Positions 1 to 64,000 of a stretch of DNA of 64,000 nucleotides are shown here, in pieces. The DNA is from Gammaproteobacteria bacterium (GTDB lineage: Bacteria; Pseudomonadota; Gammaproteobacteria; JAABTG01). Below the pieces are notes generated by a model. It saw only the letters and a list, made by a program, of their open reading frames with translations. It was not told where the DNA came from and ran no database searches. The position numbers and the translations under genes were made by a program. The stretch lies in the NCBI GenBank assembly GCA_034522055.1, contig JAXHLS010000002.1, positions 62,001 through 126,000 on the forward strand. Reading direction: 5' to 3'. Position 1 is the first letter of the stretch. Each line of letters opens with the position of its first letter.

Positions 1-483
1 TTGCGGGTGTGCGTGATGGAGGACAGCGACCGTTTCATCCTGCACCACCAGGTGATGCAGATGTGCACCGATGATCAGGTGGCCGTGCCGATGGTTGAGG
101 AGACGAAGGAGCGATTTGCGCCACTGCGCGCTGTTAGCATGGACAAGGGCTTCCACAGTCCAGCCAACCAGGCGGCCTTGGCTGAGCGTCTGGAGCGGGT
201 GGTCCTGCCGAAGAAGGGTCGTCTCTCTCAGGCCGACAAGGTGCGCGAGAGTGATGAGGAATTTCTGCGCCTGCGCCATCGCCATTCGGCGGTGGAGTCG
301 GCCATCAATGCCCTGGAGGTTCATGGTCTGGACAAGTGTCCGGACCACGGCATCGAGGGCTTCAAGCGCTATGTGGCGCTGGCCGTGCTCGCACGCAACA
401 TTCACCGCCTTGGCGCGCTGCTGCGTCAGCAAGAACAAGAGCGGGAGCGGCGAAGGCGCGGCCCCTACCGAAAGGCTGCCTGA
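1..483 (+). CDS. ISNCY-family transposase, C-terminal part (cut by window start)
   Basis: The reading frame is open from the first base, so this is the C-terminal 160 residues of a longer DDE transposase. The segments LRHRHSAVESAINALEVHGL and GFKRYVALAVLARNIHRLG are characteristic of ISNCY (IS1202-like) transposases, where the E of the HSAVESAIN segment is the last acidic catalytic residue. An arginine-rich tail follows (RERRRRGPYRK). The true start lies outside the window and the TTG at position 1 is not a start codon. The insertion sequence probably ends in the roughly 190 bp between this stop codon and uvrB. Confidence 0.82.
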   Translation: MRVCVMEDSDRFILHHQVMQMCTDDQVAVPMVEETKERFAPLRAVSMDKGFHSPANQAALAERLERVVLPKKGRLSQADKVRESDEEFLRLRHRHSAVESAINALEVHGLDKCPDHGIEGFKRYVALAVLARNIHRLGALLRQQEQERERRRRGPYRKAA

Positions 484-676
484 GCAGCGCTCCGAAGCCG
501 ATACCGCGCCACGCGGACAGGAGAGGAGCGTCTGCACATCACCATCAATGCGAAGCATTCGCATTGGATGACGCCACGCATCTCAAAACAGTCGCCAAGG
601 TGGAACACCGGCCATCAGTACCTGAGTGTCACGCTGGGAATTTGCCGGGAAATACGGGTTTTCGTGCAGGCACTAA

Positions 677-2698
677 TTAGTATACTGTCCCCGGAATGAG
701 GGTGGCGTTGCGGATGTGGTGGATCTCGTCTCGCAGGCGGGCGGCCTCTTCGAAGTCGAGGTTGTCGGCGGCCCGGTACATGTCCTTTTCCAGGGCCTCG
801 ATGCGGCGGTGCAATTCGGCCTCGGAGAGGGCGGCATATTGTTCCATCTCCTCGGCCACCTTGGCGAAGCGCCGGGCCGGCATGGGCGCACCAGCAAAGC
901 CGCTTTGCATGACATCGGCCACGGCCTTTTCCACCGACTTGGGGGTGATGCCGTGGGCCAGGTTATGGGCCACCTGCTTGGTACGGCGCCGGTCCGTCTC
1001 GTCGATGGCGCGGGTCATGGAGCCGGTCATGGTATCGGCATAGAGGATGGTGCGGCCGTGGAGGTTGCGGGCGGCCCGGCCGATGGTCTGGATGAGGGAG
1101 CGCTCCGAACGCAGGAAGCCTTCCTTGTCGGCATCGAGGATGGCCACCAGGGAGACCTCGGGGATATCCAGGCCCTCCCGCAACAGGTTGATACCCACCA
1201 GCACGTCGAACTCGCCGAGGCGCAGGTCCCGCAGGATCTCCATGCGCTCCACGGTGTCGATGTCCGAGTGCAGGTACCGGACCTTGACGCCGTGCTCGGC
1301 CAGATAGTCCGTGAGATCCTCGGCCATGCGCTTGGTGAGGGTGGTGACCAGCACCCGGGCCTTGGCGGCCACCCGCAGGTGGATCTCCGACAGCAGGTCG
1401 TCCACCTGGGTACCCACGGGACGCACCTCCACCTCCGGGTCCACGAGGCCGGTGGGCCGCACCACCTGCTCCACCACTTGACCTTCGGAATGCTCCAGCT
1501 CGTAGGGGCCGGGGGTGGCGGAGACATGGATGATCTGGCCCACCATGCGCTCGAACTCCTCGAAACGCAGGGGCCGGTTGTCCAGGGCCGAGGGCAGGCG
1601 AAAGCCGTACTCCACCAGGGTCTCCTTGCGGGAACGGTCGCCGCGGTACATGCCGCCGATCTGGGGCACGGTGACATGGCTCTCGTCCAGGAAAACGATG
1701 GCATCCGCGGGCAGATAATCCAGCAGGGTCGGCGGCGGCTCGCCGGGATTGCGTCCCGACAGGTAGCGGGAATAGTTCTCGATGCCCTTGCAGTAGCCCA
1801 GCTCGTTCATCATCTCGATGTCGAACATGGTGCGCTGCTCCAGGCGCTGGGCCTCCACCAGCTTGTCCACGGAGCGCAGATGCTCCAGGCGTTCCTTGAG
1901 CTCCACCTTGACGGCCTCGATGGTATCCAGCACGGTCTGGCGCGGCGTCACGTAGTGGCTCTTGGGGTAGATGGTGAGACGCGGCACCCGGCGGCGCACC
2001 TCGCCGGTGAGGGGGTCGAAGTACGCCAGGGACTCGATCTCGTCGTCGAACAGTTCCACCCGCACCGCCTCCTCGTCGGACTCGGCGGGAAAGATGTCGA
2101 TGACATCACCGCGGGCGCGGAAGGTGGCGCGCCGCAGTTCCACATCGTTGCGGGTGTACTGGAGTTCGGCGAGGCGCCGCAGGATGGTGCGCTGGTCCAT
2201 GGTGTGGCCGCGGGCCAGGTGCAGCACCATACCCAGGTAGGATTGCGGATCACCGAGGCCGTAGATTGCGGACACGGTGGCCACCACCACCACGTCCCGG
2301 CGCTCCATGATGGCCTTGGTGGCCGACAGGCGCATCTGCTCGATGTGCTCGTTCACGGAGGCGTCCTTCTCGATGTACACATCGGAGGACGGCACGTAGG
2401 CCTCGGGCTGGTAGTAGTCGTAATAGGAAACGAAGTACTCCACGGCGTTCCTGGGGAAGAACTCGCGCATCTCGCCGTAGAGCTGGGCCGCCAGGGTCTT
2501 GTTGGGGGCCATCACCATGGCGGGGCGTTGCACCGTCTGGATCACATTGGCCATGGTGAAGGTCTTGCCGGAGCCCGTGACGCCGAGCAGGGTCTGGTGG
2601 GCGAGCCCGTCCTCGAGGCCCGCCACGAGGGCCTCTATGGCCGCGGGCTGGTCGCCGGCCGGCTGGTAGTTGGAGCAGAGCTCGAAGGCTTTGGACAT
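677..2698 (-). CDS. uvrB: Excinuclease ABC subunit B (UvrB)
   Basis: UvrB is the damage-verification helicase of nucleotide excision repair: UvrA loads it on DNA and it recruits UvrC. At 673 aa it matches the usual family length. Visible elements are Walker A GVTGSGKT (residues 39-46), the tyrosine-rich beta-hairpin [16 protein letters not shown]-like box [16 protein letters not shown], the helicase segment ending in QTIGRAARN, and a C-terminal UVR coiled-coil (from about residue 630) that contacts UvrC. The ATG at 2698 gives the canonical N-terminus. Odd point: after the UVR helix the tail reads [10 protein letters not shown], unlike the usual family ending. It is encoded by a short stretch (about 677-700) that looks like insertion-element end sequence. 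No LexA-type box is obvious upstream. Confidence 0.98.
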
Positions 2699-2779
2699 GG
2701 TTTGAACCTTAACGTCGACGGGCCGGCCGGAGAAAGCGGTAACCCATTGCAGAAATTTGGGAAAGTGCGCCCCTGCGGG

Positions 2780-2809
2780 TTACGCGAGGCCCGGCGGCTA
2801 AAGTATATT
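2780..2809 (+). promoter_or_regulatory. Candidate sigma-70 promoter for the aminotransferase gene
   Basis: A TATATT hexamer (2804-2809) lies 37 bp before the start codon, with a weak -35 match (TTACGC, 2780-2785) 18 bp upstream. It is in the divergent uvrB/aminotransferase gap. The -35 is poor, so this is tentative. Confidence 0.35.
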
Positions 2810-2846
2810 ACTGCCCCATTACACAGATCGTCACAGAGGACATTAC

Positions 2847-4031
2847 GTGGACATCCCCCTCTCCGCCCGCATCCGCCGAGTCCGTCCCTCCGCCACGCTG
2901 GCCGTCACCAGCCGGGCGGCCGAACTGCGCGCGGCCGGCCATGACATCATCGGTCTCGGCGCCGGAGAGCCCGACTTCGACACCCCGGACCACATCAAGG
3001 ATGCCGCCAAGCAGGCCCTGGACGAGGGCTTCACCAAATACACCGCGGTGGACGGCATCGCCGAACTCAAGCAGGCCATCCAGGACAAGTTCGAGCGGGA
3101 CAACGGGCTGAAGTTCAGCCGCGACCAGGTGATCGTCAGCTGCGGCGCCAAGCAGGCCTTCTACAACCTGGCCCAGGCCCTGCTGGACCCGGGCGCGGAG
3201 GTCATCATCCCGGCGCCCTACTGGGTATCCTACCCGGACATGGTGATGCTGGCCGATGGGGAGCCGGTGATCCTGCGCGCCGGCATGGAGACCGGCTTCA
3301 AGGTCACACCCTCCCAGGTGGAGGCGGCGATCACCGACCAGACCCGCATGTTCCTCATCAACAGCCCGTCGAATCCCACGGGCGTGTGCTACGGCCGGGA
3401 CGAACTCCGGGCCATCGCCGAGGTGCTGAAACGCCACCCCAATGTCCTCGTCTGCACCGATGATATCTACGAGCACATCGTGTGGGGCCAGGAGCCCTTC
3501 AGCAACATCCTCATGGTGGCACCCGAGTTATACGAACGTACCATCGTGCTGAACGGGGTCTCCAAGGCCTATTCCATGACCGGCTGGCGCATCGGCTACG
3601 CCGCCGGGCCGGAGGATGTGATCAAGGGCATGAAGAAGATCCAGTCCCAGAGCACCTCCAACCCCACCTCCATCGCCCAGAAGGCCGCGGTGGCAGCCCT
3701 GAACGGGGACCAGTCCCTCATCGGTGAGATGATCGGGGTGTTCAAGGAGCGTCACGACAGCGTGCTGGAACGCCTGAATGCCATCAAGGGCGTGCGCTGC
3801 CTGCCCGCCCAGGGGGCCTTCTACCTTTTTCCCAGCTTCGAGGAGGCCATCGCGGGCATGGATGGGGTGCGCAACGACGTGGAGATGGCGGAGTTCCTGC
3901 TCCAGGAGGCCGGCGTGGCCCTGGTGCCCGGCTCGGCCTTCGGCGCACCGGGCTACATGCGCCTGTCCTTCGCCACCAGCATGGCCAACCTGGACGCCGC
4001 CCTGGACAAGCTCAAGGCCGTCCTCGGCTGA
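2847..4031 (+). CDS. Class I PLP-dependent aminotransferase (aspartate aminotransferase type)
   Basis: This 394-aa fold-type I aminotransferase transfers an amino group between aspartate (or an aromatic or prephenate-type substrate) and 2-oxoglutarate. The motif SKAYSMTGWRIGYAAG carries the Schiff-base lysine at K240. NSPSNPTG, the substrate-arginine region near the C-terminus (YMRLSFATS) and the N-terminal LGAGEPDFDTP are typical of the Ib aspartate/prephenate aminotransferase subgroup. The GTG start at 2847 is supported by an AGAGGA ribosome-binding site 6 bp upstream and matches the usual family start. It is divergent from uvrB, an arrangement seen in several gammaproteobacteria. The exact substrate cannot be read from sequence. 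Confidence 0.93.
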   Translation: MDIPLSARIRRVRPSATLAVTSRAAELRAAGHDIIGLGAGEPDFDTPDHIKDAAKQALDEGFTKYTAVDGIAELKQAIQDKFERDNGLKFSRDQVIVSCGAKQAFYNLAQALLDPGAEVIIPAPYWVSYPDMVMLADGEPVILRAGMETGFKVTPSQVEAAITDQTRMFLINSPSNPTGVCYGRDELRAIAEVLKRHPNVLVCTDDIYEHIVWGQEPFSNILMVAPELYERTIVLNGVSKAYSMTGWRIGYAAGPEDVIKGMKKIQSQSTSNPTSIAQKAAVAALNGDQSLIGEMIGVFKERHDSVLERLNAIKGVRCLPAQGAFYLFPSFEEAIAGMDGVRNDVEMAEFLLQEAGVALVPGSAFGAPGYMRLSFATSMANLDAALDKLKAVLG

Positions 4032-4104
4032 GCAGGGTCAGCAAACCCGGGAGCACCCCACACGGCGCTCCAACCGCTATCCGGGCTACGTCACCACGCA
4101 TCCT

Positions 4105-4553
4105 TACGGCGATGTAGGGCAGGTCAAGCGCAGCGGACCTGCAGGGCGGGAACCGGGACAACACCATGCCGCCGCAACGGTGGAACCGCTGCGCTTGTTC
4201 CACCCTACGCTTCCTTGCGGCGATGTAGGGCAGGTCAAGCGCAGCGGACCTGCAGGGCGGGAACCGGGGTGGGCAGCACCGTGCCGCTGCAACGGTGGAA
4301 CCGCTGCGCTTGTTCCACCCTACGCATCCTTACGGCGATGTAGGGCAGGTCAAGCGCAGCGGACCTGCCGGCCGGGAACCGGGGTGAGCAGCACCATGCC
4401 GCTGCAACGGTGGAACCGCTGCGCTTGTTCCACCCTACGCATCCTTACGGCGATGTAGGGCAGGTCAAGCGCAGCGGACCTGCCGGGCGAGAACCGGGAC
4501 AACACCATGCCGCCGCAACGGTGGAACCGCTGCGCTTGTTCCACCCTACACGC
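4105..4553. repeat. Four tandem copies of a 111-115 bp GC-rich repeat
   Basis: Units begin near 4111, 4222, 4337 and 4452 (marker GATGTAGGGCAGGTC), giving spacings of 111, 115 and 115 bp. Each unit contains AGCGCAGCGGACCTGC, a variable middle and GGTGGAACCGCTGCGCTTG followed by TTCCACCCTAC. Two internal complementary blocks (AAGCGCAGCGG and CCGCTGCGCTT) let each unit fold into a long hairpin. Short frames inside are repeats of one peptide and lack gene character. The array fills the space between the aminotransferase and tRNA-Asn. No terminator is evident. Confidence 0.9.
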
Positions 4554-4595
4554 CGGCCATAATACCTGGAAAGGCGCGGACCTCAGAGAGGAAAT

Positions 4596-4671
4596 TGGCT
4601 CCCCGGGACAGGCTCGAACTGCCGACCCGCTGGTTAACAGCCAGCTGCTCTACCGACTGAGCTACCGGGGA
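4596..4671 (-). tRNA. tRNA-Asn (anticodon GTT), CCA encoded
   Basis: On the minus strand the 76-nt gene starts TCCCCGG and ends CCGGGGA-G-CCA, giving a perfect 7-bp acceptor stem. The D-loop is AGCTCAGTCGGTAGAGC. The anticodon arm is GCTGG-CTGTTAA-CCAGC with anticodon GTT (asparagine), and the T-arm contains GTTCGAGCC. The 3' CCA is encoded. No integrase or attachment duplication is seen beside it, although a toxin-antitoxin pair follows. Confidence 0.97.
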
Positions 4672-4867
4672 AAAGAGCCGCGGATATTACTGCCAGACCG
4701 CCCGCCTGGTCAATAGCCAGGTAACGGCTTCGGTGAACCGCAGGACGCCGGTGGCGCCCATCTCACGGGCCTGTTTGAACCGCCCGGCGAATCGCCGATA
4801 ATCACAATATGATCACGAAACCGATTCGGGGACGAAAAAACACGGGCACCGACCTGGATGTTGTCGT

Positions 4868-5173
4868 ATGCGTTTAAGTGCCAAGCAGCGTCGGATAATC
4901 CGCGAGGCCGTCCGCGATCACTTCGGGGAGAAAGCGACCGTGCGTTTGTTCGGCTCGCGCGCGGACGACTCCGCCCGTGGCGGTGACATCGATTTACTAA
5001 TTGAAACCCCGAGTCGCGACGTAACCGAGATCGCACGCGCCGAAATTGCCTTCCAGAGTCATTTACAACAGCAGCTGGGCGACCAAAAGCTGGACCTTCT
5101 GATCAACTACCCAGGGCGCCGCACACACCCGCTAATCTTCAAGATAGCCGAAGAAACGGGAGTGCCTTTATGA
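4868..5173 (+). CDS. mntA: MNT-domain nucleotidyltransferase antitoxin (type VII toxin-antitoxin)
   Basis: A 101-aa minimal nucleotidyltransferase. The motif G29-S30-R...D40-I-D42 (GSRADDSARGGDIDLLI) is the Pol-beta-fold active site that binds NTP and metal. In the MntA/HepT class the antitoxin AMPylates its HEPN partner and so blocks its RNase activity. The ATG lies after an upstream region that shares nothing with the tRNA. The stop overlaps the next gene by 4 bp (ATGA), so translation is coupled and the stoichiometry is that of a toxin-antitoxin pair. Function is assigned from family and gene order. Confidence 0.85.
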   Translation: MRLSAKQRRIIREAVRDHFGEKATVRLFGSRADDSARGGDIDLLIETPSRDVTEIARAEIAFQSHLQQQLGDQKLDLLINYPGRRTHPLIFKIAEETGVPL

Positions 5174-5643
5174 CCGTCGAGATCGCGGAGCGAAGGCTGC
5201 ACGATGCGTGGCGCGAGTGTGGGCGGCACATGCACCATATGCGTCATGCACTGGAAGATCTGGATCCGAAGGTCCCCTTGAACGGAAGTGAATTGGAGAA
5301 ATTCGACGATGACACAGTACAAGTCCTGGACCAATTCGTACTTCGCTTCGGCAAGCTGCAGGATGCCATAGGATCCCGTCTGCTGCCGGCTGTACTCGCT
5401 TATCTTCAGGAACCCTATGAAGATCGCCCCATGCTGGATAAGCTGAATCGTCTGGAAAAGCTCGGATACGTGCCAAGTGCACAACGATGGCAGGAACTTA
5501 GGGCCATCAGGAACGGATTCGCCCACGAATATCCGGATGACCCTGAGAAAAACGCGGCGTTCTTAAATCTCGCCGTCGCTTCCGTCAAAGACTTGGAAGC
5601 ACTACTCACCCGCATCGGCGAGAAGCTGGACCTGCCTCACTAG
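5170..5643 (+). CDS. hepT: HEPN-domain RNase toxin (HepT-like)
   Basis: This 157-aa all-alpha protein carries the HEPN catalytic motif R-x4-H as R114-NGFA-H119 in RAIRNGFAHEYPDD, the signature of metal-independent HEPN RNases. Its start overlaps the MNT gene by 4 bp. It is longer than the common ~140-aa HepT but keeps the helical pattern and the motif near the C-terminus. It is likely a growth-arresting RNase inactivated by AMPylation. The residue modified in other HepT proteins lies just after the motif, and here the sequence there is HEY, so Y121 is the candidate. Confidence 0.82.
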   Translation: MTVEIAERRLHDAWRECGRHMHHMRHALEDLDPKVPLNGSELEKFDDDTVQVLDQFVLRFGKLQDAIGSRLLPAVLAYLQEPYEDRPMLDKLNRLEKLGYVPSAQRWQELRAIRNGFAHEYPDDPEKNAAFLNLAVASVKDLEALLTRIGEKLDLPH

Positions 5644-5729
5644 GGAGGCCCTCGATGCCGATGAGTTCGTACCGCTCGCCTCCGGGCCAAGTGAGGTAAT
5701 CTGCATAGGGTGTACTTGGAGTCGCCCCC

Positions 5730-6629
5730 TCACTCATGGGGCCGGCACACGTCCCCTTCCGCCAGTTCCCGGAGGTAATTGCAGAAATCCGCCTTGAGTT
5801 CCTCGTGCTTGAGGGCGTATTCCACCGTGGCCTCCAGGTAGCCCAGCTTGCTGCCGCAGTCGTAGCGCTTGCCGATGAATTCCCAGGCCAGCACCTGCTC
5901 CTCCTTTAACAACGCCGCGATGGCGTCGGTAAGCTGGATCTCCCCGCCGGCTCCGCGGCCGGTGGTCTCCAGCAGATCGAAGATCCGCGGCGTCAGGATG
6001 TAACGCCCCACCACCGCCAGGGTGGAGGGGGCGTCCGCGGGCGCTGGCTTCTCCACCATTTCCTCCACCCGGGACGTGCGCTCCGCCACCTCGGTGGCCC
6101 GCACGATGCCATATTTGTCCGTCTCATTGGGGTCCACCTGCTGCACCGCCACGACGCTGCACCCGTGCTTGTCATACTGGTCCACCATCTGCTGCAGGCA
6201 GCTGTTGCCGAAACCGTCGATGAGGTCGTCCGCGAGGATCACCGAGAACGGTTCGTTACCTACCACCGGCCTGGCGCACAACACCGCATGGCCCAGGCCC
6301 AGAGGTTCCGCCTGGCGTATGTAGATGCACGTCACATGGGGCGGCACGATATTCCGCACCTGCTCCAGCATCTCCCGCTTGCCCCGCTCCTCCAGCTCGT
6401 ACTCAAGCTCGGGCATGCGATCGAAGTGGTCCGGTATGGAGCGCTTGTTGCGCCCGGTGATGAACACCAACTCCGTAGCCCCCGCACTCACCGCCTCCTC
6501 CACCGCGTACTGAATCAGCGGCTTGTCGACGATGGGTAGCATCTCCTTGGGGTTGGCCTTGGTGGCGGGCAGGAAACGGGTGCCCAGACCGGCAACCGGA
6601 AATACCGCCTTCTTGATCCTGTCGGACAT
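5730..6629 (-). CDS. galU: UTP-glucose-1-phosphate uridylyltransferase
   Basis: GalU makes UDP-glucose from UTP and glucose-1-phosphate, feeding LPS, capsule and exopolysaccharide synthesis, which fits the nearby O-antigen genes. The nucleotidyl-transfer signature [19 protein letters not shown] is at the N-terminus, followed by [20 protein letters not shown] and a late [14 protein letters not shown] segment. I place the start at the ATG at 6629 (MSDRIKK) because a GAGGAG ribosome-binding site lies 7 bp upstream. A GTG 6 bp further up would overlap that site. Length is 299 aa, normal for the family. It is transcribed alone. Confidence 0.96.
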
Positions 6630-6706
6630 AATCACTCCTCGATAGAAATGGCGAAACCGGGGCAGTTTAGCGGATCTTAAAAGGCCATGCCGTTACTGGA
6701 TGCTAT

Positions 6707-7279
6707 TCAGCGCAGCACCCGCGCCCAGTGGATCTCCACCTGGGGCAGGACGGCGCTCAGGAGGCAGCCCTCCAACTCGTTGATCCGCGGTTTGCCATAG
6801 CCACCCGCCGCCAGGGTATAGACGCTGACGATGCCATCGGCAGGGTGCACCAGCCACAGCTCCTTCACCCCCGCCCGCTCGTAGACGTCGCGCTTCTTCA
6901 CCTGATCGTGGCTGGCGGTGGACGGGGAGATCACCTCGATGACCCAGTCCGGTGCCCCGCGGCAACCCCGGTCGTCCAGCTTCGCGGCGTCACAGATCAC
7001 CGAGAGGTCCGGCTGGACGACGGTATCGATGGCCTCGTCCGCCTCACTGCCCCGGGGCAGGCGCACGTCGAAGGGCGCCACGTAGACCCTGCAGGGATGG
7101 CCCTCCAGGGCATCGGCAATCTGGCGCAGCATCTCCACAACCACCTCCTGGTGGCGGCGCCCCGGGGCCGGTGCCATAGCGTAAGCGACGCCGTCGATGA
7201 GCTCGTAGCGCTCCTCCTCGGGCCAAGTCAGGTAATCGGCGTAGGTATGGTGTTGATGGTCTCTCAAGGGCAGGCTCAT
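6707..7279 (-). CDS. Uma2-family endonuclease-like protein (DUF820), copy 1
   Basis: A PD-(D/E)XK-fold protein of the Uma2/DUF820 family. TYADYLTWPEEERYELIDGV supplies the N-terminal acidic residue, VQPDLSVICD the central aspartate, and DWVIEVISPSTASHDQVKK the E-x-(K) part of the active site. These genes are common and multicopy in cyanobacteria and purple sulfur bacteria, and their biological role is unsettled. The start is placed at the ATG at 7279 (MSLPLRD), with GGAGG 10 bp upstream. A longer frame to 7321 lacks family similarity. It is more distant from the two Uma2 genes further right than those are from each other. Confidence 0.8.
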   Translation of the reverse strand: MSLPLRDHQHHTYADYLTWPEEERYELIDGVAYAMAPAPGRRHQEVVVEMLRQIADALEGHPCRVYVAPFDVRLPRGSEADEAIDTVVQPDLSVICDAAKLDDRGCRGAPDWVIEVISPSTASHDQVKKRDVYERAGVKELWLVHPADGIVSVYTLAAGGYGKPRINELEGCLLSAVLPQVEIHWARVLR

Positions 7280-7427
7280 GGGCTGGCATCCTCCGGCTTC
7301 CGTGTCCACTGGAGCAGCCATCTTACCGCGAACCGCCCCGGCGCCCTACCCGGAACATGAGGACCCGGGATCGTCCCCTGGACACCCCCCGGACGGAAAC
7401 GGACCCGTGAGGCGCGGGATGCACGCT

Positions 7428-7859
7428 TCAACGCCCCGGTAGCTCAAGCCGGTGCAAAAGGACGATCCTTCCGATTACTTTAGCTTTTTTGTAGTACCGC
7501 TCGTCGGCAGTCACCAGGGTTGCGCCCGGCTCATGGAGGGCCGTGGCGTGATACAGGGTGTCGAAGAGGTGATGACCGAGGCTGGCGGACAGTTCCACCG
7601 CCGTCGCATAGATTCCCTGCTCCGCCGTCAGTCGCCAGTCCAGGGCCTCGAGATTCACCAGGTCATCCAAGGCCCCATCCGGATTCTCACGTGCCAGCAC
7701 TGCGGCCATCTCGGCAACGAAATGGGGCGGCTCCAGCAACCGTACCGTCCCAGCATCCAGCGCATAGAGAATCGCCAACGCATTATCGGCATGGGCTTCG
7801 TCCCCGCGGTCCCTGAAAAACCACTTGAGCACGACGCTCGCGTCAAGAACCAAGGTCAA
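7428..7859 (-). CDS. PIN-domain RNase toxin (VapC-like)
   Basis: A 143-aa PIN-domain protein. The acidic pocket is visible as D6 in VLDASVVLKWF, E in HFVAEMAA, D in HHLFDTLYHATA and D in TADERYYKKA. Such toxins cleave tRNA or rRNA when the antitoxin is degraded. It overlaps the upstream antitoxin gene by 4 bp, the usual operon order of antitoxin then toxin. It differs from the vapC pair at 48.7 and 51.6 kb and belongs to another PIN subgroup. Confidence 0.85.
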   Translation of the reverse strand: MTLVLDASVVLKWFFRDRGDEAHADNALAILYALDAGTVRLLEPPHFVAEMAAVLARENPDGALDDLVNLEALDWRLTAEQGIYATAVELSASLGHHLFDTLYHATALHEPGATLVTADERYYKKAKVIGRIVLLHRLELPGR

Positions 7860-8089
7860 GGCCGCCCCTCTTGCCTCGACTCCCGCAATTCCTCATCAGA
7901 CCGGCCAGGGGCCTTGGCCCGGCGTTCCAGGATATGCTGAATGGCCACCCGGCTGCGTTGCCGACGACGGGCCCGCTCCACGGCCTCGCGCATGAGGTTG
8001 GCGATGATGGCGCTCTTGTTCTGCCCCTCAAATTCGGCGTTGAAGGCCTCCTTGACCTCATCCGGGACACTGAAATTAACCGTCGCCAT
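7856..8089 (-). CDS. Ribbon-helix-helix antitoxin for the PIN toxin
   Basis: A 77-aa protein. The N-terminal MATVNFSVPDEVKEAFNAEF resembles an RHH DNA-binding strand and helix, followed by SAIIANLMREAVERARRR and a basic, proline-poor tail that would wrap the toxin. The ATG at 8089 follows a GAGGTGC stretch. Just upstream, TTGTTGAAATGTTCAACAA (reading 8104-8124) is a near-perfect inverted repeat, TTGTTGAA-CAT-TTCAACAA on the plus strand. It is well placed to be the autoregulatory operator. Confidence 0.78.
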   Translation of the reverse strand: MATVNFSVPDEVKEAFNAEFEGQNKSAIIANLMREAVERARRRQRSRVAIQHILERRAKAPGRSDEELRESRQEGRP

Positions 8090-8102
8090 GCGAGAGCACC
8101 TC

Positions 8103-8126
8103 GTTTGTTGAACATTTCAACAAACG
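8103..8126. promoter_or_regulatory. Inverted repeat, probable operator of the RHH/PIN operon
   Basis: TTGTTGAACATTTCAACAA forms 8-bp arms (TTGTTGAA / TTCAACAA) around CAT. It lies directly upstream of the antitoxin start, where RHH antitoxins normally bind to repress their own operon. Confidence 0.6.
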
Positions 8127-8182
8127 CTAGCCCGAGGCGGATTCGCAGTCAAGATCGTGGGGTATAGGGATGAGAGCCCTCA

Positions 8183-8305
8183 CAGGAGCCGAGCCTCTCG
8201 GCGATTCATCCTCGACGACCGCACCCCCGCCCACCAATCGGCCAGAGGGCTGGCCTCCTACATCGCACCCCACCGGCCAAATCGGCCAGAGGGCTGGCCT
8301 CCTAC
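8183..8305. repeat. Cluster of REP-like stem-loop repeats
   Basis: Three elements of the window-wide family. GGAGCCGAGCCTCTCGGCGATT (in two parts, 8185-8206) is in the reverse sense. Two forward elements lie at 8236-8261 and 8279-8304, built as TCGGCCAGAGGGCTGGCC plus CTCCTAC. The GGCCAG/CTGGCC arms form a hairpin and CTCCTAC is a constant 3' tail. Nothing coding is present between the antitoxin gene and intron A. Confidence 0.85.
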
Positions 8306-8332
8306 ACCTACATCGCTAATCGAACCCACCCG

Positions 8333-10250
8333 ATAGGGGTCGGGAAGGAGTGACCCTCCCCGCCCTCCGAACCGTGCATGCGGTTCTCCCGCACACGGCT
8401 CTCCAGTCGGTGGTTACCTCATCGGGATTGGCTCGCCAACGTCCGGGCTTCGGTCATGGTGAAAAGCCCAGCCGCAGCGAAGAACGCGTTCGGCCAGCGG
8501 AGATGGTCGGACTGACAATGACCCGCTCCCGGGCGCTTCTGCTGCTTGCGCAACAGCGCCCGTAATCGACGTCGGACAAAACCGTCCACGCGAGGAAAGG
8601 TCCACGGGTGCGCGTGCTGGAAATACACGAACCAGCCACGCAGCATCGGGTTCAGGTCGGCCACAATCCGCGCCAGCGAATCCCCACGACTGCGCCGGGT
8701 TTTGGCCCGGACCCGGTCGTAAAGGGCCTTGCGGCTCTTCTTGCGTACCCACCGCCGTCCCGCTTCAAACCGGTACCCGAGAAACTCAAAGCCTTCCCGG
8801 GCTGCCGGCAATCCCCCACACGGGTCTTCTCCGGGTGCAGTTGCAGACCATTGGCCTCCACCCAGTGCCGCAACTCCTGCAGCGCCTCCTGGGCTTCGTC
8901 CGGACTGGCACACAGGATCACGAGGTCGTCAGCATACCGAACCATCCGATAGCCGCGCTGGGTCATGTGTACATCCAGCCCGTGCAGGTACAGATTCGCG
9001 AGTAACGGACTGATCACCGCCCCTTGGGGCGAGCCCCGGGTCGGCGTCCAGCGCGCTATCTCCGCCACCACGTCCTGGCGCAACCAGGCGCGCAGCAGGT
9101 CGAGGATCCGACCATCGCTGATCCGGTCCTCGACCCGGGCCATCAACGCTTCGTGCGGGATGGTGTCGAAGTACTGGGCCAGGTCGGCATCCACCACATG
9201 GGTGTAGCCCTCCCGAACCAGCCCATCCACTTCCCGCAGCGCATCCTTGCACCCGCGACCCGGGCGAAACCCGTAACTCATCGGCAAAAACTGGTGCTCG
9301 AAAATCGGCTCGAGCACCCGCTTCATCGCCGCCTGCACAATCCGGTCCTTCACCGTCGGAATGCCCAGGGGACGCGTCCCTGTCCCCTTCGGAATCTCCA
9401 CCCGACGCACCGCATCCGGTCGGTACCGTCCAATTCCCAGCGCCTCTCCCAGCTCCGCCAGATACCGCTCGGCATGGGCCTCAAAACGCTGCACACTCTG
9501 GCCATCCACCCCCGCTGAACCCCGGTTGGCCCGCACATCCTGCCACGCCCGTTCCAGGGTCTGGGGGCGATGCACCTTGTCGATCAGACTGAACCATTTC
9601 GTCCCTTGGACGCCGTTACCCAGCGCCGCCAACATGCGCTCCGTCCAAATCGTGCGGTCCACCCACGGCCATTCCACCGGGTTGGACGAGTCTGGCTTAG
9701 CCTCTTGCGAGACACTCTCGACCCTTTGCATACGCGCTCACCTCCTCCAGACTTCACCCATCCACCTTCCTGCCTCCCTTCCCTCGGCGCGATTTCTGTT
9801 CTTCGCGCTTTCCCGGCACCACCCACGGTTTTAGGCGGAGGACGCCCTCCAGCTCTTGGGTCCGCGTTTCCGCAGCACCTCGCCATGACCGCAGCAGAAC
9901 CGTTCAGTACTACGAAGGCTCTGACTCCTGCCCACCGTCACCACGGCGGTCAGGTCTCCCCGCTTCTCTCGCATTTCCTTCCCAGCGTTCCGTCTCCAAC
10001 CACGGAGGGGACCCGAATGTCGCTTTCCACGCCAATCCCAGCGCATCCGATGATTTTCAGGCTTCACCTTCTCCTAGCGGGCTCGCCGTCCCGTACCGCC
10101 GAATCGAGTTCGTCATCCTACGGACCGCCAGTTCGCCTCCGGTTGCTCTCCACCCCGCCTCGCGACGACGCAGTTACCTTCGACTACGGGGCCTTGGCTT
10201 ACCCCGACACGGACTCTCACCGTGCAGAAAATGCGCCTCCACGGACGCAC
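8333..10250 (-). mobile_element. Group II intron copy A
   Basis: About 1918 nt on the minus strand, starting GTGCGTCCGTGG (5' end at 10250) and ending GACCCCTAT (3' end at 8333). Domain V (GAGCCGTGTGCGGGAG, then an AACCGCATGCACGGTTC partner) lies near 8380-8400 and the maturase gene occupies domain IV. The 5' exon is the stem-loop repeat ending GGCTCCTA and the 3' exon starts with C, so the insertion point is CTCCTA^C. It is nearly identical to copies B, C, D and E. Confidence 0.93.
8419..9731 (-). pseudogene. Group II intron reverse transcriptase/maturase, frameshifted (copy A)
   Basis: The frame from 9731 encodes the normal N-terminus and RT domain including YADDL. It shifts at 8796-8798, where the intact copy E has GGGG and this copy GGG (coding strand). 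The C-terminal frame continues as a separate 164-aa frame ending at 8419 with the maturase (domain X) ending FAAAGLFTMTEARTLASQSR. The result lacks a fused RT and maturase domain and is probably inactive. The same lesion occurs in copies C and D. Confidence 0.9.
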
Positions 10251-10284
10251 TAGGAGCCGAGCCCCCTCGGCGATGCCCGCCGCG

Positions 10285-10848
10285 TTACCGCCAGAGGTCC
10301 TCCACACGGAACGCCGCCGCCTCGAAAGGCTCTGCCGCCACCGTGTCAGACGCCTCCAAGTGCCGCTGCAGTACCCAACGCCCGTCACGCAGTGCGTACG
10401 CCTCCAGCGTCCGCGGCCCGGGATCGACGATCCACGCCCAGGCAACCCCGTATGCCGCGTATACCGGCATCTTCACCTCGCGGTCCCGGCTCGCGGTGGA
10501 CGGTGAGAGAATTTCGCAGACCCAGTCCGGCACCACCTCGAAACGCTGATCCTCCGGCAGCACCGGCATCCGCTCCCGGCGCCAGCCCGCAAGATCCGGT
10601 ACCAACACCTCGGTGTTGCGTACGAAATGGATCTCGGGCTCATCGATGATCCACCAACCGCCGGGGCCTCCTCGACCCCGTCCATACGGCTGATGCAGTT
10701 CCCCGCCCAGGTTCGAGCTGGCCAACGCGTGCGGCCCCGCCGGCCGCGGCTGGGTATGGAGCTGGCCATCGATGATCTCCCCGGTCACACCCTCCGGCAG
10801 GGCTTCCAGAGCGCCATAGATATCGTGCTGCAGGACCGGATGGGGCAT
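10285..10848 (-). CDS. Uma2-family endonuclease-like protein, copy 2
   Basis: A 187-aa DUF820/Uma2 protein. Recognisable segments are LPEGVTGEIIDGQLHTQPRP (N-terminal acidic residue), VRNTEVLVPDLAGWRRERMP (central PD) and DWVCEILSPSTASRDREVKM (E-x-x motif), then YAAYGVAWAWIVDPGPRTLE. The start is the ATG at 10848 with AAGGA 7 bp upstream; the longer frame adds no family sequence. It is a close paralogue of the gene at 16720 and sits between introns A and B. Confidence 0.82.
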   Translation of the reverse strand: MPHPVLQHDIYGALEALPEGVTGEIIDGQLHTQPRPAGPHALASSNLGGELHQPYGRGRGGPGGWWIIDEPEIHFVRNTEVLVPDLAGWRRERMPVLPEDQRFEVVPDWVCEILSPSTASRDREVKMPVYAAYGVAWAWIVDPGPRTLEAYALRDGRWVLQRHLEASDTVAAEPFEAAAFRVEDLWR

Positions 10849-11139
10849 CGTAGGTTCCTTCCGCGTCACGTTCACCATGTTCTGGATACTACACGACGCG
10901 AGCGGTCCTGTAGCAACCAACGAGCGGCAAACGCACGCCCGCGGATTCAATCTTCAACCCATCGCGGCGGGGCGCCGGTCCTACAACACCCCGACTTCGA
11001 TTACCTGTTGGAGCGACGCCCGCGTCGCGATTCCCAGAGCCAATCGCGGCGAGGCGCCGCTGCCACAAAAATCCCCATTTGATCGACCGCACTCTCCGCC
11101 CCTCTTCGACAGGACACCGCCGCCGGCACGTTCCCGGCG
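10849..11139. repeat. Intergenic region with degenerate palindromic repeats
   Basis: No gene is seen. It holds a second kind of short GC palindrome: ATCGCGGCGGGGCGCCGGTC plus CTACA (near 10959-10985), GCGACGCCCGCGTCGCGATT (near 11011-11030) and AATCGCGGCGAGGCGCCGCT (near 11042-11061). These are typical intergenic REP-like elements, here downstream of the WbpM-like gene and upstream of Uma2 copy 2. Confidence 0.6.
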
Positions 11140-13038
11140 TCAATGCACCGTGCCGACCCCGACCGCCTCCGGCGGGCTCAAGGCCTCCGTCGCGTGAGAC
11201 TCCTGGTATTCGGGGACCACTTGGCGCAGCAGGTGACGCACCGCATCGTCATCCCGCGCCGTGCAGGCGCCGGCCAGTTCCGCCAGCTCGTCCTGCAGGA
11301 CCCGCCAGGCTACTTGACGGGCCCGGGCCAGCAGGATCTTGGGATGGGCGGTACCCAACAGGTTCTCGTCGCGGTGGAACAGCTCCTCGTGGAGCTTCTC
11401 CCCGGGGCGCAGCCCGATATATTGGATGGCGATGTCCACATCCGGCTCCCGCCCCGACAGGCGGATCATCTCCCGGGCGAGGTCGACGATCTTCACCGGC
11501 TCCCCCATGTCCAACACGAATACCTCACCGCCCTTGCCCATGGCCGCCGCCTGAAGGATCAGGCTCACCGCCTCGGGGATGGTCATGAAGAAGCGCGTGA
11601 TCTCGGGATGGGTGACGGTGACCGGGCCGCCCTCCTCGATCTGGCGCCGGAACAGGGGCACCACGGAGCCCGCCGAACCCAGGACATTGCCGAAACGGGT
11701 GGTGATGAAGGCGGTGTCGCCGTGGGCGTTGCGGGCCTGGCAGTACACCTCCGCGGTGCGCTTGCTGGCGCCCATCACGTTGGTGGGGTTCACCGCCTTG
11801 TCGGTGGAGACCAGCAGGAACTTCTCCACCCGATATTCCACCGCCAGGTCGGCGACCATACGGGTACCGAACACGTTCGTCCTGATGCCCTCACCCGGGT
11901 TCTCCTCCACCAGGGGCACGTGCTTGTAGGCCGCGGCATGGAGCACGATATGAGGGCGGTGGGTCTCGAACACCCAACGCATGCGTACCTCGTCGCGCAC
12001 GTCTCCGAGGTGGGCCCGAATACGGCCGTCCTGCGCCCGAACCCGCATCTCTCCCTCGATGCGGTAGAGATTGAACTCCCCGTGGTCCAGCATGATCAAC
12101 CGTTCCGGACCATAGTCCCACACCTGCCGGCACAGCTCCGAGCCGATGGACCCACCGGCCCCCGTCACCAGCACCCGCTTGCCCTCCAGCAGGCCGTGTA
12201 AGCCCGCGTCGTCCAACTCGATGATCTCACGACCCAGCAGGTCCTCGATACGCACCTCCCGGAGCTGGGCCATACTCACCTGGGAGTCCGGCAGCTCCTC
12301 GATGGAGGGCAGCGTCACGCAGCGCACCCCCTGGGCATTACACTCCTCCACGATGCGGCGCATGGTGTCCCGCCCCGCCGAGGGCATGGCCACGAGGACC
12401 ACGTCGATAGCCAGATCGGAGAGTTTCTCTCCCAACGCGTCGATACCGCCCCGCACCCGGATGCCGTGCAGCTCCCGCCCGTGCTTCTCCGGCGCGTCAT
12501 CGAGGAACGCCACCGGCTGATAGTTCTCGTCCTGCAACAGGTCGCGCGCCAGTAACTCACCGGCCTGCCCCGCCCCCAGGATCAGCACCCGCTGCCCCTC
12601 CTTCGGTGCGAGGCGCAAGCGATGGTCCTTGAACCAGCGATAGATGAGCCGCGGCCCCGTCAGCCCCATGGTGAGCAGCACCGGATATAGCACCATGATG
12701 GAGCGCGGCACCCCTTCCAGGCGCGCCACGAGAAAGTGGCCAAGAAAAATCACCGCCGCTCCGAGCCACACCGCATAGAGGATCCGCATCAGATCGGGAA
12801 TGGAGGCGAAACGCCACACCCCCCGATAGAGTCCGAACCACCAGAACGCCACGGCCTGCACCGGCACCGCGAGCGCCATCAACACCCAAAGCTCCCCTAT
12901 ATACGGCTCAGGAGGCCAGCGGAAATCCAGGCGCAACCAATAGGCCAGCAGCAGCGCCAGCGGCACCCACACCAAGTCATGCACGAACGCCAGGGTGCGT
13001 GCATACGGGATCGTCCCTTTCCACTTGTCGAGCTTCAC
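11140..13038 (-). CDS. WbpM/FlaA1-type nucleotide-sugar 4,6-dehydratase (membrane-anchored)
   Basis: At 632 aa this matches the long WbpM/CapD class, which converts UDP-GlcNAc to a 4-keto-6-deoxy sugar for O-antigen (precursor of QuiNAc, FucNAc or bacillosamine-type residues). The N-terminal ~120 residues hold about four membrane helices. A first Rossmann motif is at VLILGAGQAGELLARDLL and the catalytic SDR domain starts at RVLVTGAGGSIGSELCRQV. The active site is the S-M-K variant in STDKAVNPTNVMGASKRTAE, with Met replacing the usual Tyr as known for this class. The GTG start at 13038 has an AAGGGGGG ribosome-binding site just upstream. It is now separated from the other O-antigen genes by introns B and C. 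Confidence 0.93.
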   Translation of the reverse strand: MKLDKWKGTIPYARTLAFVHDLVWVPLALLLAYWLRLDFRWPPEPYIGELWVLMALAVPVQAVAFWWFGLYRGVWRFASIPDLMRILYAVWLGAAVIFLGHFLVARLEGVPRSIMVLYPVLLTMGLTGPRLIYRWFKDHRLRLAPKEGQRVLILGAGQAGELLARDLLQDENYQPVAFLDDAPEKHGRELHGIRVRGGIDALGEKLSDLAIDVVLVAMPSAGRDTMRRIVEECNAQGVRCVTLPSIEELPDSQVSMAQLREVRIEDLLGREIIELDDAGLHGLLEGKRVLVTGAGGSIGSELCRQVWDYGPERLIMLDHGEFNLYRIEGEMRVRAQDGRIRAHLGDVRDEVRMRWVFETHRPHIVLHAAAYKHVPLVEENPGEGIRTNVFGTRMVADLAVEYRVEKFLLVSTDKAVNPTNVMGASKRTAEVYCQARNAHGDTAFITTRFGNVLGSAGSVVPLFRRQIEEGGPVTVTHPEITRFFMTIPEAVSLILQAAAMGKGGEVFVLDMGEPVKIVDLAREMIRLSGREPDVDIAIQYIGLRPGEKLHEELFHRDENLLGTAHPKILLARARQVAWRVLQDELAELAGACTARDDDAVRHLLRQVVPEYQESHATEALSPPEAVGVGTVH

Positions 13039-13082
13039 TGCCCCCCCTTATATATCCAAAACCCTCGCCTACCTTCGCCGAC

Positions 13083-13110
13083 CAATCGGCCAGAGGGCTG
13101 GCCTCCTACA
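13083..13110 (+). repeat. REP-like stem-loop repeat upstream of the WbpM-like gene
   Basis: One element, TCGGCCAGAGGGCTGGCC with CTCCTAC tail, in the gap between the dehydratase start and the 3' end of intron B. Confidence 0.8.
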
Positions 13111-13133
13111 CCTACCTCGCAAATCGCCCCCCG

Positions 13134-15055
13134 ATAGGGGTCGGGAAGGAGTGACCCTCCCCGCCCTCCGAACCGTGCATGCGGTTCTCCCGCACACGGC
13201 TCTCCAGTCGGTGGTTACCTCATCGGGATTGGCTCGCCAACGTCCGGGCTTCGGTCATGGTGAAAAGCCCAGCCGCAGCGAAGAACGCGTTCGGCCAGCG
13301 GAGATGCTCGGACTGACAATGACCCGCTCCCGGGCACTTCTGCTGCTTGCGCAACAGCGCCCGTAATCGACGTCGGACAAAACCGTCCACGCGAGGAAAG
13401 GTCCACGGGTGCGCGTGCTGGAAATACACGAACCAGCCACGCAGCATCGGGTTCAGGTCGGCCACAATCCGCGCCAGCGAATCCCCACGACTGCGCCGGG
13501 TTTTGGCCCGGACCCGGTCGTAAAGGGCCTTGCGGCTCTTCTTGCGTACCCACCGCCGTCCCGCTTCGAACCGGTACCCGAGAAACTCAAAGCCTTCCCC
13601 GGGCTGCCGGCAATCCCCCACACGGGTCTTCTCCGGGTGCAGTTGCAGACCATTGGCCTCCACCCAGTGCCGCAACTCCTGCAGCGCCTCCTGGGCTTCG
13701 TCCGGACTGGCACACAGGATCACGAGGTCGTCAGCATACCGAACCATCCGATAGCCGCGCTGGGTCATGTGTACATCCAGCCCGTGCAGGTACAGATTCG
13801 CCGAGTAACGGACTGATCACCGCCCCTCGGGGCGAGCCCCGGGTCGGCGTCCAGCGCGCTATCTCCGCCACCACGTCCTGGCGCAACCAGGCGCGCAGCA
13901 GGTCGAGGATCCGACCATCGCTGATCCGGTCCTCGACCCGGGCCATCAACGCTTCGTGCGGGATGGTGTCGAAGTAGCTGGGCCAGGTCGGCATCCACCA
14001 CATGGGTGCAGCCCTCCTCGAACCAGCCCATCCACTTCCCGCAGCGCATCCTTGCACCCGCGACCCGGGCGAAACCCGTAACTCATCGGCAAAAACTGGT
14101 GCTCGAAAATCGGCTCGAGCACCCGCTTCATCGCCGCCTGCACGATCCGGTCCTTCACCGTCGGAATGCCCAGGGGACGCGTCCCTGTCCCTTCGGAATC
14201 TCCACCCGACGCACCGCATCCGGTCGGTACCGTCCAATTCCCAGCGCCTCTCCCAGCTCCGCCAGATACCGCTCGGCATGGGCCTCAAAACGCTGCACGC
14301 TCTGGCCATCCACCCCCGCTGCACCCCGGTTGGCCCGCACATCCTGCCACGCCCGTTCCAGGGTCTGGGGGCGATGCACCTTGTCGATCAGACTGAACCA
14401 CTTCGTCCCTTGGACGCCGTTACCCAGCGCCGCCAACATGCGCTCCGTCCAGATCGTGCGGTCCACCCACGGCCATTCCACCGGGTTGGACGAGTCTGGC
14501 TTAGCCTCTTGCGAGACACTCTCGACCCTTTGCATACGCGCTCACCTCCTCCGGACTTCACCCATCCACCTTCCTGCCTCCCTTCCCTCGGCGCGATTTC
14601 TGTTCTTCGCGCTTTCCCGGCACCACCCACGGCTTTAGGCGGAGGACGCCCTCCAACTCTTGGGTCCGCGTTTCCGCAGCACCTCGCCATGACCGCAGCA
14701 GAACCGTTCAGTACTACGAAGGCTCTGACTCCTGCCCACCGTCACCACGGCGGTCAGGTCTCCCCGCTTCTCTCGCATTTCCTTCCCAGCGTTCCGTCTC
14801 CAACCACGGAGGGGACCCGAATGTCGCTTTCCACGCCAATCCCAGCGCATCCGATGATTTTCAGGCTTCACCTTCTCCTGAGCGGGCTCGCCGTCCCGTA
14901 CCGCCGAATCGAGTTCGTCATCCTACGGACCGCCAGTTCGCCTCCGGTTGCTCTCCACCCCGCCTCGCGACGACGCAGTTACCTTCGACTACGGGGCCTT
15001 GGCTTACCCCGACACGGACTCTCACCGTGCAGAAAATGCGCCTCCACGGACGCAC
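13134..15055 (-). mobile_element. Group II intron copy B
   Basis: About 1922 nt, same 5' end (GTGCG at 15055) and 3' end (CCCCTAT at 13134) as the other copies. The 5' exon is a stem-loop repeat ending GGGGGCTCGGCTCCTA and the 3' exon starts with C. It is the most decayed copy by small indels. Upstream another copy of the same repeat (about 15088-15114) is unoccupied. Confidence 0.92.
13220..14535 (-). pseudogene. Group II intron reverse transcriptase/maturase, multiply frameshifted (copy B)
   Basis: Compared with copy E there are at least four independent single-base indels: a missing C near 14190, an extra base near 14016, an extra G near 13977 and an extra C near 13801. The GGGG run that is shortened in A, C and D is intact here (13597-13600), so the C-terminal 182-aa frame from 13768 to 13220 reads through RYADDL to the normal end. 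The protein cannot be made whole. Confidence 0.9.
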
Positions 15056-15264
15056 TAGGAGCCGAGCCCCCTCGGCGATTAACCCATGTGGGAACCGAGC
15101 CCCCTCGGCGATTCACTTGGTCTTTCCAGCGAAAGGATCCTTCCCGCCTAGAGGAGAGGGAAGAGGGGCGGCAGAGGCCAATGCCTTCATGGCGCCCGCC
15201 GTAGCCCCCCGCCGTAGCCCGATGGGGCGGAGCACCGTTGGGTCTTCGAGCACCGCTTCGGCGT
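15056..15264. repeat. REP-like repeats and non-coding sequence downstream of the Rpn-like gene
   Basis: Two reverse-sense stem-loop elements (AGCCGAGCCCCCTCGGCGATT, at about 15056-15080 and 15090-15112). The first is the 5' exon of intron B. The rest (GAGGAGAGGGAAGAGG and GCCGTAGCCC stretches) shows no gene. Confidence 0.7.
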
Positions 15265-16242
15265 TTACTCCGCGTCGAAGATGTCTTCGGGTGTTTCGGC
15301 ATCGAGGATGCGCTCGCTCCAGGCGAGCAGCGTCTCGGCGTCGGCGGCCTCGATGGGTGCGCGGTGGGCCTCGGCCGCCGCCAGGCCAAACTTGCGGGTG
15401 AGCTGGCGCAGCAGCACCGCAGCCTCACCCTGCTTCTGGCCCTGCTTCTGACCCTGCGCCAGACCCTGTTGCAGGCCCTTCTCGATGCCGGCACGCTCCA
15501 CGGTGGTCACATAAGGCATGCGCTTGGCCTCCTCCAGTTGGTAGAGTTCTTCACGAAACGCCTCTTCCAGATCCTCGGGCAACCGGATCATCCAGTCGAT
15601 CACCCGGAACAACTCCAGTATAACATCGCGGCTGTAGCGCCGATCATACATCAGCCGCACCAGGCGGAACTTCCAGGCCCGGCGCTGCTCGGCATCGCGC
15701 GTCGCCCGCGCCCGGATCTGCGCCATCACCACCAGGGCGAAGCAGCTCTCGCTCGCCTCCAGCTTTGACCAGGCCGGCTCGGCCGCCCAGTCCAGCAGCT
15801 TCGCCACCGGGAAGCGAAAGGCCAACTCACAACCCCAGCGCCCGCGGCGGTAGCTGCTTGGCCGAAAGCCCGGCGAGGCGTCGGCCAGCACGGCCAGACT
15901 CACCACGTCACGGGCGTAGCGATCCAGAAGACGGTAGTGATAGGTGAACATCCGCTCGGCGAAGGCCGCCTCCGGCCGGCCCTGCACCTCCACGTGCACC
16001 AACACCCAGGTCTCGGCCCCGTCGGCGGCACACACCCGCACCAGCTTGTCGGCGTGGCGCCGGCCGGCCTCGGCGTCACGCACCACCTGCTGGAGCTCCT
16101 TGTCGAGAAAGCTGTGGCCGCGGGACCAGTCGTTGCCGGCGTGGACCTCGGGAAAGAGCAGCGCCAGGAACTCCGGGAAGTAGCGCTCCAGCGCCTCCTT
16201 CCAGGGGCTGTCGTGGTCGTCGGAGATAGATTGGTCGGGCAT
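15265..16242 (-). CDS. Rpn/PDDEXK-like protein with DUF4351 C-terminus
   Basis: A 325-aa protein of the Rpn/transposase-31-like nuclease group. The N-terminal half (LERYFPEFLALLFPEVHAG, DKLVRVCAADGAETWVLVHVEVQGRPEAAFAERMFTYHYR in two parts) has the acidic-x-x-E-V-Q core of this PD-(D/E)XK family. The C-terminus has a glutamine/glycine-rich linker (GLAQGQKQGQKQGEA) followed by LLRQLTRKFG and a DUF4351 helix pair. The start is the ATG at 16242 with AAGGA 7 bp upstream; the longer open frame reads non-coding sequence. Such genes are mobile and multicopy, and Rpn proteins promote RecA-independent recombination. It sits between introns B and C. Confidence 0.82.
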   Translation of the reverse strand: MPDQSISDDHDSPWKEALERYFPEFLALLFPEVHAGNDWSRGHSFLDKELQQVVRDAEAGRRHADKLVRVCAADGAETWVLVHVEVQGRPEAAFAERMFTYHYRLLDRYARDVVSLAVLADASPGFRPSSYRRGRWGCELAFRFPVAKLLDWAAEPAWSKLEASESCFALVVMAQIRARATRDAEQRRAWKFRLVRLMYDRRYSRDVILELFRVIDWMIRLPEDLEEAFREELYQLEEAKRMPYVTTVERAGIEKGLQQGLAQGQKQGQKQGEAAVLLRQLTRKFGLAAAEAHRAPIEAADAETLLAWSERILDAETPEDIFDAE

Positions 16243-16719
16243 CGCGCATCCTTGCCGGGGGTTCACATCCTGCGTCAGGGCAGGTCTAGCGCAACGCCGC
16301 GGGCGGTATCGACCATCTGCGGCGGTCGCCTGCCACGAGGCCGGGCGCAGTGCCGGCCCCAGGCCCATGATAGGTTTCTTCGCAACCTGCCCTGCGGCGA
16401 ACTTCGGCGAGGCCCCGGGGTCACCGGGACGGCGCCGGACACCACCCGCCGTAGCCCAAAGTTGCGCGCAGCGGAACCTTGGGATGCCGCAGGCAGTCTC
16501 GGTCTTGCCCGAAAAGAGATCGCCCTTCTCCCCCAATCTCTCCCGCGCAAGGGAGAGGGGGGCGAGAAGGCTTGCCGCGAGTGTAGAATGCCTCAGGCAA
16601 CACCCCCCGCCGGCTCATAGCGCGTAGGCCGTATACGCGAAGCGCAGCCGGCGTCCGTTATTGATACAGCAACCCGGCGCAGTCCATCAGGAAGGCCGCT
16701 CCCGGCTCTGTCTCCGCCC
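16243..16719. other. Intergenic region without a recognisable gene
   Basis: It contains inverted-repeat boilerplate such as CTCTCCCGCGCAAGGGAGAG (near 16542-16562), part of a dispersed terminator-like palindrome, and degenerate pieces with GCCGTAGCCCAAAGTTGCGC. No reading frame has family similarity. Confidence 0.55.
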
Positions 16720-17268
16720 TTACGCCCAGAGATCCGCCACCCGGAACCCAGCCTCGGCGAATGGGGCGGCATCCACGACGTCACCCTCTTCGTAGCGCCG
16801 CAGCAATTCCCAGCCCCCATCGCGCAGGGCATACGTCTCCAACGTACGCGGCCCCGGATCCACCAGCCAGGCATAGGCCACGCCATAGGCGGCGTAGACC
16901 GGCATCTTCACCTCGCGGTCCTTGCTCGCAGTGGACGGTGAGAGGATTTCGCACACCCAGTCCGGCACCACCTCGAAACGCTGATCCTCCGGCAGCACCG
17001 GCATGCGCTCGCGGCGCCAACCTGCCAGATCCGGTACCAGCACCTCGGTGTTGCGCACGAAATGGATCTCGGGCTCGATCAGGATCCACCAACCGCCCGG
17101 CCCGCCGACGCCATCGTCAAAGGCACCGCCGAGACGACGGTCCAGTACCGAAGTGGCACGCAGGTGGCACCCCGCCGGCCGCGGCTGGGTATGGAGCTGG
17201 CCATCGATGATCTCCCCGGCCACACCCTCCGGCAGGGCCTCCAGGGCAGCATAGATGTCGTGCTTCAA
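16720..17268 (-). CDS. Uma2-family endonuclease-like protein, copy 3 (start region damaged)
   Basis: A 182-aa close paralogue of the gene at 10285-10848. It shares GEIIDGQLHTQPRPAG, VRNTEVLVPDLAGWRRERMP, DWVCEILSPSTAS and VDPGPRTLE. The ancestral ATG (17282) is still preceded by a ribosome-binding site, but one C is missing after ATGCCC relative to copy 2, so that frame stops after five codons. The remaining frame can only begin at a TTG (17268), equivalent to residue 7 of copy 2. It may be weakly expressed or a very young pseudogene. The middle (CHLRATSVLDRRLGGAFDDG) has diverged. Confidence 0.72.
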   Translation of the reverse strand: MKHDIYAALEALPEGVAGEIIDGQLHTQPRPAGCHLRATSVLDRRLGGAFDDGVGGPGGWWILIEPEIHFVRNTEVLVPDLAGWRRERMPVLPEDQRFEVVPDWVCEILSPSTASKDREVKMPVYAAYGVAYAWLVDPGPRTLETYALRDGGWELLRRYEEGDVVDAAPFAEAGFRVADLWA

Positions 17269-17375
17269 GGCCGGATGGGCATCGTAGGTTCCCTCCGCGT
17301 CACGTTTACCATGTTCCGGATGCTACACGACACGAGAGCCCCTCCGCGATTAACACCTGTAGGAGCCGAGCTATG

Positions 17376-19292
17376 ATAGGGGTCGGGAAGGAGTGACCCT
17401 CCCCGCCCTCCGAACCGTGCATGCGGTTCTCCCGCACACGGCTCTCCAGTCGGTGGTTACCTCATCGGGATTGGCTCGCCAACGTCCGGGCTTCGGTCAT
17501 GGTGAAAAGCCCAGCCGCAGCGAAGAACGCGTTCGGCCAGCGGAGATGGTCGGACTGACAATGACCCGCTCCCGGGCGCTTCTGCTGCTTGCGCAACAGC
17601 GCCCGTAATCGACGTCGGACAAAACCGTCCACGCGAGGAAAGGTCCACGGGTGCGCGTGCTGGAAATACACGAACCAGCCACGCAGCATCGGGTTCAGGT
17701 CGGCCACAATCCGCGCCAGCGAATCCCCACGACTGCGCCGGGTTTTGGCCCGGACCCGGTCGTAAAGGGCCTTGCGGCTCTTCTTGCGTACCCACCGCCG
17801 TCCCGCTTCAAACCGGTACCCGAGAAACTCAAAGCCTTCCCGGGCTGCCGGCAATCCCCCACACGGGTCTTCTCCGGGTGCAGTTGCAGACCATTGGCCT
17901 CCACCCAGTGCCGCAACTCCTGCAGCGCCTCCTGGGCTTCGTCCGGACTGGCACACAGGATCACGAGGTCGTCAGCATACCGAACCATCCGATAGCCGCG
18001 CTGGGTCATGTGTACATCCAGCCCGTGCAGGTACAGATTCGCGAGTAACGGACTGATCACCGCCCCTTGGGGCGAGCCCCGGGTCGGCGTCCAGCGCGCT
18101 ATCTCCGCCACCACGTCCTGGCGCAACCAGGCGCGCAGCAGGTCGAGGATCCGACCATCGCTGATCCGGTCCTCGACCCGGGCCATCAACGCTTCGTGCG
18201 GGATGGTGTCGAAGTACTGGGCCAGGTCGGCATCCACCACATGGGTGTAGCCCTCCCGAACCAGCCCATCCACTTCCCGCAGCGCATCCTTGCACCCGCG
18301 ACCCGGGCGAAACCCGTAACTCATCGGCAAAAACTGGCGCTCGAAAATCGGCTCGAGCACCCGCTTCATCGCCGCCTGCACAATCCGGTCCTTCACCGTC
18401 GGAATGCCCAGGGGACGCGTCCCTGTCCCCTTCGGAATCTCCACCGACGCACCGCATCCGGTCGGTACCGTCCAATTCCCAGCGCCTCTCCCAGCTCCGC
18501 CAGATACCGCTCGGCATGGGCCTCAAAACGCTGCACACTCTGGCCATCCACCCCCGCTGAACCCCGGTTGGCCCGCACATCCTGCCACGCCCGTTCCAGG
18601 GTCTGGGGGCGATGCACCTTGTCGATCAGACTGAACCACTTCGTCCCTTGGACGCCGTTACCCAGCGCCGCCAACATGCGCTCCGTCCAGATCGTGCGGT
18701 CCACCCACGGCCATTCCACCGGGTTGGACGAGTCTGGCTTAGCCTCTTGCGAGACGCTCTCGACCCTTTGCATACGCGCTCACCTCCTCCGGACTTCACC
18801 CATCCACCTTCCTGCCTCCCTTCCCTCGGCGCGATTTCTGTTCTTCGCGCTTTCCCGGCACCACCCACGGTTTTAGGCGGAGGACGCCCTCCAGCTCTTG
18901 GGTCCGCGTTTCCGCAGCACCTCGCCATGACCGCAGCAGAACCGTTCAGTACTACGAAGGCTCTGACTCCTGCCCACCGTCACCACGGCGGTCAGGTCTC
19001 CCCGCTTCTCTCGCATTTCCTTCCCAGCGTTCCGTCTCCAACCACGGAGGGGACCCGAATGTCGCTTTCCACGCCAATCCCAGCGCATCCGATGAGTTTC
19101 AGGCTTCACCTTCTCCTAGCGGGCTCGCCGTCCCGTACCGCCGAATCGAGTTCGTCATCCTACGGACCGCCAGTTCGCCTCCGGTTGCTCTCCACCCCGC
19201 CTCGCGACGACGCAGTTACCTTCGACTACGGGGCCTTGGCTTACCCCGACACGGACTCTCACCGTGCAGAAAATGCGCCTCCACGGACGCAC
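17376..19292 (-). mobile_element. Group II intron copy C
   Basis: About 1917 nt, 5' end GTGCG at 19292 and 3' end CCCCTAT at 17376. The 5' exon is a stem-loop repeat ending AGGGGCTCGGCTCCTA, and the 3' exon begins C and soon enters another reverse-oriented repeat (near 17357-17372). It separates Uma2 copy 3 from the WecA-like gene. Confidence 0.93.
17462..18773 (-). pseudogene. Group II intron reverse transcriptase/maturase, frameshifted twice (copy C)
   Basis: It carries the GGGG-to-GGG deletion shared with A and D (17839-17841) and a private one-base deletion near 18444 (CACCGACG instead of CACCCGACG). The gene is therefore broken into a 126-aa N-terminal frame, a middle frame with the RT motifs and a C-terminal maturase frame. 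Confidence 0.9.
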
Positions 19293-19341
19293 TAGGAGCC
19301 GAGCCCCTCGGCGATTCATCCTCGGCCATCTGCCCGTCGGC

Positions 19342-20412
19342 TCAGGAACGGCGCGCCGAGCGTTGCCCGCCGCCAGACCCGGCCACCGGCCGCGACACCT
19401 GGTCGTCCGGCAGCCCCGCCCCGAGACCCACGCCCGCCGCCACCACCGGCAGGTAGGCGAGCAGCGCCAGCGCCCAGCCCCAGCCCGGCCGGTTCGCGGC
19501 GAGCAGTGCCAGGGGCAGCAGCCACAGCAGGTTGAAGGCACCCACCAGCAGGGTGACCTTGAGATGGCTGCCCCAGCGCCGCGCGGCGATCTGGTAGGCG
19601 TGGGAGCGGTGGGCCTCGTACCAGGTGTCCCGCCGGGCCAGGCGCCGCAGCAGCGTCCAGGTGGCGTCGCCGATGAAGGCGGCCAGCAGGATCGCCCAGC
19701 TCCACAGGTTGATGGCGCCGCCGTGGCTGGTCGCCACCGCGAGCGCGCCGAAAGCGAAACCGAGGAAGCCGCTGCCCGCGTCGCCCATGAAGATCCTGGC
19801 TGGCGGCCAGTTCCAGACCAGGAAGCCGGCGGCCGAGGCGGCCAGCCAGAACAGCCAGCCAGCCGCCCCGGGGGTGCCACCGAGCAGCAAGATGAGCGCC
19901 CCACCCGCAGCCACCGTAATGGCCTCCGTGGCCGCTATGCCATCGATGCCGTCCATGAAGTTGTACAGGTTGAGTAGCCAGACGATGGCCACCGCCGCCA
20001 GCGCATCCCCCGCCAGGCCCAAATCCACCGACCCTGAACCGAGCGGCAATGGCGGCAGGCCGCCGAGCCAGGCGAGCGCCCACACCGCCGCGCCCAGGTG
20101 CACGGCGAAGCGCAGCCGCCGGGAAACGTGGCCGTGGTCGTCCCAGAAACCCACCGCGGTGACGCCCAAGGCGCCGCCGCCAAGGCCGAGCGCCGCGGCG
20201 GCATCGATCCAGCCGGCCAACGCCGCGAAAGCCGTGGCCACCAGGTAGACCAGAACGATGGAAACACCGCCGCCCCGCGGCGTGGGCACGGTATGGGAAC
20301 TGCGGGCGTTGGGGGTATCCAGAAGCTCTCGGCGCACCGCATAAACGCGCACCATCGCCGTGAGCACCAGGGCCGCGCCGAAGGCGGCCATAGCGAGTCC
20401 AATGGCACTCAT
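19342..20412 (-). CDS. WecA/WbpL-like undecaprenyl-phosphate glycosyl-1-phosphate transferase
   Basis: A 356-aa polytopic membrane enzyme of the MraY/WecA family that attaches the first sugar-phosphate of O-antigen to undecaprenyl phosphate. Visible motifs are SSHTVPTPRGGG, the aspartate-bearing FWDDHG, NLYNFMDGIDGIA, ARIFMGDAGSGFLGF and the cytoplasmic HRSHAYQ loop. About ten hydrophobic segments run through the protein. The start ATG overlaps the stop of the upstream epimerase by 4 bp, so the two are translationally coupled. The sequence most resembles the WbpL branch, which pairs with WbpM-derived sugars, in line with the dehydratase at 11140. Confidence 0.92.
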   Translation of the reverse strand: MSAIGLAMAAFGAALVLTAMVRVYAVRRELLDTPNARSSHTVPTPRGGGVSIVLVYLVATAFAALAGWIDAAAALGLGGGALGVTAVGFWDDHGHVSRRLRFAVHLGAAVWALAWLGGLPPLPLGSGSVDLGLAGDALAAVAIVWLLNLYNFMDGIDGIAATEAITVAAGGALILLLGGTPGAAGWLFWLAASAAGFLVWNWPPARIFMGDAGSGFLGFAFGALAVATSHGGAINLWSWAILLAAFIGDATWTLLRRLARRDTWYEAHRSHAYQIAARRWGSHLKVTLLVGAFNLLWLLPLALLAANRPGWGWALALLAYLPVVAAGVGLGAGLPDDQVSRPVAGSGGGQRSARRS

Positions 20413-21365
20413 CCCCGAACCGTCCGGGCCAGCGCCTCGTCCACGCCCAACGGCGGGGTCCAGTCCAGTCGCTCACAAGTCGGCGCGATGTCCACCTGCA
20501 GCGAGCCGCACAGCCGCCGGCAGACGCCCTCCCGGCCCAGAGCCCGAGCCCCCGCCTTCATCAGGGCCGGCGGCACCGGGATCAGCCGTGCCGGCCGCCC
20601 CAGAGCCTGCCCGAGCCGCCGCAACAGCTCCGCGGTGGAAAGATCCTCGCCATCCCCGGCCAGAAAGACCTGATTTGCCGCCGCCGGATGCTCAAGACAG
20701 ACGCGGATCAGATCCACCAGATTGTCCAGCCCGACCAGGCTGCGGCGATTGTCGGTGATGGCCCCCAGCGGCAGCGGCAAACCCCGGGCCAGCGCCTTGA
20801 TCAGGGCCGCGAAATTGCCTTTCACCCCCGGTCCGTAGACCAGCGGCGGTCGAAGGATGACCACCTCCATGCCGGCCTCCTGCGCCAGGTTCATCAAGCC
20901 CTGCTCGGCCTCCAGCTTGGAAATCCCGTAGGCGTCCTCGGGCCGTGGTGCATCCGCCGCACGACAGGGCCGGCCCGGCAGCGTTTCTTCCCCATTGACC
21001 TTGATGGAGCTGAGAAAGACGAACCGGCGCACCCCTGATTCAGCCGCCTGGCGCGCCAGCTGCAAGGTGCCCTCTACATTGTCCCGCCGGTAAACAGCCA
21101 GGGGATCGGCCGCCTGTTCTCGCATCACGTGCACCCGGGCCGCGGTGTGAACCACGGCGGTCACATCGCCCAGTGCACGGCTCCAGTCGGTTGCGGGGCC
21201 GAGATCTCCGATCGGTTTCACTTCCACCGCTGCCGACAGCCCGCCAGCAAGGCCCCGCACCGTCGCGCGCACGCTGCCGACCCCGTCCAGCAACAGGCGC
21301 GCGATCAGGGCACCGCCGATGAGACCGGTCGCCCCGGTAACGAGTATCCGCTCATCCGGGTTCAT
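20409..21365 (-). CDS. NAD-dependent nucleotide-sugar epimerase/reductase (extended SDR)
   Basis: A 318-aa extended short-chain dehydrogenase. The Rossmann motif ILVTGATGLIGGALIARLL is at the N-terminus, and the catalytic YxxxK is YGISKLEAE with a preceding FVFLSSIKV serine. Members next to WbpL-type transferases reduce or epimerise 4-keto or 4-hydroxy UDP-sugars (WbpV-like). The ATG at 21365 is chosen; a GTG at 21383 would add six residues without family support. Its stop overlaps the start of the WecA-like gene. Confidence 0.88.
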   Translation of the reverse strand: MNPDERILVTGATGLIGGALIARLLLDGVGSVRATVRGLAGGLSAAVEVKPIGDLGPATDWSRALGDVTAVVHTAARVHVMREQAADPLAVYRRDNVEGTLQLARQAAESGVRRFVFLSSIKVNGEETLPGRPCRAADAPRPEDAYGISKLEAEQGLMNLAQEAGMEVVILRPPLVYGPGVKGNFAALIKALARGLPLPLGAITDNRRSLVGLDNLVDLIRVCLEHPAAANQVFLAGDGEDLSTAELLRRLGQALGRPARLIPVPPALMKAGARALGREGVCRRLCGSLQVDIAPTCERLDWTPPLGVDEALARTVRG

Positions 21366-21468
21366 GGATTTTCCGGCAGCCACGCCCAGGCGGGCGCGAC
21401 ATCGGCGCGTATGCCCCCTGCTCGATCCGCCCCGCCTCGTCCAGCGTCATAATTAAAGTAAGCGCGTC

Positions 21469-22284
21469 TCACCACCACCTCCAGCCGTGCTTGCTGAAGA
21501 AACGCACGGCCGATCGGCCGAACCAGATAATGTGCCGCCGCCCCTTGCGAGCGGCACCGCCGCCGGCGTGGCGGATCCGCATCGCCGGAAGCAGCTCCAC
21601 CCGTCCCCGCCAACCGAGGCGCAGGGAGAGATCGAAGTCCTCAAAGTACATGAAAAAGGCCGGGTCGAATCCCCCCACCGCACGCAGCGCCTCGCCACGG
21701 CAGAGCATGAAGCTGCCGCTGACGATGGGCACATCCACCGCCACCGATCCATCCCGAACGTCGGCCAGCTCATAATGGTCGAGACGCCTCTGGAAGAGAC
21801 GCTTAACGAAGTTCGGCGCAAACCCTCGAAGCAGCAGGTCAATAACCGTCGGGTGACGCTTGCACAGATGCCGCGCATCCGATTCCTGCCCGATGACCGC
21901 CGGAGCGATAAGGACCACGTCGGGGTGGGCGGCCAGATATGCGACGCCGGTTGCCAGCGCCCGCTCCTCCACGACCACATCAGGGTTGAGGACCAAGTGG
22001 AAATCACCCGCGCAGCGCTCCATGGCCAGGTTGTTGCCCCGTCCGTAACCGACATTGCCGTGACCACTGACCACCTCCGTCTCGATCCCCCTCCGGCGCA
22101 GCGCAGAGGCGAGGCCCGCGACACACGCCGAGGCACCGTCATCGGGGCCATTATCGACCAACATCACCCGCGCCTTGCCGATCTCCCCGCTGGCGAGCGC
22201 CCGCCTTAGCGATAACGCGACGCTCTCCAGGGTATCCCTCAACACCTCCTTGCTGGGCGCGAAGGTGACCAGGGAGATGCTCAA
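21469..22284 (-). CDS. Glycosyltransferase family 2 (rhamnosyltransferase-like), gene 1
   Basis: About 271 aa of GT-A fold. ISLVTFAPSKEVLRDTLESV opens the nucleotide-binding region, VDNGPDDGAS is the first DxD-like element, NVGYGRGNNLAMER the G-N loop, and LVLNPDVVVEERAL with MYFEDFDLSLRL the catalytic segment (ED in the acceptor site). RIRHAGGGAARKGRRH is the basic C-terminus. The start is probably the TTG at 22284, 5 bp after AAGGAGG; a GTG at 22290 overlaps that site and the longer frame is not family sequence. It follows the next GT2 gene closely. Confidence 0.85.
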   Translation of the reverse strand: MSISLVTFAPSKEVLRDTLESVALSLRRALASGEIGKARVMLVDNGPDDGASACVAGLASALRRRGIETEVVSGHGNVGYGRGNNLAMERCAGDFHLVLNPDVVVEERALATGVAYLAAHPDVVLIAPAVIGQESDARHLCKRHPTVIDLLLRGFAPNFVKRLFQRRLDHYELADVRDGSVAVDVPIVSGSFMLCRGEALRAVGGFDPAFFMYFEDFDLSLRLGWRGRVELLPAMRIRHAGGGAARKGRRHIIWFGRSAVRFFSKHGWRWW

Positions 22285-22325
22285 CGACACCTCCTTGCCG
22301 TGAGCCTCCCCGGTGGACAAACCAC

Positions 22326-23360
22326 TCACCCCGGCTTCCGGTGAGAGAGGCCCTGCAGGCGCCGCCGCCTTCCGCCCCAGAGCGCCGCCTGGAGATATAG
22401 CCGGAATTGGCGGATGGGGTGCTGCCGCCTCACCCCGAGGCGCCTGAGCCCCATCACCCGCCGGTACCACGGCAACCGTGCCCCGAACAGCTCGCAGTAG
22501 GCACGCAACAGCGAGTGCTCCGGATCGCCCTCGCGGTAGAGGCCACTCTTTTTCAAGCGCTCGACCAGAAGCTGTGCCTGATGAACGCTACGCGCGAAGT
22601 CCGCCATCATCCCCCGCCCGGGGCCACGGCCCGTCAACGAGCGCCACGCCGTGCGCCATACGCCACTCGCCCCCACCTGGTTGGCGCCATGCTGTCGATA
22701 GCAGAGGGTTGCACGCGGCAGATAGAGGATTCGCCCCGCCGCCACAGCCACCAGCGCGAGCCACCAATCGTGCATCGGAACCCCATCGGGGATGGGGAGG
22801 GCCAGTTCGAGGAGGGGGCGATTGAGGAGCGCCGTGCAGCCGGTCACGAAATTCTGTACCACCAGAACGCACAAGGGATCCTGTTCCTCATGGCGAATCA
22901 TCTGGTAGTCCATGAACGAAGGGCTCCGCTCCCTGCAGAACTCATCGACCACCGCCATGTCGGAGTGGACCAGAAGCGGCGTGCCGGCGCCGAACCGCCC
23001 CTCCCCCTCTTCCAACAGCGCCAACTCCCCCGCGATCTTGCCGGGCATCCACACATCGTCCTGATCCACCAGAAAGAGACGGCTCGCCCCCCGGTCGCGG
23101 GCCTGCTCCATCAGACGCGCGAAATTGGCCACCGCCCCGAGCCCGCCCAGCCCATCCTCGACCCTGCGGATTCTGCCGTCCCTCCCGGCATACTCGTCGA
23201 GGATTGCCACCGTGGCGTCATGGGAGCCATCGTCCCGTATCAGCAGGGTCCACTCCCGGACACTCTGCCCGACGAGACTATCGAGTTGCTCGCGGAGGAA
23301 GCTCTCCCCGTTGTAGGTGGCCATCACCAGAAAAAGGCTCAACCCGGAATCACCTCGCAC
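22326..23360 (-). CDS. Glycosyltransferase family 2 (rhamnosyltransferase-like), gene 2
   Basis: A 344-aa GT-A enzyme. FLVMATYNGESFLREQLDSL, TLLIRDDGSHDATVAIL and RLFLVDQDDVWMPGKI are the classic nucleotide-sugar and metal (DQDD) motifs of the WbbL/RgpB-like branch. DWWLALVAVAAGRI is the acceptor-site aspartate region. The GTG start at 23360 immediately precedes the GT fold. It heads the minus-strand run GT2, GT2, SDR, WecA-like, consistent with an O-antigen operon. Confidence 0.88.
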   Translation of the reverse strand: MRGDSGLSLFLVMATYNGESFLREQLDSLVGQSVREWTLLIRDDGSHDATVAILDEYAGRDGRIRRVEDGLGGLGAVANFARLMEQARDRGASRLFLVDQDDVWMPGKIAGELALLEEGEGRFGAGTPLLVHSDMAVVDEFCRERSPSFMDYQMIRHEEQDPLCVLVVQNFVTGCTALLNRPLLELALPIPDGVPMHDWWLALVAVAAGRILYLPRATLCYRQHGANQVGASGVWRTAWRSLTGRGPGRGMMADFARSVHQAQLLVERLKKSGLYREGDPEHSLLRAYCELFGARLPWYRRVMGLRRLGVRRQHPIRQFRLYLQAALWGGRRRRLQGLSHRKPG

Positions 23361-23711
23361 TCGACATATCCTGAAGGCCAGTCCCCGACCCGGGATCGTG
23401 GTACGGGTGGGTGCCTAAGGATCCGCCTCTCGCAGGGACTGGTGGACACGCACTGCTGGTAGTGGCTTATATGCTGAAAGGCGGCGAGTTCGCCGACGCT
23501 GCCGTCCAGGACGCCCGTCACATCAGGGTACTGACCGAGGCGCGCCGTATAGGTGGCCACGCCCGCGACCTTGTCGCCGATGTATGCCGGCCCGCCGATG
23601 TCACCTGGCGCGGTCAGAGCCTCGCGACTATCCGGCCCAGTATCACGTGAAGCCCCATGAGTATGCCCCGGGGATCGTGGGTATCACCGCCATGGTCAAA
23701 ATCGTTATCAA
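23339..23711 (-). pseudogene. Relic of a trypsin-like (S1) serine protease C-terminal half
   Basis: Read on the minus strand, one frame gives VDNDFDHGGDTHDPRG (23711 leftwards). After a frameshift near 23680 another gives DSREALTAPGDIGGPAYIGD followed by KVAGVATYTARLG, then GELAAFQHISHY. This is the order DFD, EA-xx-APGDSGGP, AG, GE and helix of S1-type proteases, but the catalytic serine has become isoleucine (GDIGG for GDSGG). The frame runs into the start of the GT2 gene at its end. No start region survives. Confidence 0.62.
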
Positions 23712-23757
23712 CTGAGCGTCCGGCGTGGTTGCCCAGCGGGCATACTCTGTTCCATGA

Positions 23758-24540
23758 TCAATTATTGAAATCGAAGGCAAGATCGTCATCTTCCCTGAAC
23801 AGCGCATCAAGGGATTCGGGGAGTTTGGCGGCACTGTGGTGCTGGGCATGAAACCTGGCACGCTCGGTGAGCTGATTGAGTTGGCTCATGGAGAACAACT
23901 GAGCATGGGCCAGTGCCATCGGTCCGCCACGCAATTGGGTATAGGCGTCGGCCTCCAGCGCGTTCAGCGCTTCCTCGCTCACTCGGAACAGGCCGTTGAG
24001 TTTGAGCGGTTCCTGCCCTTCACCGCGCTCAATCTGCAGAGGCCACGGCTCGATGACACCGGCATCGCTGAGGGCTTTGGTCGCGGCCAGGGTCACCGGC
24101 CGGTTCTTCTCGCACTGTTCCAGAAAATCCAGCGTCCTGGCTACCTGCTGACCGAGATTGCCGTCGGTATCAAACAGTGGTTCGCCCTGATCGCTGGCAA
24201 AATACGCCTGATCGATACACAGCGCCTTCTGCCCATCCTCGGTGTTGGCCAAGGTGAACGGGTAACCGCGAAGGCTAGCCGGTACGTAGCTGCCCAGCCA
24301 TTTGCCGTTGGGCGCGACGTAGAGATTCGTCTGAAGATCGAGGCTCAGCAGCGCTACGGGTTGGTGGCCCTCCCCCTGCTCGATGAAGCCCAGTGCATAG
24401 TGCGGCAGCAGCTTGGCCAGTTCGGCCAACAGGATACTCGCAACGGCCTGGTTGGTGGCGAAGGCGTAGCCCTCGCGGGGCAGATAGTGCCTGCCAGCGT
24501 GCTGGCTGCGGGATAATGCGATCCACTCTGTCATGGCCAT
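23758..24540 (-). CDS. sapC: SapC-family protein
   Basis: A 260-aa protein with the SapC architecture: EWIALSRSQHAGRHYLPREG, LLPHYALGFIEQGEGHQPVA, LYVAPNGKWLGSYVPASLRGYPF, and a C-terminal LNGLFRVSEEALNALEADAY segment. SapC was first described beside S-layer genes of Campylobacter; its biochemical role is unknown. Its place near the giant secreted protein at 25927 supports an S-layer link. The ATG at 24540 and a second ATG at 24534 are equally possible; neither has a strong ribosome-binding site. Confidence 0.85.
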   Translation of the reverse strand: MAMTEWIALSRSQHAGRHYLPREGYAFATNQAVASILLAELAKLLPHYALGFIEQGEGHQPVALLSLDLQTNLYVAPNGKWLGSYVPASLRGYPFTLANTEDGQKALCIDQAYFASDQGEPLFDTDGNLGQQVARTLDFLEQCEKNRPVTLAATKALSDAGVIEPWPLQIERGEGQEPLKLNGLFRVSEEALNALEADAYTQLRGGPMALAHAQLFSMSQLNQLTERARFHAQHHSAAKLPESLDALFREDDDLAFDFNN

Positions 24541-24925
24541 ATCTCATCATGTCTCGAAATACGCGGCCATTGTAACAGCAGCATGATAGTACAGCTTCTC
24601 CGCCTGCCCGGACCCTTCAAGCCACCCGGCCCCCGAACACCTCCCGCGCCATCCGCATACCGCCCAGCCGCCGGGCCTGGCAGGCACCGGCTTCGTTGAG
24701 CATGCGCATGAACCAGAGGTCCCCTCCGGCGGCTCGCGGCACGTCGCGGCCTGTGCCTCAACCACTTTCACTTGCGCCGCCAAGCGTTCTGCACCGGCTG
24801 GACACCGGGCCCGTGGCCAGGGGGTCACCCGCGCGGGTCTCTCACCCGCTAGAACCTGCGGCATTGCCAACCCCCTACTGTCCCCGAACTATCCCGGGGG
24901 CATTTGGGCGTCACATGGATAATGT
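24541..24925 (-). other. Gap with a short possible C-terminal relic
   Basis: One minus-strand frame (about 24735 to 24625) reads AGGDLWFMRMLNEAGACQAR then RLGGMRMAREVFGG and stops. It is protein-like in composition but has no start and I do not recognise it. The rest of the 385 bp shows no gene. No terminator is evident after the 289-aa gene. Confidence 0.3.
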
Positions 24926-25795
24926 CTAGCCAGCATCAAATCCGAAGAAGCTAGTGCCAATGGCGGGGGCCTCTACGCCAGTCACCTCGATCTCCGCGGT
25001 CAGCTCAGCGACGGTTTCGAAGGCGTCGTTCCAGCCGTTATCTTGACCTGAAGAGTTGAAATAATCCCAGCCCAGGAATATCAACTGCCCGTCCTCCTGG
25101 GGCATGAATACTAATACGGCGTCGTCGCCATCGCCGTAGATCACCACCGCGTCGTCCGGCAGGTCGCCCGTAGCCAGAGTACTGGTGCCGTTGTTATGAC
25201 CCAGCTGAGCCGGGCCGCCCAGAAACTCCGGCAGCGCATCCGGACTCAGGACGTAGTTGCCGCTTCCACTACTGGTCAGTCCCAGATCGAAGGTCTCATT
25301 TATGAAGTTGAGCTGCGAACCGTTGGTGGAGGCCCCGGAGAACCCGAAGAACAGCAGGTTACCCCCCCCTTCCACGAAGTCTAATACCGTATCGCCATCG
25401 GGGAACACATTTCCGGCCTCCGCTTCAGGAAGTACAAAGGCAGCAACATCGGCCAGCAACGGAGCCAGGGCAGCACCATCCGTTTCAGCGGTGGTTGTTA
25501 CGTCGTGGCCAAGGGCGTCAAACTCACGATAGAGGTTTGCGGCTTCGTCGCCTGTACCGCGCTCCGCGATAGGTTCACCACCCCCGTCACCTGAGTGCTG
25601 CTGATGATCAAAAATGAGCACACCTGTCTCTTCGCTGCCTCCTTGCCCAGGAAGCAGCGCTGAGCCGTTTTCTTTAACGGCAGAGATCGCACTTCCCGTG
25701 GACGACGAACCGCCGAAGAAGCTGCTGCCACTGCCGCTCGGGGACGAGCTGACTCCGCTGCCAGTCTGGGGTGTAGATCCAAAAAAAGGCATCAT
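24926..25795 (-). CDS. Acidic hypothetical protein with GATase/ThuA-like core, probable secreted partner
   Basis: A 289-aa protein without a signal peptide. Residues 1-50 are serine/glycine-rich with repeated FFG motifs (PFFGSTPQ, SSFFGGSSS; the C-terminus ends TSFFGFDAG). Residues about 58-250 alternate strands and helices: TGVLIFDHQQHSGDGGGE, YREFDALGHDVTTT, VAAFVLPEAEAG, VLDFVEGGGNLLFFGFSG, VFMPQEDGQLIFLGWDYF. This resembles a class-I GATase/ThuA-like Rossmann fold, but no catalytic triad is clear. The composition is very acidic, like the giant protein encoded just upstream. AAAGGAG sits 4 bp before the first ATG and 7 bp before the second (25792), which is the better start. Function unknown; co-export by the type I system is an inference. 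Confidence 0.7.
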   Translation of the reverse strand: MMPFFGSTPQTGSGVSSSPSGSGSSFFGGSSSTGSAISAVKENGSALLPGQGGSEETGVLIFDHQQHSGDGGGEPIAERGTGDEAANLYREFDALGHDVTTTAETDGAALAPLLADVAAFVLPEAEAGNVFPDGDTVLDFVEGGGNLLFFGFSGASTNGSQLNFINETFDLGLTSSGSGNYVLSPDALPEFLGGPAQLGHNNGTSTLATGDLPDDAVVIYGDGDDAVLVFMPQEDGQLIFLGWDYFNSSGQDNGWNDAFETVAELTAEIEVTGVEAPAIGTSFFGFDAG

Positions 25796-25810
25796 AGTTC
25801 TCCTTTACAG

Positions 25811-25842
25811 AAAAAAAACCCCGCCCCTAGGCTGGGACGGGG
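25811..25842 (-). terminator. Rho-independent terminator between the giant gene and the 289-aa gene
   Basis: On the minus strand, CCCCGTCCC, loop AGCCTA and GGGGCGGGG form a 9-bp stem followed by eight T. It ends only 16 bp before the downstream start codon, so the ribosome-binding site lies right after it. It would terminate or attenuate transcription coming from the giant gene. Confidence 0.85.
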
Positions 25843-25875
25843 CTTAAGTATTATCAGACCTCGCGTTGACCCTTG

Positions 25876-25899
25876 GGTAACCGGCCAAGGCCGGTTACC
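25876..25899. repeat. Perfect 11-bp inverted repeat after the giant gene
   Basis: GGTAACCGGCC, AA, GGCCGGTTACC lies 28 bp past the stop codon of the giant gene. It has no T-run on either strand, so it is more likely an mRNA 3'-end stabiliser than a terminator. Confidence 0.75.
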
Positions 25900-25926
25900 G
25901 TCAGGGCATCTCACTTAAAAGTGGGA

Positions 25927-28900
25927 TTAGGCGATGTCAAAGTTTCCCGCTACAAGATCCGCAGTATCAGTGCCACCCAGGATTGCGATCTGGGTCAGCT
26001 CACCCGCTTCTATCTGGCCGTTCAAGGTGTCTACCCAGTGCCACACCTCAGCATCACCAGCAACATCATCATCAACGATGATGATCTTCTCGGCCTGGTT
26101 GCTGAAGATTGTGGTGTCGTCAGTCCCGGCATCTCCATCATCTGTAAATGCACCCGTGTCACCAAAGGCAGCTTCGATGGCTGCAGCATCAACTGCTGAA
26201 CCAAGGGCGCTGCTGACAACCAGGATGTCACTAGCGCCTATCTGGTTAGGAGCAATAGTAGCATCATACTTGGTCAAGGTGTGGTCTGCTTCTGCCGGCA
26301 ACACCGCACTGAAGTTAAGCATATCCTGCGCATCGGCGGTGTTGGCAGTGAAGTTGGTAATGGTTACCAGCGATGTACCTGCATCTCCAGTGAAGGTCAG
26401 CATATAGTCTACCGTATCGGCAGCAGCAGAGGTGTCAATGGTAACCACATCCGCTCCCAGATCGTTGACTTCCACCGTGCCTTCACCTTCGACAAGGGCG
26501 CCTACGCCTGCATTGTGCTCAGCGGCCTCGACAGACAAGGTCGCATCCTCACCCACGCTGACGGCACCTACATTCAACTCAGCACCATCTGTACCTTCGG
26601 TAGTCACGGTTCCCGTGCCATTGACGGTCAGGGTGGTGGACCCTGTGCCAACATTCGCGGCAAATGTTGTGCCGTTGAGGTGCACATCACCCGTGGAATC
26701 GAGCTGGAATTCAACATCCAGATCAGTTGCTGTCAAGCCGGAGAAGTCGGCATTGACATCATCTTCGTCCGCGTCACCTTCGTCACCCACAACCGCTTCA
26801 ACACCCGTGACGACGACATTAGTGAGTGCATCGCCTTCAACCGCCAGAGTCACTCCGCTGATGGCGATGGCGGCCAGGCTAATGCTGGTGGCTGCTGCAT
26901 CAGCCACCGCTGTCACGGTCCCGGATATAGTGATTCCGCTCAGATCGTGTTCAGCCGTAATACCGGTCAGGGTTAGATTGGAAGCAACAGCTTCCGTGAC
27001 GGTCTTACCGGATACCTGGGTACCGGTAAGGGTAGCGTCGCCATTCAAGACCAGATTGTCTGCCTGAGACAGATCCAGATCGGCATCGAGATCTTCGTTA
27101 GCGGCCGTCAGATCGGCATCAGCAGGAATCCGGACGGTAATTTCTGCTTCTGTTTCGGCCGGATCGGCATCAGGGTCAACCGCTTGCTTGGTGAAGGTTA
27201 TCCCTGCTGCGTTGAGGGCATCGAGCTGCTCCGGGGTCATTACCAACGTGGTGTCCGGGGCCAACTCAATGGTGGTGTCCGCACTGATCTCCAGCAGGGA
27301 ATTGCCATCTGCATCGACCAATCCGGTCAGATCAACATCACCGCCATCTCCGTCCATCACAACCGTACCCTCGCCGGTGATGCTCAGGGCACCCGATGTG
27401 AAGGTGCTTCCCAACAGGGTCAAGGTGGTGTTGGCTTCGGTATTCAGCTCCCAGCCAGGCTCTGCGGGGTCAGCAGCTGCAGGATCTGCATCTAACGTGG
27501 CAGACAACGTTGCCGTGGTGGTGCCCTCACCTGCGGTGAAGGTGAAGTCTGTTTCAGAGACGTTTTCAATCACGCTCAGGGTCAGACCACCGCTGTGCTC
27601 GGATGCGTCGATGCTGGTTAGATCTTCACCACCGTCGATACCGTTGTTACCGAGAACATCGTCGGTGTCGAGCACGATGTCTGCGTCACCGGTGAACACC
27701 AGTGAGGTGCCATCATCACCCATTTCGATGGCATCGGAACCACCGGTGATGGTCAGGACCCCGGTGTAGCCGGTCGTTACGATGTTGACGGTGGCGACGT
27801 TGGTACCTGCCTGAACCGACTTCATGGTGACATCACCCGCGCCGGTGAGGGTCAGGGTGGCTTCGGCATCAGCCTCGGTTGAACTGAATATCAGGTTACC
27901 GTCACCGCTACCGGCGGCACCCTCTCCATCGCCAATCAGCACATCGACTGCAGCATTGATGGTGACAGTCAGCAGATCGCCGTCTTCACCGGCACCGTCA
28001 TCGCCTTCGCTGTAGATGTCGCCAGTAATGGTGACAGGTCCCACAGCGGCACCGTCGGTGTCCACGGCGTTGATGGTAAGCATGGTGGAACCAGCTGCCA
28101 CCTGGCCATCGTTGACCAGCAGATCACCCTCGACGCTCGCGGCGTTGTCGGCATCGGCCTCCAGGGTCAGGTCGATGGAGCGGACGAAATCCGCCAGCTC
28201 ACCTTCGGCGCTGAACTCGATACCATCGGGAGAGGCCAGAGACTCAACCACCACCTCACGGTCACGAGGATCAAGCTCAACGTCCGCCTCTTCCTGGAAG
28301 ATATTGAGGATGTTGGCGCTGTCCAGATTCTCGAGCAAGTCTTCGATGGACTGGCTGTTTTCACCAAGTTCGAAAGAGCCATTAGCTGAATCATCAATGT
28401 AAAAGTCATCCAGCAGAGTATCGAAGATACGCAGGTCGACATCCTGATAGCCGGACACGTCGATGGTGTCCGCAAAAGGTACCGTTCCACTGTTCTCAAA
28501 GGTGAAGTTTACCAGCGGCTTGACCGCAGCGGCAGCATCGCCGGTCACCTGCAGACCGTCGGCGAGAGTGAAATCGTCGACGTTGAGGGTCTCGCCATCG
28601 GACATCTCAAACGTGACGTTGGAGCCGTTGATGGTAAATGCATCACTGCCATCTTCATCAGTAGCGTCTGCATCGATGGTCAGGTCGCCGTCTAGTACAA
28701 CGGTGAGGGCGCCGTCTTCGTCATCGTCTACACCTGCAGCAACGGTTGTGATGGTTGCTTCGGACTCAACCAGTTGCTTATATTGCTCGGCTGACATCTG
28801 CACGGTGGTGTCGGCGGGAATAATAAGCTCGTTAATACCAGTGAAGTCCGTTGTCGCGTCAACGGTAATGTCGCCGCCTTCAGCAAAGGTGACGGTACTA

Positions 28901-31900
28901 ACAGTGATGTCATCCAGTGCCAGGGCGCTGAAATCAAAGGCCTGGCCGTCGTAGTTACCCACGTTCAGAGTCGCTGCATCACCATCGTTTTCAACGGTGA
29001 TGTTTGCAGTGCCGATGGTGGTTATCTGATCGATAGTCATGGTGACAGTCACACCATCTTCCAGAACCACTGCATCGATACCAGACAGTTCAGTATCACT
29101 GAAGTCGGTGTCGTCTCCAATTTGCAGAGTGGCGACGCCAGCAACTGCAGTGGCATCGATGCTGTCGAGGTCGTCGCCATCCAGGTGCAGGGTCACGTCA
29201 TTGGCGCTGGTCAGGGTAACATCTGCAAGGCCCTCGCCGGTGCCACCATCAGCAATGCTGCTGATGACGCCGTCACCGTCTTCGACAGCGATGTTCAGGC
29301 TTGCAGCGTTATCCACTACGATGCCGTCAACGACGATGGGACGCGCTTCACCGGTGCTGGTTAGGCCCGGGGCCACGCCCTGGTTGTTGATCAGCACATT
29401 GGCCGGGGCGCCGTCGAAGAAGTATTCCGCAACGATGGTACCGACGTTGGAAGCATCCGGATTACCGGCCGCCTTGGGCAGCTGATCCCAGTTACTATAG
29501 CCGTCACCTTCGAAAAGGATGGTCGGGTTAACCGCACCCCATGGAATGTTGGTAAGGGTCAGGGTGTGCCCGCCGTTACCTTGCAGACCGATAACCTGGA
29601 AATCGCGGGTTTGATCGCAAAGATGGAAGCTGGCGGTACTGTCGTCCGCGTCGCCATCGTCATCTGCAGTGTCGTCAATATCAACAACAACATATTGCTC
29701 AACACCGGAAGACTGCAGACCGGAATCCGCGCCTTCTGTTCCCACATCGCCGTTCAGGACCACATCGATGCGCAGGCCTTCTGCGCCGTTACCGATCACT
29801 TCCCCGACGTTGTTGAACTGCTCGATGGTGAGGTCGTTCAGCGCACCCGTCAGGCCAGAGAAATCGAGGGTGAAGTCGGCTGTCAGCATCTCGACCGGAA
29901 CGTCGAAGGTAATGTCATCAGCGCCTTGGATGATCACCGTTTCGGCGGCGGTCGAGAAGGCCCCGACGTTGTCGGCAATACCTTCGAGGTCGTTAGCGCC
30001 TACGGTCACGCCACCGGTGTCGGTGGTATCGATAACCAGGGTATCGCTGTCCGGCGCGGCAACGGGTCGCTCGAAACCATCCGCGGCGCGCACGACATGC
30101 AGAGTGCCCTCGAAATCGTTATCTATGGAGCCGACGCCGTCACCGATGCCGGTGGCAGCCGGATCATCGGCGTCAAAACCAAGACCGGCGCCGGTCACGG
30201 TCACGGTACCCTCACCCACGACACCGTCATCCGCCAGGTAGGTATGCAACTCCTCGGCGGTCAGATCCAGGCTGGCGCCGGCCTCAACGTTAAAGGCGAG
30301 CTTAACGTCGCTGTCCAGCGCAGACAGGTCGATCAGGTCGGAGAGCACGGTGCCCGCTTCACTCACCTCGATGGACAGGACCGGGATGGCGTTGTGGGCG
30401 GCAGAAAAGACACCGACGCCCAGCTCTCCCACCTGCTCCTGGGTGAGCAGCAGGCCGCCCGCAGCGGACAGGACGAAGGAATTTACGCCACTCACATCGG
30501 CCTGACGCAGGTCGGCATTGGCCATGACTTGCACGGTGAGGTTTTCACCGGTAATGACGGAACCCTCGCCGGCGCTCATGTCTTCATTCAGTTTCACAGT
30601 ATCGCGGCCAGTACCGGTATCGATGTTCAGCAGCACACCTGCTTGCGCAGCGCTGTTGATGTCGAATACATCACGGCCCTGGGAGCCCATAATGGTGACC
30701 TCCTCAAGGGCACCGAAGCCGAGCTGCGTGTCGACCGCCATGCGGACACCGCCAGTATTCTCGGAGGCATCGATGTACGCAACACCGAACCCAAACTGCA
30801 GGTCATCCTCAATGCTCAGCAGGCCAGTGCCGGAGACCATCAGTTCGATGAAGTTGCCGCCGAAATCGATGTTATCGAGGGTGTTGACACGGCCTTCAGA
30901 AACCAACTCCACGGCACCTACGTTCTGATTAGCGGAGAAGGTTCCATGGAAAGAGACATTCGCCAATTCGACGGTGAGCAGATTCCCCTGGCCGCCGCCA
31001 TAGAACAGATCGACATCGCCATCAAAATTGCCTTCCAGCCGGGCTGTAGCGTAGTTCTGGATTCCGGAGATGACCAAAGTGCCACCCGCGTTGAAACCTT
31101 CTGTGATCATCAGTTTCTGCAGACTGGAGGCACGACTGAGATCGAGGATGCTGTCATCTCCCGACAGGGTGGCCGCAGTTGGAATCGGGAAGTTGGTGAC
31201 TGCACCATCAATAAATGTCTGGCCGGGCTCGTAAACGTTCGTCAGGTTCTGTACCTGGACTTCCTGAATATTACGGAGTTGGAACGGCTGGGCGAAGAAG
31301 CCCTTCATGTCGACCACGAGCGTGTTGTAACCCGCCCCACCGTCGATAAAGGCGCCTTGCAGCAACTCCGGGCGGCCAGCAATGATGGTGTCGTCTGCTG
31401 CTGTTGTTACGCCCGGCTCAAAGGCGCCGCCATTATTCTCAGACGGAGTCAGAACGATGCCGGTCTGGGTGGTGGTCTCTTCAGTATCTAGGTAGCCACT
31501 GAACAGCACGTTACTTAACAGGCCCAGGTGACCTGCAAAGTAGTCTTCGATGAATTCACCATCAGCGTTGATGATCACCTGGGCGGTGCCATCGGTGTTG
31601 TCCTGAATATTGATGCTGGCGATATCGCTGGTCAGGTTGCCGTCTTCGTCCAGCAGGCCCAGCGCCGTGAGATCGAGCTCAGCGATGTCCTGAAGGAACT
31701 CCAGCGCCAGATCGACTGTAATGCCGTTATCGCCTACCAGCAGCGTGGTCTCGGTCTGGCTGGGAATTTCGGTGAGAATGAAGGTTTCACCAGGAATGGG
31801 GGAACCTTCACCAGGAGCAGGCAATACCTCAGACTGGAGATTCGCCTCGCCAACCGCAGCAGGCTGGGCAAAGCTGCGGCCCTCATCCTCCCCGAACAGC

Positions 31901-32430
31901 TGAAAGTGCTCCCAGCCGGTACCGTGTACGCCCTGCTGGACAGCCTTGGCGACATCGGGGTTGTTGGCCAGGTAAAAGATCTCATTGAAATCGCCATAGC
32001 CGGCCGGCTCGGCAAAACTGCGACCCTCGGCCTGACCGAACAGGGTGAAGTGTTCCCAGCCAGTGCCAAACGTGCCATCGTTAACAGCCTTGGCGACATC
32101 GGCATTGTTGGACAAATAGAACAACTCATTAAAGTCGCCATAGCCGGCCGGCTCGGCAAAGCTGCGACCCTCGTCCTGGCCGAGCAGGCTGAAGTGCTGC
32201 CAGCCAGTGCCAAACACGCCCAGTTCCACCGCCTTGGCAACATCGGGATTGTTGGCCAAATAGAACAACTCATTGAAGCCACCATACCCGTCGGGCTCGG
32301 CAAAGCTGCGACCTTCGTCCTGACCGACCAGGCTGTAGTGCTCCCAACCCGTCCCGAAACTGCCTTCATTGACCGCCCTGGCAACATCGGAATTGTTGGC
32401 CAAATAAAAGCCTTCGTAAAAGTCACTCAT
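25927..32430 (-). CDS. Giant S-layer/adhesin-like protein, type I secretion substrate (2167 aa)
   Basis: No signal peptide. Residues 4-195 are four 48-residue repeats with consensus FYLANNPDVAKAV and FGTGWEHF...GQDEGRSFAEP, a module found in type I-secreted surface proteins. The remainder is a very long, aspartate- and threonine-rich, beta-strand-type region (short V/L-T-x-D units) poor in basic residues. The last ~130 residues (TLTKYDATIAPNQIG, EKIIIVDDDVAGDAEVWHWV, LNGQIEAGELTQIAILGGTD, LVAGNFDIA) are the usual uncleaved C-terminal secretion region of S-layer and adhesin substrates. Canonical RTX nonapeptide blocks are not evident. The ATG at 32430 has AGGGG 9 bp upstream. SapC, T1SS genes (40.6-45.6 kb) and LPS genes nearby suggest an S-layer protein; an adhesin is the alternative. 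Confidence 0.85.
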   Translation of the reverse strand: MSDFYEGFYLANNSDVARAVNEGSFGTGWEHYSLVGQDEGRSFAEPDGYGGFNELFYLANNPDVAKAVELGVFGTGWQHFSLLGQDEGRSFAEPAGYGDFNELFYLSNNADVAKAVNDGTFGTGWEHFTLFGQAEGRSFAEPAGYGDFNEIFYLANNPDVAKAVQQGVHGTGWEHFQLFGEDEGRSFAQPAAVGEANLQSEVLPAPGEGSPIPGETFILTEIPSQTETTLLVGDNGITVDLALEFLQDIAELDLTALGLLDEDGNLTSDIASINIQDNTDGTAQVIINADGEFIEDYFAGHLGLLSNVLFSGYLDTEETTTQTGIVLTPSENNGGAFEPGVTTAADDTIIAGRPELLQGAFIDGGAGYNTLVVDMKGFFAQPFQLRNIQEVQVQNLTNVYEPGQTFIDGAVTNFPIPTAATLSGDDSILDLSRASSLQKLMITEGFNAGGTLVISGIQNYATARLEGNFDGDVDLFYGGGQGNLLTVELANVSFHGTFSANQNVGAVELVSEGRVNTLDNIDFGGNFIELMVSGTGLLSIEDDLQFGFGVAYIDASENTGGVRMAVDTQLGFGALEEVTIMGSQGRDVFDINSAAQAGVLLNIDTGTGRDTVKLNEDMSAGEGSVITGENLTVQVMANADLRQADVSGVNSFVLSAAGGLLLTQEQVGELGVGVFSAAHNAIPVLSIEVSEAGTVLSDLIDLSALDSDVKLAFNVEAGASLDLTAEELHTYLADDGVVGEGTVTVTGAGLGFDADDPAATGIGDGVGSIDNDFEGTLHVVRAADGFERPVAAPDSDTLVIDTTDTGGVTVGANDLEGIADNVGAFSTAAETVIIQGADDITFDVPVEMLTADFTLDFSGLTGALNDLTIEQFNNVGEVIGNGAEGLRIDVVLNGDVGTEGADSGLQSSGVEQYVVVDIDDTADDDGDADDSTASFHLCDQTRDFQVIGLQGNGGHTLTLTNIPWGAVNPTILFEGDGYSNWDQLPKAAGNPDASNVGTIVAEYFFDGAPANVLINNQGVAPGLTSTGEARPIVVDGIVVDNAASLNIAVEDGDGVISSIADGGTGEGLADVTLTSANDVTLHLDGDDLDSIDATAVAGVATLQIGDDTDFSDTELSGIDAVVLEDGVTVTMTIDQITTIGTANITVENDGDAATLNVGNYDGQAFDFSALALDDITVSTVTFAEGGDITVDATTDFTGINELIIPADTTVQMSAEQYKQLVESEATITTVAAGVDDDEDGALTVVLDGDLTIDADATDEDGSDAFTINGSNVTFEMSDGETLNVDDFTLADGLQVTGDAAAAVKPLVNFTFENSGTVPFADTIDVSGYQDVDLRIFDTLLDDFYIDDSANGSFELGENSQSIEDLLENLDSANILNIFQEEADVELDPRDREVVVESLASPDGIEFSAEGELADFVRSIDLTLEADADNAASVEGDLLVNDGQVAAGSTMLTINAVDTDGAAVGPVTITGDIYSEGDDGAGEDGDLLTVTINAAVDVLIGDGEGAAGSGDGNLIFSSTEADAEATLTLTGAGDVTMKSVQAGTNVATVNIVTTGYTGVLTITGGSDAIEMGDDGTSLVFTGDADIVLDTDDVLGNNGIDGGEDLTSIDASEHSGGLTLSVIENVSETDFTFTAGEGTTTATLSATLDADPAAADPAEPGWELNTEANTTLTLLGSTFTSGALSITGEGTVVMDGDGGDVDLTGLVDADGNSLLEISADTTIELAPDTTLVMTPEQLDALNAAGITFTKQAVDPDADPAETEAEITVRIPADADLTAANEDLDADLDLSQADNLVLNGDATLTGTQVSGKTVTEAVASNLTLTGITAEHDLSGITISGTVTAVADAAATSISLAAIAISGVTLAVEGDALTNVVVTGVEAVVGDEGDADEDDVNADFSGLTATDLDVEFQLDSTGDVHLNGTTFAANVGTGSTTLTVNGTGTVTTEGTDGAELNVGAVSVGEDATLSVEAAEHNAGVGALVEGEGTVEVNDLGADVVTIDTSAAADTVDYMLTFTGDAGTSLVTITNFTANTADAQDMLNFSAVLPAEADHTLTKYDATIAPNQIGASDILVVSSALGSAVDAAAIEAAFGDTGAFTDDGDAGTDDTTIFSNQAEKIIIVDDDVAGDAEVWHWVDTLNGQIEAGELTQIAILGGTDTADLVAGNFDIA
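31846..32421 (-). repeat. Four 144-bp tandem repeats encoding the N-terminus of the giant protein
   Basis: Period 48 codons; units begin at residues 8, 56, 104 and 152 with FYLANN/FYLSNN. Third-position differences between units show they are diverged and have been kept at the protein level. Confidence 0.88.
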
Positions 32431-32764
32431 GTTTCATTCCCCTTAGTCGGATAGAAATACCCACAGCCCCCCCTCATCACGACGAACGTTCGAGGCCAAG
32501 CCTGTACAGTTTACTGACAGTTGCTGACAGAAATCGATAACGCCTGCGAGGATAAATCTGCAAGATTTAATCTGCAAGCTGTAAGTTAGCGCACCGGCAG
32601 TTTGGTCCAGTCGGTCGCTATATAAGCACAAACCAACCCAGTTCAAATACTACGGGCGAAGCCCGCACCGAAGCAGGCCGCCCCTCCCATTCAGCCTGTT
32701 GAGTCATTCTAAACAAGAAATCTTTGCAACACGATTCTGTCAAGAATTTAGCAGACGGCATTTG
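32431..32764. promoter_or_regulatory. Upstream region of the giant gene with inverted repeat
   Basis: 334 bp without a gene, more AT-rich than its surroundings. AAATCT-GCA-AGATTT (32554-32568) is a perfect 6-bp inverted repeat, and its TCTGCAAG half recurs at 32571-32578. Direct repeats of CTGACAG lie at 32512-32529. A long leader or operator for a highly expressed surface protein would fit; no clear -10/-35 pair can be chosen. Confidence 0.4.
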
Positions 32765-32983
32765 TTACTCCTGAGATTCCAAAAATTCAACTTCCCTTTT
32801 AAGGAGCGATGTCGCTTTTTCCGCACCGACGAGTTCAACCAGCATATTGAGATGGGCATTGGTGGCCCCCATGATGCTGTCGCTGAAGTCATACCCGGTA
32901 TCTTCGGCTTTTTTCATCGCCTGCTGAAGGGCTGGAGTGAAAATTTGCTTTTCGATTGTGACGACTGTCGGCTTTACTGCCAT
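32765..32983 (-). CDS. Small hypothetical protein (72 aa)
   Basis: The sequence begins MAVKPTVVTIEKQIFTP, continues ALQQAMKKAEDTGYDFSDSI and ends in an amphipathic helix KATSLLKREVEFLESQE. The ATG at 32983 has AAGGA 8 bp upstream; a longer frame to 33115 has no coding character. Its sequence is soluble and helical. It is not recognised. It lies at the 5' side of the giant gene on the same strand, with more than 300 bp between them. Confidence 0.6.
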   Translation of the reverse strand: MAVKPTVVTIEKQIFTPALQQAMKKAEDTGYDFSDSIMGATNAHLNMLVELVGAEKATSLLKREVEFLESQE

Positions 32984-33179
32984 GGATTTATTCCTTACCA
33001 AGATTATTATTCCCTCGACCCTAGGATGCCGCCGACCTATGTTCCGCCTCAGGCGCGAAGAATCAAAAAACTGCCTCCATTCTAGAGGTTTAACCGACCA
33101 TGTCAACCCTAACATTAAGACAAATCAGACCCCGCCGGTCGACTTTTTTATCATATTTTTCAGTGGCTAAGCGCAGTTG

Positions 33180-33440
33180 ACGCACCACCGGCCCCTGCGG
33201 GGGATTGCCTGGCTGCACAAACCTGCTCGACAATGTCGACAAGGGGCTTGAGTTGCTCTTGCCATTCCCAGACGTGGGCACCCTTTCGAGCGATCGGACG
33301 ACAATGATAGCAAGCATTGCAGCGGCCTGCACTGGGTCATCTGTGACCGCGACCTCGAGCTCGCGGTGGGCCGGGATATCCGAAGGGACCCCACGCAAGC
33401 CGTCGAGGACAGGGACGGTGCCGGAGAGTCCCCGGGGGGG
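33180..33440 (-). pseudogene. Probable glycosyltransferase (GT4/GT1) C-terminal relic
   Basis: On the minus strand, right after the stop of the 1523-aa gene, one frame reads LRGVPSDIPAHRELEVAVTD then PVQAAAMLAIIV. It resembles the GVPVIASDIPAHRE donor-site segment of GT4 enzymes. After a frameshift another frame reads GAHVWEWQEQLKPLVDIVEQ, like the usual last helix of these enzymes. The N-terminal part is absent. The assignment rests on two short matches. Confidence 0.4.
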
Positions 33441-36400
33441 TCATTGCCGCGCGCCTTTCAGAGTGGCCTTGAGTTCGCGTACCCTTTTCTCGCAGCGGCG
33501 GTACTGGTCGCCACCAACGATGGCGCGCCGCTGCTCGACCTCTACGAATGCGAGGCTGTTATCGCCGCCAACGGCGTGAATATAGTCGCCGATGAAGAGG
33601 CTGTCAGCCAGTCCCTGCCAATCGGCGTTGTCGCGGGTAAAGAGCTGCAGCGTCAGATAGTAGTCCTCCAGATAACGCTGGTCATCGTCGAACCTCAGGT
33701 TGGAGAGATCGAGCCGGTGCAGATCGAGCAGAAAGCTGTGTAAGGGTGCGTGATTGGTGGCGAGATAGTCGTCGTAGGAGCGTCCATGAGTGAACTCCTG
33801 CCTGCGCTCGCCAAACAGGCCACTATCGAGGTGATAGTCGGTGGAATAGACACGCCCGAAAGCGACCGCCTTGCCGGTGCGATGGAGGCGTTCGAGCAGC
33901 GCGCCGTAGGCATGGGACATGAGCAGATCGTCATAGTCGAGAAAAGCGGCATAGCGGGTTTCGACGCTCTGGAGGATTTCGGTAAGCATACGCGCACGCA
34001 GATCGCCGCTGCCGGAGGGGGAGCGATATTGAAAGACCCGTGGCGTGCTCCCCGTGGGCCAGGGCACTTCAGCGAGCAGCTCTTCGAGTTCGGCGGTGCG
34101 GTCCGGGTCGAGATCCTGCGCGGCGATACGGGGCACGACGAGGCAATCCTGCATGGCAGCCAGGCTGTAAAGAGCGTTTTTCAATAAACGCAAATCGCCT
34201 TTTTGATGATAGCGAATGATGGTGCTGATACTGGGGCGATTTTCCGGCGGCCGGGTGCAGGGGTAGGTGACGAAAGTATGCGCATCCGCCCGCAGGCGGA
34301 AGTTTTTGCAGGCCGGGCCATTGCCTTGCAGCGGCAGCAGCAGCAGAGGAGCCTGATAGGCAGCGGATGAATTGACAGACCCATTGGCGGTGGCCTCAAG
34401 GAGGGGGAAATGACAGTCATAGGCGTTGGAGACAACCCCGACGCCCGGCACATGGCAGGCGGTGCGCACCATTTTTTCCATCACGTCCGGGGCCAGAAGA
34501 GCGATACGACGCACTTGCAGCAGGAAGTCAGCGTCTTCACCCACAGGGACGCACGAACGGCCATGACGCGCTGTGAGTTTCTGCGCAAACGAAGCGGGCT
34601 CAACCTGAACGCGGCAACGGCTGAACAGGGTGGAGCGGGCGAGCATCTGCAGAAAGCGCCTTTCGAGTTCCGGGTCGTCAGCGAGCGCGGCCTGGACTTC
34701 AGGGGTGATCGAGGTGCGCACACGCAGCCCTGCGGGGATCGGCGAATCCGGGTTGAGGTCGGCTTCATAGGGCTGGTCTGAAAGCGCGCGACCGACGGAA
34801 TTGAGATAGGCGTAGCCGTAGCGGGAATCGGGTTCGAGATGCGCGCCTTCGGCCCATTCGTTCCAGGCGTTGACGAGGACTAAGCGGCGGTCCGGCGGGA
34901 GGTGCGCCTGAGCGTGAGCGATGCTGCTCTCCAGCCACTGCTGGAAAAGGCGGGGCGTGCTGCCGTGTACCATGAAGGCGTCGGCCCCGTAACGGGCGGT
35001 GTTGTCCCAGATGGCCACCAGCGAACGGAACCAGGTGAATTGCGGAGCCTGCGTCTGATTATGGTAAAACTCTGCGACCTGTTCGTAGGGGAGTACGCTG
35101 CCGCGCAGCGGTTCGTAGGGACGCAGCTCATGCCGGATATCGGCCACGGCGCCTGCGGTCCAGTCTTGCAGCACGCGCTCGACGCCGGCGTCCATGGCGA
35201 AATCGCGCGGGTCTTCGGCCCCGCGGGTGAGCACGGCGACGACATAGGGGCGCGGCAGCCCCTGCTCTGCGCATTCTTCGGTCCAGATCTCGAGGTACTC
35301 TCGGGCGTCGGGCATCGAAGCCGGCCGGTAGATGAACAAAACGGGGCGATCTTCGATGCGAATGTAGCGTGCATCCCTGAAGAAAGGAATGAGATATTGG
35401 ACGAAAGCACGGGCGTCGGCCGGGGAGTAGTCCTGCTTGAGCAGGATGTCCTCCTCGTTGCCGTCCCAGCGCCGGGTCCAGTTTTCATTGGCCCAACAGA
35501 AACAGAAAGGCATCTCGATATCGGGGTGGTCGCGGAGCATTTGAGCAGGCTCCTCGAGAATGAGCTTGCCGGTGAACCAGTAATGATAGAAGACCTGCCC
35601 ATCGATCCCGGCCTGGCGCATCGATTCGGCCTGTTTTCTCAGCACCCCGGGGTGGTCGAGGAGATAGTAGCCGAAGTCCGGGTGGGGAATGTGCTGCTGG
35701 TAGTGCCCTTCGAACAGCGGATTGGCGGCGCGCACCTTGGTCCATTCGGTAAATCCCTTGCCATGCCAGTGGTCGTTTTCGGGGGTGGGGTGAAACTGAG
35801 GCAGGTAATAGGAGAACACCTTGACGTCGCGGTGCCTGCGGCTCTGTGAAAAATCGAGCTGTTCTTCGTAATGGCGGTAATCGTGGATGGAATCTCCGCT
35901 GTGCAGGCGATAAAAGCGCCCGGGCCGCGCGGAGGGAAAAATCAACAGCAGCCGCTCGAGGGCATGGGCGAGTGTGCCGTCCGCCGGGATCGGCTCGCGA
36001 GGGAAGTCGTTCCACCGCAGGGGCAGGCGAAGCAACTCGGACATGCTTTCGCCGCGCGTCCAGAACATGGACCCTTCCGGAAACTCGACGACCGGAAAAT
36101 CGGCAATATCGAGAGCCGTGTGCTTTTCGAGCAGTTCTTTCGCCAGCGGGTAGTTGCCCCCCCAGCCGGTGCGATCCTTAATAATGCGCGGCTGCCCCTC
36201 GGGATAGATAAGCTTGGCGTCGACCTGCAGCAGATTGAGAATCTGAGCCAACCGACCGCCGCTGCCGTGCGGCGGACCGATCAGCAGGTCGAGGAGATCT
36301 TTGCACCAGCCGGCGAGCTGGTCGCAGTGAGGGCTCTTTTTGGAGTGGAAATGGGCGATGACATCGTAGCGGGCGAGACGCTCGCCGAACTGAATGATGA

Positions 36401-38012
36401 AAGGCGCGATATCGCGCCCCCTGTTGGGCACAGACTCGACGATGATCCGCCGCACCCGCGGCAGGAATGACTTAAGCTCCGCAGTAAGAGCTTCCTCACC
36501 TGCCCAGCCCTGCGGCACGGAGATAAAGAGGTCGAAGGCGCAGGGCATGGCCACGAGGCGGGTGGCGAATTCATCGCGCATGTCGGGATAAAAAAGATGA
36601 AGATGGATGGCCACCGTCGGCTCCGCCACCAGTTGGGGCGGCTGCTGATCGCATTGGGGGTCGATATAGCGGGGCACCACCTGAAGAGTGAAGGCGGCTT
36701 CGACCGGGGGATTCGGCGGCACCGCCTGGGGTGCGGCTGGCAGGGAAAGGGGGTGGGGAACGCGCCCCCAGCGGGCACGCAAGCCGGCAAAACCTTCGCG
36801 GCGCCAGACCCGGAGAGCTTTGCGCGCGACCTTGGCGGGCCCTCCATGATCGCCCACGGTGGCATAAAAATCCTTGGATTTCTGCAGCCTTCGCAGGCCG
36901 TCGCGGGCCAGGGTTGAGAGCATTCGCAGCGGCGCGGTGATACGCCAGCTGGTACTGGACTGCAGCTCCTCTATCAACTGATATGCAGCCATCAGGTTGT
37001 TGTTCGTGGTCGCCAGGGTGCCGGTCGCCGCGGCAAGATCCCGCTCCAGTTCGGCGATGCGCTGCTCAAGAGTCGCAATTCGCGCCTCTCGCCTCGCGAG
37101 CGTTTCCTGGAGCTCTTCCCTCTTCTGGCCTAAGTTGGAAATATGCTCCTCACGCTCGGTCAATATCCGGCGGTGCTCAGCAATCCCCTCTTTAAGCTCT
37201 TCTACTTGTTTCTCCTGGTGGGAAATACGCTCCTCGCACTCGCTCAGCACACTGCGGTGGTCGGCAATTGCCTGCCGGAGTTCTTCAATATCGTGAAGGG
37301 CCTGCTCTCGCTCGAAAATCCGGGCTCCCAGCAGGGCGAAATATTGCCGAATCCCCTGCTGCTCGCCCGGGTTGGCCATCAGAGGCGCGAGGCAGTCCTG
37401 CGTCTCGTCACCGCCGATCTGCAGGACACCGAGGCCGTGCGAGTGGGTGAATTCGAAATGGCGCGGGAAGCGCTGCTTGAGTTCTTCCCAGAACTTCCAG
37501 ACTCCGAATCCTTTTTCACGCACGTTGGTATCGTGAAAGATGACAACGGCGCCGGGCGCCAGCTTGGGCAGCCAGCTTTCAAAATCGTGCCTGACGGCGT
37601 CGTAGGTATGCAGACCGTCGATATGCAGCAAATCGATAGAGCCGTCGCTAAAGAAATCAACGGCTTCGTCAAACATCATGCGCAGCAGGCTTGAGAATTC
37701 CCAATAATACTGCTGGTTGTGGGCATCGACCTGCTGAAAGACGTCCTCTCCATAGGTCCCGGCGTGCTCGTCACCCTGCCAGGTATCGACGGCATAGCAG
37801 CGGGTTGGCAGACCCGCCTCGGCGACAGCCTGGCAGAAGGCGAAATAGGAATTGCCGGAGTGAGTCCCCAACTCCACGAAGATTGCGGGGACCACGCGGC
37901 GCGCCAGCCACGCGGCGAAAGGCAGATGTCCTGCCCAGGAGAGGGGTTTTTGGAGAGAGCGAGGATTAAACTCTGCGGCCGCCAGGAAGGTCCCTAGTGG
38001 TTGCGTCATCAT
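33441..38012 (-). CDS. 1523-aa multidomain glycan enzyme (methyltransferase, coiled coil, RgpF-like, WbsX-like, GT-like)
   Basis: Domains in order. Residues ~40-200: class I SAM methyltransferase of the Methyltransf_24 kind (FVELGTHSGNSYFAF, CYAVDTWQGDEHAG, DLLHIDGLHTYDAV, VVIFHDT). ~225-345: long coiled coil. ~465-715: rhamnan-synthesis RgpF-like domain (IHLHLFYPDM, VPNRGRDIAPFI, HSKKSPH, EGSMFWTR). ~730-1080: WbsX/GH99-like domain (YYLPQFHPTPENDHWHGKGF, HYWFTGKLI, CWANENWTRRWDG, NAWNEWAEGAHLEPD). ~1230-1500: GT2-like domain with AAFLDYDDLLM. It follows the exporter gene wzt with a 4-bp overlap, so it probably builds and caps (methylates) the exported O-polysaccharide at the inner membrane. 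The ATG at 38009 is 7 bp from AAGGA and is as likely as 38012. Confidence 0.88.
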   Translation of the reverse strand: MMTQPLGTFLAAAEFNPRSLQKPLSWAGHLPFAAWLARRVVPAIFVELGTHSGNSYFAFCQAVAEAGLPTRCYAVDTWQGDEHAGTYGEDVFQQVDAHNQQYYWEFSSLLRMMFDEAVDFFSDGSIDLLHIDGLHTYDAVRHDFESWLPKLAPGAVVIFHDTNVREKGFGVWKFWEELKQRFPRHFEFTHSHGLGVLQIGGDETQDCLAPLMANPGEQQGIRQYFALLGARIFEREQALHDIEELRQAIADHRSVLSECEERISHQEKQVEELKEGIAEHRRILTEREEHISNLGQKREELQETLARREARIATLEQRIAELERDLAAATGTLATTNNNLMAAYQLIEELQSSTSWRITAPLRMLSTLARDGLRRLQKSKDFYATVGDHGGPAKVARKALRVWRREGFAGLRARWGRVPHPLSLPAAPQAVPPNPPVEAAFTLQVVPRYIDPQCDQQPPQLVAEPTVAIHLHLFYPDMRDEFATRLVAMPCAFDLFISVPQGWAGEEALTAELKSFLPRVRRIIVESVPNRGRDIAPFIIQFGERLARYDVIAHFHSKKSPHCDQLAGWCKDLLDLLIGPPHGSGGRLAQILNLLQVDAKLIYPEGQPRIIKDRTGWGGNYPLAKELLEKHTALDIADFPVVEFPEGSMFWTRGESMSELLRLPLRWNDFPREPIPADGTLAHALERLLLIFPSARPGRFYRLHSGDSIHDYRHYEEQLDFSQSRRHRDVKVFSYYLPQFHPTPENDHWHGKGFTEWTKVRAANPLFEGHYQQHIPHPDFGYYLLDHPGVLRKQAESMRQAGIDGQVFYHYWFTGKLILEEPAQMLRDHPDIEMPFCFCWANENWTRRWDGNEEDILLKQDYSPADARAFVQYLIPFFRDARYIRIEDRPVLFIYRPASMPDAREYLEIWTEECAEQGLPRPYVVAVLTRGAEDPRDFAMDAGVERVLQDWTAGAVADIRHELRPYEPLRGSVLPYEQVAEFYHNQTQAPQFTWFRSLVAIWDNTARYGADAFMVHGSTPRLFQQWLESSIAHAQAHLPPDRRLVLVNAWNEWAEGAHLEPDSRYGYAYLNSVGRALSDQPYEADLNPDSPIPAGLRVRTSITPEVQAALADDPELERRFLQMLARSTLFSRCRVQVEPASFAQKLTARHGRSCVPVGEDADFLLQVRRIALLAPDVMEKMVRTACHVPGVGVVSNAYDCHFPLLEATANGSVNSSAAYQAPLLLLPLQGNGPACKNFRLRADAHTFVTYPCTRPPENRPSISTIIRYHQKGDLRLLKNALYSLAAMQDCLVVPRIAAQDLDPDRTAELEELLAEVPWPTGSTPRVFQYRSPSGSGDLRARMLTEILQSVETRYAAFLDYDDLLMSHAYGALLERLHRTGKAVAFGRVYSTDYHLDSGLFGERRQEFTHGRSYDDYLATNHAPLHSFLLDLHRLDLSNLRFDDDQRYLEDYYLTLQLFTRDNADWQGLADSLFIGDYIHAVGGDNSLAFVEVEQRRAIVGGDQYRRCEKRVRELKATLKGARQ

Positions 38013-39382
38013 ATATCCTTCACGTCAAGCTTGATCTCTTTCATGGGGATGCCGATCAGCCCCGCGGCCACGCTGGTGGACTCGGATTTGAAAAACACGG
38101 CATCGTGTATCCAGTGGTGCTGCACATGGTCGTCCTGGTCCCCTTCGGCGACCGCGACGGTGATGGAATAGTTTCCGGTCTGAAGCCGCGGCATCTCAAA
38201 GGCGAAAGCAGCTTCCAGGTACCGTCCGGCTTCGCAGGCAACGGTATGGTCCATGTGGCTGAGCCAGGTATTATCGCCAAACAGGCACTGCCCCAGTCGG
38301 TCCTTGACATAAAAACCAATGATGGGTGATTGCAGTGGCTGGTGAGCCAATACCTGAACGCGAAGGATGACATCCTCCCCACCGACGATCCAGGAGAGGA
38401 TCGCCCCATTGGCGTCGAAAAATTTCACCGAAGTGATCTGGGCGGCGCCCTTACCGAAAGAGGGAGCCTCCGGGTCGAAATCGAAGAGCTGCAGGTCGTT
38501 GCGCAGGTTGCTGGCGTTTATGAACGACGCGCGCTGGTCCTTGAACGGAATCCGCCCCTCTTCGTCGCGCTTGATTTTTTTTATGCGGGTGGTGGTGCTT
38601 TTCCCCTGCTGTGCCTCGTAAAAGGCCTCGAGGTAATTTTCGCACACTTCCTTGGGCGGCCCCTGCTGCAGGATGCGCCCTTTCTCCAGCCAGATGGCCT
38701 CGGTACACAGGTTGCGCACGGAGCCGGTGTCATGACTGACGAAGAGCACGGTTCCGGTCTTCATAAAGCGTCGCAGGTAGCGCATGCATTTCTGAGTAAA
38801 AAAGGCGTCGCCGACGGCGAGGGCTTCGTCGATGACAAGAATGTCTGCGTCGACATGGGCAATGACGGCAAATGCCAAGCGCACCATCATACCGCTGGAA
38901 TACATCTTAACGGGCTGGTCGATGAAGGGCCCGATATCCGCGAATGCGACTATATCGGCAAAACGCTCATCAGTCTGCTGCCTGCTCAGGCCCAACACCG
39001 AAGCGTTGAGGTAAACATTCTCCCGTCCAGTGAATTCCGGGTTGAATCCAGATCCCAGCTCAAGCAGTGCGGCCACGCGACCTCGCGTCTGTATGCTGCC
39101 GGAGGAAGGCGCCAATGTGCCACAGATCATCTGCAGCAGTGTAGACTTGCCCGATCCGTTACGACCGATAATGCCGACCGTCTGCCCGCGCCGGACATCA
39201 AAAGAGACATCCTGCAGGGCCCAGAATTCATGATAGTAGCTCAGAAGTGCCTTCCGGCCGAGTGGGGACAATACCTGGTGGAAGCGCGGCAAAATGAACT
39301 GCTTCAAGCGATCGCCCGGGGTGTCGTAGATCTGATAGCACTTGCTGATATGTTCGACTCGAATAGCGGGATCAAAGGACAT
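38009..39382 (-). CDS. wzt: O-antigen/polysaccharide ABC transporter ATPase (Wzt)
   Basis: A 457-aa ATPase. Walker A GRNGSGKST at residues 73-81, YSSGM signature and ILVIDEALAVGDAFF Walker B, then a C-terminal Wzt-type carbohydrate-binding beta-sandwich (from about residue 300; GQCLFGDNTWL, YSITVAVAEGDQDDHVQ). In such exporters the C-terminal domain recognises the capped end of the finished glycan. The ATG at 39382 has AAGGGG 8 bp upstream and overlaps wzm by 11 bp. The downstream glycan gene overlaps by 4 bp, giving a tight wzm-wzt-glycan operon. Confidence 0.93.
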   Translation of the reverse strand: MSFDPAIRVEHISKCYQIYDTPGDRLKQFILPRFHQVLSPLGRKALLSYYHEFWALQDVSFDVRRGQTVGIIGRNGSGKSTLLQMICGTLAPSSGSIQTRGRVAALLELGSGFNPEFTGRENVYLNASVLGLSRQQTDERFADIVAFADIGPFIDQPVKMYSSGMMVRLAFAVIAHVDADILVIDEALAVGDAFFTQKCMRYLRRFMKTGTVLFVSHDTGSVRNLCTEAIWLEKGRILQQGPPKEVCENYLEAFYEAQQGKSTTTRIKKIKRDEEGRIPFKDQRASFINASNLRNDLQLFDFDPEAPSFGKGAAQITSVKFFDANGAILSWIVGGEDVILRVQVLAHQPLQSPIIGFYVKDRLGQCLFGDNTWLSHMDHTVACEAGRYLEAAFAFEMPRLQTGNYSITVAVAEGDQDDHVQHHWIHDAVFFKSESTSVAAGLIGIPMKEIKLDVKDI

Positions 39383-40193
39383 CCGCAAACCCCTTACGCG
39401 TTTTTTGAAACCAGAAATATCCAGCCCAGGCAATCATCATACTGACCAGCATATAAACGGCCATGCCAAACCAGTCTGGAACAATCCCCCATATCAGCAC
39501 ACCCCGCGTCTGTTCGATGATAAACGTCAGGGGGTTAAGGAACAGATAGGGACGCAGGGCCTCGGGCAAGGCTGTCGAGGGAAAAAAGATGGGGCTGAGA
39601 AAGAGCAATGCCGTCGTCAGGATGCCGACGGTCTGCCCCACATCCCGCAGAAAGACCCCGAGGGCGGCCAGAAACCACGCGAAGCCGAGCGCCTGGATAA
39701 GCAATGGAAGAAGTATAATAGGCAGGAAAAGAGCCGTAAGCGGCACGGCCTGATTGATAATGGCCTCAAAACACAGCAGCACCAGGACACTGACGAGTGT
39801 ATGAAAGAGCGCAGATCCTACCGTGACAACCGGAAGGATTTCCAAAGGAAACATTACCTTCTTGACGTAATTGACATTGGTCAGGATGAGTGCCGGCGCG
39901 CGATTGATAACTTCGGAAAAGAAGTTGAAGATGATCAGCCCCGCGAACAGGATTATGGCGAATTCGGTCTTACCTTCCGAATGACCCAGCCCCCATTTGA
40001 CCTGAAAGACTACGCTGAAAACAAACGTATAAATGAGCAACATGAACACCGGATGGAAAAAAGACCATAGCAGCCCCATGACGGAACCCCGGTAGCGGCT
40101 GACGACCTCGCGCTTGCTCATCTGCCAGATGAGCTGACGTCGGTGCCACAAGCTCAGGCAAAGGTGCCAAGGATGAACAGAATGATTTTGCAT
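39372..40193 (-). CDS. wzm: O-antigen/polysaccharide ABC transporter permease (Wzm)
   Basis: A 273-aa ABC-2 type permease with six hydrophobic segments. LWHRRQLIWQMSKREVVSRY followed by RGSVMGLLW is the N-terminal signature of the Wzm/TagG family, and FLSPIFFPSTALPEALRPYL is the usual loop before the last helices. The ATG at 40193 (MQNHSV) is preferred; a longer frame would start at TTG. With Wzt it moves undecaprenyl-linked polysaccharide across the inner membrane. Confidence 0.92.
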   Translation of the reverse strand: MQNHSVHPWHLCLSLWHRRQLIWQMSKREVVSRYRGSVMGLLWSFFHPVFMLLIYTFVFSVVFQVKWGLGHSEGKTEFAIILFAGLIIFNFFSEVINRAPALILTNVNYVKKVMFPLEILPVVTVGSALFHTLVSVLVLLCFEAIINQAVPLTALFLPIILLPLLIQALGFAWFLAALGVFLRDVGQTVGILTTALLFLSPIFFPSTALPEALRPYLFLNPLTFIIEQTRGVLIWGIVPDWFGMAVYMLVSMMIAWAGYFWFQKTRKGFADVL

Positions 40194-40358
40194 AGCCACA
40201 AGCCTTCTAATGGATTGATCCGGACGAACCAATTGCCGACTCAAACTGAATCAAGGTCTGCTACTTCTGGTAGCGTGATGCTTAAATTCAATGAAAGGCT
40301 GTAACAGTCACGTTCTTGTAAACGCGGGCGCCTGGCGCGGCCCGGTGCTGCGCAGCCG

Positions 40359-40562
40359 CTAGCGTAGCAGCTTGTCGTCAAGCAGCCACTCGAGCCCGGC
40401 GGATTCAGCCGCCGCCAGCAGAACCGCACGGTTGAGCGCCATGACACGCGCTGCCGGATGAACGTCCGGGTAGTGCCTGCGGAAGAGGTCGTGCACCGTA
40501 ATCACCTTGCGCCCACGATGCCGCGACGCCGAAGACCGCAAGGCAGACGATGGCGCACTCAT
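40359..40562 (-). CDS. Small hypothetical protein (67 aa) coupled to the T1SS adaptor gene
   Basis: Its ATG overlaps the stop of the HlyD-type gene by 4 bp (ATGA), the spacing of a translationally coupled gene. The sequence after residue 17 is well ordered (KVITVHDLFRRHYPDVHPAA, RVMALNRAVLLAAAESAGLE, WLLDDKLLR) and looks LysM-like or helical. The first 17 residues are basic and low-complexity. I do not recognise it. It could be an accessory factor of the secretion operon or a relic tail. Confidence 0.5.
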   Translation of the reverse strand: MSAPSSALRSSASRHRGRKVITVHDLFRRHYPDVHPAARVMALNRAVLLAAAESAGLEWLLDDKLLR

Positions 40563-41920
40563 GGCTCTCGCATTGAGCGTGCCATCATGTCGCTAATCGG
40601 GCGCAACATGTAGGACAACATGGTGCGCTCGCCGGTCTGAATCATCGCCGTCACAGGCATCCCGGCCTGCAGGATCAATCCCTCGCGGCGCAGTGTCTCG
40701 AGCCCCTCCTCGCTGACACGAATACGCGCGAGGTAATAGCGGGTGCCGTCTTCTTCCTGGCGCAGTGTGTCGGCGGACACGGACTGGACCTCACCGGTGA
40801 TGGCCTCGACCAGGGATGTGCCAAGCGCCGAGAAGCGTAGGCGCACATCCTGGCCACTGGTGACGTTGTCGATATCGGCGGGTGCGACGCGGGCGCGCAC
40901 CAGCAGATCTTCGGCGCGTGGAACGATCCCCATCAAGGGTTCACCGGGTGAGATCACACCCCCGAGGGTGTGGACCTTCAACCCGACGATCTGACCGGCC
41001 ACCGGGGCGCGGATGGTCGTTCGCTCGAGCCGCTGCTCAAGCGCCGGAAGCTGTGCCCGGGCCTCGAGCAAACGGCTGCGAACATCGCTGAGCTGCGTTG
41101 CGACCTCGCGATCGTACTCGTTCTGGGTGAGCGTCCGCGAAGCCTGCGAGGCCTGGATCTCCGAGCGCAGCCGCACGATCTCGGAGCGCTGTGCGGCGCG
41201 CTCGCCCTCGAGTTCAAGCTGCCGCCGTCGCGCTTCGCGGAGCTGCTGCTTGTCGGTGAGATCGTCCTCGTAGAGATCACTCCACTCTCTGACCTCTTCG
41301 CTGTACGAGGCAATTTGCTCTTCGACCGAGGCCATCACCTCGCGCAGACCGCTGATTTGCGCGCCGAGCTGCTCGATGCGCTGCGTATGCTGTCCGAGCT
41401 GGCTCGCGAGCGTGGCCCGCCGCGCCTCGAAGAGGATGCGCTGGGTGGTGCGGATCTGCTCGACGTCAATTCCGGGAACGGGGCCATCATGCAGCGTTGA
41501 CGGGAATTCGATCGACTCGGCACCCTCGGCCTCGGCCTGCAGCCGGGCACTCACGGCCGTATTCGTGAGGAGTCGTGCGCGCGTGGTCTGAACCTCAGAC
41601 GCCCGCTGTGTGCGATCGAGTTCGATGAGCACGTCGGACTCGCCCACCACATCGCCCTCGCCGACACGGATCGCGCGGACAATGCCGCCTTCCTGGTGCT
41701 GGACCGTCTTGGTGTTCGACGACACGGCGAGCTGGCCCTCGGCAATCACCGCTCCCGACAATGGCGCCGTCGCCGCCCAAATACCAAAGACACCGAACAC
41801 GGCGATCACCACAATCAAGCCGATGAGCGCATAGCGGCGGTAGTCGCCGGACGGCATCGGCATGACACCCTTGCCGCCGGCGGCGTCTATTGTGCTTCCC
41901 GCGTCGATCTGGTCAAACAT
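40559..41920 (-). CDS. Type I secretion periplasmic adaptor (HlyD/PrtE family)
   Basis: A 453-aa membrane-fusion protein. There is one N-terminal membrane helix (residues ~27-49, RYALIGLIVVIAVFGVFGIW), then a lipoyl half-motif with VQHQEGGIVRAIRVGEGDVV and a long periplasmic alpha-hairpin (about residues 110-290). The second lipoyl/beta-barrel half follows (IRAPVAGQIVGLKVHTLGGV; PGEPLMGIVPRAEDLLVRAR). This is the PrtE/RsaE type found with S-layer and protease exporters. It overlaps the ABC gene by 8 bp, so both are made together. Confidence 0.93.
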   Translation of the reverse strand: MFDQIDAGSTIDAAGGKGVMPMPSGDYRRYALIGLIVVIAVFGVFGIWAATAPLSGAVIAEGQLAVSSNTKTVQHQEGGIVRAIRVGEGDVVGESDVLIELDRTQRASEVQTTRARLLTNTAVSARLQAEAEGAESIEFPSTLHDGPVPGIDVEQIRTTQRILFEARRATLASQLGQHTQRIEQLGAQISGLREVMASVEEQIASYSEEVREWSDLYEDDLTDKQQLREARRRQLELEGERAAQRSEIVRLRSEIQASQASRTLTQNEYDREVATQLSDVRSRLLEARAQLPALEQRLERTTIRAPVAGQIVGLKVHTLGGVISPGEPLMGIVPRAEDLLVRARVAPADIDNVTSGQDVRLRFSALGTSLVEAITGEVQSVSADTLRQEEDGTRYYLARIRVSEEGLETLRREGLILQAGMPVTAMIQTGERTMLSYMLRPISDMMARSMREP

Positions 41921-43697
41921 TCGCGCTGCCCGCGGGGTTGTTCGCCGTAAGCTGCGTCACGCGATTGTATTGCGCCACCGCCTGGCCGCTACCGGGCTGG
42001 AGCGCGGTGAAGCGCGCAAGCACCTCGTCCCGGCCGCCGAACGCGGCCATCTGGCCCTCACGCAACACGAGGATATTGTCGACCTGTTTCAGGATGGGCC
42101 GACGATGGGTGATCACCATGACCGATGCGCCTTCCTTGCGCAGGGCGTCGATGCACTGCACGAGCGCCTGATCGCCCTCTTCGTCGAGGTTGGAATTGGG
42201 CTCATCGAGCACGATCAGTTGCGGCTTTCCGTAGACCGCCCGTGCGAGCGCGACGCGCTGGCGCTGGCCTGCCGAGAGCACGCCGCCGCCGGAGCCAATG
42301 AGCGTATCGTAGCCATCGGGCAGGTGCCGAATAAGTTCATCCACACCAGCCCGGCGACCAGCGGCGATGACGGCGTCCGAGTCGACCGCACCGAAGCGCG
42401 CAATGTTTTCCGCCACCGTGCCGTCGAACAGCTCGATATCCTGGGGTAGGTACCCGATGTGCGGGCCGAGCTCGTCGCGATTGTACTGCTGGATCTCCGC
42501 ACCATCAAGCCGCACCGAGCCGCCAAGAATGGGCCAGACCCCGAGCCCGGCACGCGCGAGGGTAGACTTACCGGAGGCACTCGGCCCAATGACCGCGACC
42601 ACTTCGCCGGGATCGACACTGAACGAGACCCCCCGCAACGTCGGGGTACGCACACCAGGCGGTGCCGCCACGAGGCGGTCGAACTGCCATGCCCCGTGCG
42701 GGGGGGGCAGCGGCATATGCCGCTGCTGTTCCGGATAGTTGGCGAGCAGAGCCTCCAGGCGCTCATAGGCTGTTTTCGCGGCACCGATCTGGCGCCAGCT
42801 TCCGATGAGCTGGTCCACCGGCCGCAACCCCTGGCCCAGGAGGATCGCGCCGGCGACGATACCACCGGCAGACGTCTCGCCACGGATGGCCAGGATCGCC
42901 CCAACACCGTAGGCAAGCGCCTGTGCTCCGAGGCGGAACGTGCGGCTGAGATGAGAGAACGTCCCGGCGCGGTCGCTGGCAAAGGCCTGATGCTGGATAA
43001 CCTGCTTCTGGCGCTGACCAAGGCGCTCGCGAATGGCGGGTGTCATGCCCATGGCGTGAACCACTTCGGCGTTGCGCATATTATCCGAGGCGAAGCGCCG
43101 CGCCTCGACATCCGCCTGGTTGGCCGCTGCCAGCGGGTTGCGCGTCACCAGCTCATTGATGACGGCAAGTATCGACAGCACCACCACGGCAACCACGCCG
43201 TAGATACCAAGCCAGAAGTGAAAGAGGAACATCACGCCGATGTAGATCGGAATCCATGGGGCATCGAAGAACGCGAGCAGTCCCTGTCCGGTGAGGAACT
43301 GCCGAAGCGTGGTCGCATCGGACATGGCCTGCGCGCTATCGCTACCGGGTCGAACGAGACTTTCCCGGAACATGGCGTCGAAGACGCGATCGCTGAGATC
43401 GCGATCGAGCCGCACCGACACGCGCGTGAGGATCCGGGAGCGGATCACCTGCAATACGCCGAGCACGACGAACATCACCACTATAATCAGCGTGATCATG
43501 CCGAGCGTCTCTAAACTGCGGCTGCTCATTACCCGGTCATAGACCTGGAGCATGTAGATCGCCGGCAGGAGCATGAGCAGGTTGATGAAGAAGCTGAACA
43601 CGCCAACGCTGGAGAACGCACTACGGCACGCCCTGAGCGCCCGCTTGAGTTCGGACTCGTTCGCTGCCTTTGTGCCGGCGTTGTTCGCAGGCTTCAT
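41913..43697 (-). CDS. Type I secretion ABC permease/ATPase (PrtD/RsaD family)
   Basis: A 594-aa fusion of a six-helix membrane domain (about residues 30-300) and an ATPase domain. Walker A GPSASGKST starts at residue 371, signature LSAGQ is at 474-478 and Walker B is IVLDEPNSNLD near 496. It lacks the N-terminal C39-like domain, as is typical of PrtD/RsaD exporters whose substrates have an uncleaved C-terminal signal. The giant protein at 25927 is the obvious substrate in the window. It is first gene of the adaptor operon, and the promoter should lie in the 444 bp before it. Confidence 0.95.
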   Translation of the reverse strand: MKPANNAGTKAANESELKRALRACRSAFSSVGVFSFFINLLMLLPAIYMLQVYDRVMSSRSLETLGMITLIIVVMFVVLGVLQVIRSRILTRVSVRLDRDLSDRVFDAMFRESLVRPGSDSAQAMSDATTLRQFLTGQGLLAFFDAPWIPIYIGVMFLFHFWLGIYGVVAVVVLSILAVINELVTRNPLAAANQADVEARRFASDNMRNAEVVHAMGMTPAIRERLGQRQKQVIQHQAFASDRAGTFSHLSRTFRLGAQALAYGVGAILAIRGETSAGGIVAGAILLGQGLRPVDQLIGSWRQIGAAKTAYERLEALLANYPEQQRHMPLPPPHGAWQFDRLVAAPPGVRTPTLRGVSFSVDPGEVVAVIGPSASGKSTLARAGLGVWPILGGSVRLDGAEIQQYNRDELGPHIGYLPQDIELFDGTVAENIARFGAVDSDAVIAAGRRAGVDELIRHLPDGYDTLIGSGGGVLSAGQRQRVALARAVYGKPQLIVLDEPNSNLDEEGDQALVQCIDALRKEGASVMVITHRRPILKQVDNILVLREGQMAAFGGRDEVLARFTALQPGSGQAVAQYNRVTQLTANNPAGSANV

Positions 43698-44141
43698 AAG
43701 AGGACCCCAAGAGCAGTTTGACCAATCCGGTGCGGAGCGGAGCGCTCGCTACACGTTGCGGAGCACAAGGCTGCTAACGCGCCGGAATCGAGGAGCCGGC
43801 CCCATGCACCGCGACATGCTTGCACGGCCAGAGCCGCGATGAGATGAATCGGCAGTGATCGCGTGGCGCAGGCGAGCGCGCTACCGTCGACCGCAACGGG
43901 CGCGAAAATTAAGCGGGCAGTATAGCGGGACGCCTCGCGCTGGTAAACCAGTCAACGCTTTAGTGCAAGGCAAGATTGCACCACTTTCCGTGTGGTTATT
44001 CGGCGCGCGGAGCCGCTCGCAGGCGAATGGAAGGGGCCAGGCGATGAAATCCAGTCACGGGGCGAGAAAATATTTTAAGTGCATGAAAATAATGATAAAT
44101 GATCGGCTTATGCGGTTGTCATGCACATTAGTGCAGGAAAA
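43698..44141. promoter_or_regulatory. 444-bp gap between the TolC-like and ABC genes
   Basis: No gene is supported. The part from about 44050 to 44130 is AT-rich (AAAATATTTTAAGTGCATG, AATAATGATAAATGATCGG) against a GC-rich background, and GTGCA recurs at 43963, 44080 and 44132. It probably holds the promoter of the secretion operon; I cannot pick a single hexamer pair. Confidence 0.35.
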
Positions 44142-45575
44142 TCAGGGCGTGCGTGGTGCCACGGGCGCGGTCTCAGCAACAGGACCGAGCACGACGGTGT
44201 CCGTGAGATACGTTTGCTCCAGCGCTTCGAGCCGGGGCGGATCAAGCCGGCCCGTCAGCGAGTCGATCCGGACCTGAGCAATAAGACGATCATAGACGGC
44301 ATTGGTGAGTTCGCGGCGGATCTCGAACACCCGCGCACGCGCCTCGAGGAATTGGACCTGGTCGCGCAGTCCGGAAGCGAGCGCTCGCTCGGTCGCCTCG
44401 GCGCGGGCCTCGGCGGTGTCAAGCGAACGCTGCAGCACCATGATGCTGCGCGTGGCAGTACGCAACTCGTTCGCGATGCGGCGGACTTCAACAAACGCCT
44501 GCCGACGCGCATCATCAAGCCGCGCCTGCGCGGCATTGGCGCGCGCCTGCGCTTCGTCGACGCTCGCCTTAACGCCGCCGCCGGCGTAAAGCGGAACCTC
44601 CAACTGCAAAAACACCCGCGTTTGCTTACCGCTGACGACCTGATCGGTGCGGTCGGTATCACTATGCCGTGCTTGCAGGGACACGGTGGGATAGTGGCCC
44701 GAGCGTTGCACCTCGATCGCGTCGCGCTGCACCGCGAGCCGTCCCGCGGCAACATCCACCGCGGGGCTTCGCTCCATAGCTTCCTGGACCCACTGGTTGA
44801 GCGTTTCCGCAGACGGTAGCTCACCGGCATCGACCCGTTCGACATCGGCGGCCTGCAGCACACGAACGGATGCGCCCACCAGCCGCTCGAGTTCGATCAC
44901 GGCCGCCTCGAGCGCATTGCGCGCGCGCTGGACCTGCGCTTCGACCTCCTCCTTGCGCACTTGCGCATCGAGCAAATCGATCCGGCTCGACAATCCCCGC
45001 TTATGCCGCCCCTCAAGCTGGTGCACGCGAACGCCAAGCGCCTCGAGCTCTGACTGCGCGAGTGCGAGATTCCCGCGCTCCCGCAACACGGTGAAATAGG
45101 TCTCAGCCACGCGCAGCATCAGCTCCTGACGGGTCAATTCAAGCTGGGTACGCGCAAGTTCGGTCTCACTCTTCGCACGCTCGACGCCTTTCCATGCCCG
45201 CCGGTCGTACAGCGGCTGGGTGACGTTGAGTCCGTAGCTGGTGCTGGTCTGTTCCAGCTCTCGGGTTGTCTGTTCGAACGCGAGTGTCTGTGGGTTTAGC
45301 TGCTGCCCCGTGGTCTCGAATTTCGAGTAGCCGAGCGAGCCATCGACCGAGATGCGGGGGTAGAGTTCGGCCTGGGCCTGCTCTATGGCCCGCCCCGCAG
45401 CGTCAATGGCGTAGCGATTCGCACGGGTCGAGGGTGCCCCGGCATCCGCCCACTGGACAGCGGTGGAAAGCGACAGCGGGGCGGCCTCCTGAGCATGCCC
45501 CTCCGGCGAAATTCCCCCGAAGGCGCCTGCGGCCAGGACAGCCAAGACAACGTAAGCAACTTCCAAGCGTGTCAT
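44142..45575 (-). CDS. TolC-family outer membrane channel of the type I system
   Basis: A 477-aa protein with a signal peptide (MTRLEVAYVVLAVLAAGAFG followed by an AQEA cleavage region) and two duplicated outer-membrane efflux repeats rich in coiled-coil helix: YPRISVDGSLGYSKFETTGQ, VTQPLYDRRAWKGVERAKSE, then YPTVSLQARHSDTDR and LQLEVPLYAGGGVKASVDEA. This is the trimeric beta-barrel and periplasmic-tunnel component. The start is the ATG at 45575; the longer frame to 45986 encodes no signal. It lies on the same strand as the adaptor and ABC genes but 444 bp away, so it may have its own promoter. Confidence 0.93.
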   Translation of the reverse strand: MTRLEVAYVVLAVLAAGAFGGISPEGHAQEAAPLSLSTAVQWADAGAPSTRANRYAIDAAGRAIEQAQAELYPRISVDGSLGYSKFETTGQQLNPQTLAFEQTTRELEQTSTSYGLNVTQPLYDRRAWKGVERAKSETELARTQLELTRQELMLRVAETYFTVLRERGNLALAQSELEALGVRVHQLEGRHKRGLSSRIDLLDAQVRKEEVEAQVQRARNALEAAVIELERLVGASVRVLQAADVERVDAGELPSAETLNQWVQEAMERSPAVDVAAGRLAVQRDAIEVQRSGHYPTVSLQARHSDTDRTDQVVSGKQTRVFLQLEVPLYAGGGVKASVDEAQARANAAQARLDDARRQAFVEVRRIANELRTATRSIMVLQRSLDTAEARAEATERALASGLRDQVQFLEARARVFEIRRELTNAVYDRLIAQVRIDSLTGRLDPPRLEALEQTYLTDTVVLGPVAETAPVAPRTP

Positions 45576-45803
45576 GTAGGCCGGTTCTCCAGATCTCTGT
45601 GCGGCAAATAGCCAGGCGCGGCCACATCGGCACGTGCCCCGGCTTTGGAATGCATGACGGCGTGGCACGCGACCACCGGGTTCAGATAATCTCCACCGTC
45701 GGCGAGGCCGACAGCATAACAACACGACCGCGACGCCGAAACGCCCAGCGCCCGTGCGGCGAATAAATGAGCATACACTCCACAACAGGCAGTGACAGCA
45801 ACC

Positions 45804-46919
45804 ATGCGGGTGCTCCATGTCTACAAGACGTACTTTCCCGAGACCCAGGGCGGTCTCGAGGAGGTTATCCGCCAAATTGCCCTCGAGACAACAGCTCGGG
45901 GTGTGACCAATCGCATTCTGACGCTTGCCGCCGATGGCGGGCCGACGACCATCGACCGCCCCGAGGCCCGCGTCGTACGCTGCCACCGGGACGCGGAGAT
46001 CGCCTCAAACGGTCTCTCGATGCAGGCGCTGCCCCGGTTTCGCGGCCACGCCCAATGGGCCGATCTCATCCATTACCACCATCCCTGGCCCTTCGCTGAC
46101 CTCCTCCACTGCCTCTTCCGCCCAAGCGCACCGGCGCTCGTGACCTACCATTCGGACATTGTGCGACAACGCCGCCTGTTCGCACTCTACCGCCCCCTCA
46201 TGCACCGCTTTCTCGCGCGCGTCGATCGCGTGGTGGCGACCTCCGGGAACTATGCGGCATCGAGCCAAGTGCTGCAGCGCTATCATCAAAAGACCGAAAT
46301 CATCCCCATCGGCGTCGATTCCGCCTCCCAACCCACCGCTACGTCCGCTGAAATCGCTGCGATGCGGGCTCGCGTCGGAAGCGGTTTTTTTCTGTTTATC
46401 GGCGTCCTGCGCAGCTACAAGGGGCTGGACACGCTGGTCGACGCCGCTACCGGGACGGACGTTCCCGTGGTCATCGCGGGCGATGGCCCCGAGCGCGATG
46501 CCTTGCAACGCCGAGCCAATGCGGCCGGGTCGGGTCGTGTGCATTTCCTGGGGCGGGTCAGCGACAGCGAGCGCTCGGCTCTTTTCGCTCTGGCCGGTGC
46601 GGTGGTACTGCCCTCGAATGCCCGCTCCGAGGCGTACGGTGTCGCGTTGGTCGAGGGTGCGATGAACGCGCGCGCTCTCATCTCCACGGAACTCGGCACC
46701 GGGACGACGTTCGTCAACCGCGACGGTGAGACCGGCCGCGTCGTTGCCCCGAACGACGTGCACGCGCTCCGCGCTGCGCTTGAGGAGTTCGCCAACCACC
46801 CTGAGCGCACCCGCGCCCTCGGTGTGGCCGCCCGTGAGCGTTACGAGCGCCTGCTCACCGCCGACCGTATGGGGAGCGCCTACATGGCGCTGTATGAGCG
46901 CCTTCTCGGGATCGCCTAG
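45804..46919 (+). CDS. Glycosyltransferase family 4
   Basis: A 371-aa GT-B enzyme. VLHVYKTYFPETQGGLEEVI is the acceptor-side glycine-rich loop, and FFLFIGVLRSYKGLDTLVDA the start of the donor-binding domain. VVIAGDGPERDAL is followed by LPSNARSEAYGVALVEGAMN, the E-x7-E motif of retaining GT4. The ATG at 45804 begins at the conserved N-terminus; a GTG 12 bp upstream is possible. No strong ribosome-binding site is seen. It is divergent from the TolC gene and probably mannosyl- or rhamnosyl-type, acting on the surface polysaccharide. Confidence 0.92.
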   Translation: MRVLHVYKTYFPETQGGLEEVIRQIALETTARGVTNRILTLAADGGPTTIDRPEARVVRCHRDAEIASNGLSMQALPRFRGHAQWADLIHYHHPWPFADLLHCLFRPSAPALVTYHSDIVRQRRLFALYRPLMHRFLARVDRVVATSGNYAASSQVLQRYHQKTEIIPIGVDSASQPTATSAEIAAMRARVGSGFFLFIGVLRSYKGLDTLVDAATGTDVPVVIAGDGPERDALQRRANAAGSGRVHFLGRVSDSERSALFALAGAVVLPSNARSEAYGVALVEGAMNARALISTELGTGTTFVNRDGETGRVVAPNDVHALRAALEEFANHPERTRALGVAARERYERLLTADRMGSAYMALYERLLGIA

Positions 46920-47309
46920 CCACCCTAGCCCTGCCCTGTCCCCAGATATCGCGCGGGGCGAATTGAACAACTGCGTTTACGATCCTGTTTTGCCAAGCTC
47001 ATACCCCACACACATCATCACCAAGTTCTGATAGCCGTACCACATCAGCTCGTGGCCGGGGGGTGGATCGCGTAATAGGGGACGTACCCTTAGGCATCCC
47101 CTCATTTTTAACGTGAAAGTCGCGAAGCACGAACTCCCCCTCTCCCTCTGGGACAAATCCGTCGGGAACGGATTTGAACGCGCCTTGGCGCGGCCCGCAG
47201 GGCGAAGGGTAGGATGCCCGGAGTACAGGGATGGGGTGAGGGAACGAACATGGCGATACGCGCTCCTCTTTCATCATCTTGGGCGGCGCGTATCGCCATG
47301 AGAGTTAAC
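46920..47309. other. 390-bp gap holding dispersed repeats and a long hairpin
   Basis: No gene seen. AACGTGAAAGTCGCGAAGCA followed by CGAACTCCCCCTCTCCCT (47111-47148) is a copy of a dispersed repeat also present inverted at 62892-62936. A 14-bp hairpin follows (see next entry). Confidence 0.6.
47250..47299. repeat. 14-bp perfect inverted repeat beside the IS4 transposase
   Basis: ATGGCGATACGCGC (47250-47263) and GCGCGTATCGCCAT (47286-47299) flank a 22-nt spacer, 10 bp past the transposase stop. There is no T-run. It could be part of the insertion-sequence end or a structural block to read-through. Confidence 0.75.
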
Positions 47310-48482
47310 TCAAATAATGCCGAAGGCATCGCGGAACACGCGGTGCTCGTGGAGGAGTTCGGTGAACTTCTCGAATAACGGGCGCAATCGCTCCTCAGGC
47401 CAATTCGGAATATGTTCGTAGAGCATCAGTCCCTGGCGAAACAGCGAGTGGGTCCGTCGCTTGACGGTGTTCGCCTTCAGCCAGCGATCGTAGCCCAACG
47501 CCTCTCCCGCGGCACCGAGCAGCGACAGCAAGGCGATGGCCAGTGCACTGACCAGCAACAACCGGTCGCGGCGCTCCGGGCGACTGATTCGGAGCGAGGG
47601 CATCCCCATGCCGAAGCGCAGATCCTTGATGTCGCGGAAGCTCGTCTCAATCCCCCAGCGCTTGGCGTAGTAGCCGATGAGCGTCTTGGCCTTCGCCTCG
47701 CGGTCACTGGCAGCCAGGCACCACGGCTCCTTCATGTCCTTGGCCTGCACACACACGACCGTGGCCACGGGCAGGGCTTGGGAGTCGGTTAGCGTCGCAT
47801 CGCGCAACGTGCGCGCCCGGCCATGGGCACCCACCCACTTCGCTGCCTTGCGCCGCTCGCCCTTGGCGTTGGTGATGTAATACTGGCTGCGCAACCGCAC
47901 CACATAGCCGAAACTCAACTCCTCGCTCAGCAGCTTCAACAGCTTGCAGTCCGCAAAGCCCCGATCGGCCACGATCGTCACCGACACCCCCGCCGGCAGC
48001 ACCTCATAGAGCCGACACAGCAACGCATCCTCGTAATCCGTCTGCCGACCCTTGAGGGTGGCGGCCTCCACCGTCTGCCACAGCAACGGTGTGGCACGAC
48101 CATGACGGGTCAGCATCGACAGCACCAGCGTCTCGTGCCCGTCATTGGCAAAGCTCGTCCAGTCCAGCGCCACCACCACCTTGGTACGTGCGCCGATAAC
48201 ATAGGGCACCCAGCACGCAAAGAACCTAGCGAGTTTGATGCCGCGGTTGCTCAGCAGCCGGTCCACCTGCATCACACCATGCTTGCTCAGCGTCCCCTGG
48301 GCATGCGCCAAACCCTGACCGATGGCGTGCACTGCCAGCGAAGCGCTGGTCAGCACCCCCCAGGCCGCGTTCGCCAGCGACAACACGCGCTTGGCGTGCA
48401 AGTCGCCGTCGAAAAGCCTATGAATGAACTCGATGATGTCATCCTGCCGAAGCGCCTGTGCTGCTTCATCGTCGGTCCTCAT
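47310..48482 (-). CDS. IS4-family transposase
   Basis: A 390-aa DDE transposase. KVVVALDWTSFAND has the first aspartate, VTIVADRGFADCKLLKLL the second, and YYAKRWGIETSFRDIKDLRF is the Y-(2)-R-(3)-E-(6)-K signature that defines the IS4 group and includes the catalytic glutamate. The start is the ATG at 48482 (MRTDDEAAQ). The frame is full-length, so the element may be active. Terminal inverted repeats could not be fixed by eye. It lies next to the first vapBC copy. Confidence 0.9.
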   Translation of the reverse strand: MRTDDEAAQALRQDDIIEFIHRLFDGDLHAKRVLSLANAAWGVLTSASLAVHAIGQGLAHAQGTLSKHGVMQVDRLLSNRGIKLARFFACWVPYVIGARTKVVVALDWTSFANDGHETLVLSMLTRHGRATPLLWQTVEAATLKGRQTDYEDALLCRLYEVLPAGVSVTIVADRGFADCKLLKLLSEELSFGYVVRLRSQYYITNAKGERRKAAKWVGAHGRARTLRDATLTDSQALPVATVVCVQAKDMKEPWCLAASDREAKAKTLIGYYAKRWGIETSFRDIKDLRFGMGMPSLRISRPERRDRLLLVSALAIALLSLLGAAGEALGYDRWLKANTVKRRTHSLFRQGLMLYEHIPNWPEERLRPLFEKFTELLHEHRVFRDAFGII

Positions 48483-48667
48483 GATGATTGTGAGGATTCC
48501 AATAATGATCTTCAGATCAACAAGTTGCAAGTCATTGTTGAGATTAAAAATGAGGGGATCCCTGAGAATCAGACTTCCATTTCTTCTTTTATTCCCCAAG
48601 GGAACGAGAATATCGTTCTCGCGAATGCGGGGACCCGGAACGAAATAGCCTTCAAGAGACAGGTGAA

Positions 48668-49081
48668 TTATGTAGCAGCCTGGCTGATCCAGTTTTGCAA
48701 GCGTAAACCTTCGACGCGTTCAAATTCTTTGAGATTGTTGGTCACCAATATCGTACCGATGCTGCGTGCATGACCGGCGATGTGCATGTCATTCACACCG
48801 ATGGCGCGGCCTTGTTGCTCAAGGTGTGCTCGAATATTGCCATAATGGTAAGCGGCTTGCTCATCGTAGTTGAGCACGTCCAAACGACTGCAAAAATCTT
48901 CTACCGCGTGGGCATTTTTGGAGACATGCTGGCTTTTTTCGACGCCGTGTAGTAATTCAGCCATGGTGATAGACGATATTGCCATGTGGCCTGCGGCCAT
49001 GTTGAATTTATCCAGGACGTCAATTGGGCGTCGTTTGATCACATAGATACAGATATTGGTATCCAGGAGATACTTAATCAT
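48668..49081 (-). CDS. vapC: VapC-type PIN-domain RNase toxin, copy 1
   Basis: A 137-aa protein. MIKYLLDTNICIYVIKRRP carries the first catalytic D, TMAELLHGVEKS the E, INDMH-like GVNDMHIAGHARS the third acidic residue and LVTNNLKEFERV the N/D-equivalent end of the pocket. This is the VapC branch that cleaves initiator tRNA in enterobacteria. It overlaps vapB by 8 bp. Confidence 0.92.
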   Translation of the reverse strand: MIKYLLDTNICIYVIKRRPIDVLDKFNMAAGHMAISSITMAELLHGVEKSQHVSKNAHAVEDFCSRLDVLNYDEQAAYHYGNIRAHLEQQGRAIGVNDMHIAGHARSIGTILVTNNLKEFERVEGLRLQNWISQAAT

Positions 49082-49316
49082 CTAATGATTCTTTTGGCGT
49101 TTCTATCTGCTCAGCTCGCTCCGGCAAAAAATCCTCTGTTACGGTGTTTTCGGGTGATAAGAAAAAGCTATCCCAGCTCTGCTCAACGGGGCTGATGACG
49201 CGATCAGGCCCTACCGTACGAATCGTGACTTGCTTTACCGATGCAGAAAACCGTACGGGCACGGGCAAACGGATTGCTTGCGTTTTATTGTTTTCAAACA
49301 CTTTTGTTTTGATCAT
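49074..49316 (-). CDS. vapB: VapB-type (AbrB-fold) antitoxin, copy 1
   Basis: An 80-aa protein. MIKTKVFENNKTQAIRLPVP is the swapped-hairpin DNA-binding N-terminus of VapB and the acidic C-terminus (PERAEQIETPKESLDD) would occupy the toxin pocket. The ATG at 49316 has GGGAGG 6 bp upstream; the longer frame to 49397 is upstream non-coding sequence. It overlaps vapC by 8 bp. Confidence 0.9.
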   Translation of the reverse strand: MIKTKVFENNKTQAIRLPVPVRFSASVKQVTIRTVGPDRVISPVEQSWDSFFLSPENTVTEDFLPERAEQIETPKESLDD

Positions 49317-49327
49317 AACCGCCTCCC

Positions 49328-49344
49328 ATATACGCAATGTATAT
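49328..49344. promoter_or_regulatory. vapBC operator palindrome, copy 1
   Basis: ATATAC-GCAAT-GTATAT, perfect 6-bp arms, 11 bp upstream of the vapB start and overlapping a likely -10 (TATATG/TATACT). This is the expected autorepression site for VapBC. Confidence 0.75.
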
Positions 49345-49410
49345 ACTAATGGTTTGGCGCAGCGAAAACAATCATTAGGTGAATTCGCCTCAGGCACTAA
49401 AGTATCGCCC

Positions 49411-49455
49411 AGGGGGCTGGGCTCCTACCTATCGACCAGGGGGCTGGGCTCCTAC
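49411..49455 (+). repeat. Two tandem REP-like stem-loops (unoccupied intron site)
   Basis: Elements of form CGCCCAGGGGGCTGGG / CGACCAGGGGGCTGGG, each followed by CTCCTAC. The second is the empty equivalent of the intron E insertion site. Confidence 0.9.
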
Positions 49456-49488
49456 ACCTACACCGACATCGCTCATCGAACCCGCCTG

Positions 49489-51406
49489 ATAGGGGTCGGG
49501 AAGGAGTGACCCTCCCCGCCCTCCGAACCGTGCATGCGGTTCTCCCGCACACGGCTCTCCAGTCGGTGGTTACCTCATCGGGATTGGCTCGCCAACGTCC
49601 GGGCTTCGGTCATGGTGAAAAGCCCAGCCGCAGCGAAGAACGCGTTCGGCCAGCGGAGATGGTCGGACTGACAATGACCCGCTCCCGGGCGCTTCTGCTG
49701 CTTGCGCAACAGCGCCCGTAATCGACGTCGGACAAAACCGTCCACGCGAGGAAAGGTCCACGGGTGCGCGTGCTGGAAATACACGAACCAGCCACGCAGC
49801 ATCGGGTTCAGGTCGGCCACAATCCGCGCCAGCGAATCCCCACGACTGCGCCGGGTTTTGGCCCGGACCCGGTCGTAAAGGGCCTTGCGGCTCTTCTTGC
49901 GTACCCACCGCCGTCCCGCTTCAAACCGGTACCCGAGAAACTCAAAGCCTTCCCGGGCTGCCGGCAATCCCCCACACGGGTCTTCTCCGGGTGCAGTTGC
50001 AGACCATTGGCCTCCACCCAGTGCCGCAACTCCTGCAGCGCCTCCTGGGCTTCGTCCGGACTGGCACACAGGATCACGAGGTCGTCAGCATACCGAACCA
50101 TCCGATAGCCGCGCTGGGTCATGTGTACATCCAGCCCGTGCAGGTACAGATTCGCGAGTAACGGACTGATCACCGCCCCTTGGGGCGAGCCCCGGGTCGG
50201 CGTCCAGCGCGCTATCTCCGCCGCCACGTCCTGGCGCAACCAGGCGCGCAGCAGGTCGAGGATCCGACCATCGCTGATCCGGTCCTCGACCCGGGCCATC
50301 AACGCTTCGTGCGGGATGGTGTCGAAGTACTGGGCCAGGTCGGCATCCACCACATGGGTGTAGCCCTCCCGAACCAGCCCATCCACTTCCCGCAGCGCAT
50401 CCTTGCACCCGCGACCCGGGCGAAACCCGTAACTCATCGGCAAAAACTGGTGCTCGAAAATCGGCTCGAGCACCCGCTTCATCGCCGCCTGCACAATCCG
50501 GTCCTTCACCGTCGGAATGCCCAGGGGACGCGTCCCTGTCCCCTTCGGAATCTCCACCCGACGCACCGCATCCGGTCGGTACCGTCCAATTCCCAGCGCC
50601 TCTCCCAACTCCGCCAGATACCGCTCGGCATGGGCCTCAAAACGCTGCACACTCTGGCCATCCACCCCCGCTGAACCCCGGTTGGCCCGCACATCCTGCC
50701 ACGCCCGTTCCAGGGTCTGGGGGCGATGCACCTTGTCGATCAGACTGAACCACTTCGTCCCTTGGACGCCGTTACCCAGCGCCGCCAACATGCGCTCCGT
50801 CCAGATCGTGCGGTCCACCCACGGCCATTCCACCGGGTTGGACGAGTCTGGCTTAGCCTCTTGCGAGACACTCTCGACCCTTTGCATACGCGCTCACCTC
50901 CTCCGGACTTCACCCATCCACCTTCCTGCCTCCCTTCCCTCGGCGCGATTTCTGTTCTTCGCGCTTTCCCGGCACCACCCACGGCTTTAGGCGGAGGACG
51001 CCCTCCAGCTCTTGGGTCCGCGTTTCCGCAGCACCTCGCCATGACCGCAGCAGAACCGTTCAGTACTACGAAGGCTCTGACTCCTGCCCACCGTCACCAC
51101 GGCGGTCAGGTCTCCCCGCTTCTCTCGCATTTCCTTCCCAGCGTTCCGTCTCCAACCACGGAGGGGACCCGAATGTCGCTTTCCACGCCAATCCCAGCGC
51201 ATCCGATGAGTTTCAGGCTTCACCTTCTCCTAGCGGGCTCGCCGTCCCGTACCGCCGAATCGAGTTCGTCATCCTACGGACCGCCAGTTCGCCTCCGGTT
51301 GCTCTCCACCCCGCCTCGCGACGACGCAGTTACCTTCGACTACGGGGCCTTGGCTTACCCCGACACGGACTCTCACCGTGCAGAAAATGCGCCTCCACGG
51401 ACGCAC
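49489..51406 (-). mobile_element. Group II intron copy D
   Basis: 1918 nt, 5' end GTGCG at 51406 and 3' end CCCCTAT at 49489. The 5' exon is a stem-loop repeat ending AGGGCTCGGCTCCTC, so the last exon base is C rather than A; the 3' exon starts with C. It lies between the two vapBC copies and is inverted relative to copy E. Confidence 0.93.
49575..50887 (-). pseudogene. Group II intron reverse transcriptase/maturase, frameshifted (copy D)
   Basis: Single visible lesion: the GGGG-to-GGG deletion at 49952-49954, identical to A and C. The RT half (359-aa frame with YADDL) and the maturase half (164-aa frame) are otherwise intact. It shares DVAAEIARW with copy E where A, B and C have DVVAEIARW. 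Confidence 0.9.
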
Positions 51407-51503
51407 GAGGAGCCGAGCCCTCTCGGCGATTAACCCTCGACCATCTCACCCCCACCGCCCAATCGGCCAGGGGGCTGGCCTCCTACACCTACATCCATCC
51501 CAA
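51407..51503. repeat. REP-like repeats between intron D and vapBC copy 2
   Basis: A reverse element (AGCCGAGCCCTCTCGGCGATT, the intron D 5' exon) and a forward element AATCGGCCAGGGGGCTGGCC plus CTCCTAC (51461-51486). Confidence 0.85.
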
Positions 51504-51568
51504 AACGAGAATATCGTTCTCGCGAATGCGGGGACCCGGAACGAAATGGCCTTCAAGAGACAGGTGAA

Positions 51569-51982
51569 TTATGTAGCCGTCTGGCTGATCCAGTTTTGCA
51601 AGCGTAAGCCTTCGACGCGTTCAAATTCTTTGAGATTGTTGGTCACCAATATCGTACCGATGCTGCGTGCATGACCGGCGATGTGCATGTCATTCACACC
51701 GATGGCGCGGCCTTGTTGCTCAAGGTGTGCTCGAATATTGCCATAATGGTAAGCGGCTTGCTCATCGTAGTTGAGCACGTCCAAACGACTGCAAAAATCT
51801 TCTACCGCGTGGGCATTTTTGGAGACATGCTGGCTTTTTTCGACGCCGTGTAGTAATTCAGCCATGGTGATAGACGATATTGCCATGTGGCCTGCGGCCA
51901 TGTTGAATTTATCCAGGACGTCAATTGGGCGTCGTTTGATCACATAGATACAGATATTGGTATCCAGGAGATACTTAATCAT
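51569..51982 (-). CDS. vapC: VapC-type PIN-domain RNase toxin, copy 2
   Basis: 137 aa, identical to copy 1 except one residue near the C-terminus (SQTAT for SQAAT). All PIN acidic residues are kept (D7 in LLDTN, E in MAELL, D in VNDMH). The near-identity means recent duplication or ongoing gene conversion, and the two antitoxins should cross-neutralise. Confidence 0.92.
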   Translation of the reverse strand: MIKYLLDTNICIYVIKRRPIDVLDKFNMAAGHMAISSITMAELLHGVEKSQHVSKNAHAVEDFCSRLDVLNYDEQAAYHYGNIRAHLEQQGRAIGVNDMHIAGHARSIGTILVTNNLKEFERVEGLRLQNWISQTAT

Positions 51983-52217
51983 CTAATGATTCTTTTGGCG
52001 TTTCTATCTGCTCAGCTCGCTCCGGCAAAAAATCCTCTGTTACGGTGTTTTCGGGTGATAAGAAAAAGCTATCCCAGCTCTGCTCAACGGGGCTGATGAC
52101 GCGATCAGGCCCTACCGTACGAATCGTGACTTGCTTTACCGATGCAGAAAACCGTACGGGCACGGGCAAACGGATTGCTTGCGTTTTATTGTTTTCAAAC
52201 ACTTTTGTTTTGATCAT
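51975..52217 (-). CDS. vapB: VapB-type antitoxin, copy 2
   Basis: 80 aa, same protein sequence as copy 1, same GGGAGG ribosome-binding site and the same 8-bp overlap with vapC. Its upstream region keeps the operator palindrome and is cut 110 bp later by intron E. Confidence 0.9.
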   Translation of the reverse strand: MIKTKVFENNKTQAIRLPVPVRFSASVKQVTIRTVGPDRVISPVEQSWDSFFLSPENTVTEDFLPERAEQIETPKESLDD

Positions 52218-52228
52218 AACCGCCTCCC

Positions 52229-52245
52229 ATATACGCAATGTATAT
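52229..52245. promoter_or_regulatory. vapBC operator palindrome, copy 2
   Basis: ATATAC-GCAAT-GTATAT, identical to copy 1 and equally placed before vapB. Confidence 0.75.
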
Positions 52246-52874
52246 ACTAATGGTTTGGCGCAGCGAAAACAATCATTAGGTGAATTCGCCTCAGGCACTA
52301 AAGTATCGCCCAGGGGGCTGGGCTCCTACCTATCGACCAGGGGGCTGGGCTCCTAGTGCGTCCGTGGAGGCGCATTTTCTGCACGGTGAGAGTCCGTGTC
52401 GGGGTAAGCCAAGGCCCCGTAGTCGAAGGTAACTGCGTCGTCGCGAGGCGGGGTGGAGAGCAACCGGAGGCGAACTGGCGGTCCGTAGGATGACGAACTC
52501 GATTCGGCGGTACGGGACGGCGAGCCCGCTAGGAGAAGGTGAAGCCTGAAAATCATCGGATGCGCTGGGATTGGCGTGGAAAGCGACATTCGGGTCCCCT
52601 CCGTGGTTGGAGACGGAACGCTGGGAAGGAAATGCGAGAGAAGCGGGGAGACCTGACCGCCGTGGTGACGGTGGGCAGGAGTCAGAGCCTTCGTAGTACT
52701 GAACGGTTCTGCTGCGGTCATGGCGAGGTGCTGCGGAAACGCGGACCCAAGAGCTGGAGGGCGTCCTCCGCCTAAAACCGTGGGTGGTGCCGGGAAAGCG
52801 CGAAGAACAGAAATCGCGCCGAGGGAAGGGAGGCAGGAAGGTGGATGGGTGAAGTCTGGAGGAGGTGAGCGCGT

Positions 52875-54188
52875 ATGCAAAGGGTCGAGAGTGTCTCGCA
52901 AGAGGCTAAGCCAGACTCGTCCAACCCGGTGGAATGGCCGTGGGTGGACCGCACGATCTGGACGGAGCGCATGTTGGCGGCGCTGGGTAACGGCGTCCAA
53001 GGGACGAAGTGGTTCAGTCTGATCGACAAGGTGCATCGCCCCCAGACCCTGGAACGGGCGTGGCAGGATGTGCGGGCCAACCGGGGTGCAGCGGGGGTGG
53101 ATGGCCAGAGTGTGCAGCGTTTTGAGGCCCATGCCGAGCGGTATCTGGCGGAGCTGGGAGAGGCGCTGGGAATTGGACGGTACCGACCGGATGCGGTGCG
53201 TCGGGTGGAGATTCCGAAGGGGACAGGGACGCGTCCCCTGGGCATTCCGACGGTGAAGGACCGGATTGTGCAGGCGGCGATGAAGCGGGTGCTCGAGCCG
53301 ATTTTCGAGCACCAGTTTTTGCCGATGAGTTACGGGTTTCGCCCGGGTCGCGGGTGCAAGGATGCGCTGCGGGAAGTGGATGGGCTGGTTCGGGAGGGCT
53401 ACACCCATGTGGTGGATGCCGACCTGGCCCAGTACTTCGACACCATCCCGCACGAAGCGTTGATGGCCCGGGTCGAGGACCGGATCAGCGATGGTCGGAT
53501 CCTCGACCTGCTGCGCGCCTGGTTGCGCCAGGACGTGGCGGCGGAGATAGCGCGCTGGACGCCGACCCGGGGCTCGCCCCAAGGGGCGGTGATCAGTCCG
53601 TTACTCGCGAATCTGTACCTGCACGGGCTGGATGTACACATGACCCAGCGCGGCTATCGGATGGTTCGGTATGCTGACGACCTCGTGATCCTGTGTGCCA
53701 GTCCGGACGAAGCCCAGGAGGCGCTGCAGGAGTTGCGGCACTGGGTGGAGGCCAATGGTCTGCAACTGCACCCGGAGAAGACCCGTGTGGGGGATTGCCG
53801 GCAGCCCGGGGAAGGCTTTGAGTTTCTCGGGTACCGGTTTGAAGCGGGACGGCGGTGGGTACGCAAGAAGAGCCGCAAGGCCCTTTACGACCGGGTCCGG
53901 GCCAAAACCCGGCGCAGTCGTGGGGATTCGCTGGCGCGGATTGTGGCCGACCTGAACCCGATGCTGCGTGGCTGGTTCGTGTATTTCCAGCACGCGCACC
54001 CGTGGACCTTTCCTCGCGTGGACGGTTTTGTCCGACGTCGATTACGGGCGCTGTTGCGCAAGCAGCAGAAGCGCCCGGGAGCGGGTCATCGTCAGTCCGA
54101 CCATCTCCGCTGGCCGAACGCGTTCTTCGCTGCGGCTGGGCTTTTCACCATGACCGAAGCCCGGACGTTGGCGAGCCAATCCCGATGA
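52875..54188 (+). CDS. Group II intron reverse transcriptase/maturase, intact
   Basis: A 437-aa protein. The N-terminal RT0/RT1 region includes [20 protein letters not shown] and [14 protein letters not shown], the fingers/palm [11 protein letters not shown], and the catalytic YADD at residues 266-269. A thumb/maturase domain X follows (GFEFLGYRF, RIVADLNPMLRGWFVYFQHA) with a group II-specific C-terminus RWPNAFFAAAGLF. There is no HNH endonuclease domain, as in class C introns, which prime reverse transcription from nicked or replicating DNA. It can splice and mobilise its own RNA and, plausibly, copies A-D in trans. Confidence 0.95.
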   Translation: MQRVESVSQEAKPDSSNPVEWPWVDRTIWTERMLAALGNGVQGTKWFSLIDKVHRPQTLERAWQDVRANRGAAGVDGQSVQRFEAHAERYLAELGEALGIGRYRPDAVRRVEIPKGTGTRPLGIPTVKDRIVQAAMKRVLEPIFEHQFLPMSYGFRPGRGCKDALREVDGLVREGYTHVVDADLAQYFDTIPHEALMARVEDRISDGRILDLLRAWLRQDVAAEIARWTPTRGSPQGAVISPLLANLYLHGLDVHMTQRGYRMVRYADDLVILCASPDEAQEALQELRHWVEANGLQLHPEKTRVGDCRQPGEGFEFLGYRFEAGRRWVRKKSRKALYDRVRAKTRRSRGDSLARIVADLNPMLRGWFVYFQHAHPWTFPRVDGFVRRRLRALLRKQQKRPGAGHRQSDHLRWPNAFFAAAGLFTMTEARTLASQSR

Positions 54189-54205
54189 GGTAACCACCGA
54201 CTGGA

Positions 54206-54239
54206 GAGCCGTGTGCGGGAGAACCGCATGCACGGTTCG
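54206..54239 (+). ncRNA. Group II intron domain V (copy E)
   Basis: A 34-nt hairpin: GAGCCGTGTGCGG, GAGAA-type tetraloop, then CCGCATGCACGGTTC, with the two-base bulge typical of domain V. Equivalent hairpins occur in copies A-D. It is the catalytic metal-binding helix of the ribozyme. Confidence 0.88.
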
Positions 54240-54275
54240 GAGGGCGGGGAGGGTCACTCCTTCCCGACCCCTATC

Positions 54276-54302
54276 CATCGGCCAGGGGGCTGGCCTCCTA
54301 CG
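54276..54302 (+). repeat. REP-like stem-loop right after intron E
   Basis: ATCGGCCAGGGGGCTGGCC plus CTCCTAC, starting 2 bp after the intron. It also marks the left edge of the segmental duplication with 58126-58149. Confidence 0.88.
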
Positions 54303-54309
54303 TAGGCGC

Positions 54310-54711
54310 TCATCGCCCGGCGATGGCGAACAGGGCGGCGATGAGGACCACGGTCTGGCCGGCCAGCAGGCTCACCACCCAGCGCACGATGGAGGCCCTG
54401 GACTCGGCTATGCCGGTGCGCACTTGCTCGATCTCCAGGCGCAGCCGGCCTTCCACCCCGGCGATCTCCTTTCGCACCTGCTCAATCTCCACCCGCAGCC
54501 GGCCCTCCGCCTCGACGATCTCCTTGCGGGTGATCTCTATCTCTTTCTGCAGGCGGAGTTCTGTCTCGCTGAGCGCGGTGCGGGTGGCCAAGTCCTTGAC
54601 CTCCGGATAGCGCTCCTCCATGCGCTCGAAGGCCTCGGCGATGATCCGCGCCCGGGTCTTGTCGTCCGGGGCCGAGGTGAGGGCTTCGTAGAGCTGAATA
54701 GGCGAGGTCAT
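54310..54711 (-). CDS. Coiled-coil protein with C-terminal membrane helix, copy 1
   Basis: 133 aa starting MTSPIQLYEALTSAPDDKTR. The middle is a charged coiled coil with 18-residue units of the form EIAGVEGRLRLEIEQVR (two units). The C-terminus is a membrane helix WVVSLLAGQTVVLIAALFAIAG. The layout resembles DUF1640/CCDC90- or Bdr-like proteins; function is unknown. The start is the ATG at 54711; the upstream frame overlaps the divergent metallo-hydrolase gene and is not coding. A longer paralogue is at 58157. Confidence 0.75.
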   Translation of the reverse strand: MTSPIQLYEALTSAPDDKTRARIIAEAFERMEERYPEVKDLATRTALSETELRLQKEIEITRKEIVEAEGRLRVEIEQVRKEIAGVEGRLRLEIEQVRTGIAESRASIVRWVVSLLAGQTVVLIAALFAIAGR

Positions 54712-54892
54712 GGAATGAACGATAGCAACACCCTCGACGGGCGGCAACGGAGTCTTAATGTCCCGCATGACCCTTGGTGCCTGAATATAGAGTCGAATCT
54801 CGCCACGGCTCCCCTGGTTGGTGCATTTTTGAGGGACGCGAAGGACGCTCCGGCCATCGGGCCCGTGGCCCATGACAAGGGAATGAACGCGC

Positions 54893-56374
54893 ATGGCGAC
54901 ACACGCCGCTTCCGGAACGCCCGAGGCCCCGCCTGGTTTCACCATCCATCATCATGGCGCCGTAACCGGCGTGACGGGATCCTGCCACGAGTTGCGACTG
55001 GCCGATGGGCGGTCGCTGCTGGTGGACTGCGGGCTGTTCCAGGGTGCCGAGCACTCCGCCGCGGGGGCCTCCATGGAGCGGATGAAGATCGAGTTCCCGG
55101 TGGACGGCCTGGTGGGCCTGGTGGTGACCCACGTCCACATCGACCATGTGGGGCGTATTCCCTATCTGCTGGCGGCGGGGTTTCGCGGCCCCATCTACTG
55201 CACCGAGGCCTCGGCCGTGCTGCTGCCCCTGGTGCTCGAAGATGCCCTCAAGGTGGGCTTCACCCGCGACAGGTCGTTGATCGAGCGCTTTCTCCACCGT
55301 ATCCAGGGCCAGATGGTCGCCCTGCCCTACAAGCAGTGGCGAGCGGTGGGGGATGGCCTCGACATCAAGTTGCATCCCGCCGGCCATATCCTCGGCTCGG
55401 CCTATGTGGAGGTGCGGATTCAGGCCGGTAAGAAAGGGGCGCGGCCGGACCGGCGGGTGGTGTTCTCCGGAGACCTGGGGGCCCCTCATACGCCCCTATT
55501 GCCGGCGCCGCGTTCGCCCTGGCGCGCCGATGTGCTGGTGTTGGAGAGCACCTACGGCGACCGCGTGCACGAGCGGCGCGGTGAGCGGCAACGGCGCTTG
55601 CGGGGGGTGGTGGAGCACGCCCTGGGCAACGGCGGCACGGTGTTGGTGCCGGCGTTTTCCATCGGTCGCACCCAGGAGCTGCTCTATGATCTGGAGGGTC
55701 TGATCCACCGCGACGGCCGGCGCCCCGCCGGGGCTGGTGTGGCGTGGGACGAGTTGGAGATCATCGTCGACTCGCCCCTGGCCGCGAGGATGACGGCCGG
55801 TTACCGCCGCCTTCGCCACCTGTGGGACGCGGAGGCCCTGCGCCGCGTCCGCGCCGGGCGCCACCCCCTCGCCTTCGAGCAACTCCACACCGTCCAGAGC
55901 CATGGCCAACATCTGCGCATGGTCGCCCGTCTCACCGCCACGGGCCACCCGGCGGTGGTAATCGCCGCCAGCGGCATGTGTGCCGGCGGCCGGGTGGTCA
56001 ATTACCTGAAGGCGCTACTGGGGGATCCGCGCCACGACGTGCTGTTCGTGGGCTACCAGGCCGCGGGCACGCCGGGTCGGGTGATCCAGAGATACGGCCC
56101 TTCCGGCGGCCACGTGGAGCTGGATGGCCGGCGTTTCGATATCCGGGCCGGGGTGCATACCCTCGGAGGCTATTCCGCCCATGCCGATCAGGCCAGTCTG
56201 CTGCGCTTCGTCCGGGGCATGCGCCATCCGCCACGGCAGATCCGGCTGGTGCATGGGGATGAGGGGGCCAAGCGCGAGTTGCAACGGCGGCTGAGGCACG
56301 AGGTGCCCGAGGCAGATGTGATGGTGGCCGGTGCGGCGGACAGCCCCGATGGCTGGACGGATGGGCGCGGATAG
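54893..56374 (+). CDS. Beta-CASP metallo-beta-lactamase-fold RNase (CPSF73/Ysh1-like)
   Basis: A 493-aa protein. The zinc motif is H80-V-H82-I-D84-H85, with further ligands in HPAGHILGSAYVEV and VFSGDLGAPHTPLL. The beta-CASP domain shows ESTYGDRVHERR (motif A region), VPAFSIGRTQELL, VIAASGMCAGGRVVNYL (motif B) and GGYSAHADQASLLRFVRGM (motif C with the last His), then RLVHGDEGAKRELQRRL. Such enzymes process RNA ends in the cytoplasm. The ATG at 54893 is the only start consistent with the family. It is head-to-head with the coiled-coil gene, and this gene pair was duplicated at 58.1-59.1 kb. Confidence 0.93.
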   Translation: MATHAASGTPEAPPGFTIHHHGAVTGVTGSCHELRLADGRSLLVDCGLFQGAEHSAAGASMERMKIEFPVDGLVGLVVTHVHIDHVGRIPYLLAAGFRGPIYCTEASAVLLPLVLEDALKVGFTRDRSLIERFLHRIQGQMVALPYKQWRAVGDGLDIKLHPAGHILGSAYVEVRIQAGKKGARPDRRVVFSGDLGAPHTPLLPAPRSPWRADVLVLESTYGDRVHERRGERQRRLRGVVEHALGNGGTVLVPAFSIGRTQELLYDLEGLIHRDGRRPAGAGVAWDELEIIVDSPLAARMTAGYRRLRHLWDAEALRRVRAGRHPLAFEQLHTVQSHGQHLRMVARLTATGHPAVVIAASGMCAGGRVVNYLKALLGDPRHDVLFVGYQAAGTPGRVIQRYGPSGGHVELDGRRFDIRAGVHTLGGYSAHADQASLLRFVRGMRHPPRQIRLVHGDEGAKRELQRRLRHEVPEADVMVAGAADSPDGWTDGRG

Positions 56375-56505
56375 GGGGGCATCGGCCAGGGCGCGCTGGG
56401 CGTCGGGTTCGCCATGGACCAGGCGAACGTGGGCCAGCCAGCGCTTCATGCGGCGGACAAAGGCCAGCAGGGCCTGGCACAGCCCACATGCCGAAACCCA
56501 CTCGG
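56375..56505 (-). pseudogene. C-terminal relic of a second beta-CASP RNase gene
   Basis: On the minus strand the frame reads QALLAFVRRMKRWLAHVRLV then HGEPDAQRALADAP (from 56476). It aligns with QASLLRFVRGM...RLVHGDEGAKRELQRRL of the intact gene, while the preceding SAHAD has decayed to SACGL. It differs too much to be a copy of the neighbour and must come from another paralogue. Its upstream part lies beyond the ATPase gene at 57749-58062. Confidence 0.7.
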
Positions 56506-56523
56506 ATCGTCGAAGAGCCGACC

Positions 56524-57720
56524 CTAACCCGTCTTTAAAAGAGTCTGCGCCATCTCCAGCACGCCTATGGCCTGTACATCTTCCGTTACCGGATAGCGCT
56601 CCTCGCCGGCATAAACCACAAAGCTCTTGTCCGGCTGAATGTCCTCGCAGGCCTGGTAAAATCCTCTGCCCGGCTTGGCCGAGAGCGCCCGTTTGATCTC
56701 GATCGCCCAGCGGCCGGCCCGACCGGGCAACTCCAGCACCAGGTCGATTTCCGCACCGGCCGAGGTCCGGTAGAAGCTGGCCTGGGTCCGCTCCGGCGCG
56801 ACCGCAAGCAGGTTTTCGATCACAAACCCTTCCCAGCTCGTCCCGACCACAGGATGGCCGGCCAGCTCATTGTAATCCTCAATCCCGAGCAGCGCGTGCA
56901 CGAGACCACTATCCCGCACATAGACCTTCGGCGACTTCACCAGGCGCTTGCCGATATTCGCATGCAAGGGCGGCAGCCGCCGCACCAGCAACAGGTCCAC
57001 CAGCAGGTCGATGTACTTGGTCACCGTCGGCGCGGTCAGGGACAACCCCGAGGCCAGCCGCGAAGCGTTCACCAGCGTGCCCTGTCCGTGTGCAAGCATC
57101 GTCCACAGACGCTCCAGCGTTTCAGCCGGGATGCGCGGGCCGAACTGCGGCACGTCCCGCTCCAGATAAGTCCGGATAAAGCTCCGGCGCAACTTGAGGC
57201 TGTCCGGGTCGTTCTTCGCCAGAAAACTGTCCGGGAACCCGCCCCGAATCCAGAGCCGGTCGAGCGCGCCCTCCCCTCCTCCGGCTTCGGTAACATCGAG
57301 GGGCTGCATATCAACATATTCAATGCGGCCGGCCAGGCTCTCACCGGACTGGCGCAGTAGGTCGGTGGAGGCCGATCCCAGGATCAGAAACCGCCCCGTC
57401 CGTTTGCCTTTTCGGCGGCCCTGGTCGATCACGCCCCGCAAGGTCTGGAACAGTTCCGGCACGCGGTGGATCTCATCGAGCACCACCAGCCGGTCCTCGT
57501 ATTGCTTCAAAAACAACCCGGGGCTGGAAAGCTTCTCCCGATCGTCACTGTCCTCCAGATCGAGGTACAGCGCGTCCCGCTCTTCAGCAATGTCCTGGGC
57601 CAGCGTGGTCTTGCCAACTTGGCGCGGGCCAATCAGCGCCACCGCCGCCTGGCGGTCCAGTGCTTCCGTCACATGCTGTCGTATGCGTCGCTCTATCATC
57701 CTTGCATTTTGTAATTCCAT
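56524..57720 (-). CDS. AAA ATPase with DUF4143 C-terminal domain
   Basis: A 398-aa protein. AVALIGPRQVGKTTLAQDIA is Walker A, DRLVVLDEIHRVPELFQTLR Walker B and RFLILGSASTDLLRQSGESL the sensor region (AAA_14). The C-terminal part is a DUF4143 nuclease-like fold: GTSWEGFVIENLLA, SAGAEIDLVLELPGRAGRWA with D and E residues and IEIKRALS containing the ExK. The family is common, often next to mobile genes, with unknown targets. It lies inside a disrupted beta-CASP gene on the same strand. The ATG at 57720 or 57699 (MIERR) may be used. Confidence 0.88.
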   Translation of the reverse strand: MELQNARMIERRIRQHVTEALDRQAAVALIGPRQVGKTTLAQDIAEERDALYLDLEDSDDREKLSSPGLFLKQYEDRLVVLDEIHRVPELFQTLRGVIDQGRRKGKRTGRFLILGSASTDLLRQSGESLAGRIEYVDMQPLDVTEAGGGEGALDRLWIRGGFPDSFLAKNDPDSLKLRRSFIRTYLERDVPQFGPRIPAETLERLWTMLAHGQGTLVNASRLASGLSLTAPTVTKYIDLLVDLLLVRRLPPLHANIGKRLVKSPKVYVRDSGLVHALLGIEDYNELAGHPVVGTSWEGFVIENLLAVAPERTQASFYRTSAGAEIDLVLELPGRAGRWAIEIKRALSAKPGRGFYQACEDIQPDKSFVVYAGEERYPVTEDVQAIGVLEMAQTLLKTG

Positions 57721-57748
57721 CTTTCAATTCGCAAGGATATTTATCCTC

Positions 57749-58062
57749 GTAGTTGACCACCCTGCCCCCGGCGGCCATGCCGCTGGCGGCGATGACCACA
57801 GCGGGGCGGCCGGTCTCGGCCAGGGTGCGACCGACGCTGAAGGCCGGGATGATCACCGTGCCACCGTTCTCCAAGGCCCGTTCGACGGCCTCGCGCAGGC
57901 GCCGCTGGCGCTCGTGGCGGCGTTCGTGGTTGCGATCGCCGTAGGTGGATTCCAGCACCAGGCAGTCGGCGTGGTGCGGCGCGCGCGGGGCGCGAAGCAG
58001 CGGGGTGTTGCCGGGGCCGAGATCGCCGGAGAAGACCACGCGCCGCTTTTTGGGTTTGTATC
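57749..58062 (-). pseudogene. Central relic of the second beta-CASP RNase gene
   Basis: The minus-strand frame runs KKRRVVFSGDLGPGNTPLLR, LVLESTYGDRNHERRHERQR, ENGGTVIIPAFSVGRT and then directly TGRPAVVIAASGMAAGG RVVNY. Relative to the intact gene about 85 codons between VGRT and the GHPAVVIAASGM equivalent are missing in frame. The zinc-binding N-terminal part is absent and the C-terminal part resumes at 56505, beyond the ATPase gene. Confidence 0.82.
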
Positions 58063-58095
58063 CAGCGTCGCAACGGCTTGGTAGGTTAAGTGGGG

Positions 58096-58149
58096 TATCG
58101 CCCAGGGGGCTGGGCTCCTACCTATCGGCCAGGGGGCTGGCCTCCTACG
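58096..58149 (+). repeat. Two tandem REP-like stem-loops (unoccupied intron site)
   Basis: TCGCCCAGGGGGCTGGG-CTCCTAC directly followed by CTATCGGCCAGGGGGCTGGCC-CTCCTAC, written here in parts. This matches the sequence on both sides of intron E without the intron. Confidence 0.88.
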
Positions 58150-58156
58150 TAGGCGC

Positions 58157-58699
58157 TCATCGTCCGGCGATGGCGAACAGGGCGGCGATGAGGACCACGG
58201 TCTGGCCCGCCAGCAGGCTCACCACCCAGCGCACAATGGAGGCCCTGGACTCGGCTATGCCGGTGCGCACCTGCTCGATCTCCAGGCGCAGCCGGCCCTC
58301 GGTTTCGCCGATCTCCCTGCGCACTTGCTCGATCTCAAGGCGCAGCCGGCCTTCGACCTCGGCGATCTCCTGGCGCACCTGCTCGATCTCCAGGCGCAGC
58401 CGGCCTTCGACCTCGGCGATCTCCTGGCGCACCTGCTCGATCTCCAGGCGCAGCCGGCCTTCGACCTCGGCGATCTCCTTCCGCAGGCGGCCCTCCGCCT
58501 CGACGATCTCCTTGCGGGTGATCTCTATCTCTTTCTGCAGGCGGAGTTCTGTCTCGCTGAGCGCGGTACGGGTGGCCAGATCCTTGACCTCCGGATAGCG
58601 CTCCTCCATGCGCTCGAAGGCCTCGGCGATGATCCGCGCCCGGGTCTTGTCGTCCGGGGCCGAGGTGAGGGCTTCGTAGAGCTGAATGGGCGAGGTCAT
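58157..58699 (-). CDS. Coiled-coil protein with C-terminal membrane helix, copy 2 (expanded)
   Basis: 180 aa; a paralogue of the 133-aa protein at 54310 with the same N-terminus (MTSPIQLYEALTSAPDDKTR) and membrane helix. The difference of 47 residues lies entirely in the coiled coil: extra 18-residue units EIAEVEGRLRLEIEQVRQ plus an 11-residue piece. The frame is kept throughout, so the expansion is tolerated or selected. Function unknown. Confidence 0.75.
   Translation of the reverse strand: MTSPIQLYEALTSAPDDKTRARIIAEAFERMEERYPEVKDLATRTALSETELRLQKEIEITRKEIVEAEGRLRKEIAEVEGRLRLEIEQVRQEIAEVEGRLRLEIEQVRQEIAEVEGRLRLEIEQVRREIGETEGRLRLEIEQVRTGIAESRASIVRWVVSLLAGQTVVLIAALFAIAGR
58267..58480 (-). repeat. 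54-bp tandem repeats inside coiled-coil gene copy 2
   Basis: About four consecutive 54-bp units, the middle ones almost identical at DNA level (e.g. CTCGGCGATCTCCTGGCGCA repeated at 58-kb positions spaced 54 bp). Copy 1 has only two diverged units. Confidence 0.9.
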
Positions 58700-58763
58700 G
58701 GAATAAACGATAGCAACACCCTTGACGGGCGGCAACGGAGTTTTAGTGTCCCGAATGACCCTT

Positions 58764-59129
58764 GCGGCAAGGTTTCGCGGCCCCATCTACTGCACCGAGG
58801 CCTCGGCCGTGCTGCTGCCCCTGGTGCTCGAAGATGCCCTCAAGGTGGGCTTCACTCGCGACAGGTCGTTGATCGAGCGCTTTCTCCACCGCATCCAGGG
58901 CCAGATGGTCGCCCTGCCCTACAAGCAGTGGCGGGCGGTGGGGGATGGCCTCGACATCAAGCTGCATCCCGCCGGCCATATCCTCGGCTCGGCCTATGTG
59001 GAGGTGCGGATTCAGGCCGGAGCCAAGCGCGAGTTGCAACGGCGGCTGCGGCGCGAGGTGCCCGAGGCAGATGTGATAGTGGCCGGTGCGGCAGGCAACC
59101 CCGATGGCTGGACGGATGGGCGCGGATAG
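58764..59129 (+). pseudogene. Truncated duplicate of the beta-CASP RNase gene
   Basis: It corresponds to the intact gene from about 55173 (FRGPIYCTEASAVLLPLVLE) to VRIQAG, then jumps directly to AKRELQRRL and ends WTDGRG. The zinc motif (upstream) and the whole beta-CASP core are deleted. A 399-bp deletion at its left edge fuses it to the upstream region of coiled-coil copy 2. It cannot be active. Confidence 0.92.
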
Positions 59130-59134
59130 GGAGG

Positions 59135-59372
59135 CATCGGCCAGGGGGCCGGCCTCCTACGGCGCATAACCTGTAGGAGACGAGCCCTCTCGGCGATTTG
59201 GCCTGAAGAACCATCGATTCGCCGCTGAACCAACCCCCCTCGGCCAGGGGGATGGCCTCATCGCTATCGCCCAGGGGGCTGGGCTCCTACATCACACAGC
59301 TACAACCGGGGGGCATCGGCCAGGGGGCTGGCCTCCTACGGATTAGCGGCCAGAGGGGTGGGCTCCTACGCC
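59135..59372. repeat. Dense cluster of REP-like stem-loop repeats
   Basis: About six elements: forward at ~59136-59160, 59240-59258, 59269-59291, 59315-59339 and 59344-59370, and one reverse at ~59176-59201 (GTAGGAGACGAGCCCTCTCG). Several are degenerate. No gene in the 325 bp between the pseudogene and the next gene. Confidence 0.85.
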
Positions 59373-59455
59373 ATGGGCCCCGCCCTGAAACGGCGCTTTC
59401 CGGGCGAAAATGGTATTTTCAGATCCCAGGCACAACCTTTACTGGACGTAAACCC

Positions 59456-60526
59456 ATGAATGCTGGATTTTTCCCCCGGTCCGACCCGGAAGCCGTGGAC
59501 CCGGAAGCCGAAACCGGCCCGAAAGCCCAGGCCCAGATCAAAGAGCTGTTGCGTCTCGCAGACGAGCCCTGGGTCTATATCGATGAAATGCAGGCCCACG
59601 GCGCGGTGATGGCGGGCTGCGAGCGCTTCATGGACCGGCTGCTCGCCTTCTACCGCGCCTGGGGCGACGCCACGGTGGCGGTGGACCTGCCCCCCAAACA
59701 GGTGTTCCGGCAGGCGGGGGTACGCGGCGACTTCCGGGTGATGCCCTGCGTGCTGGGGGACGATGGTCTCAAGATCGTCAAGGTCATCGGCACCAACGAG
59801 GAGGAGCGGCAGGTCCGGGACAAGATCTGCGTCGGAAAATCCCTGCTCGTCGATCCCTACGACAACCATGTCTATGCGGTCCTGGACGTGTGCGCCCTGT
59901 CGTCCTTCCGCACCGCGGCGGTGAGCGTACTGGCCCTGCGCCTGTGCGGCGCCGGCGGCGACCCCGTGGGGCTGGTGGGCATGGGCCGGATCGGCTTCTA
60001 CACCGCCTGCATCCTCCACCGCTGGCTGGGCGTGGACCGCATCCTGGCCGCCGATCCGGACCCCCGCCGGCGGGCGGACTTCAGCGCCCTGTGTGCCCAC
60101 TACCTGCCCGCTTTGGCGGTGGAGATGCTGCCCCTGGCGGCGGTGACCGCCGCCAGCAACGCCCTGTTCCTTGCCACCACGTCTGAGGAACCCCTGGTGG
60201 GGGCAGACAACGGTGCCCACCTGGGGTTCGTCGCCAGCGTCGGCGCCGACGCGGACAACCTGAGCGAGGTGGACGCCACCCTGCTGGGCAGCCACCGGGT
60301 GGTGGCGGATTCCCGGGACTCCATGCGCCTGGGGGACATGCGGCGCTGGGCCGATGCGGGCCTGCTGAAGCCTGGCGCGGTGGCCGAACTGCGGGATCTG
60401 GCGGCTGCCGGACCGCCGACGGCGCCCCAGTGGCTGTTCATCTCCACCGGCATCGCGGTGCAGGACGCCCTGGTGAACCGCTTCGTTTACGAGGCATGCG
60501 CCGCCCCCAGGGGGGAGCGGGCATGA
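59456..60526 (+). CDS. Ornithine cyclodeaminase/mu-crystallin family enzyme
   Basis: A 356-aa NAD(P)-binding protein. The family segment GDDGLKIVKVIGTN with HVYAVLDVCALSSFRTAAVS (the LDA-LT-RTAA signature region) precedes a Rossmann motif VGLVGMGRIGFYTACIL, and VGADNGAHLGFVASVGADA is the usual cofactor/substrate loop (normally G-x-H-I-x-x-x-G). The GTN-EEERQVRD stretch replaces the P-x-N common in cyclodeaminases, so the substrate may differ. Relatives include SbnB, which makes a diaminopropionate precursor. The ATG at 59456 is the first plausible start; its ribosome-binding site is weak. It overlaps the ligase gene by 4 bp. Confidence 0.85.
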   Translation: MNAGFFPRSDPEAVDPEAETGPKAQAQIKELLRLADEPWVYIDEMQAHGAVMAGCERFMDRLLAFYRAWGDATVAVDLPPKQVFRQAGVRGDFRVMPCVLGDDGLKIVKVIGTNEEERQVRDKICVGKSLLVDPYDNHVYAVLDVCALSSFRTAAVSVLALRLCGAGGDPVGLVGMGRIGFYTACILHRWLGVDRILAADPDPRRRADFSALCAHYLPALAVEMLPLAAVTAASNALFLATTSEEPLVGADNGAHLGFVASVGADADNLSEVDATLLGSHRVVADSRDSMRLGDMRRWADAGLLKPGAVAELRDLAAAGPPTAPQWLFISTGIAVQDALVNRFVYEACAAPRGERA

Positions 60527-62349
60527 CCCCGGGAAGTGGCCGCGCCCCGGAGAGGCCCCGGCGCCAGACCACCCTGGTGCTCACCCTGCCCCTGTGGCAG
60601 CCGGACGCAGCGGCCCTGGAGCGCCTGGACCGGCGGCTGGAGACGGTGCTGGAGATCCCGGTGCCCGAGCCGCCCGCCCCGGCGGCCGGCGCCATTCGTG
60701 GTGGCGGGGACGAGGACCGCGCGGCGGGGCTCGCCTGGCGCTGCCAGCTGCTGCTGCGCGCCTTCATGCAGACGGCCGCGGTGCCCCTGTTCCGGCCGGG
60801 GCGGCTCCTGGAGTTGGCCCGCGCCCCGGACGGCGGCTGGTCGGCGGCGGTGGAAGTGGACAGCATCGACCACATCCCGGCCGAGGTCTATCGGATGACG
60901 GCCTCGGCCGCGGTTCATGTGGCACGGGTTCTGGCCGCCGAAGAACTCGCGCGGGAGCAGGTGGAGGACCTGCACCGGGTGCTGGATCGGGAACTGTTCC
61001 GGCCCCTCGGACAACGGGTGAGTTCCGGCCAGTCCACCCTGCCCGTGCTGCGGGCCGCCGCGGAACAGGGCATCCCTTTCATCCACCTGGACGGCGGTGT
61101 CTACCAGCTTGGCTGGGGCAGCCGCGCCCGGCGTATGGACCGCGGCTCCTGCGACGGCGACAGCGCCATGGGCAACAAGCTCGCCCAGAACAAGCTGTGG
61201 TCCGCCAACCTGCTGCGCTCGGCGGGCTTGCCGGCGCCCCGTCACGGGGCGGCGGAAACGGAGCGCGAGGCCCGCGCCCTGGCCCGCACCATCGGCTGGC
61301 CGGTGGTGGTGAAGCCCGTGGACCGTGATCGGGGCGAGGCGGTAAGGGTGGGGATCCGCGACGAGGGGACCCTCGCCGAGGCCTTCCGGGCGGCCCACCA
61401 GGCCTCCCCATCGGGGCAGGTGCTGGTGGAGCGTCAGGCACCGGGGATCTGTTACCGTCTGCTGGTGGCCGAGGGGCGCCTGCTCTATGCCACCGCCCGC
61501 TGGCCGATATCCATCCAGGGCGACGGCCGCACCCCCGTGGGCGAACTCATCGAGGTCGCCAACCGGGCCCAGGCACAGCGCCCGCCCTGGCTGCGCGAGG
61601 AGCGGTTTCCGGCGGATGCCGCGGCCATCGAGGCGATGCGCGCCGCAGGCTACCCGCTGGACTCTGTGCCCCCGGCCGGCACATGGGTGCCCCTGCGCCC
61701 CATCGAGACCACCCGCGACGGGGGCCGCTTCGAGGACGTCACCGAGAGGGTCCACCCGGATAACGCGGACCTGGCGATTCGCGCCGCGCGCCTGTTCGGG
61801 CTCGCCATGGCCGGTGTGGACCTCATTACCGACGACATCGAAGGCCCCTGGCACGCGAGCGGCGCCATCGTCAGCGAGGTGAACTTCTCGCCCCTGTTCG
61901 GCGTCACGGCGATCTCACAACGCCACTTGCCCGCCTTCTTCGCCCACCTCCTGGAAGGAGACGGCCGCATCCCGGTGGAGGCCGTGTTAGGGCACGAGGC
62001 GGCGTGGGGTTGGGCGCAACGACGCCAGCGGAAGTACGCCGAAGCGGGGAAAAGGTGCTTCGCCACCAGCCACGATTTGACTTTGGACGCCCGGGGGGCC
62101 CCCCTGCCCTTTCCCTTCGATGGGCTCTATCGGCGCTGCCGGGCCCTGCTCCTGGACCCGCGGGTGGACACCCTGGTGCTCGTGGTCCAGGACGACGAGC
62201 TGGCCGACACCGGCCTGCCGGTGGACGTCATCAGCCGGCTCGAGATGGCCGCGGGGGGTGACGGCGAGGACCTGCGCCGCACGCGGGCGCTGCTGCAGGC
62301 GAAGGGTGCCATGGGGCCGGACCCGGCTCGAACCTACAGCCCGACCTAG
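60523..62349 (+). CDS. Cyanophycin-synthetase-like ATP-grasp ligase lacking the Mur-ligase P-loop
   Basis: A 608-aa protein. Residues ~1-170 resemble the CphA N-terminal domain. QGIPFIHLDGGVYQLGWGSR then NKLAQNKLWSANLLRSAGLP opens the ATP-grasp domain (about 180-490) with WPVVVKPVDRDRGEAVRVGI, VERQAPGICYRLLV, and the metal site in GVDLITDD ... VSEVNFSPLFG. After it, where CphA has GTNGKT, this protein reads IPVEAVLGHEAAWGW, but later segments such as LLLDPRVDTLVLVVQDDELA still resemble the Mur-ligase part. The Mur-type half is therefore shortened and without a P-loop. It starts on the ATGA overlap with the upstream dehydrogenase-like gene, suggesting one pathway that forms a peptide or amide bond. 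Confidence 0.85.
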   Translation: MTPGSGRAPERPRRQTTLVLTLPLWQPDAAALERLDRRLETVLEIPVPEPPAPAAGAIRGGGDEDRAAGLAWRCQLLLRAFMQTAAVPLFRPGRLLELARAPDGGWSAAVEVDSIDHIPAEVYRMTASAAVHVARVLAAEELAREQVEDLHRVLDRELFRPLGQRVSSGQSTLPVLRAAAEQGIPFIHLDGGVYQLGWGSRARRMDRGSCDGDSAMGNKLAQNKLWSANLLRSAGLPAPRHGAAETEREARALARTIGWPVVVKPVDRDRGEAVRVGIRDEGTLAEAFRAAHQASPSGQVLVERQAPGICYRLLVAEGRLLYATARWPISIQGDGRTPVGELIEVANRAQAQRPPWLREERFPADAAAIEAMRAAGYPLDSVPPAGTWVPLRPIETTRDGGRFEDVTERVHPDNADLAIRAARLFGLAMAGVDLITDDIEGPWHASGAIVSEVNFSPLFGVTAISQRHLPAFFAHLLEGDGRIPVEAVLGHEAAWGWAQRRQRKYAEAGKRCFATSHDLTLDARGAPLPFPFDGLYRRCRALLLDPRVDTLVLVVQDDELADTGLPVDVISRLEMAAGGDGEDLRRTRALLQAKGAMGPDPARTYSPT

Positions 62350-63018
62350 AGCCACACCACCACCGCCTCTTCCTACGGCACGGCTGTAGGTCGGTTGCTC
62401 TCGGCAACCGACATCCGCGCCCGCAAACCGCCGCATTTCGTCGGCTGCCAAGAGCAGCCGAACTACGCCTCTGTCCTTCTCCCCCGGGAAATGGGAAAGG
62501 GGAAATGGGAAAGGGGAAATGGGAAAGGGGGAATGGGAAAGGGGGAAAGATTACCACCCGTGCGTCCGCTCTGCTGACGCCGAAACGCTGAATCCGCTGC
62601 GCCTTTTCGAACTGCCACTCCTCCCTGACCTTCTCCCTTTTCGCGTCACTCGCGTCTTTCGCGGTTACGCTTTTTGTAGGTCGGGATTCATCCCGACATT
62701 AAACCCAACCGCACGCACCACGGGCCGGGGTGGAACCCGCCGGCGTTGGGTGTCGGACTGAAGTCCGACCTACAGCCCGACCTACAGCCTCCCATCGGCC
62801 AGGGGCTGGCCTCCTACGGATTATCGGCCAGGGGCTGGCCTCCTACGGGCCTACGGGGTGTTGGGCTGGCGGCTGTTGGGGTTTGTACCTCACCCAAAGG
62901 GAGAGGGGGAGTTCGTGCTTAGCGAGTTTCACGTTCAAGGAGATTTTTTTTGTTGCTCGGCCTAAGATTGGCGTAGCGTCAATCGTCCGTAATAGGATTA
63001 CAGCAAGGGGGGGGATCC
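62350..63018. repeat. Repeat-filled intergenic region before the TpsA gene
   Basis: 669 bp without a supported gene. It holds GTAGGTCGG-type palindromes (62385-62411, 62674-62698, 62746-62785), an A/G tandem repeat (62486-62549), two REP-like stem-loops ATCGGCCAGGGGCTGGCC plus CTCCTAC (62794-62817, 62823-62847), and an inverted copy of the dispersed repeat seen at 47111 (62892-62936). Confidence 0.8.
62486..62549 (+). repeat. Purine-only tandem repeat
   Basis: About five units of GGAAATGGGAAAGG with small length changes; G/A on the plus strand apart from one T per unit. Likely a slippage-prone microsatellite. Confidence 0.88.
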
Positions 63019-64000
63019 ATGAGTTCTCGGCACAGTCTGGGGTTGGGGTTCATTGTGGGCGTTCTGACCGCCTGCCCGGCCATGGCCAATCCTCTGGATC
63101 CCCATGTGATACATGGGAGCGCGAGCTTTGCGCGCCAGGGCGGGGCGCTCACCGTCACCAACAGTCCTGGCGCGATCATCAATTGGCAGGGCTTTTCCAT
63201 TGCCCGGGGCGAGTTAACCCGCTTCCTCCAGCAGCATGCAGACAGTGCGGTGCTGAACCGGGTCACCGGTTCGGACCCATCGCGGATCCTCGGGCAGTTG
63301 CATTCCAATGGTCGGGTGTTCCTGGTGAATCCTCACGGCATCGTGTTCGGCCCCGACGCGGTGGTGGACACGGCAGGACTGGTGGCCTCGACGCTCAATA
63401 TCTCGGATGAGGACTTCCTCGCCGGGAAACTGGCGTTTCAGGGCGACGACCCGGGGGCCATCGAGAACGCAGGGCTCATCCGGGCACGCGGTGGGGACGT
63501 GTACCTGATTGCCCCCGAGATCCGGAACAGCGGCGCCGTAGTTGCCGAAGGGGGGAACATCCTGCTGGCGGCGGGCCGCAGGGTGACCATCACGGACCTG
63601 GGCGCCGGCGGGGTGTACTTCGAGGTGCAGGCGCCGGAGGACCGGGTGGTGAACCTGGGGGAGCTGCTGGCCAGGGGGGGTGCGGTGCGCGCCTTCGCGG
63701 GGAGCCTGGAGCACGCGGGGGACATCCGCGCAGACAGCCTCTCGGTGGATGAGACGGGCGTCGTGGTGCTGGAGGCGCGGGGCAATGTGGAGTTGCTGGC
63801 GGCCTCCACGGTGAGTGCCTCGGGTCCGGCGGGGGGCGCGGTGCGCGTCGAGAGCACGGGTGGTGACGCGGTGGTGGCGGGCCGGGTGGCGGCCACGGGT
63901 TCGGAGGGGGCCGGCGGGGATGTCCGGCTGCTGGGTAAGCGCGTGGGGCTCTTCGGGTCGGCCCAGGTGGATGCCTCGGGTGCCGCGGGGGGTGGCGAGG
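63019..64000 (+). CDS. Two-partner-secretion exoprotein (TpsA, filamentous haemagglutinin-like), N-terminal part
   Basis: Open to the end of the window (327 codons seen). There is a signal peptide (MSSRHSLGLGFIVGVLTACP AMA), then a TPS domain: FARQGGALTVTNSPGAIINW, FSIARGELTRF, LHSNGRVFLVNPHGIVFGPD with the NP-x-G-I/V-x-x-G motif, and STLNISDEDF. After residue ~150 come beta-helix repeats (IENAGLIRARGGDVYLIAPE, VVAEGGNILLAAGRRVTI). AAGGGGGG lies about 8 bp before the ATG. The protein would pass a TpsB outer-membrane pore, whose gene is not in the window. Adhesin or surface role by family. Confidence 0.92.
   Translation, partial: MSSRHSLGLGFIVGVLTACPAMANPLDPHVIHGSASFARQGGALTVTNSPGAIINWQGFSIARGELTRFLQQHADSAVLNRVTGSDPSRILGQLHSNGRVFLVNPHGIVFGPDAVVDTAGLVASTLNISDEDFLAGKLAFQGDDPGAIENAGLIRARGGDVYLIAPEIRNSGAVVAEGGNILLAAGRRVTITDLGAGGVYFEVQAPEDRVVNLGELLARGGAVRAFAGSLEHAGDIRADSLSVDETGVVVLEARGNVELLAASTVSASGPAGGAVRVESTGGDAVVAGRVAATGSEGAGGDVRLLGKRVGLFGSAQVDASGAAGGGE

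Follow-up and report, generated by a model that had tools for sequence, protein, structure and literature searches.

Close to the downstream end of the 64-kb stretch of gammaproteobacterial DNA analyzed here (64,000 nt; hereafter, the window), a gene encoding a protein of the ornithine cyclodeaminase (OCD)/mu-crystallin family, P0001, adjoins a gene encoding a ligase similar to cyanophycin synthetase (CphA), P0002 (Table 1). This locus raises the question whether the two genes form a genuine unit and what could be made by a CphA-like enzyme with one active site acting together with an OCD-like partner.

The gene pair and its single-site ligase

The two-gene unit proposed in the initial annotation is indeed found in its place, as the ORFs are co-directional (plus strand), share an ATGA overlap, and are conserved as a pair. 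The start codon of P0002 is preceded by a Shine-Dalgarno-like run, GGGGGGAG, and the genes are likely to be translationally coupled via the overlap. A scan for promoters and terminators yielded no signal above chance.

Table 1. Features of the gene pair and of its surroundings in the window.
Feature	Position	Strand	Comment
P0001, OCD/mu-crystallin-family NAD(P)-dependent enzyme	59456..60526	+	356 aa
P0002, CphA-like single-active-site ligase	60523..62349	+	608 aa
ATGA overlap	60523..60526	+	OCD stop/ligase start
N domain of P0002	60523..61017	+	Residues 1-165; HxxEH, found in primer-making CphA1 N domains, is absent
ATP-grasp domain of P0002	61018..61962	+	Residues 166-480; K224, K264, R312, R326, D433, E452, N454 kept
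Mur-core remnant of P0002	61975..62247	+	Residues 485-575
GHEAAW at the site of the Mur P-loop GTNGKT	61990..62007	+	Residues 490-495; Lys499 position is Ala494 (alignment with TeCphA1)
Cluster of short GGCCAGGGGGCTGGCCTCCTAC palindromic repeats	59136..59369	.	Upstream of the pair
GGCCAGGGGGCTGGCCTCCTAC-type repeats	62802..62863	.	Downstream of the pair, before the haemagglutinin gene
Filamentous-haemagglutinin-type exoprotein gene (start)	63019..64000	+	2258 aa; next gene downstream; context
SapC-family gene	23758..24540	-	Context; SapC is also seen near OCD/ligase pairs of other genomes
Type I secretion system	40559..45986	-	HlyD 40559-41920, ABC 41913-43697, outer membrane factor 44142-45986; context

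Residues 125-568 of P0002 match the cyanophycin synthetase model (3.5e-67, 227 bits at a cut-off of 877), and the NCBIfam CphA1 model TIGR02068 gives 199.5 bits at a cut-off of 850. The sequence also matches CphA1 and CphA2 structures (8fxh, 1e-34), and the AF2 model (pLDDT 92) has the CphA1/CphA2 fold, with Foldseek TM-scores of 0.68 (by query) for CphA1 7wae and 0.64-0.66 for CphA2 7ta5. The N domain is present and the ATP-grasp site is complete, the ATP lysines and Mg-binding Asp/Glu/Asn of the ATP-grasp superfamily being represented by K224, K264, D433, E452, and N454; the Mur P-loop and Mur C-lobe are absent. Approximately 130 residues follow residue 480, with about 75-145 across the ligase clade described below and about 390-470 in CphA1. 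The replaced GTNGKT, the shortened Mur half, and the single usable active site (intact ATP-grasp residues, no Mur P-loop) are thus as originally described. However, P0002 is not unusual in being P-loop-less, since CphA2 already shows this layout.

In TeCphA1, Lys220 and Lys261 bind ATP, Asn394 holds Asp, and the incoming Asp is held at its alpha-carboxylate by Arg458 (PMC9427784). We mapped the functional residues of this enzyme (PMC9427784) by alignment, which is unreliable around the Mur Glu558 position, onto 32 clade members, with the two split frames of L049 assembled into one, and with L069 and L082 present as contig-end fragments. Equivalents of Lys220, Lys261, Arg309, Arg323, Asp431, Glu450, and Asn452 are near-universal, whereas other positions have changed: His267 is replaced by Arg in 29 of 32 sequences, Asn394 by Ser or Thr (29 of 32), Ser396 by various residues, and Arg458 by Gly (26 of 32). 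In P0002, R270, T396, R398, and G460 stand for CphA1 H267, N394, S396, and R458. Asn, Ser, and Arg at the 394, 396, and 458 positions are present in all eleven CphA1 used for comparison. Similarly, the Mur P-loop G[TS]xGK[TS] is seen in none of the 32 clade members and in 11/11 CphA1, the Lys499 position being Ala in 27/32, and the HxxEH motif is missing from the clade. As the same P-loop loss is common to all 32 members and the ATP-grasp residues are retained, it goes beyond chance in P0002. Judging by these replacements, the predicted acceptor pocket of P0002 is re-made relative to CphA1.

P0001 is the only member of the Pfam family OCD_Mu_crystall (PF02423; 65.5 bits, 5e-18, gathering score 24 bits) found in the 5.1-Mb genome. 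It scores far under every NCBIfam equivalog cut-off, OCD equivalogs included; for the SbnB model TIGR03944, 48.6 bits are obtained at a cut-off of 326.9. The comparison with SbnB drawn earlier turned out to be unspecific, as pyrroline-2-carboxylate reductase, iminosuccinate reductase, mu-crystallin, and alanine dehydrogenase match equally or better. From structures of alanine dehydrogenase and OCD, the catalytic roles of Arg, Lys, and Asp in this family are known. The altered substrate motifs ascribed to P0001 are partly borne out by alignment with OCD-family structures: the Rossmann GMGRIG, Arg94, and Asp265 are retained, but its subfamily has an unusual invariant segment, VKxIGTN...VGK (DKIxVGK), and one relative has Gln in place of the Lys106 equivalent.

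Recurrence of the pair

A profile search for the pair in other genomes, suggested by the initial annotation, revealed five further carriers (two Campylobacterota, one gammaproteobacterium, and two members of the Desulfuromonas class), so that, the window genome included, the pair is found in six genomes of three phyla. Homologs of P0001 with 40-54% identity adjoin the ligase in Poseidonibacter (L066), Sulfurimonas (L069), a gammaproteobacterium MAG (L075), and Desulfuromonas (L087). The ligase precedes the OCD gene in L066, L069, L087, and L148, and follows it in the window and L075, the two genes overlapping, abutting, or lying 45 nt apart.

As L066, L069, L075, and L087 had come to light through the ligase, genomes were also searched with the OCD profile alone. 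The only match in 398 Pseudomonadota genomes is in the window's own genome, and the only one in 249 genomes of the L066 phylum, in that of L066; 194 genomes of the L087 class yielded L087, a new genome, G1050 (54%), and a distant match in G1065. In G1050, the OCD gene (L148) directly follows a clade ligase (44%), with genes for a 186-aa protein and SapC coming next in the same gene run. The distant OCD of G1065 (L149, 34-35% identity) is encoded near SapC and a PaaK-like ligase, and no clade ligase was found in that genome. Close members of the P0001 subfamily were found only beside the ligase in the genomes searched, in both gene orders. A plasmid search for the two genes retrieved only CphA, Ngg, and distant OCDs.

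Hence the pair is not a one-off, as five further genomes carry it, one of them found via the OCD profile alone; chance neighborhood is rejected, since the pair recurs and the blind search found it again. Neither of the contrary outcomes named in advance, an intact Mur ligase or a pair confined to one genome, arose. The OCD-like protein and the ligase constitute a real, conserved, and undescribed module built from known folds. No paper connecting CphA-like ligases with OCD, RiPPs, or SapC was found in the literature covered, most subscription papers lying outside it.

The ligase clade comprises about 28 loci in the scan of the genome collection. In the tree, drawn without cyanobacterial CphA2, it forms a group of 31 rows with 100/100 support and a long stem, separate from CphA1; the other side of this stem holds CphA1 together with the second CphA of tandem pairs, and the neighbor of the clade is a smaller set of truncated CphA-like proteins (L051, L052, L080, L081, L097, L108, L133). 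OCD-linked ligases are scattered over several places of the tree (four changes by parsimony, at least two of them forced by well-supported, starred branches), and therefore the association has probably been formed, re-formed, or lost more than once.

Partners and neighbors of the clade ligases

Other clade ligases have different partners. Eight clade loci contain aKG-HExxH proteins (TIGR04267, or BLAST relatives of two tested), and seven of these eight (L059, L049, L060, L065, L050, L071, L079) also encode a small peptide with N-terminal LDxxKLxGF and a GAKIG-type core, the latter repeated in several of the peptides; AKVG-repeat ORFs are seen at L072. No peptide of this type is observed near CphA1, with one unrelated pattern match in 51 loci, and none of the NCBIfam models covers the two peptides tested. 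Loci combining HExxH, ligase, and GAKIG-type peptide genes are a probable undescribed RiPP class. A motif search identified no RiPP-like precursor, and hence no combination of TIGR04267 with a precursor, beside any OCD-type pair, and no HExxH protein (TIGR04267) was found in the OCD-pair genomes searched (window, L066, L069, L075, L087). Further partners are PKHD dioxygenases at two loci (L048/L063, L082), a gene resembling radical SAM peptide maturases 7 nt ahead of the ligase in L087, and a VioC/clavaminate-synthase-type hydroxylase after the OCD gene in L069; moreover, an N-terminal adenylation domain is encoded in the same reading frame in L057, L062, L067, L068, L070, and L065b.

Near the clade ligases there is an excess of SapC, type I secretion, or adhesin genes, although these are not obligate. 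Compared with CphA1 control loci, which differ taxonomically from the ligase loci, adhesin-like ORFs of at least 400 aa are observed at 11 of 30 deduplicated ligase loci and 3 of 51 control loci (p 0.0007), and SapC, near five and none of 51, respectively (p 0.007). DUF4214 and autotransporter domains head the Pfam list of large neighbors of the ligases and are outside the leading families of the control. The window encodes SapC, a giant repeat protein, and a type I secretion system related to those of L066 and L075 at distances of 13-37 kb from the pair, the ABC protein of this system being 46-54% identical to the ABC proteins adjoining the pairs of L066 and L075; the gene next after the pair is of the haemagglutinin type, with short repeats in between. 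An obligate link to autotransporters is rejected: of 198 genomes of the Stutzerimonas family, 11 contain an autotransporter of the type found with the Stutzerimonas ligase, 10 of these 11 lack the ligase, and the second ligase of the family (L159) stands alone. Conserved C-termini, possible ligase sites, were not seen in the neighboring giant proteins.

Proposed function and relation to known systems

There is, in our estimate, about an even chance that the pair is an amide-forming tailoring module, where a non-standard amino acid made by the OCD-like protein would be joined by the ligase via one ATP-driven amide bond, perhaps to a peptide or a surface protein. Following established OCD and ATP-grasp chemistry, P0001 could produce a non-standard amino (or imino) acid as an NAD(P)-dependent imino-acid reductase, or by cyclodeaminase or Dap-type chemistry, and the single ATP-grasp site of P0002 would convert a carboxylate to an acyl phosphate and then, with an amine, to an amide, one bond per turnover, the degenerate Mur half having a structural role only. 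The product of P0001 would serve as the ligase substrate, on either side of the bond. As Arg458 and Asn394 are lost, free Asp is disfavored as the acceptor, and the acceptor amine is more likely one lacking a free alpha-carboxylate, as a peptide, a protein, or a small amine would be. That it may be a ribosomal peptide or a surface or secreted protein is the weakest step, suggested by the neighboring genes and by sister ligases beside RiPP-like precursors. The tailoring function agrees with the partners found in the clade (aKG-HExxH, PKHD, VioC/clavaminate-synthase type, radical SAM), which modify amino acids or peptides.

Extending this more tentatively, P0002 might represent one lineage within a novel and widespread family of ligases that derive from CphA, have a single active site, and tailor peptides or proteins. 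The HExxH/GAKIG arm of this family would be an undescribed RiPP class, and in the OCD arm the amino acid made by the OCD enzyme would be attached to a peptide or surface protein leaving the cell through type I secretion or autotransport.

Alternatively, the pair could make a small free dipeptide or amide, such as a metallophore, a signal, or an antibiotic-like compound, without any protein acceptor, which is rather unlikely though not negligible: ATP-grasp enzymes frequently make free dipeptides, the sister or outlying ligases L051 and L082 are near P450, PaaK-like AMP ligases, TauD, and chorismate-binding enzymes, and both the fused adenylation domains and the hydroxylase after the L069 pair would fit. 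However, OCD-type pairs have no abutting dedicated exporter or regulator, the large N domain and the Mur remnant are retained, as in enzymes handling peptide chains, and the SapC, type I secretion, and adhesin enrichment would be left unexplained. A conserved but inert or regulatory CphA relic beside an unrelated dehydrogenase is improbable; the dead Mur half and the sparse clade, compatible with mobile cargo, could be read this way, but the ATP-grasp catalytic residues are near invariant in highly diverged sequences, and the OCD linkage recurs in several phyla.

Even less credible is synthesis of an osmolyte, suggested in the initial annotation, here an NAGGN-like dipeptide. P0002 is matched weakly (3.6e-36) by the related ATP-grasp enzyme Ngg, which makes N-acetylglutaminylglutamine, but no OCD-type pair has an acetyltransferase domain or amidotransferase partner beside it, the system is very rare (a single genome with the OCD among 398 from Pseudomonadota), and the contexts are those of surface or secreted proteins and enzymes modifying peptides or amino acids. 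It is similarly hard to believe that P0002 is a proteobacterial CphA2, re-polymerizing beta-Asp-Arg dipeptides to cyanophycin, despite the size, layout, and structural matches. Cyanophycin is unlikely because CphA2 keeps the Asn and Ser lost in the P0002 clade and because CphA1 was not found in the OCD-pair genomes checked (window, L066, L069, L075, L087; G000, G748-G751), for which reason cyanophycin metabolism was rejected; moreover, the clade sequence is no nearer CphA2 than CphA1, and OCD has no known role in cyanophycin.

If the tailoring function is correct, a cyanophycin synthetase scaffold that had lost half of its chemistry would have been re-used as a general amide-bond tool with changing amino-acid and peptide modifiers. 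A new non-ribosomal modification could be tested on the pair as a defined two-gene system, and the HExxH/GAKIG sister loci provide a candidate RiPP class that is open to testing, with known precursor sequences and a plausible route to something larger.

Among known systems, OCD/mu-crystallin proteins of known structure (pyrroline-2-carboxylate reductase 6t3e, iminosuccinate reductase BhcD 6rqa, AlaDH 1omo, SbnB 4mp3, CmnK 7cxs) share with P0001 the fold, GxGxxG, and the Arg94 and Asp265 equivalents, but the identity in the fold search is 17-24%, and P0001 belongs to a subfamily of its own with VKxIGTN and DKIxVGK. The sister ligases resemble aKG-HExxH peptide beta-hydroxylase RiPP systems (TIGR04267; PMC12636437) in adjoining TIGR04267 proteins and precursor-like peptides; in the described pfl cluster the partners are MNIO-nitroreductase and GNAT, and neither an ATP-grasp nor a cyanophycin protein is mentioned in the main text (PMC12636437). 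The OCD-pair genomes searched differ from these systems in having no TIGR04267. In proteobacterial tandem cphA pairs, the second CphA (upstream ORFs of L091, L100, etc.) is also CphA-derived with a degenerate Mur half, but forms a separate clade on the CphA1 side (100/100) and retains N394 and HxxEH. CphA1 (7wac-7waf, 7lg5) has the same ATP-grasp core, with equivalents of Lys220, Lys261, Arg309, Arg323, Asp431, and Glu450 in P0002, which differs in having no Mur ATP site, full Mur domain, M lid, or HxxEH primer site, Arg458 and Asn394 being replaced in most clade members. CphA2 (7ta5, 8fxh/8fxi) is close to P0002 in size (about 600-640 aa), predicted fold, and composition (N domain, intact ATP-grasp, Mur core remnant, no P-loop or C-lobe), but 7ta5 reads ANIS at Asn394-Ser396, acceptor residues that the clade has lost, and the partners of the clade are OCD, HExxH, or PKHD. 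By sequence, P0002 thus has a CphA2-like layout and a predicted acceptor pocket unlike that of CphA2.

Small peptides beside aKG-HExxH enzymes

At seven loci small peptides adjoin aKG-HExxH enzymes and sister ligases, that is, P-loop-less CphA-like ligases that are not OCD-paired. Each has a leader-like N-terminus (LDxxKLxGF) and a GAKIG-type core, with GAKIGKP as the repeated unit in the cores of the L059 and L049 peptides. Together with these enzymes and ligases, they probably constitute an undescribed RiPP class.

Positions of GAKIG-type peptides and of group II intron-type reverse transcriptase (RT) copies
Feature	Position	Strand
GAKIG-type peptide	L059:1018-1239	-
GAKIG-type peptide	L049:7557-7796	+
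GAKIG-type peptide	L060:10873-11055	-
GAKIG-type peptide	L065:10782-11003	-
GAKIG-type peptide	L050:6575-6706	-
GAKIG-type peptide	L071:8799-8939	+
GAKIG-type peptide	L079:9300-9530	+
RT copy	window 8652-9731	
RT copy	window 13731-14342	
RT copy	window 17695-18580	
RT copy	window 49808-50887	
RT copy	window 52875-54188	

Other CphA-like proteins

Another P-loop-less truncated CphA-like group (loci L051, L052, L080, L081, L097, L108, L133) keeps Asn394 and neighbours the main ligase clade in the tree; its L051 gene is surrounded by P450, TauD and AMP-ligase genes. Elsewhere (L057, L062, L067, L068, L070, L065:4006-7209) a CphA-like ligase and an in-frame adenylation domain form one ORF of approximately 1070–1110 aa.

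Probable surface-protein locus and repeated genes in the window

In the 23758-46919 region, SapC is accompanied by a giant protein of 2167 aa that carries FYLANNPDVAKAV repeats, a WbsX/RgpF glycosyltransferase, an ABC exporter and T1SS genes; this set appears to be a locus for a secreted, perhaps glycosylated, surface protein. Several near-identical RT copies, some of them broken, are observed in the window, as well as an MBL/beta-CASP gene followed by its own partial, broken duplicate pieces (54893-56374 and 57584-59129).

Neighbors of ligase–OCD genes

T1SS/SapC genes and the ligase–OCD pair are adjoined by a YxPxEDRxRLSG small protein family common to L075:13226-13906(-) and L148:7633-8193(-). 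SapC and a PaaK-like AMP ligase adjoin a distant OCD homologue (L149:2415-3443(-), 34–35%), in whose genome no ligase was found. Modifying enzymes accompany two pairs: in Desulfuromonas a PapB-like radical SAM maturase (L087:6062-7156(+)), with the pair starting 7 nt downstream, and in Sulfurimonas a VioC/clavaminate-synthase-type hydroxylase (L069:2052-2999(+)), overlapping the OCD gene.
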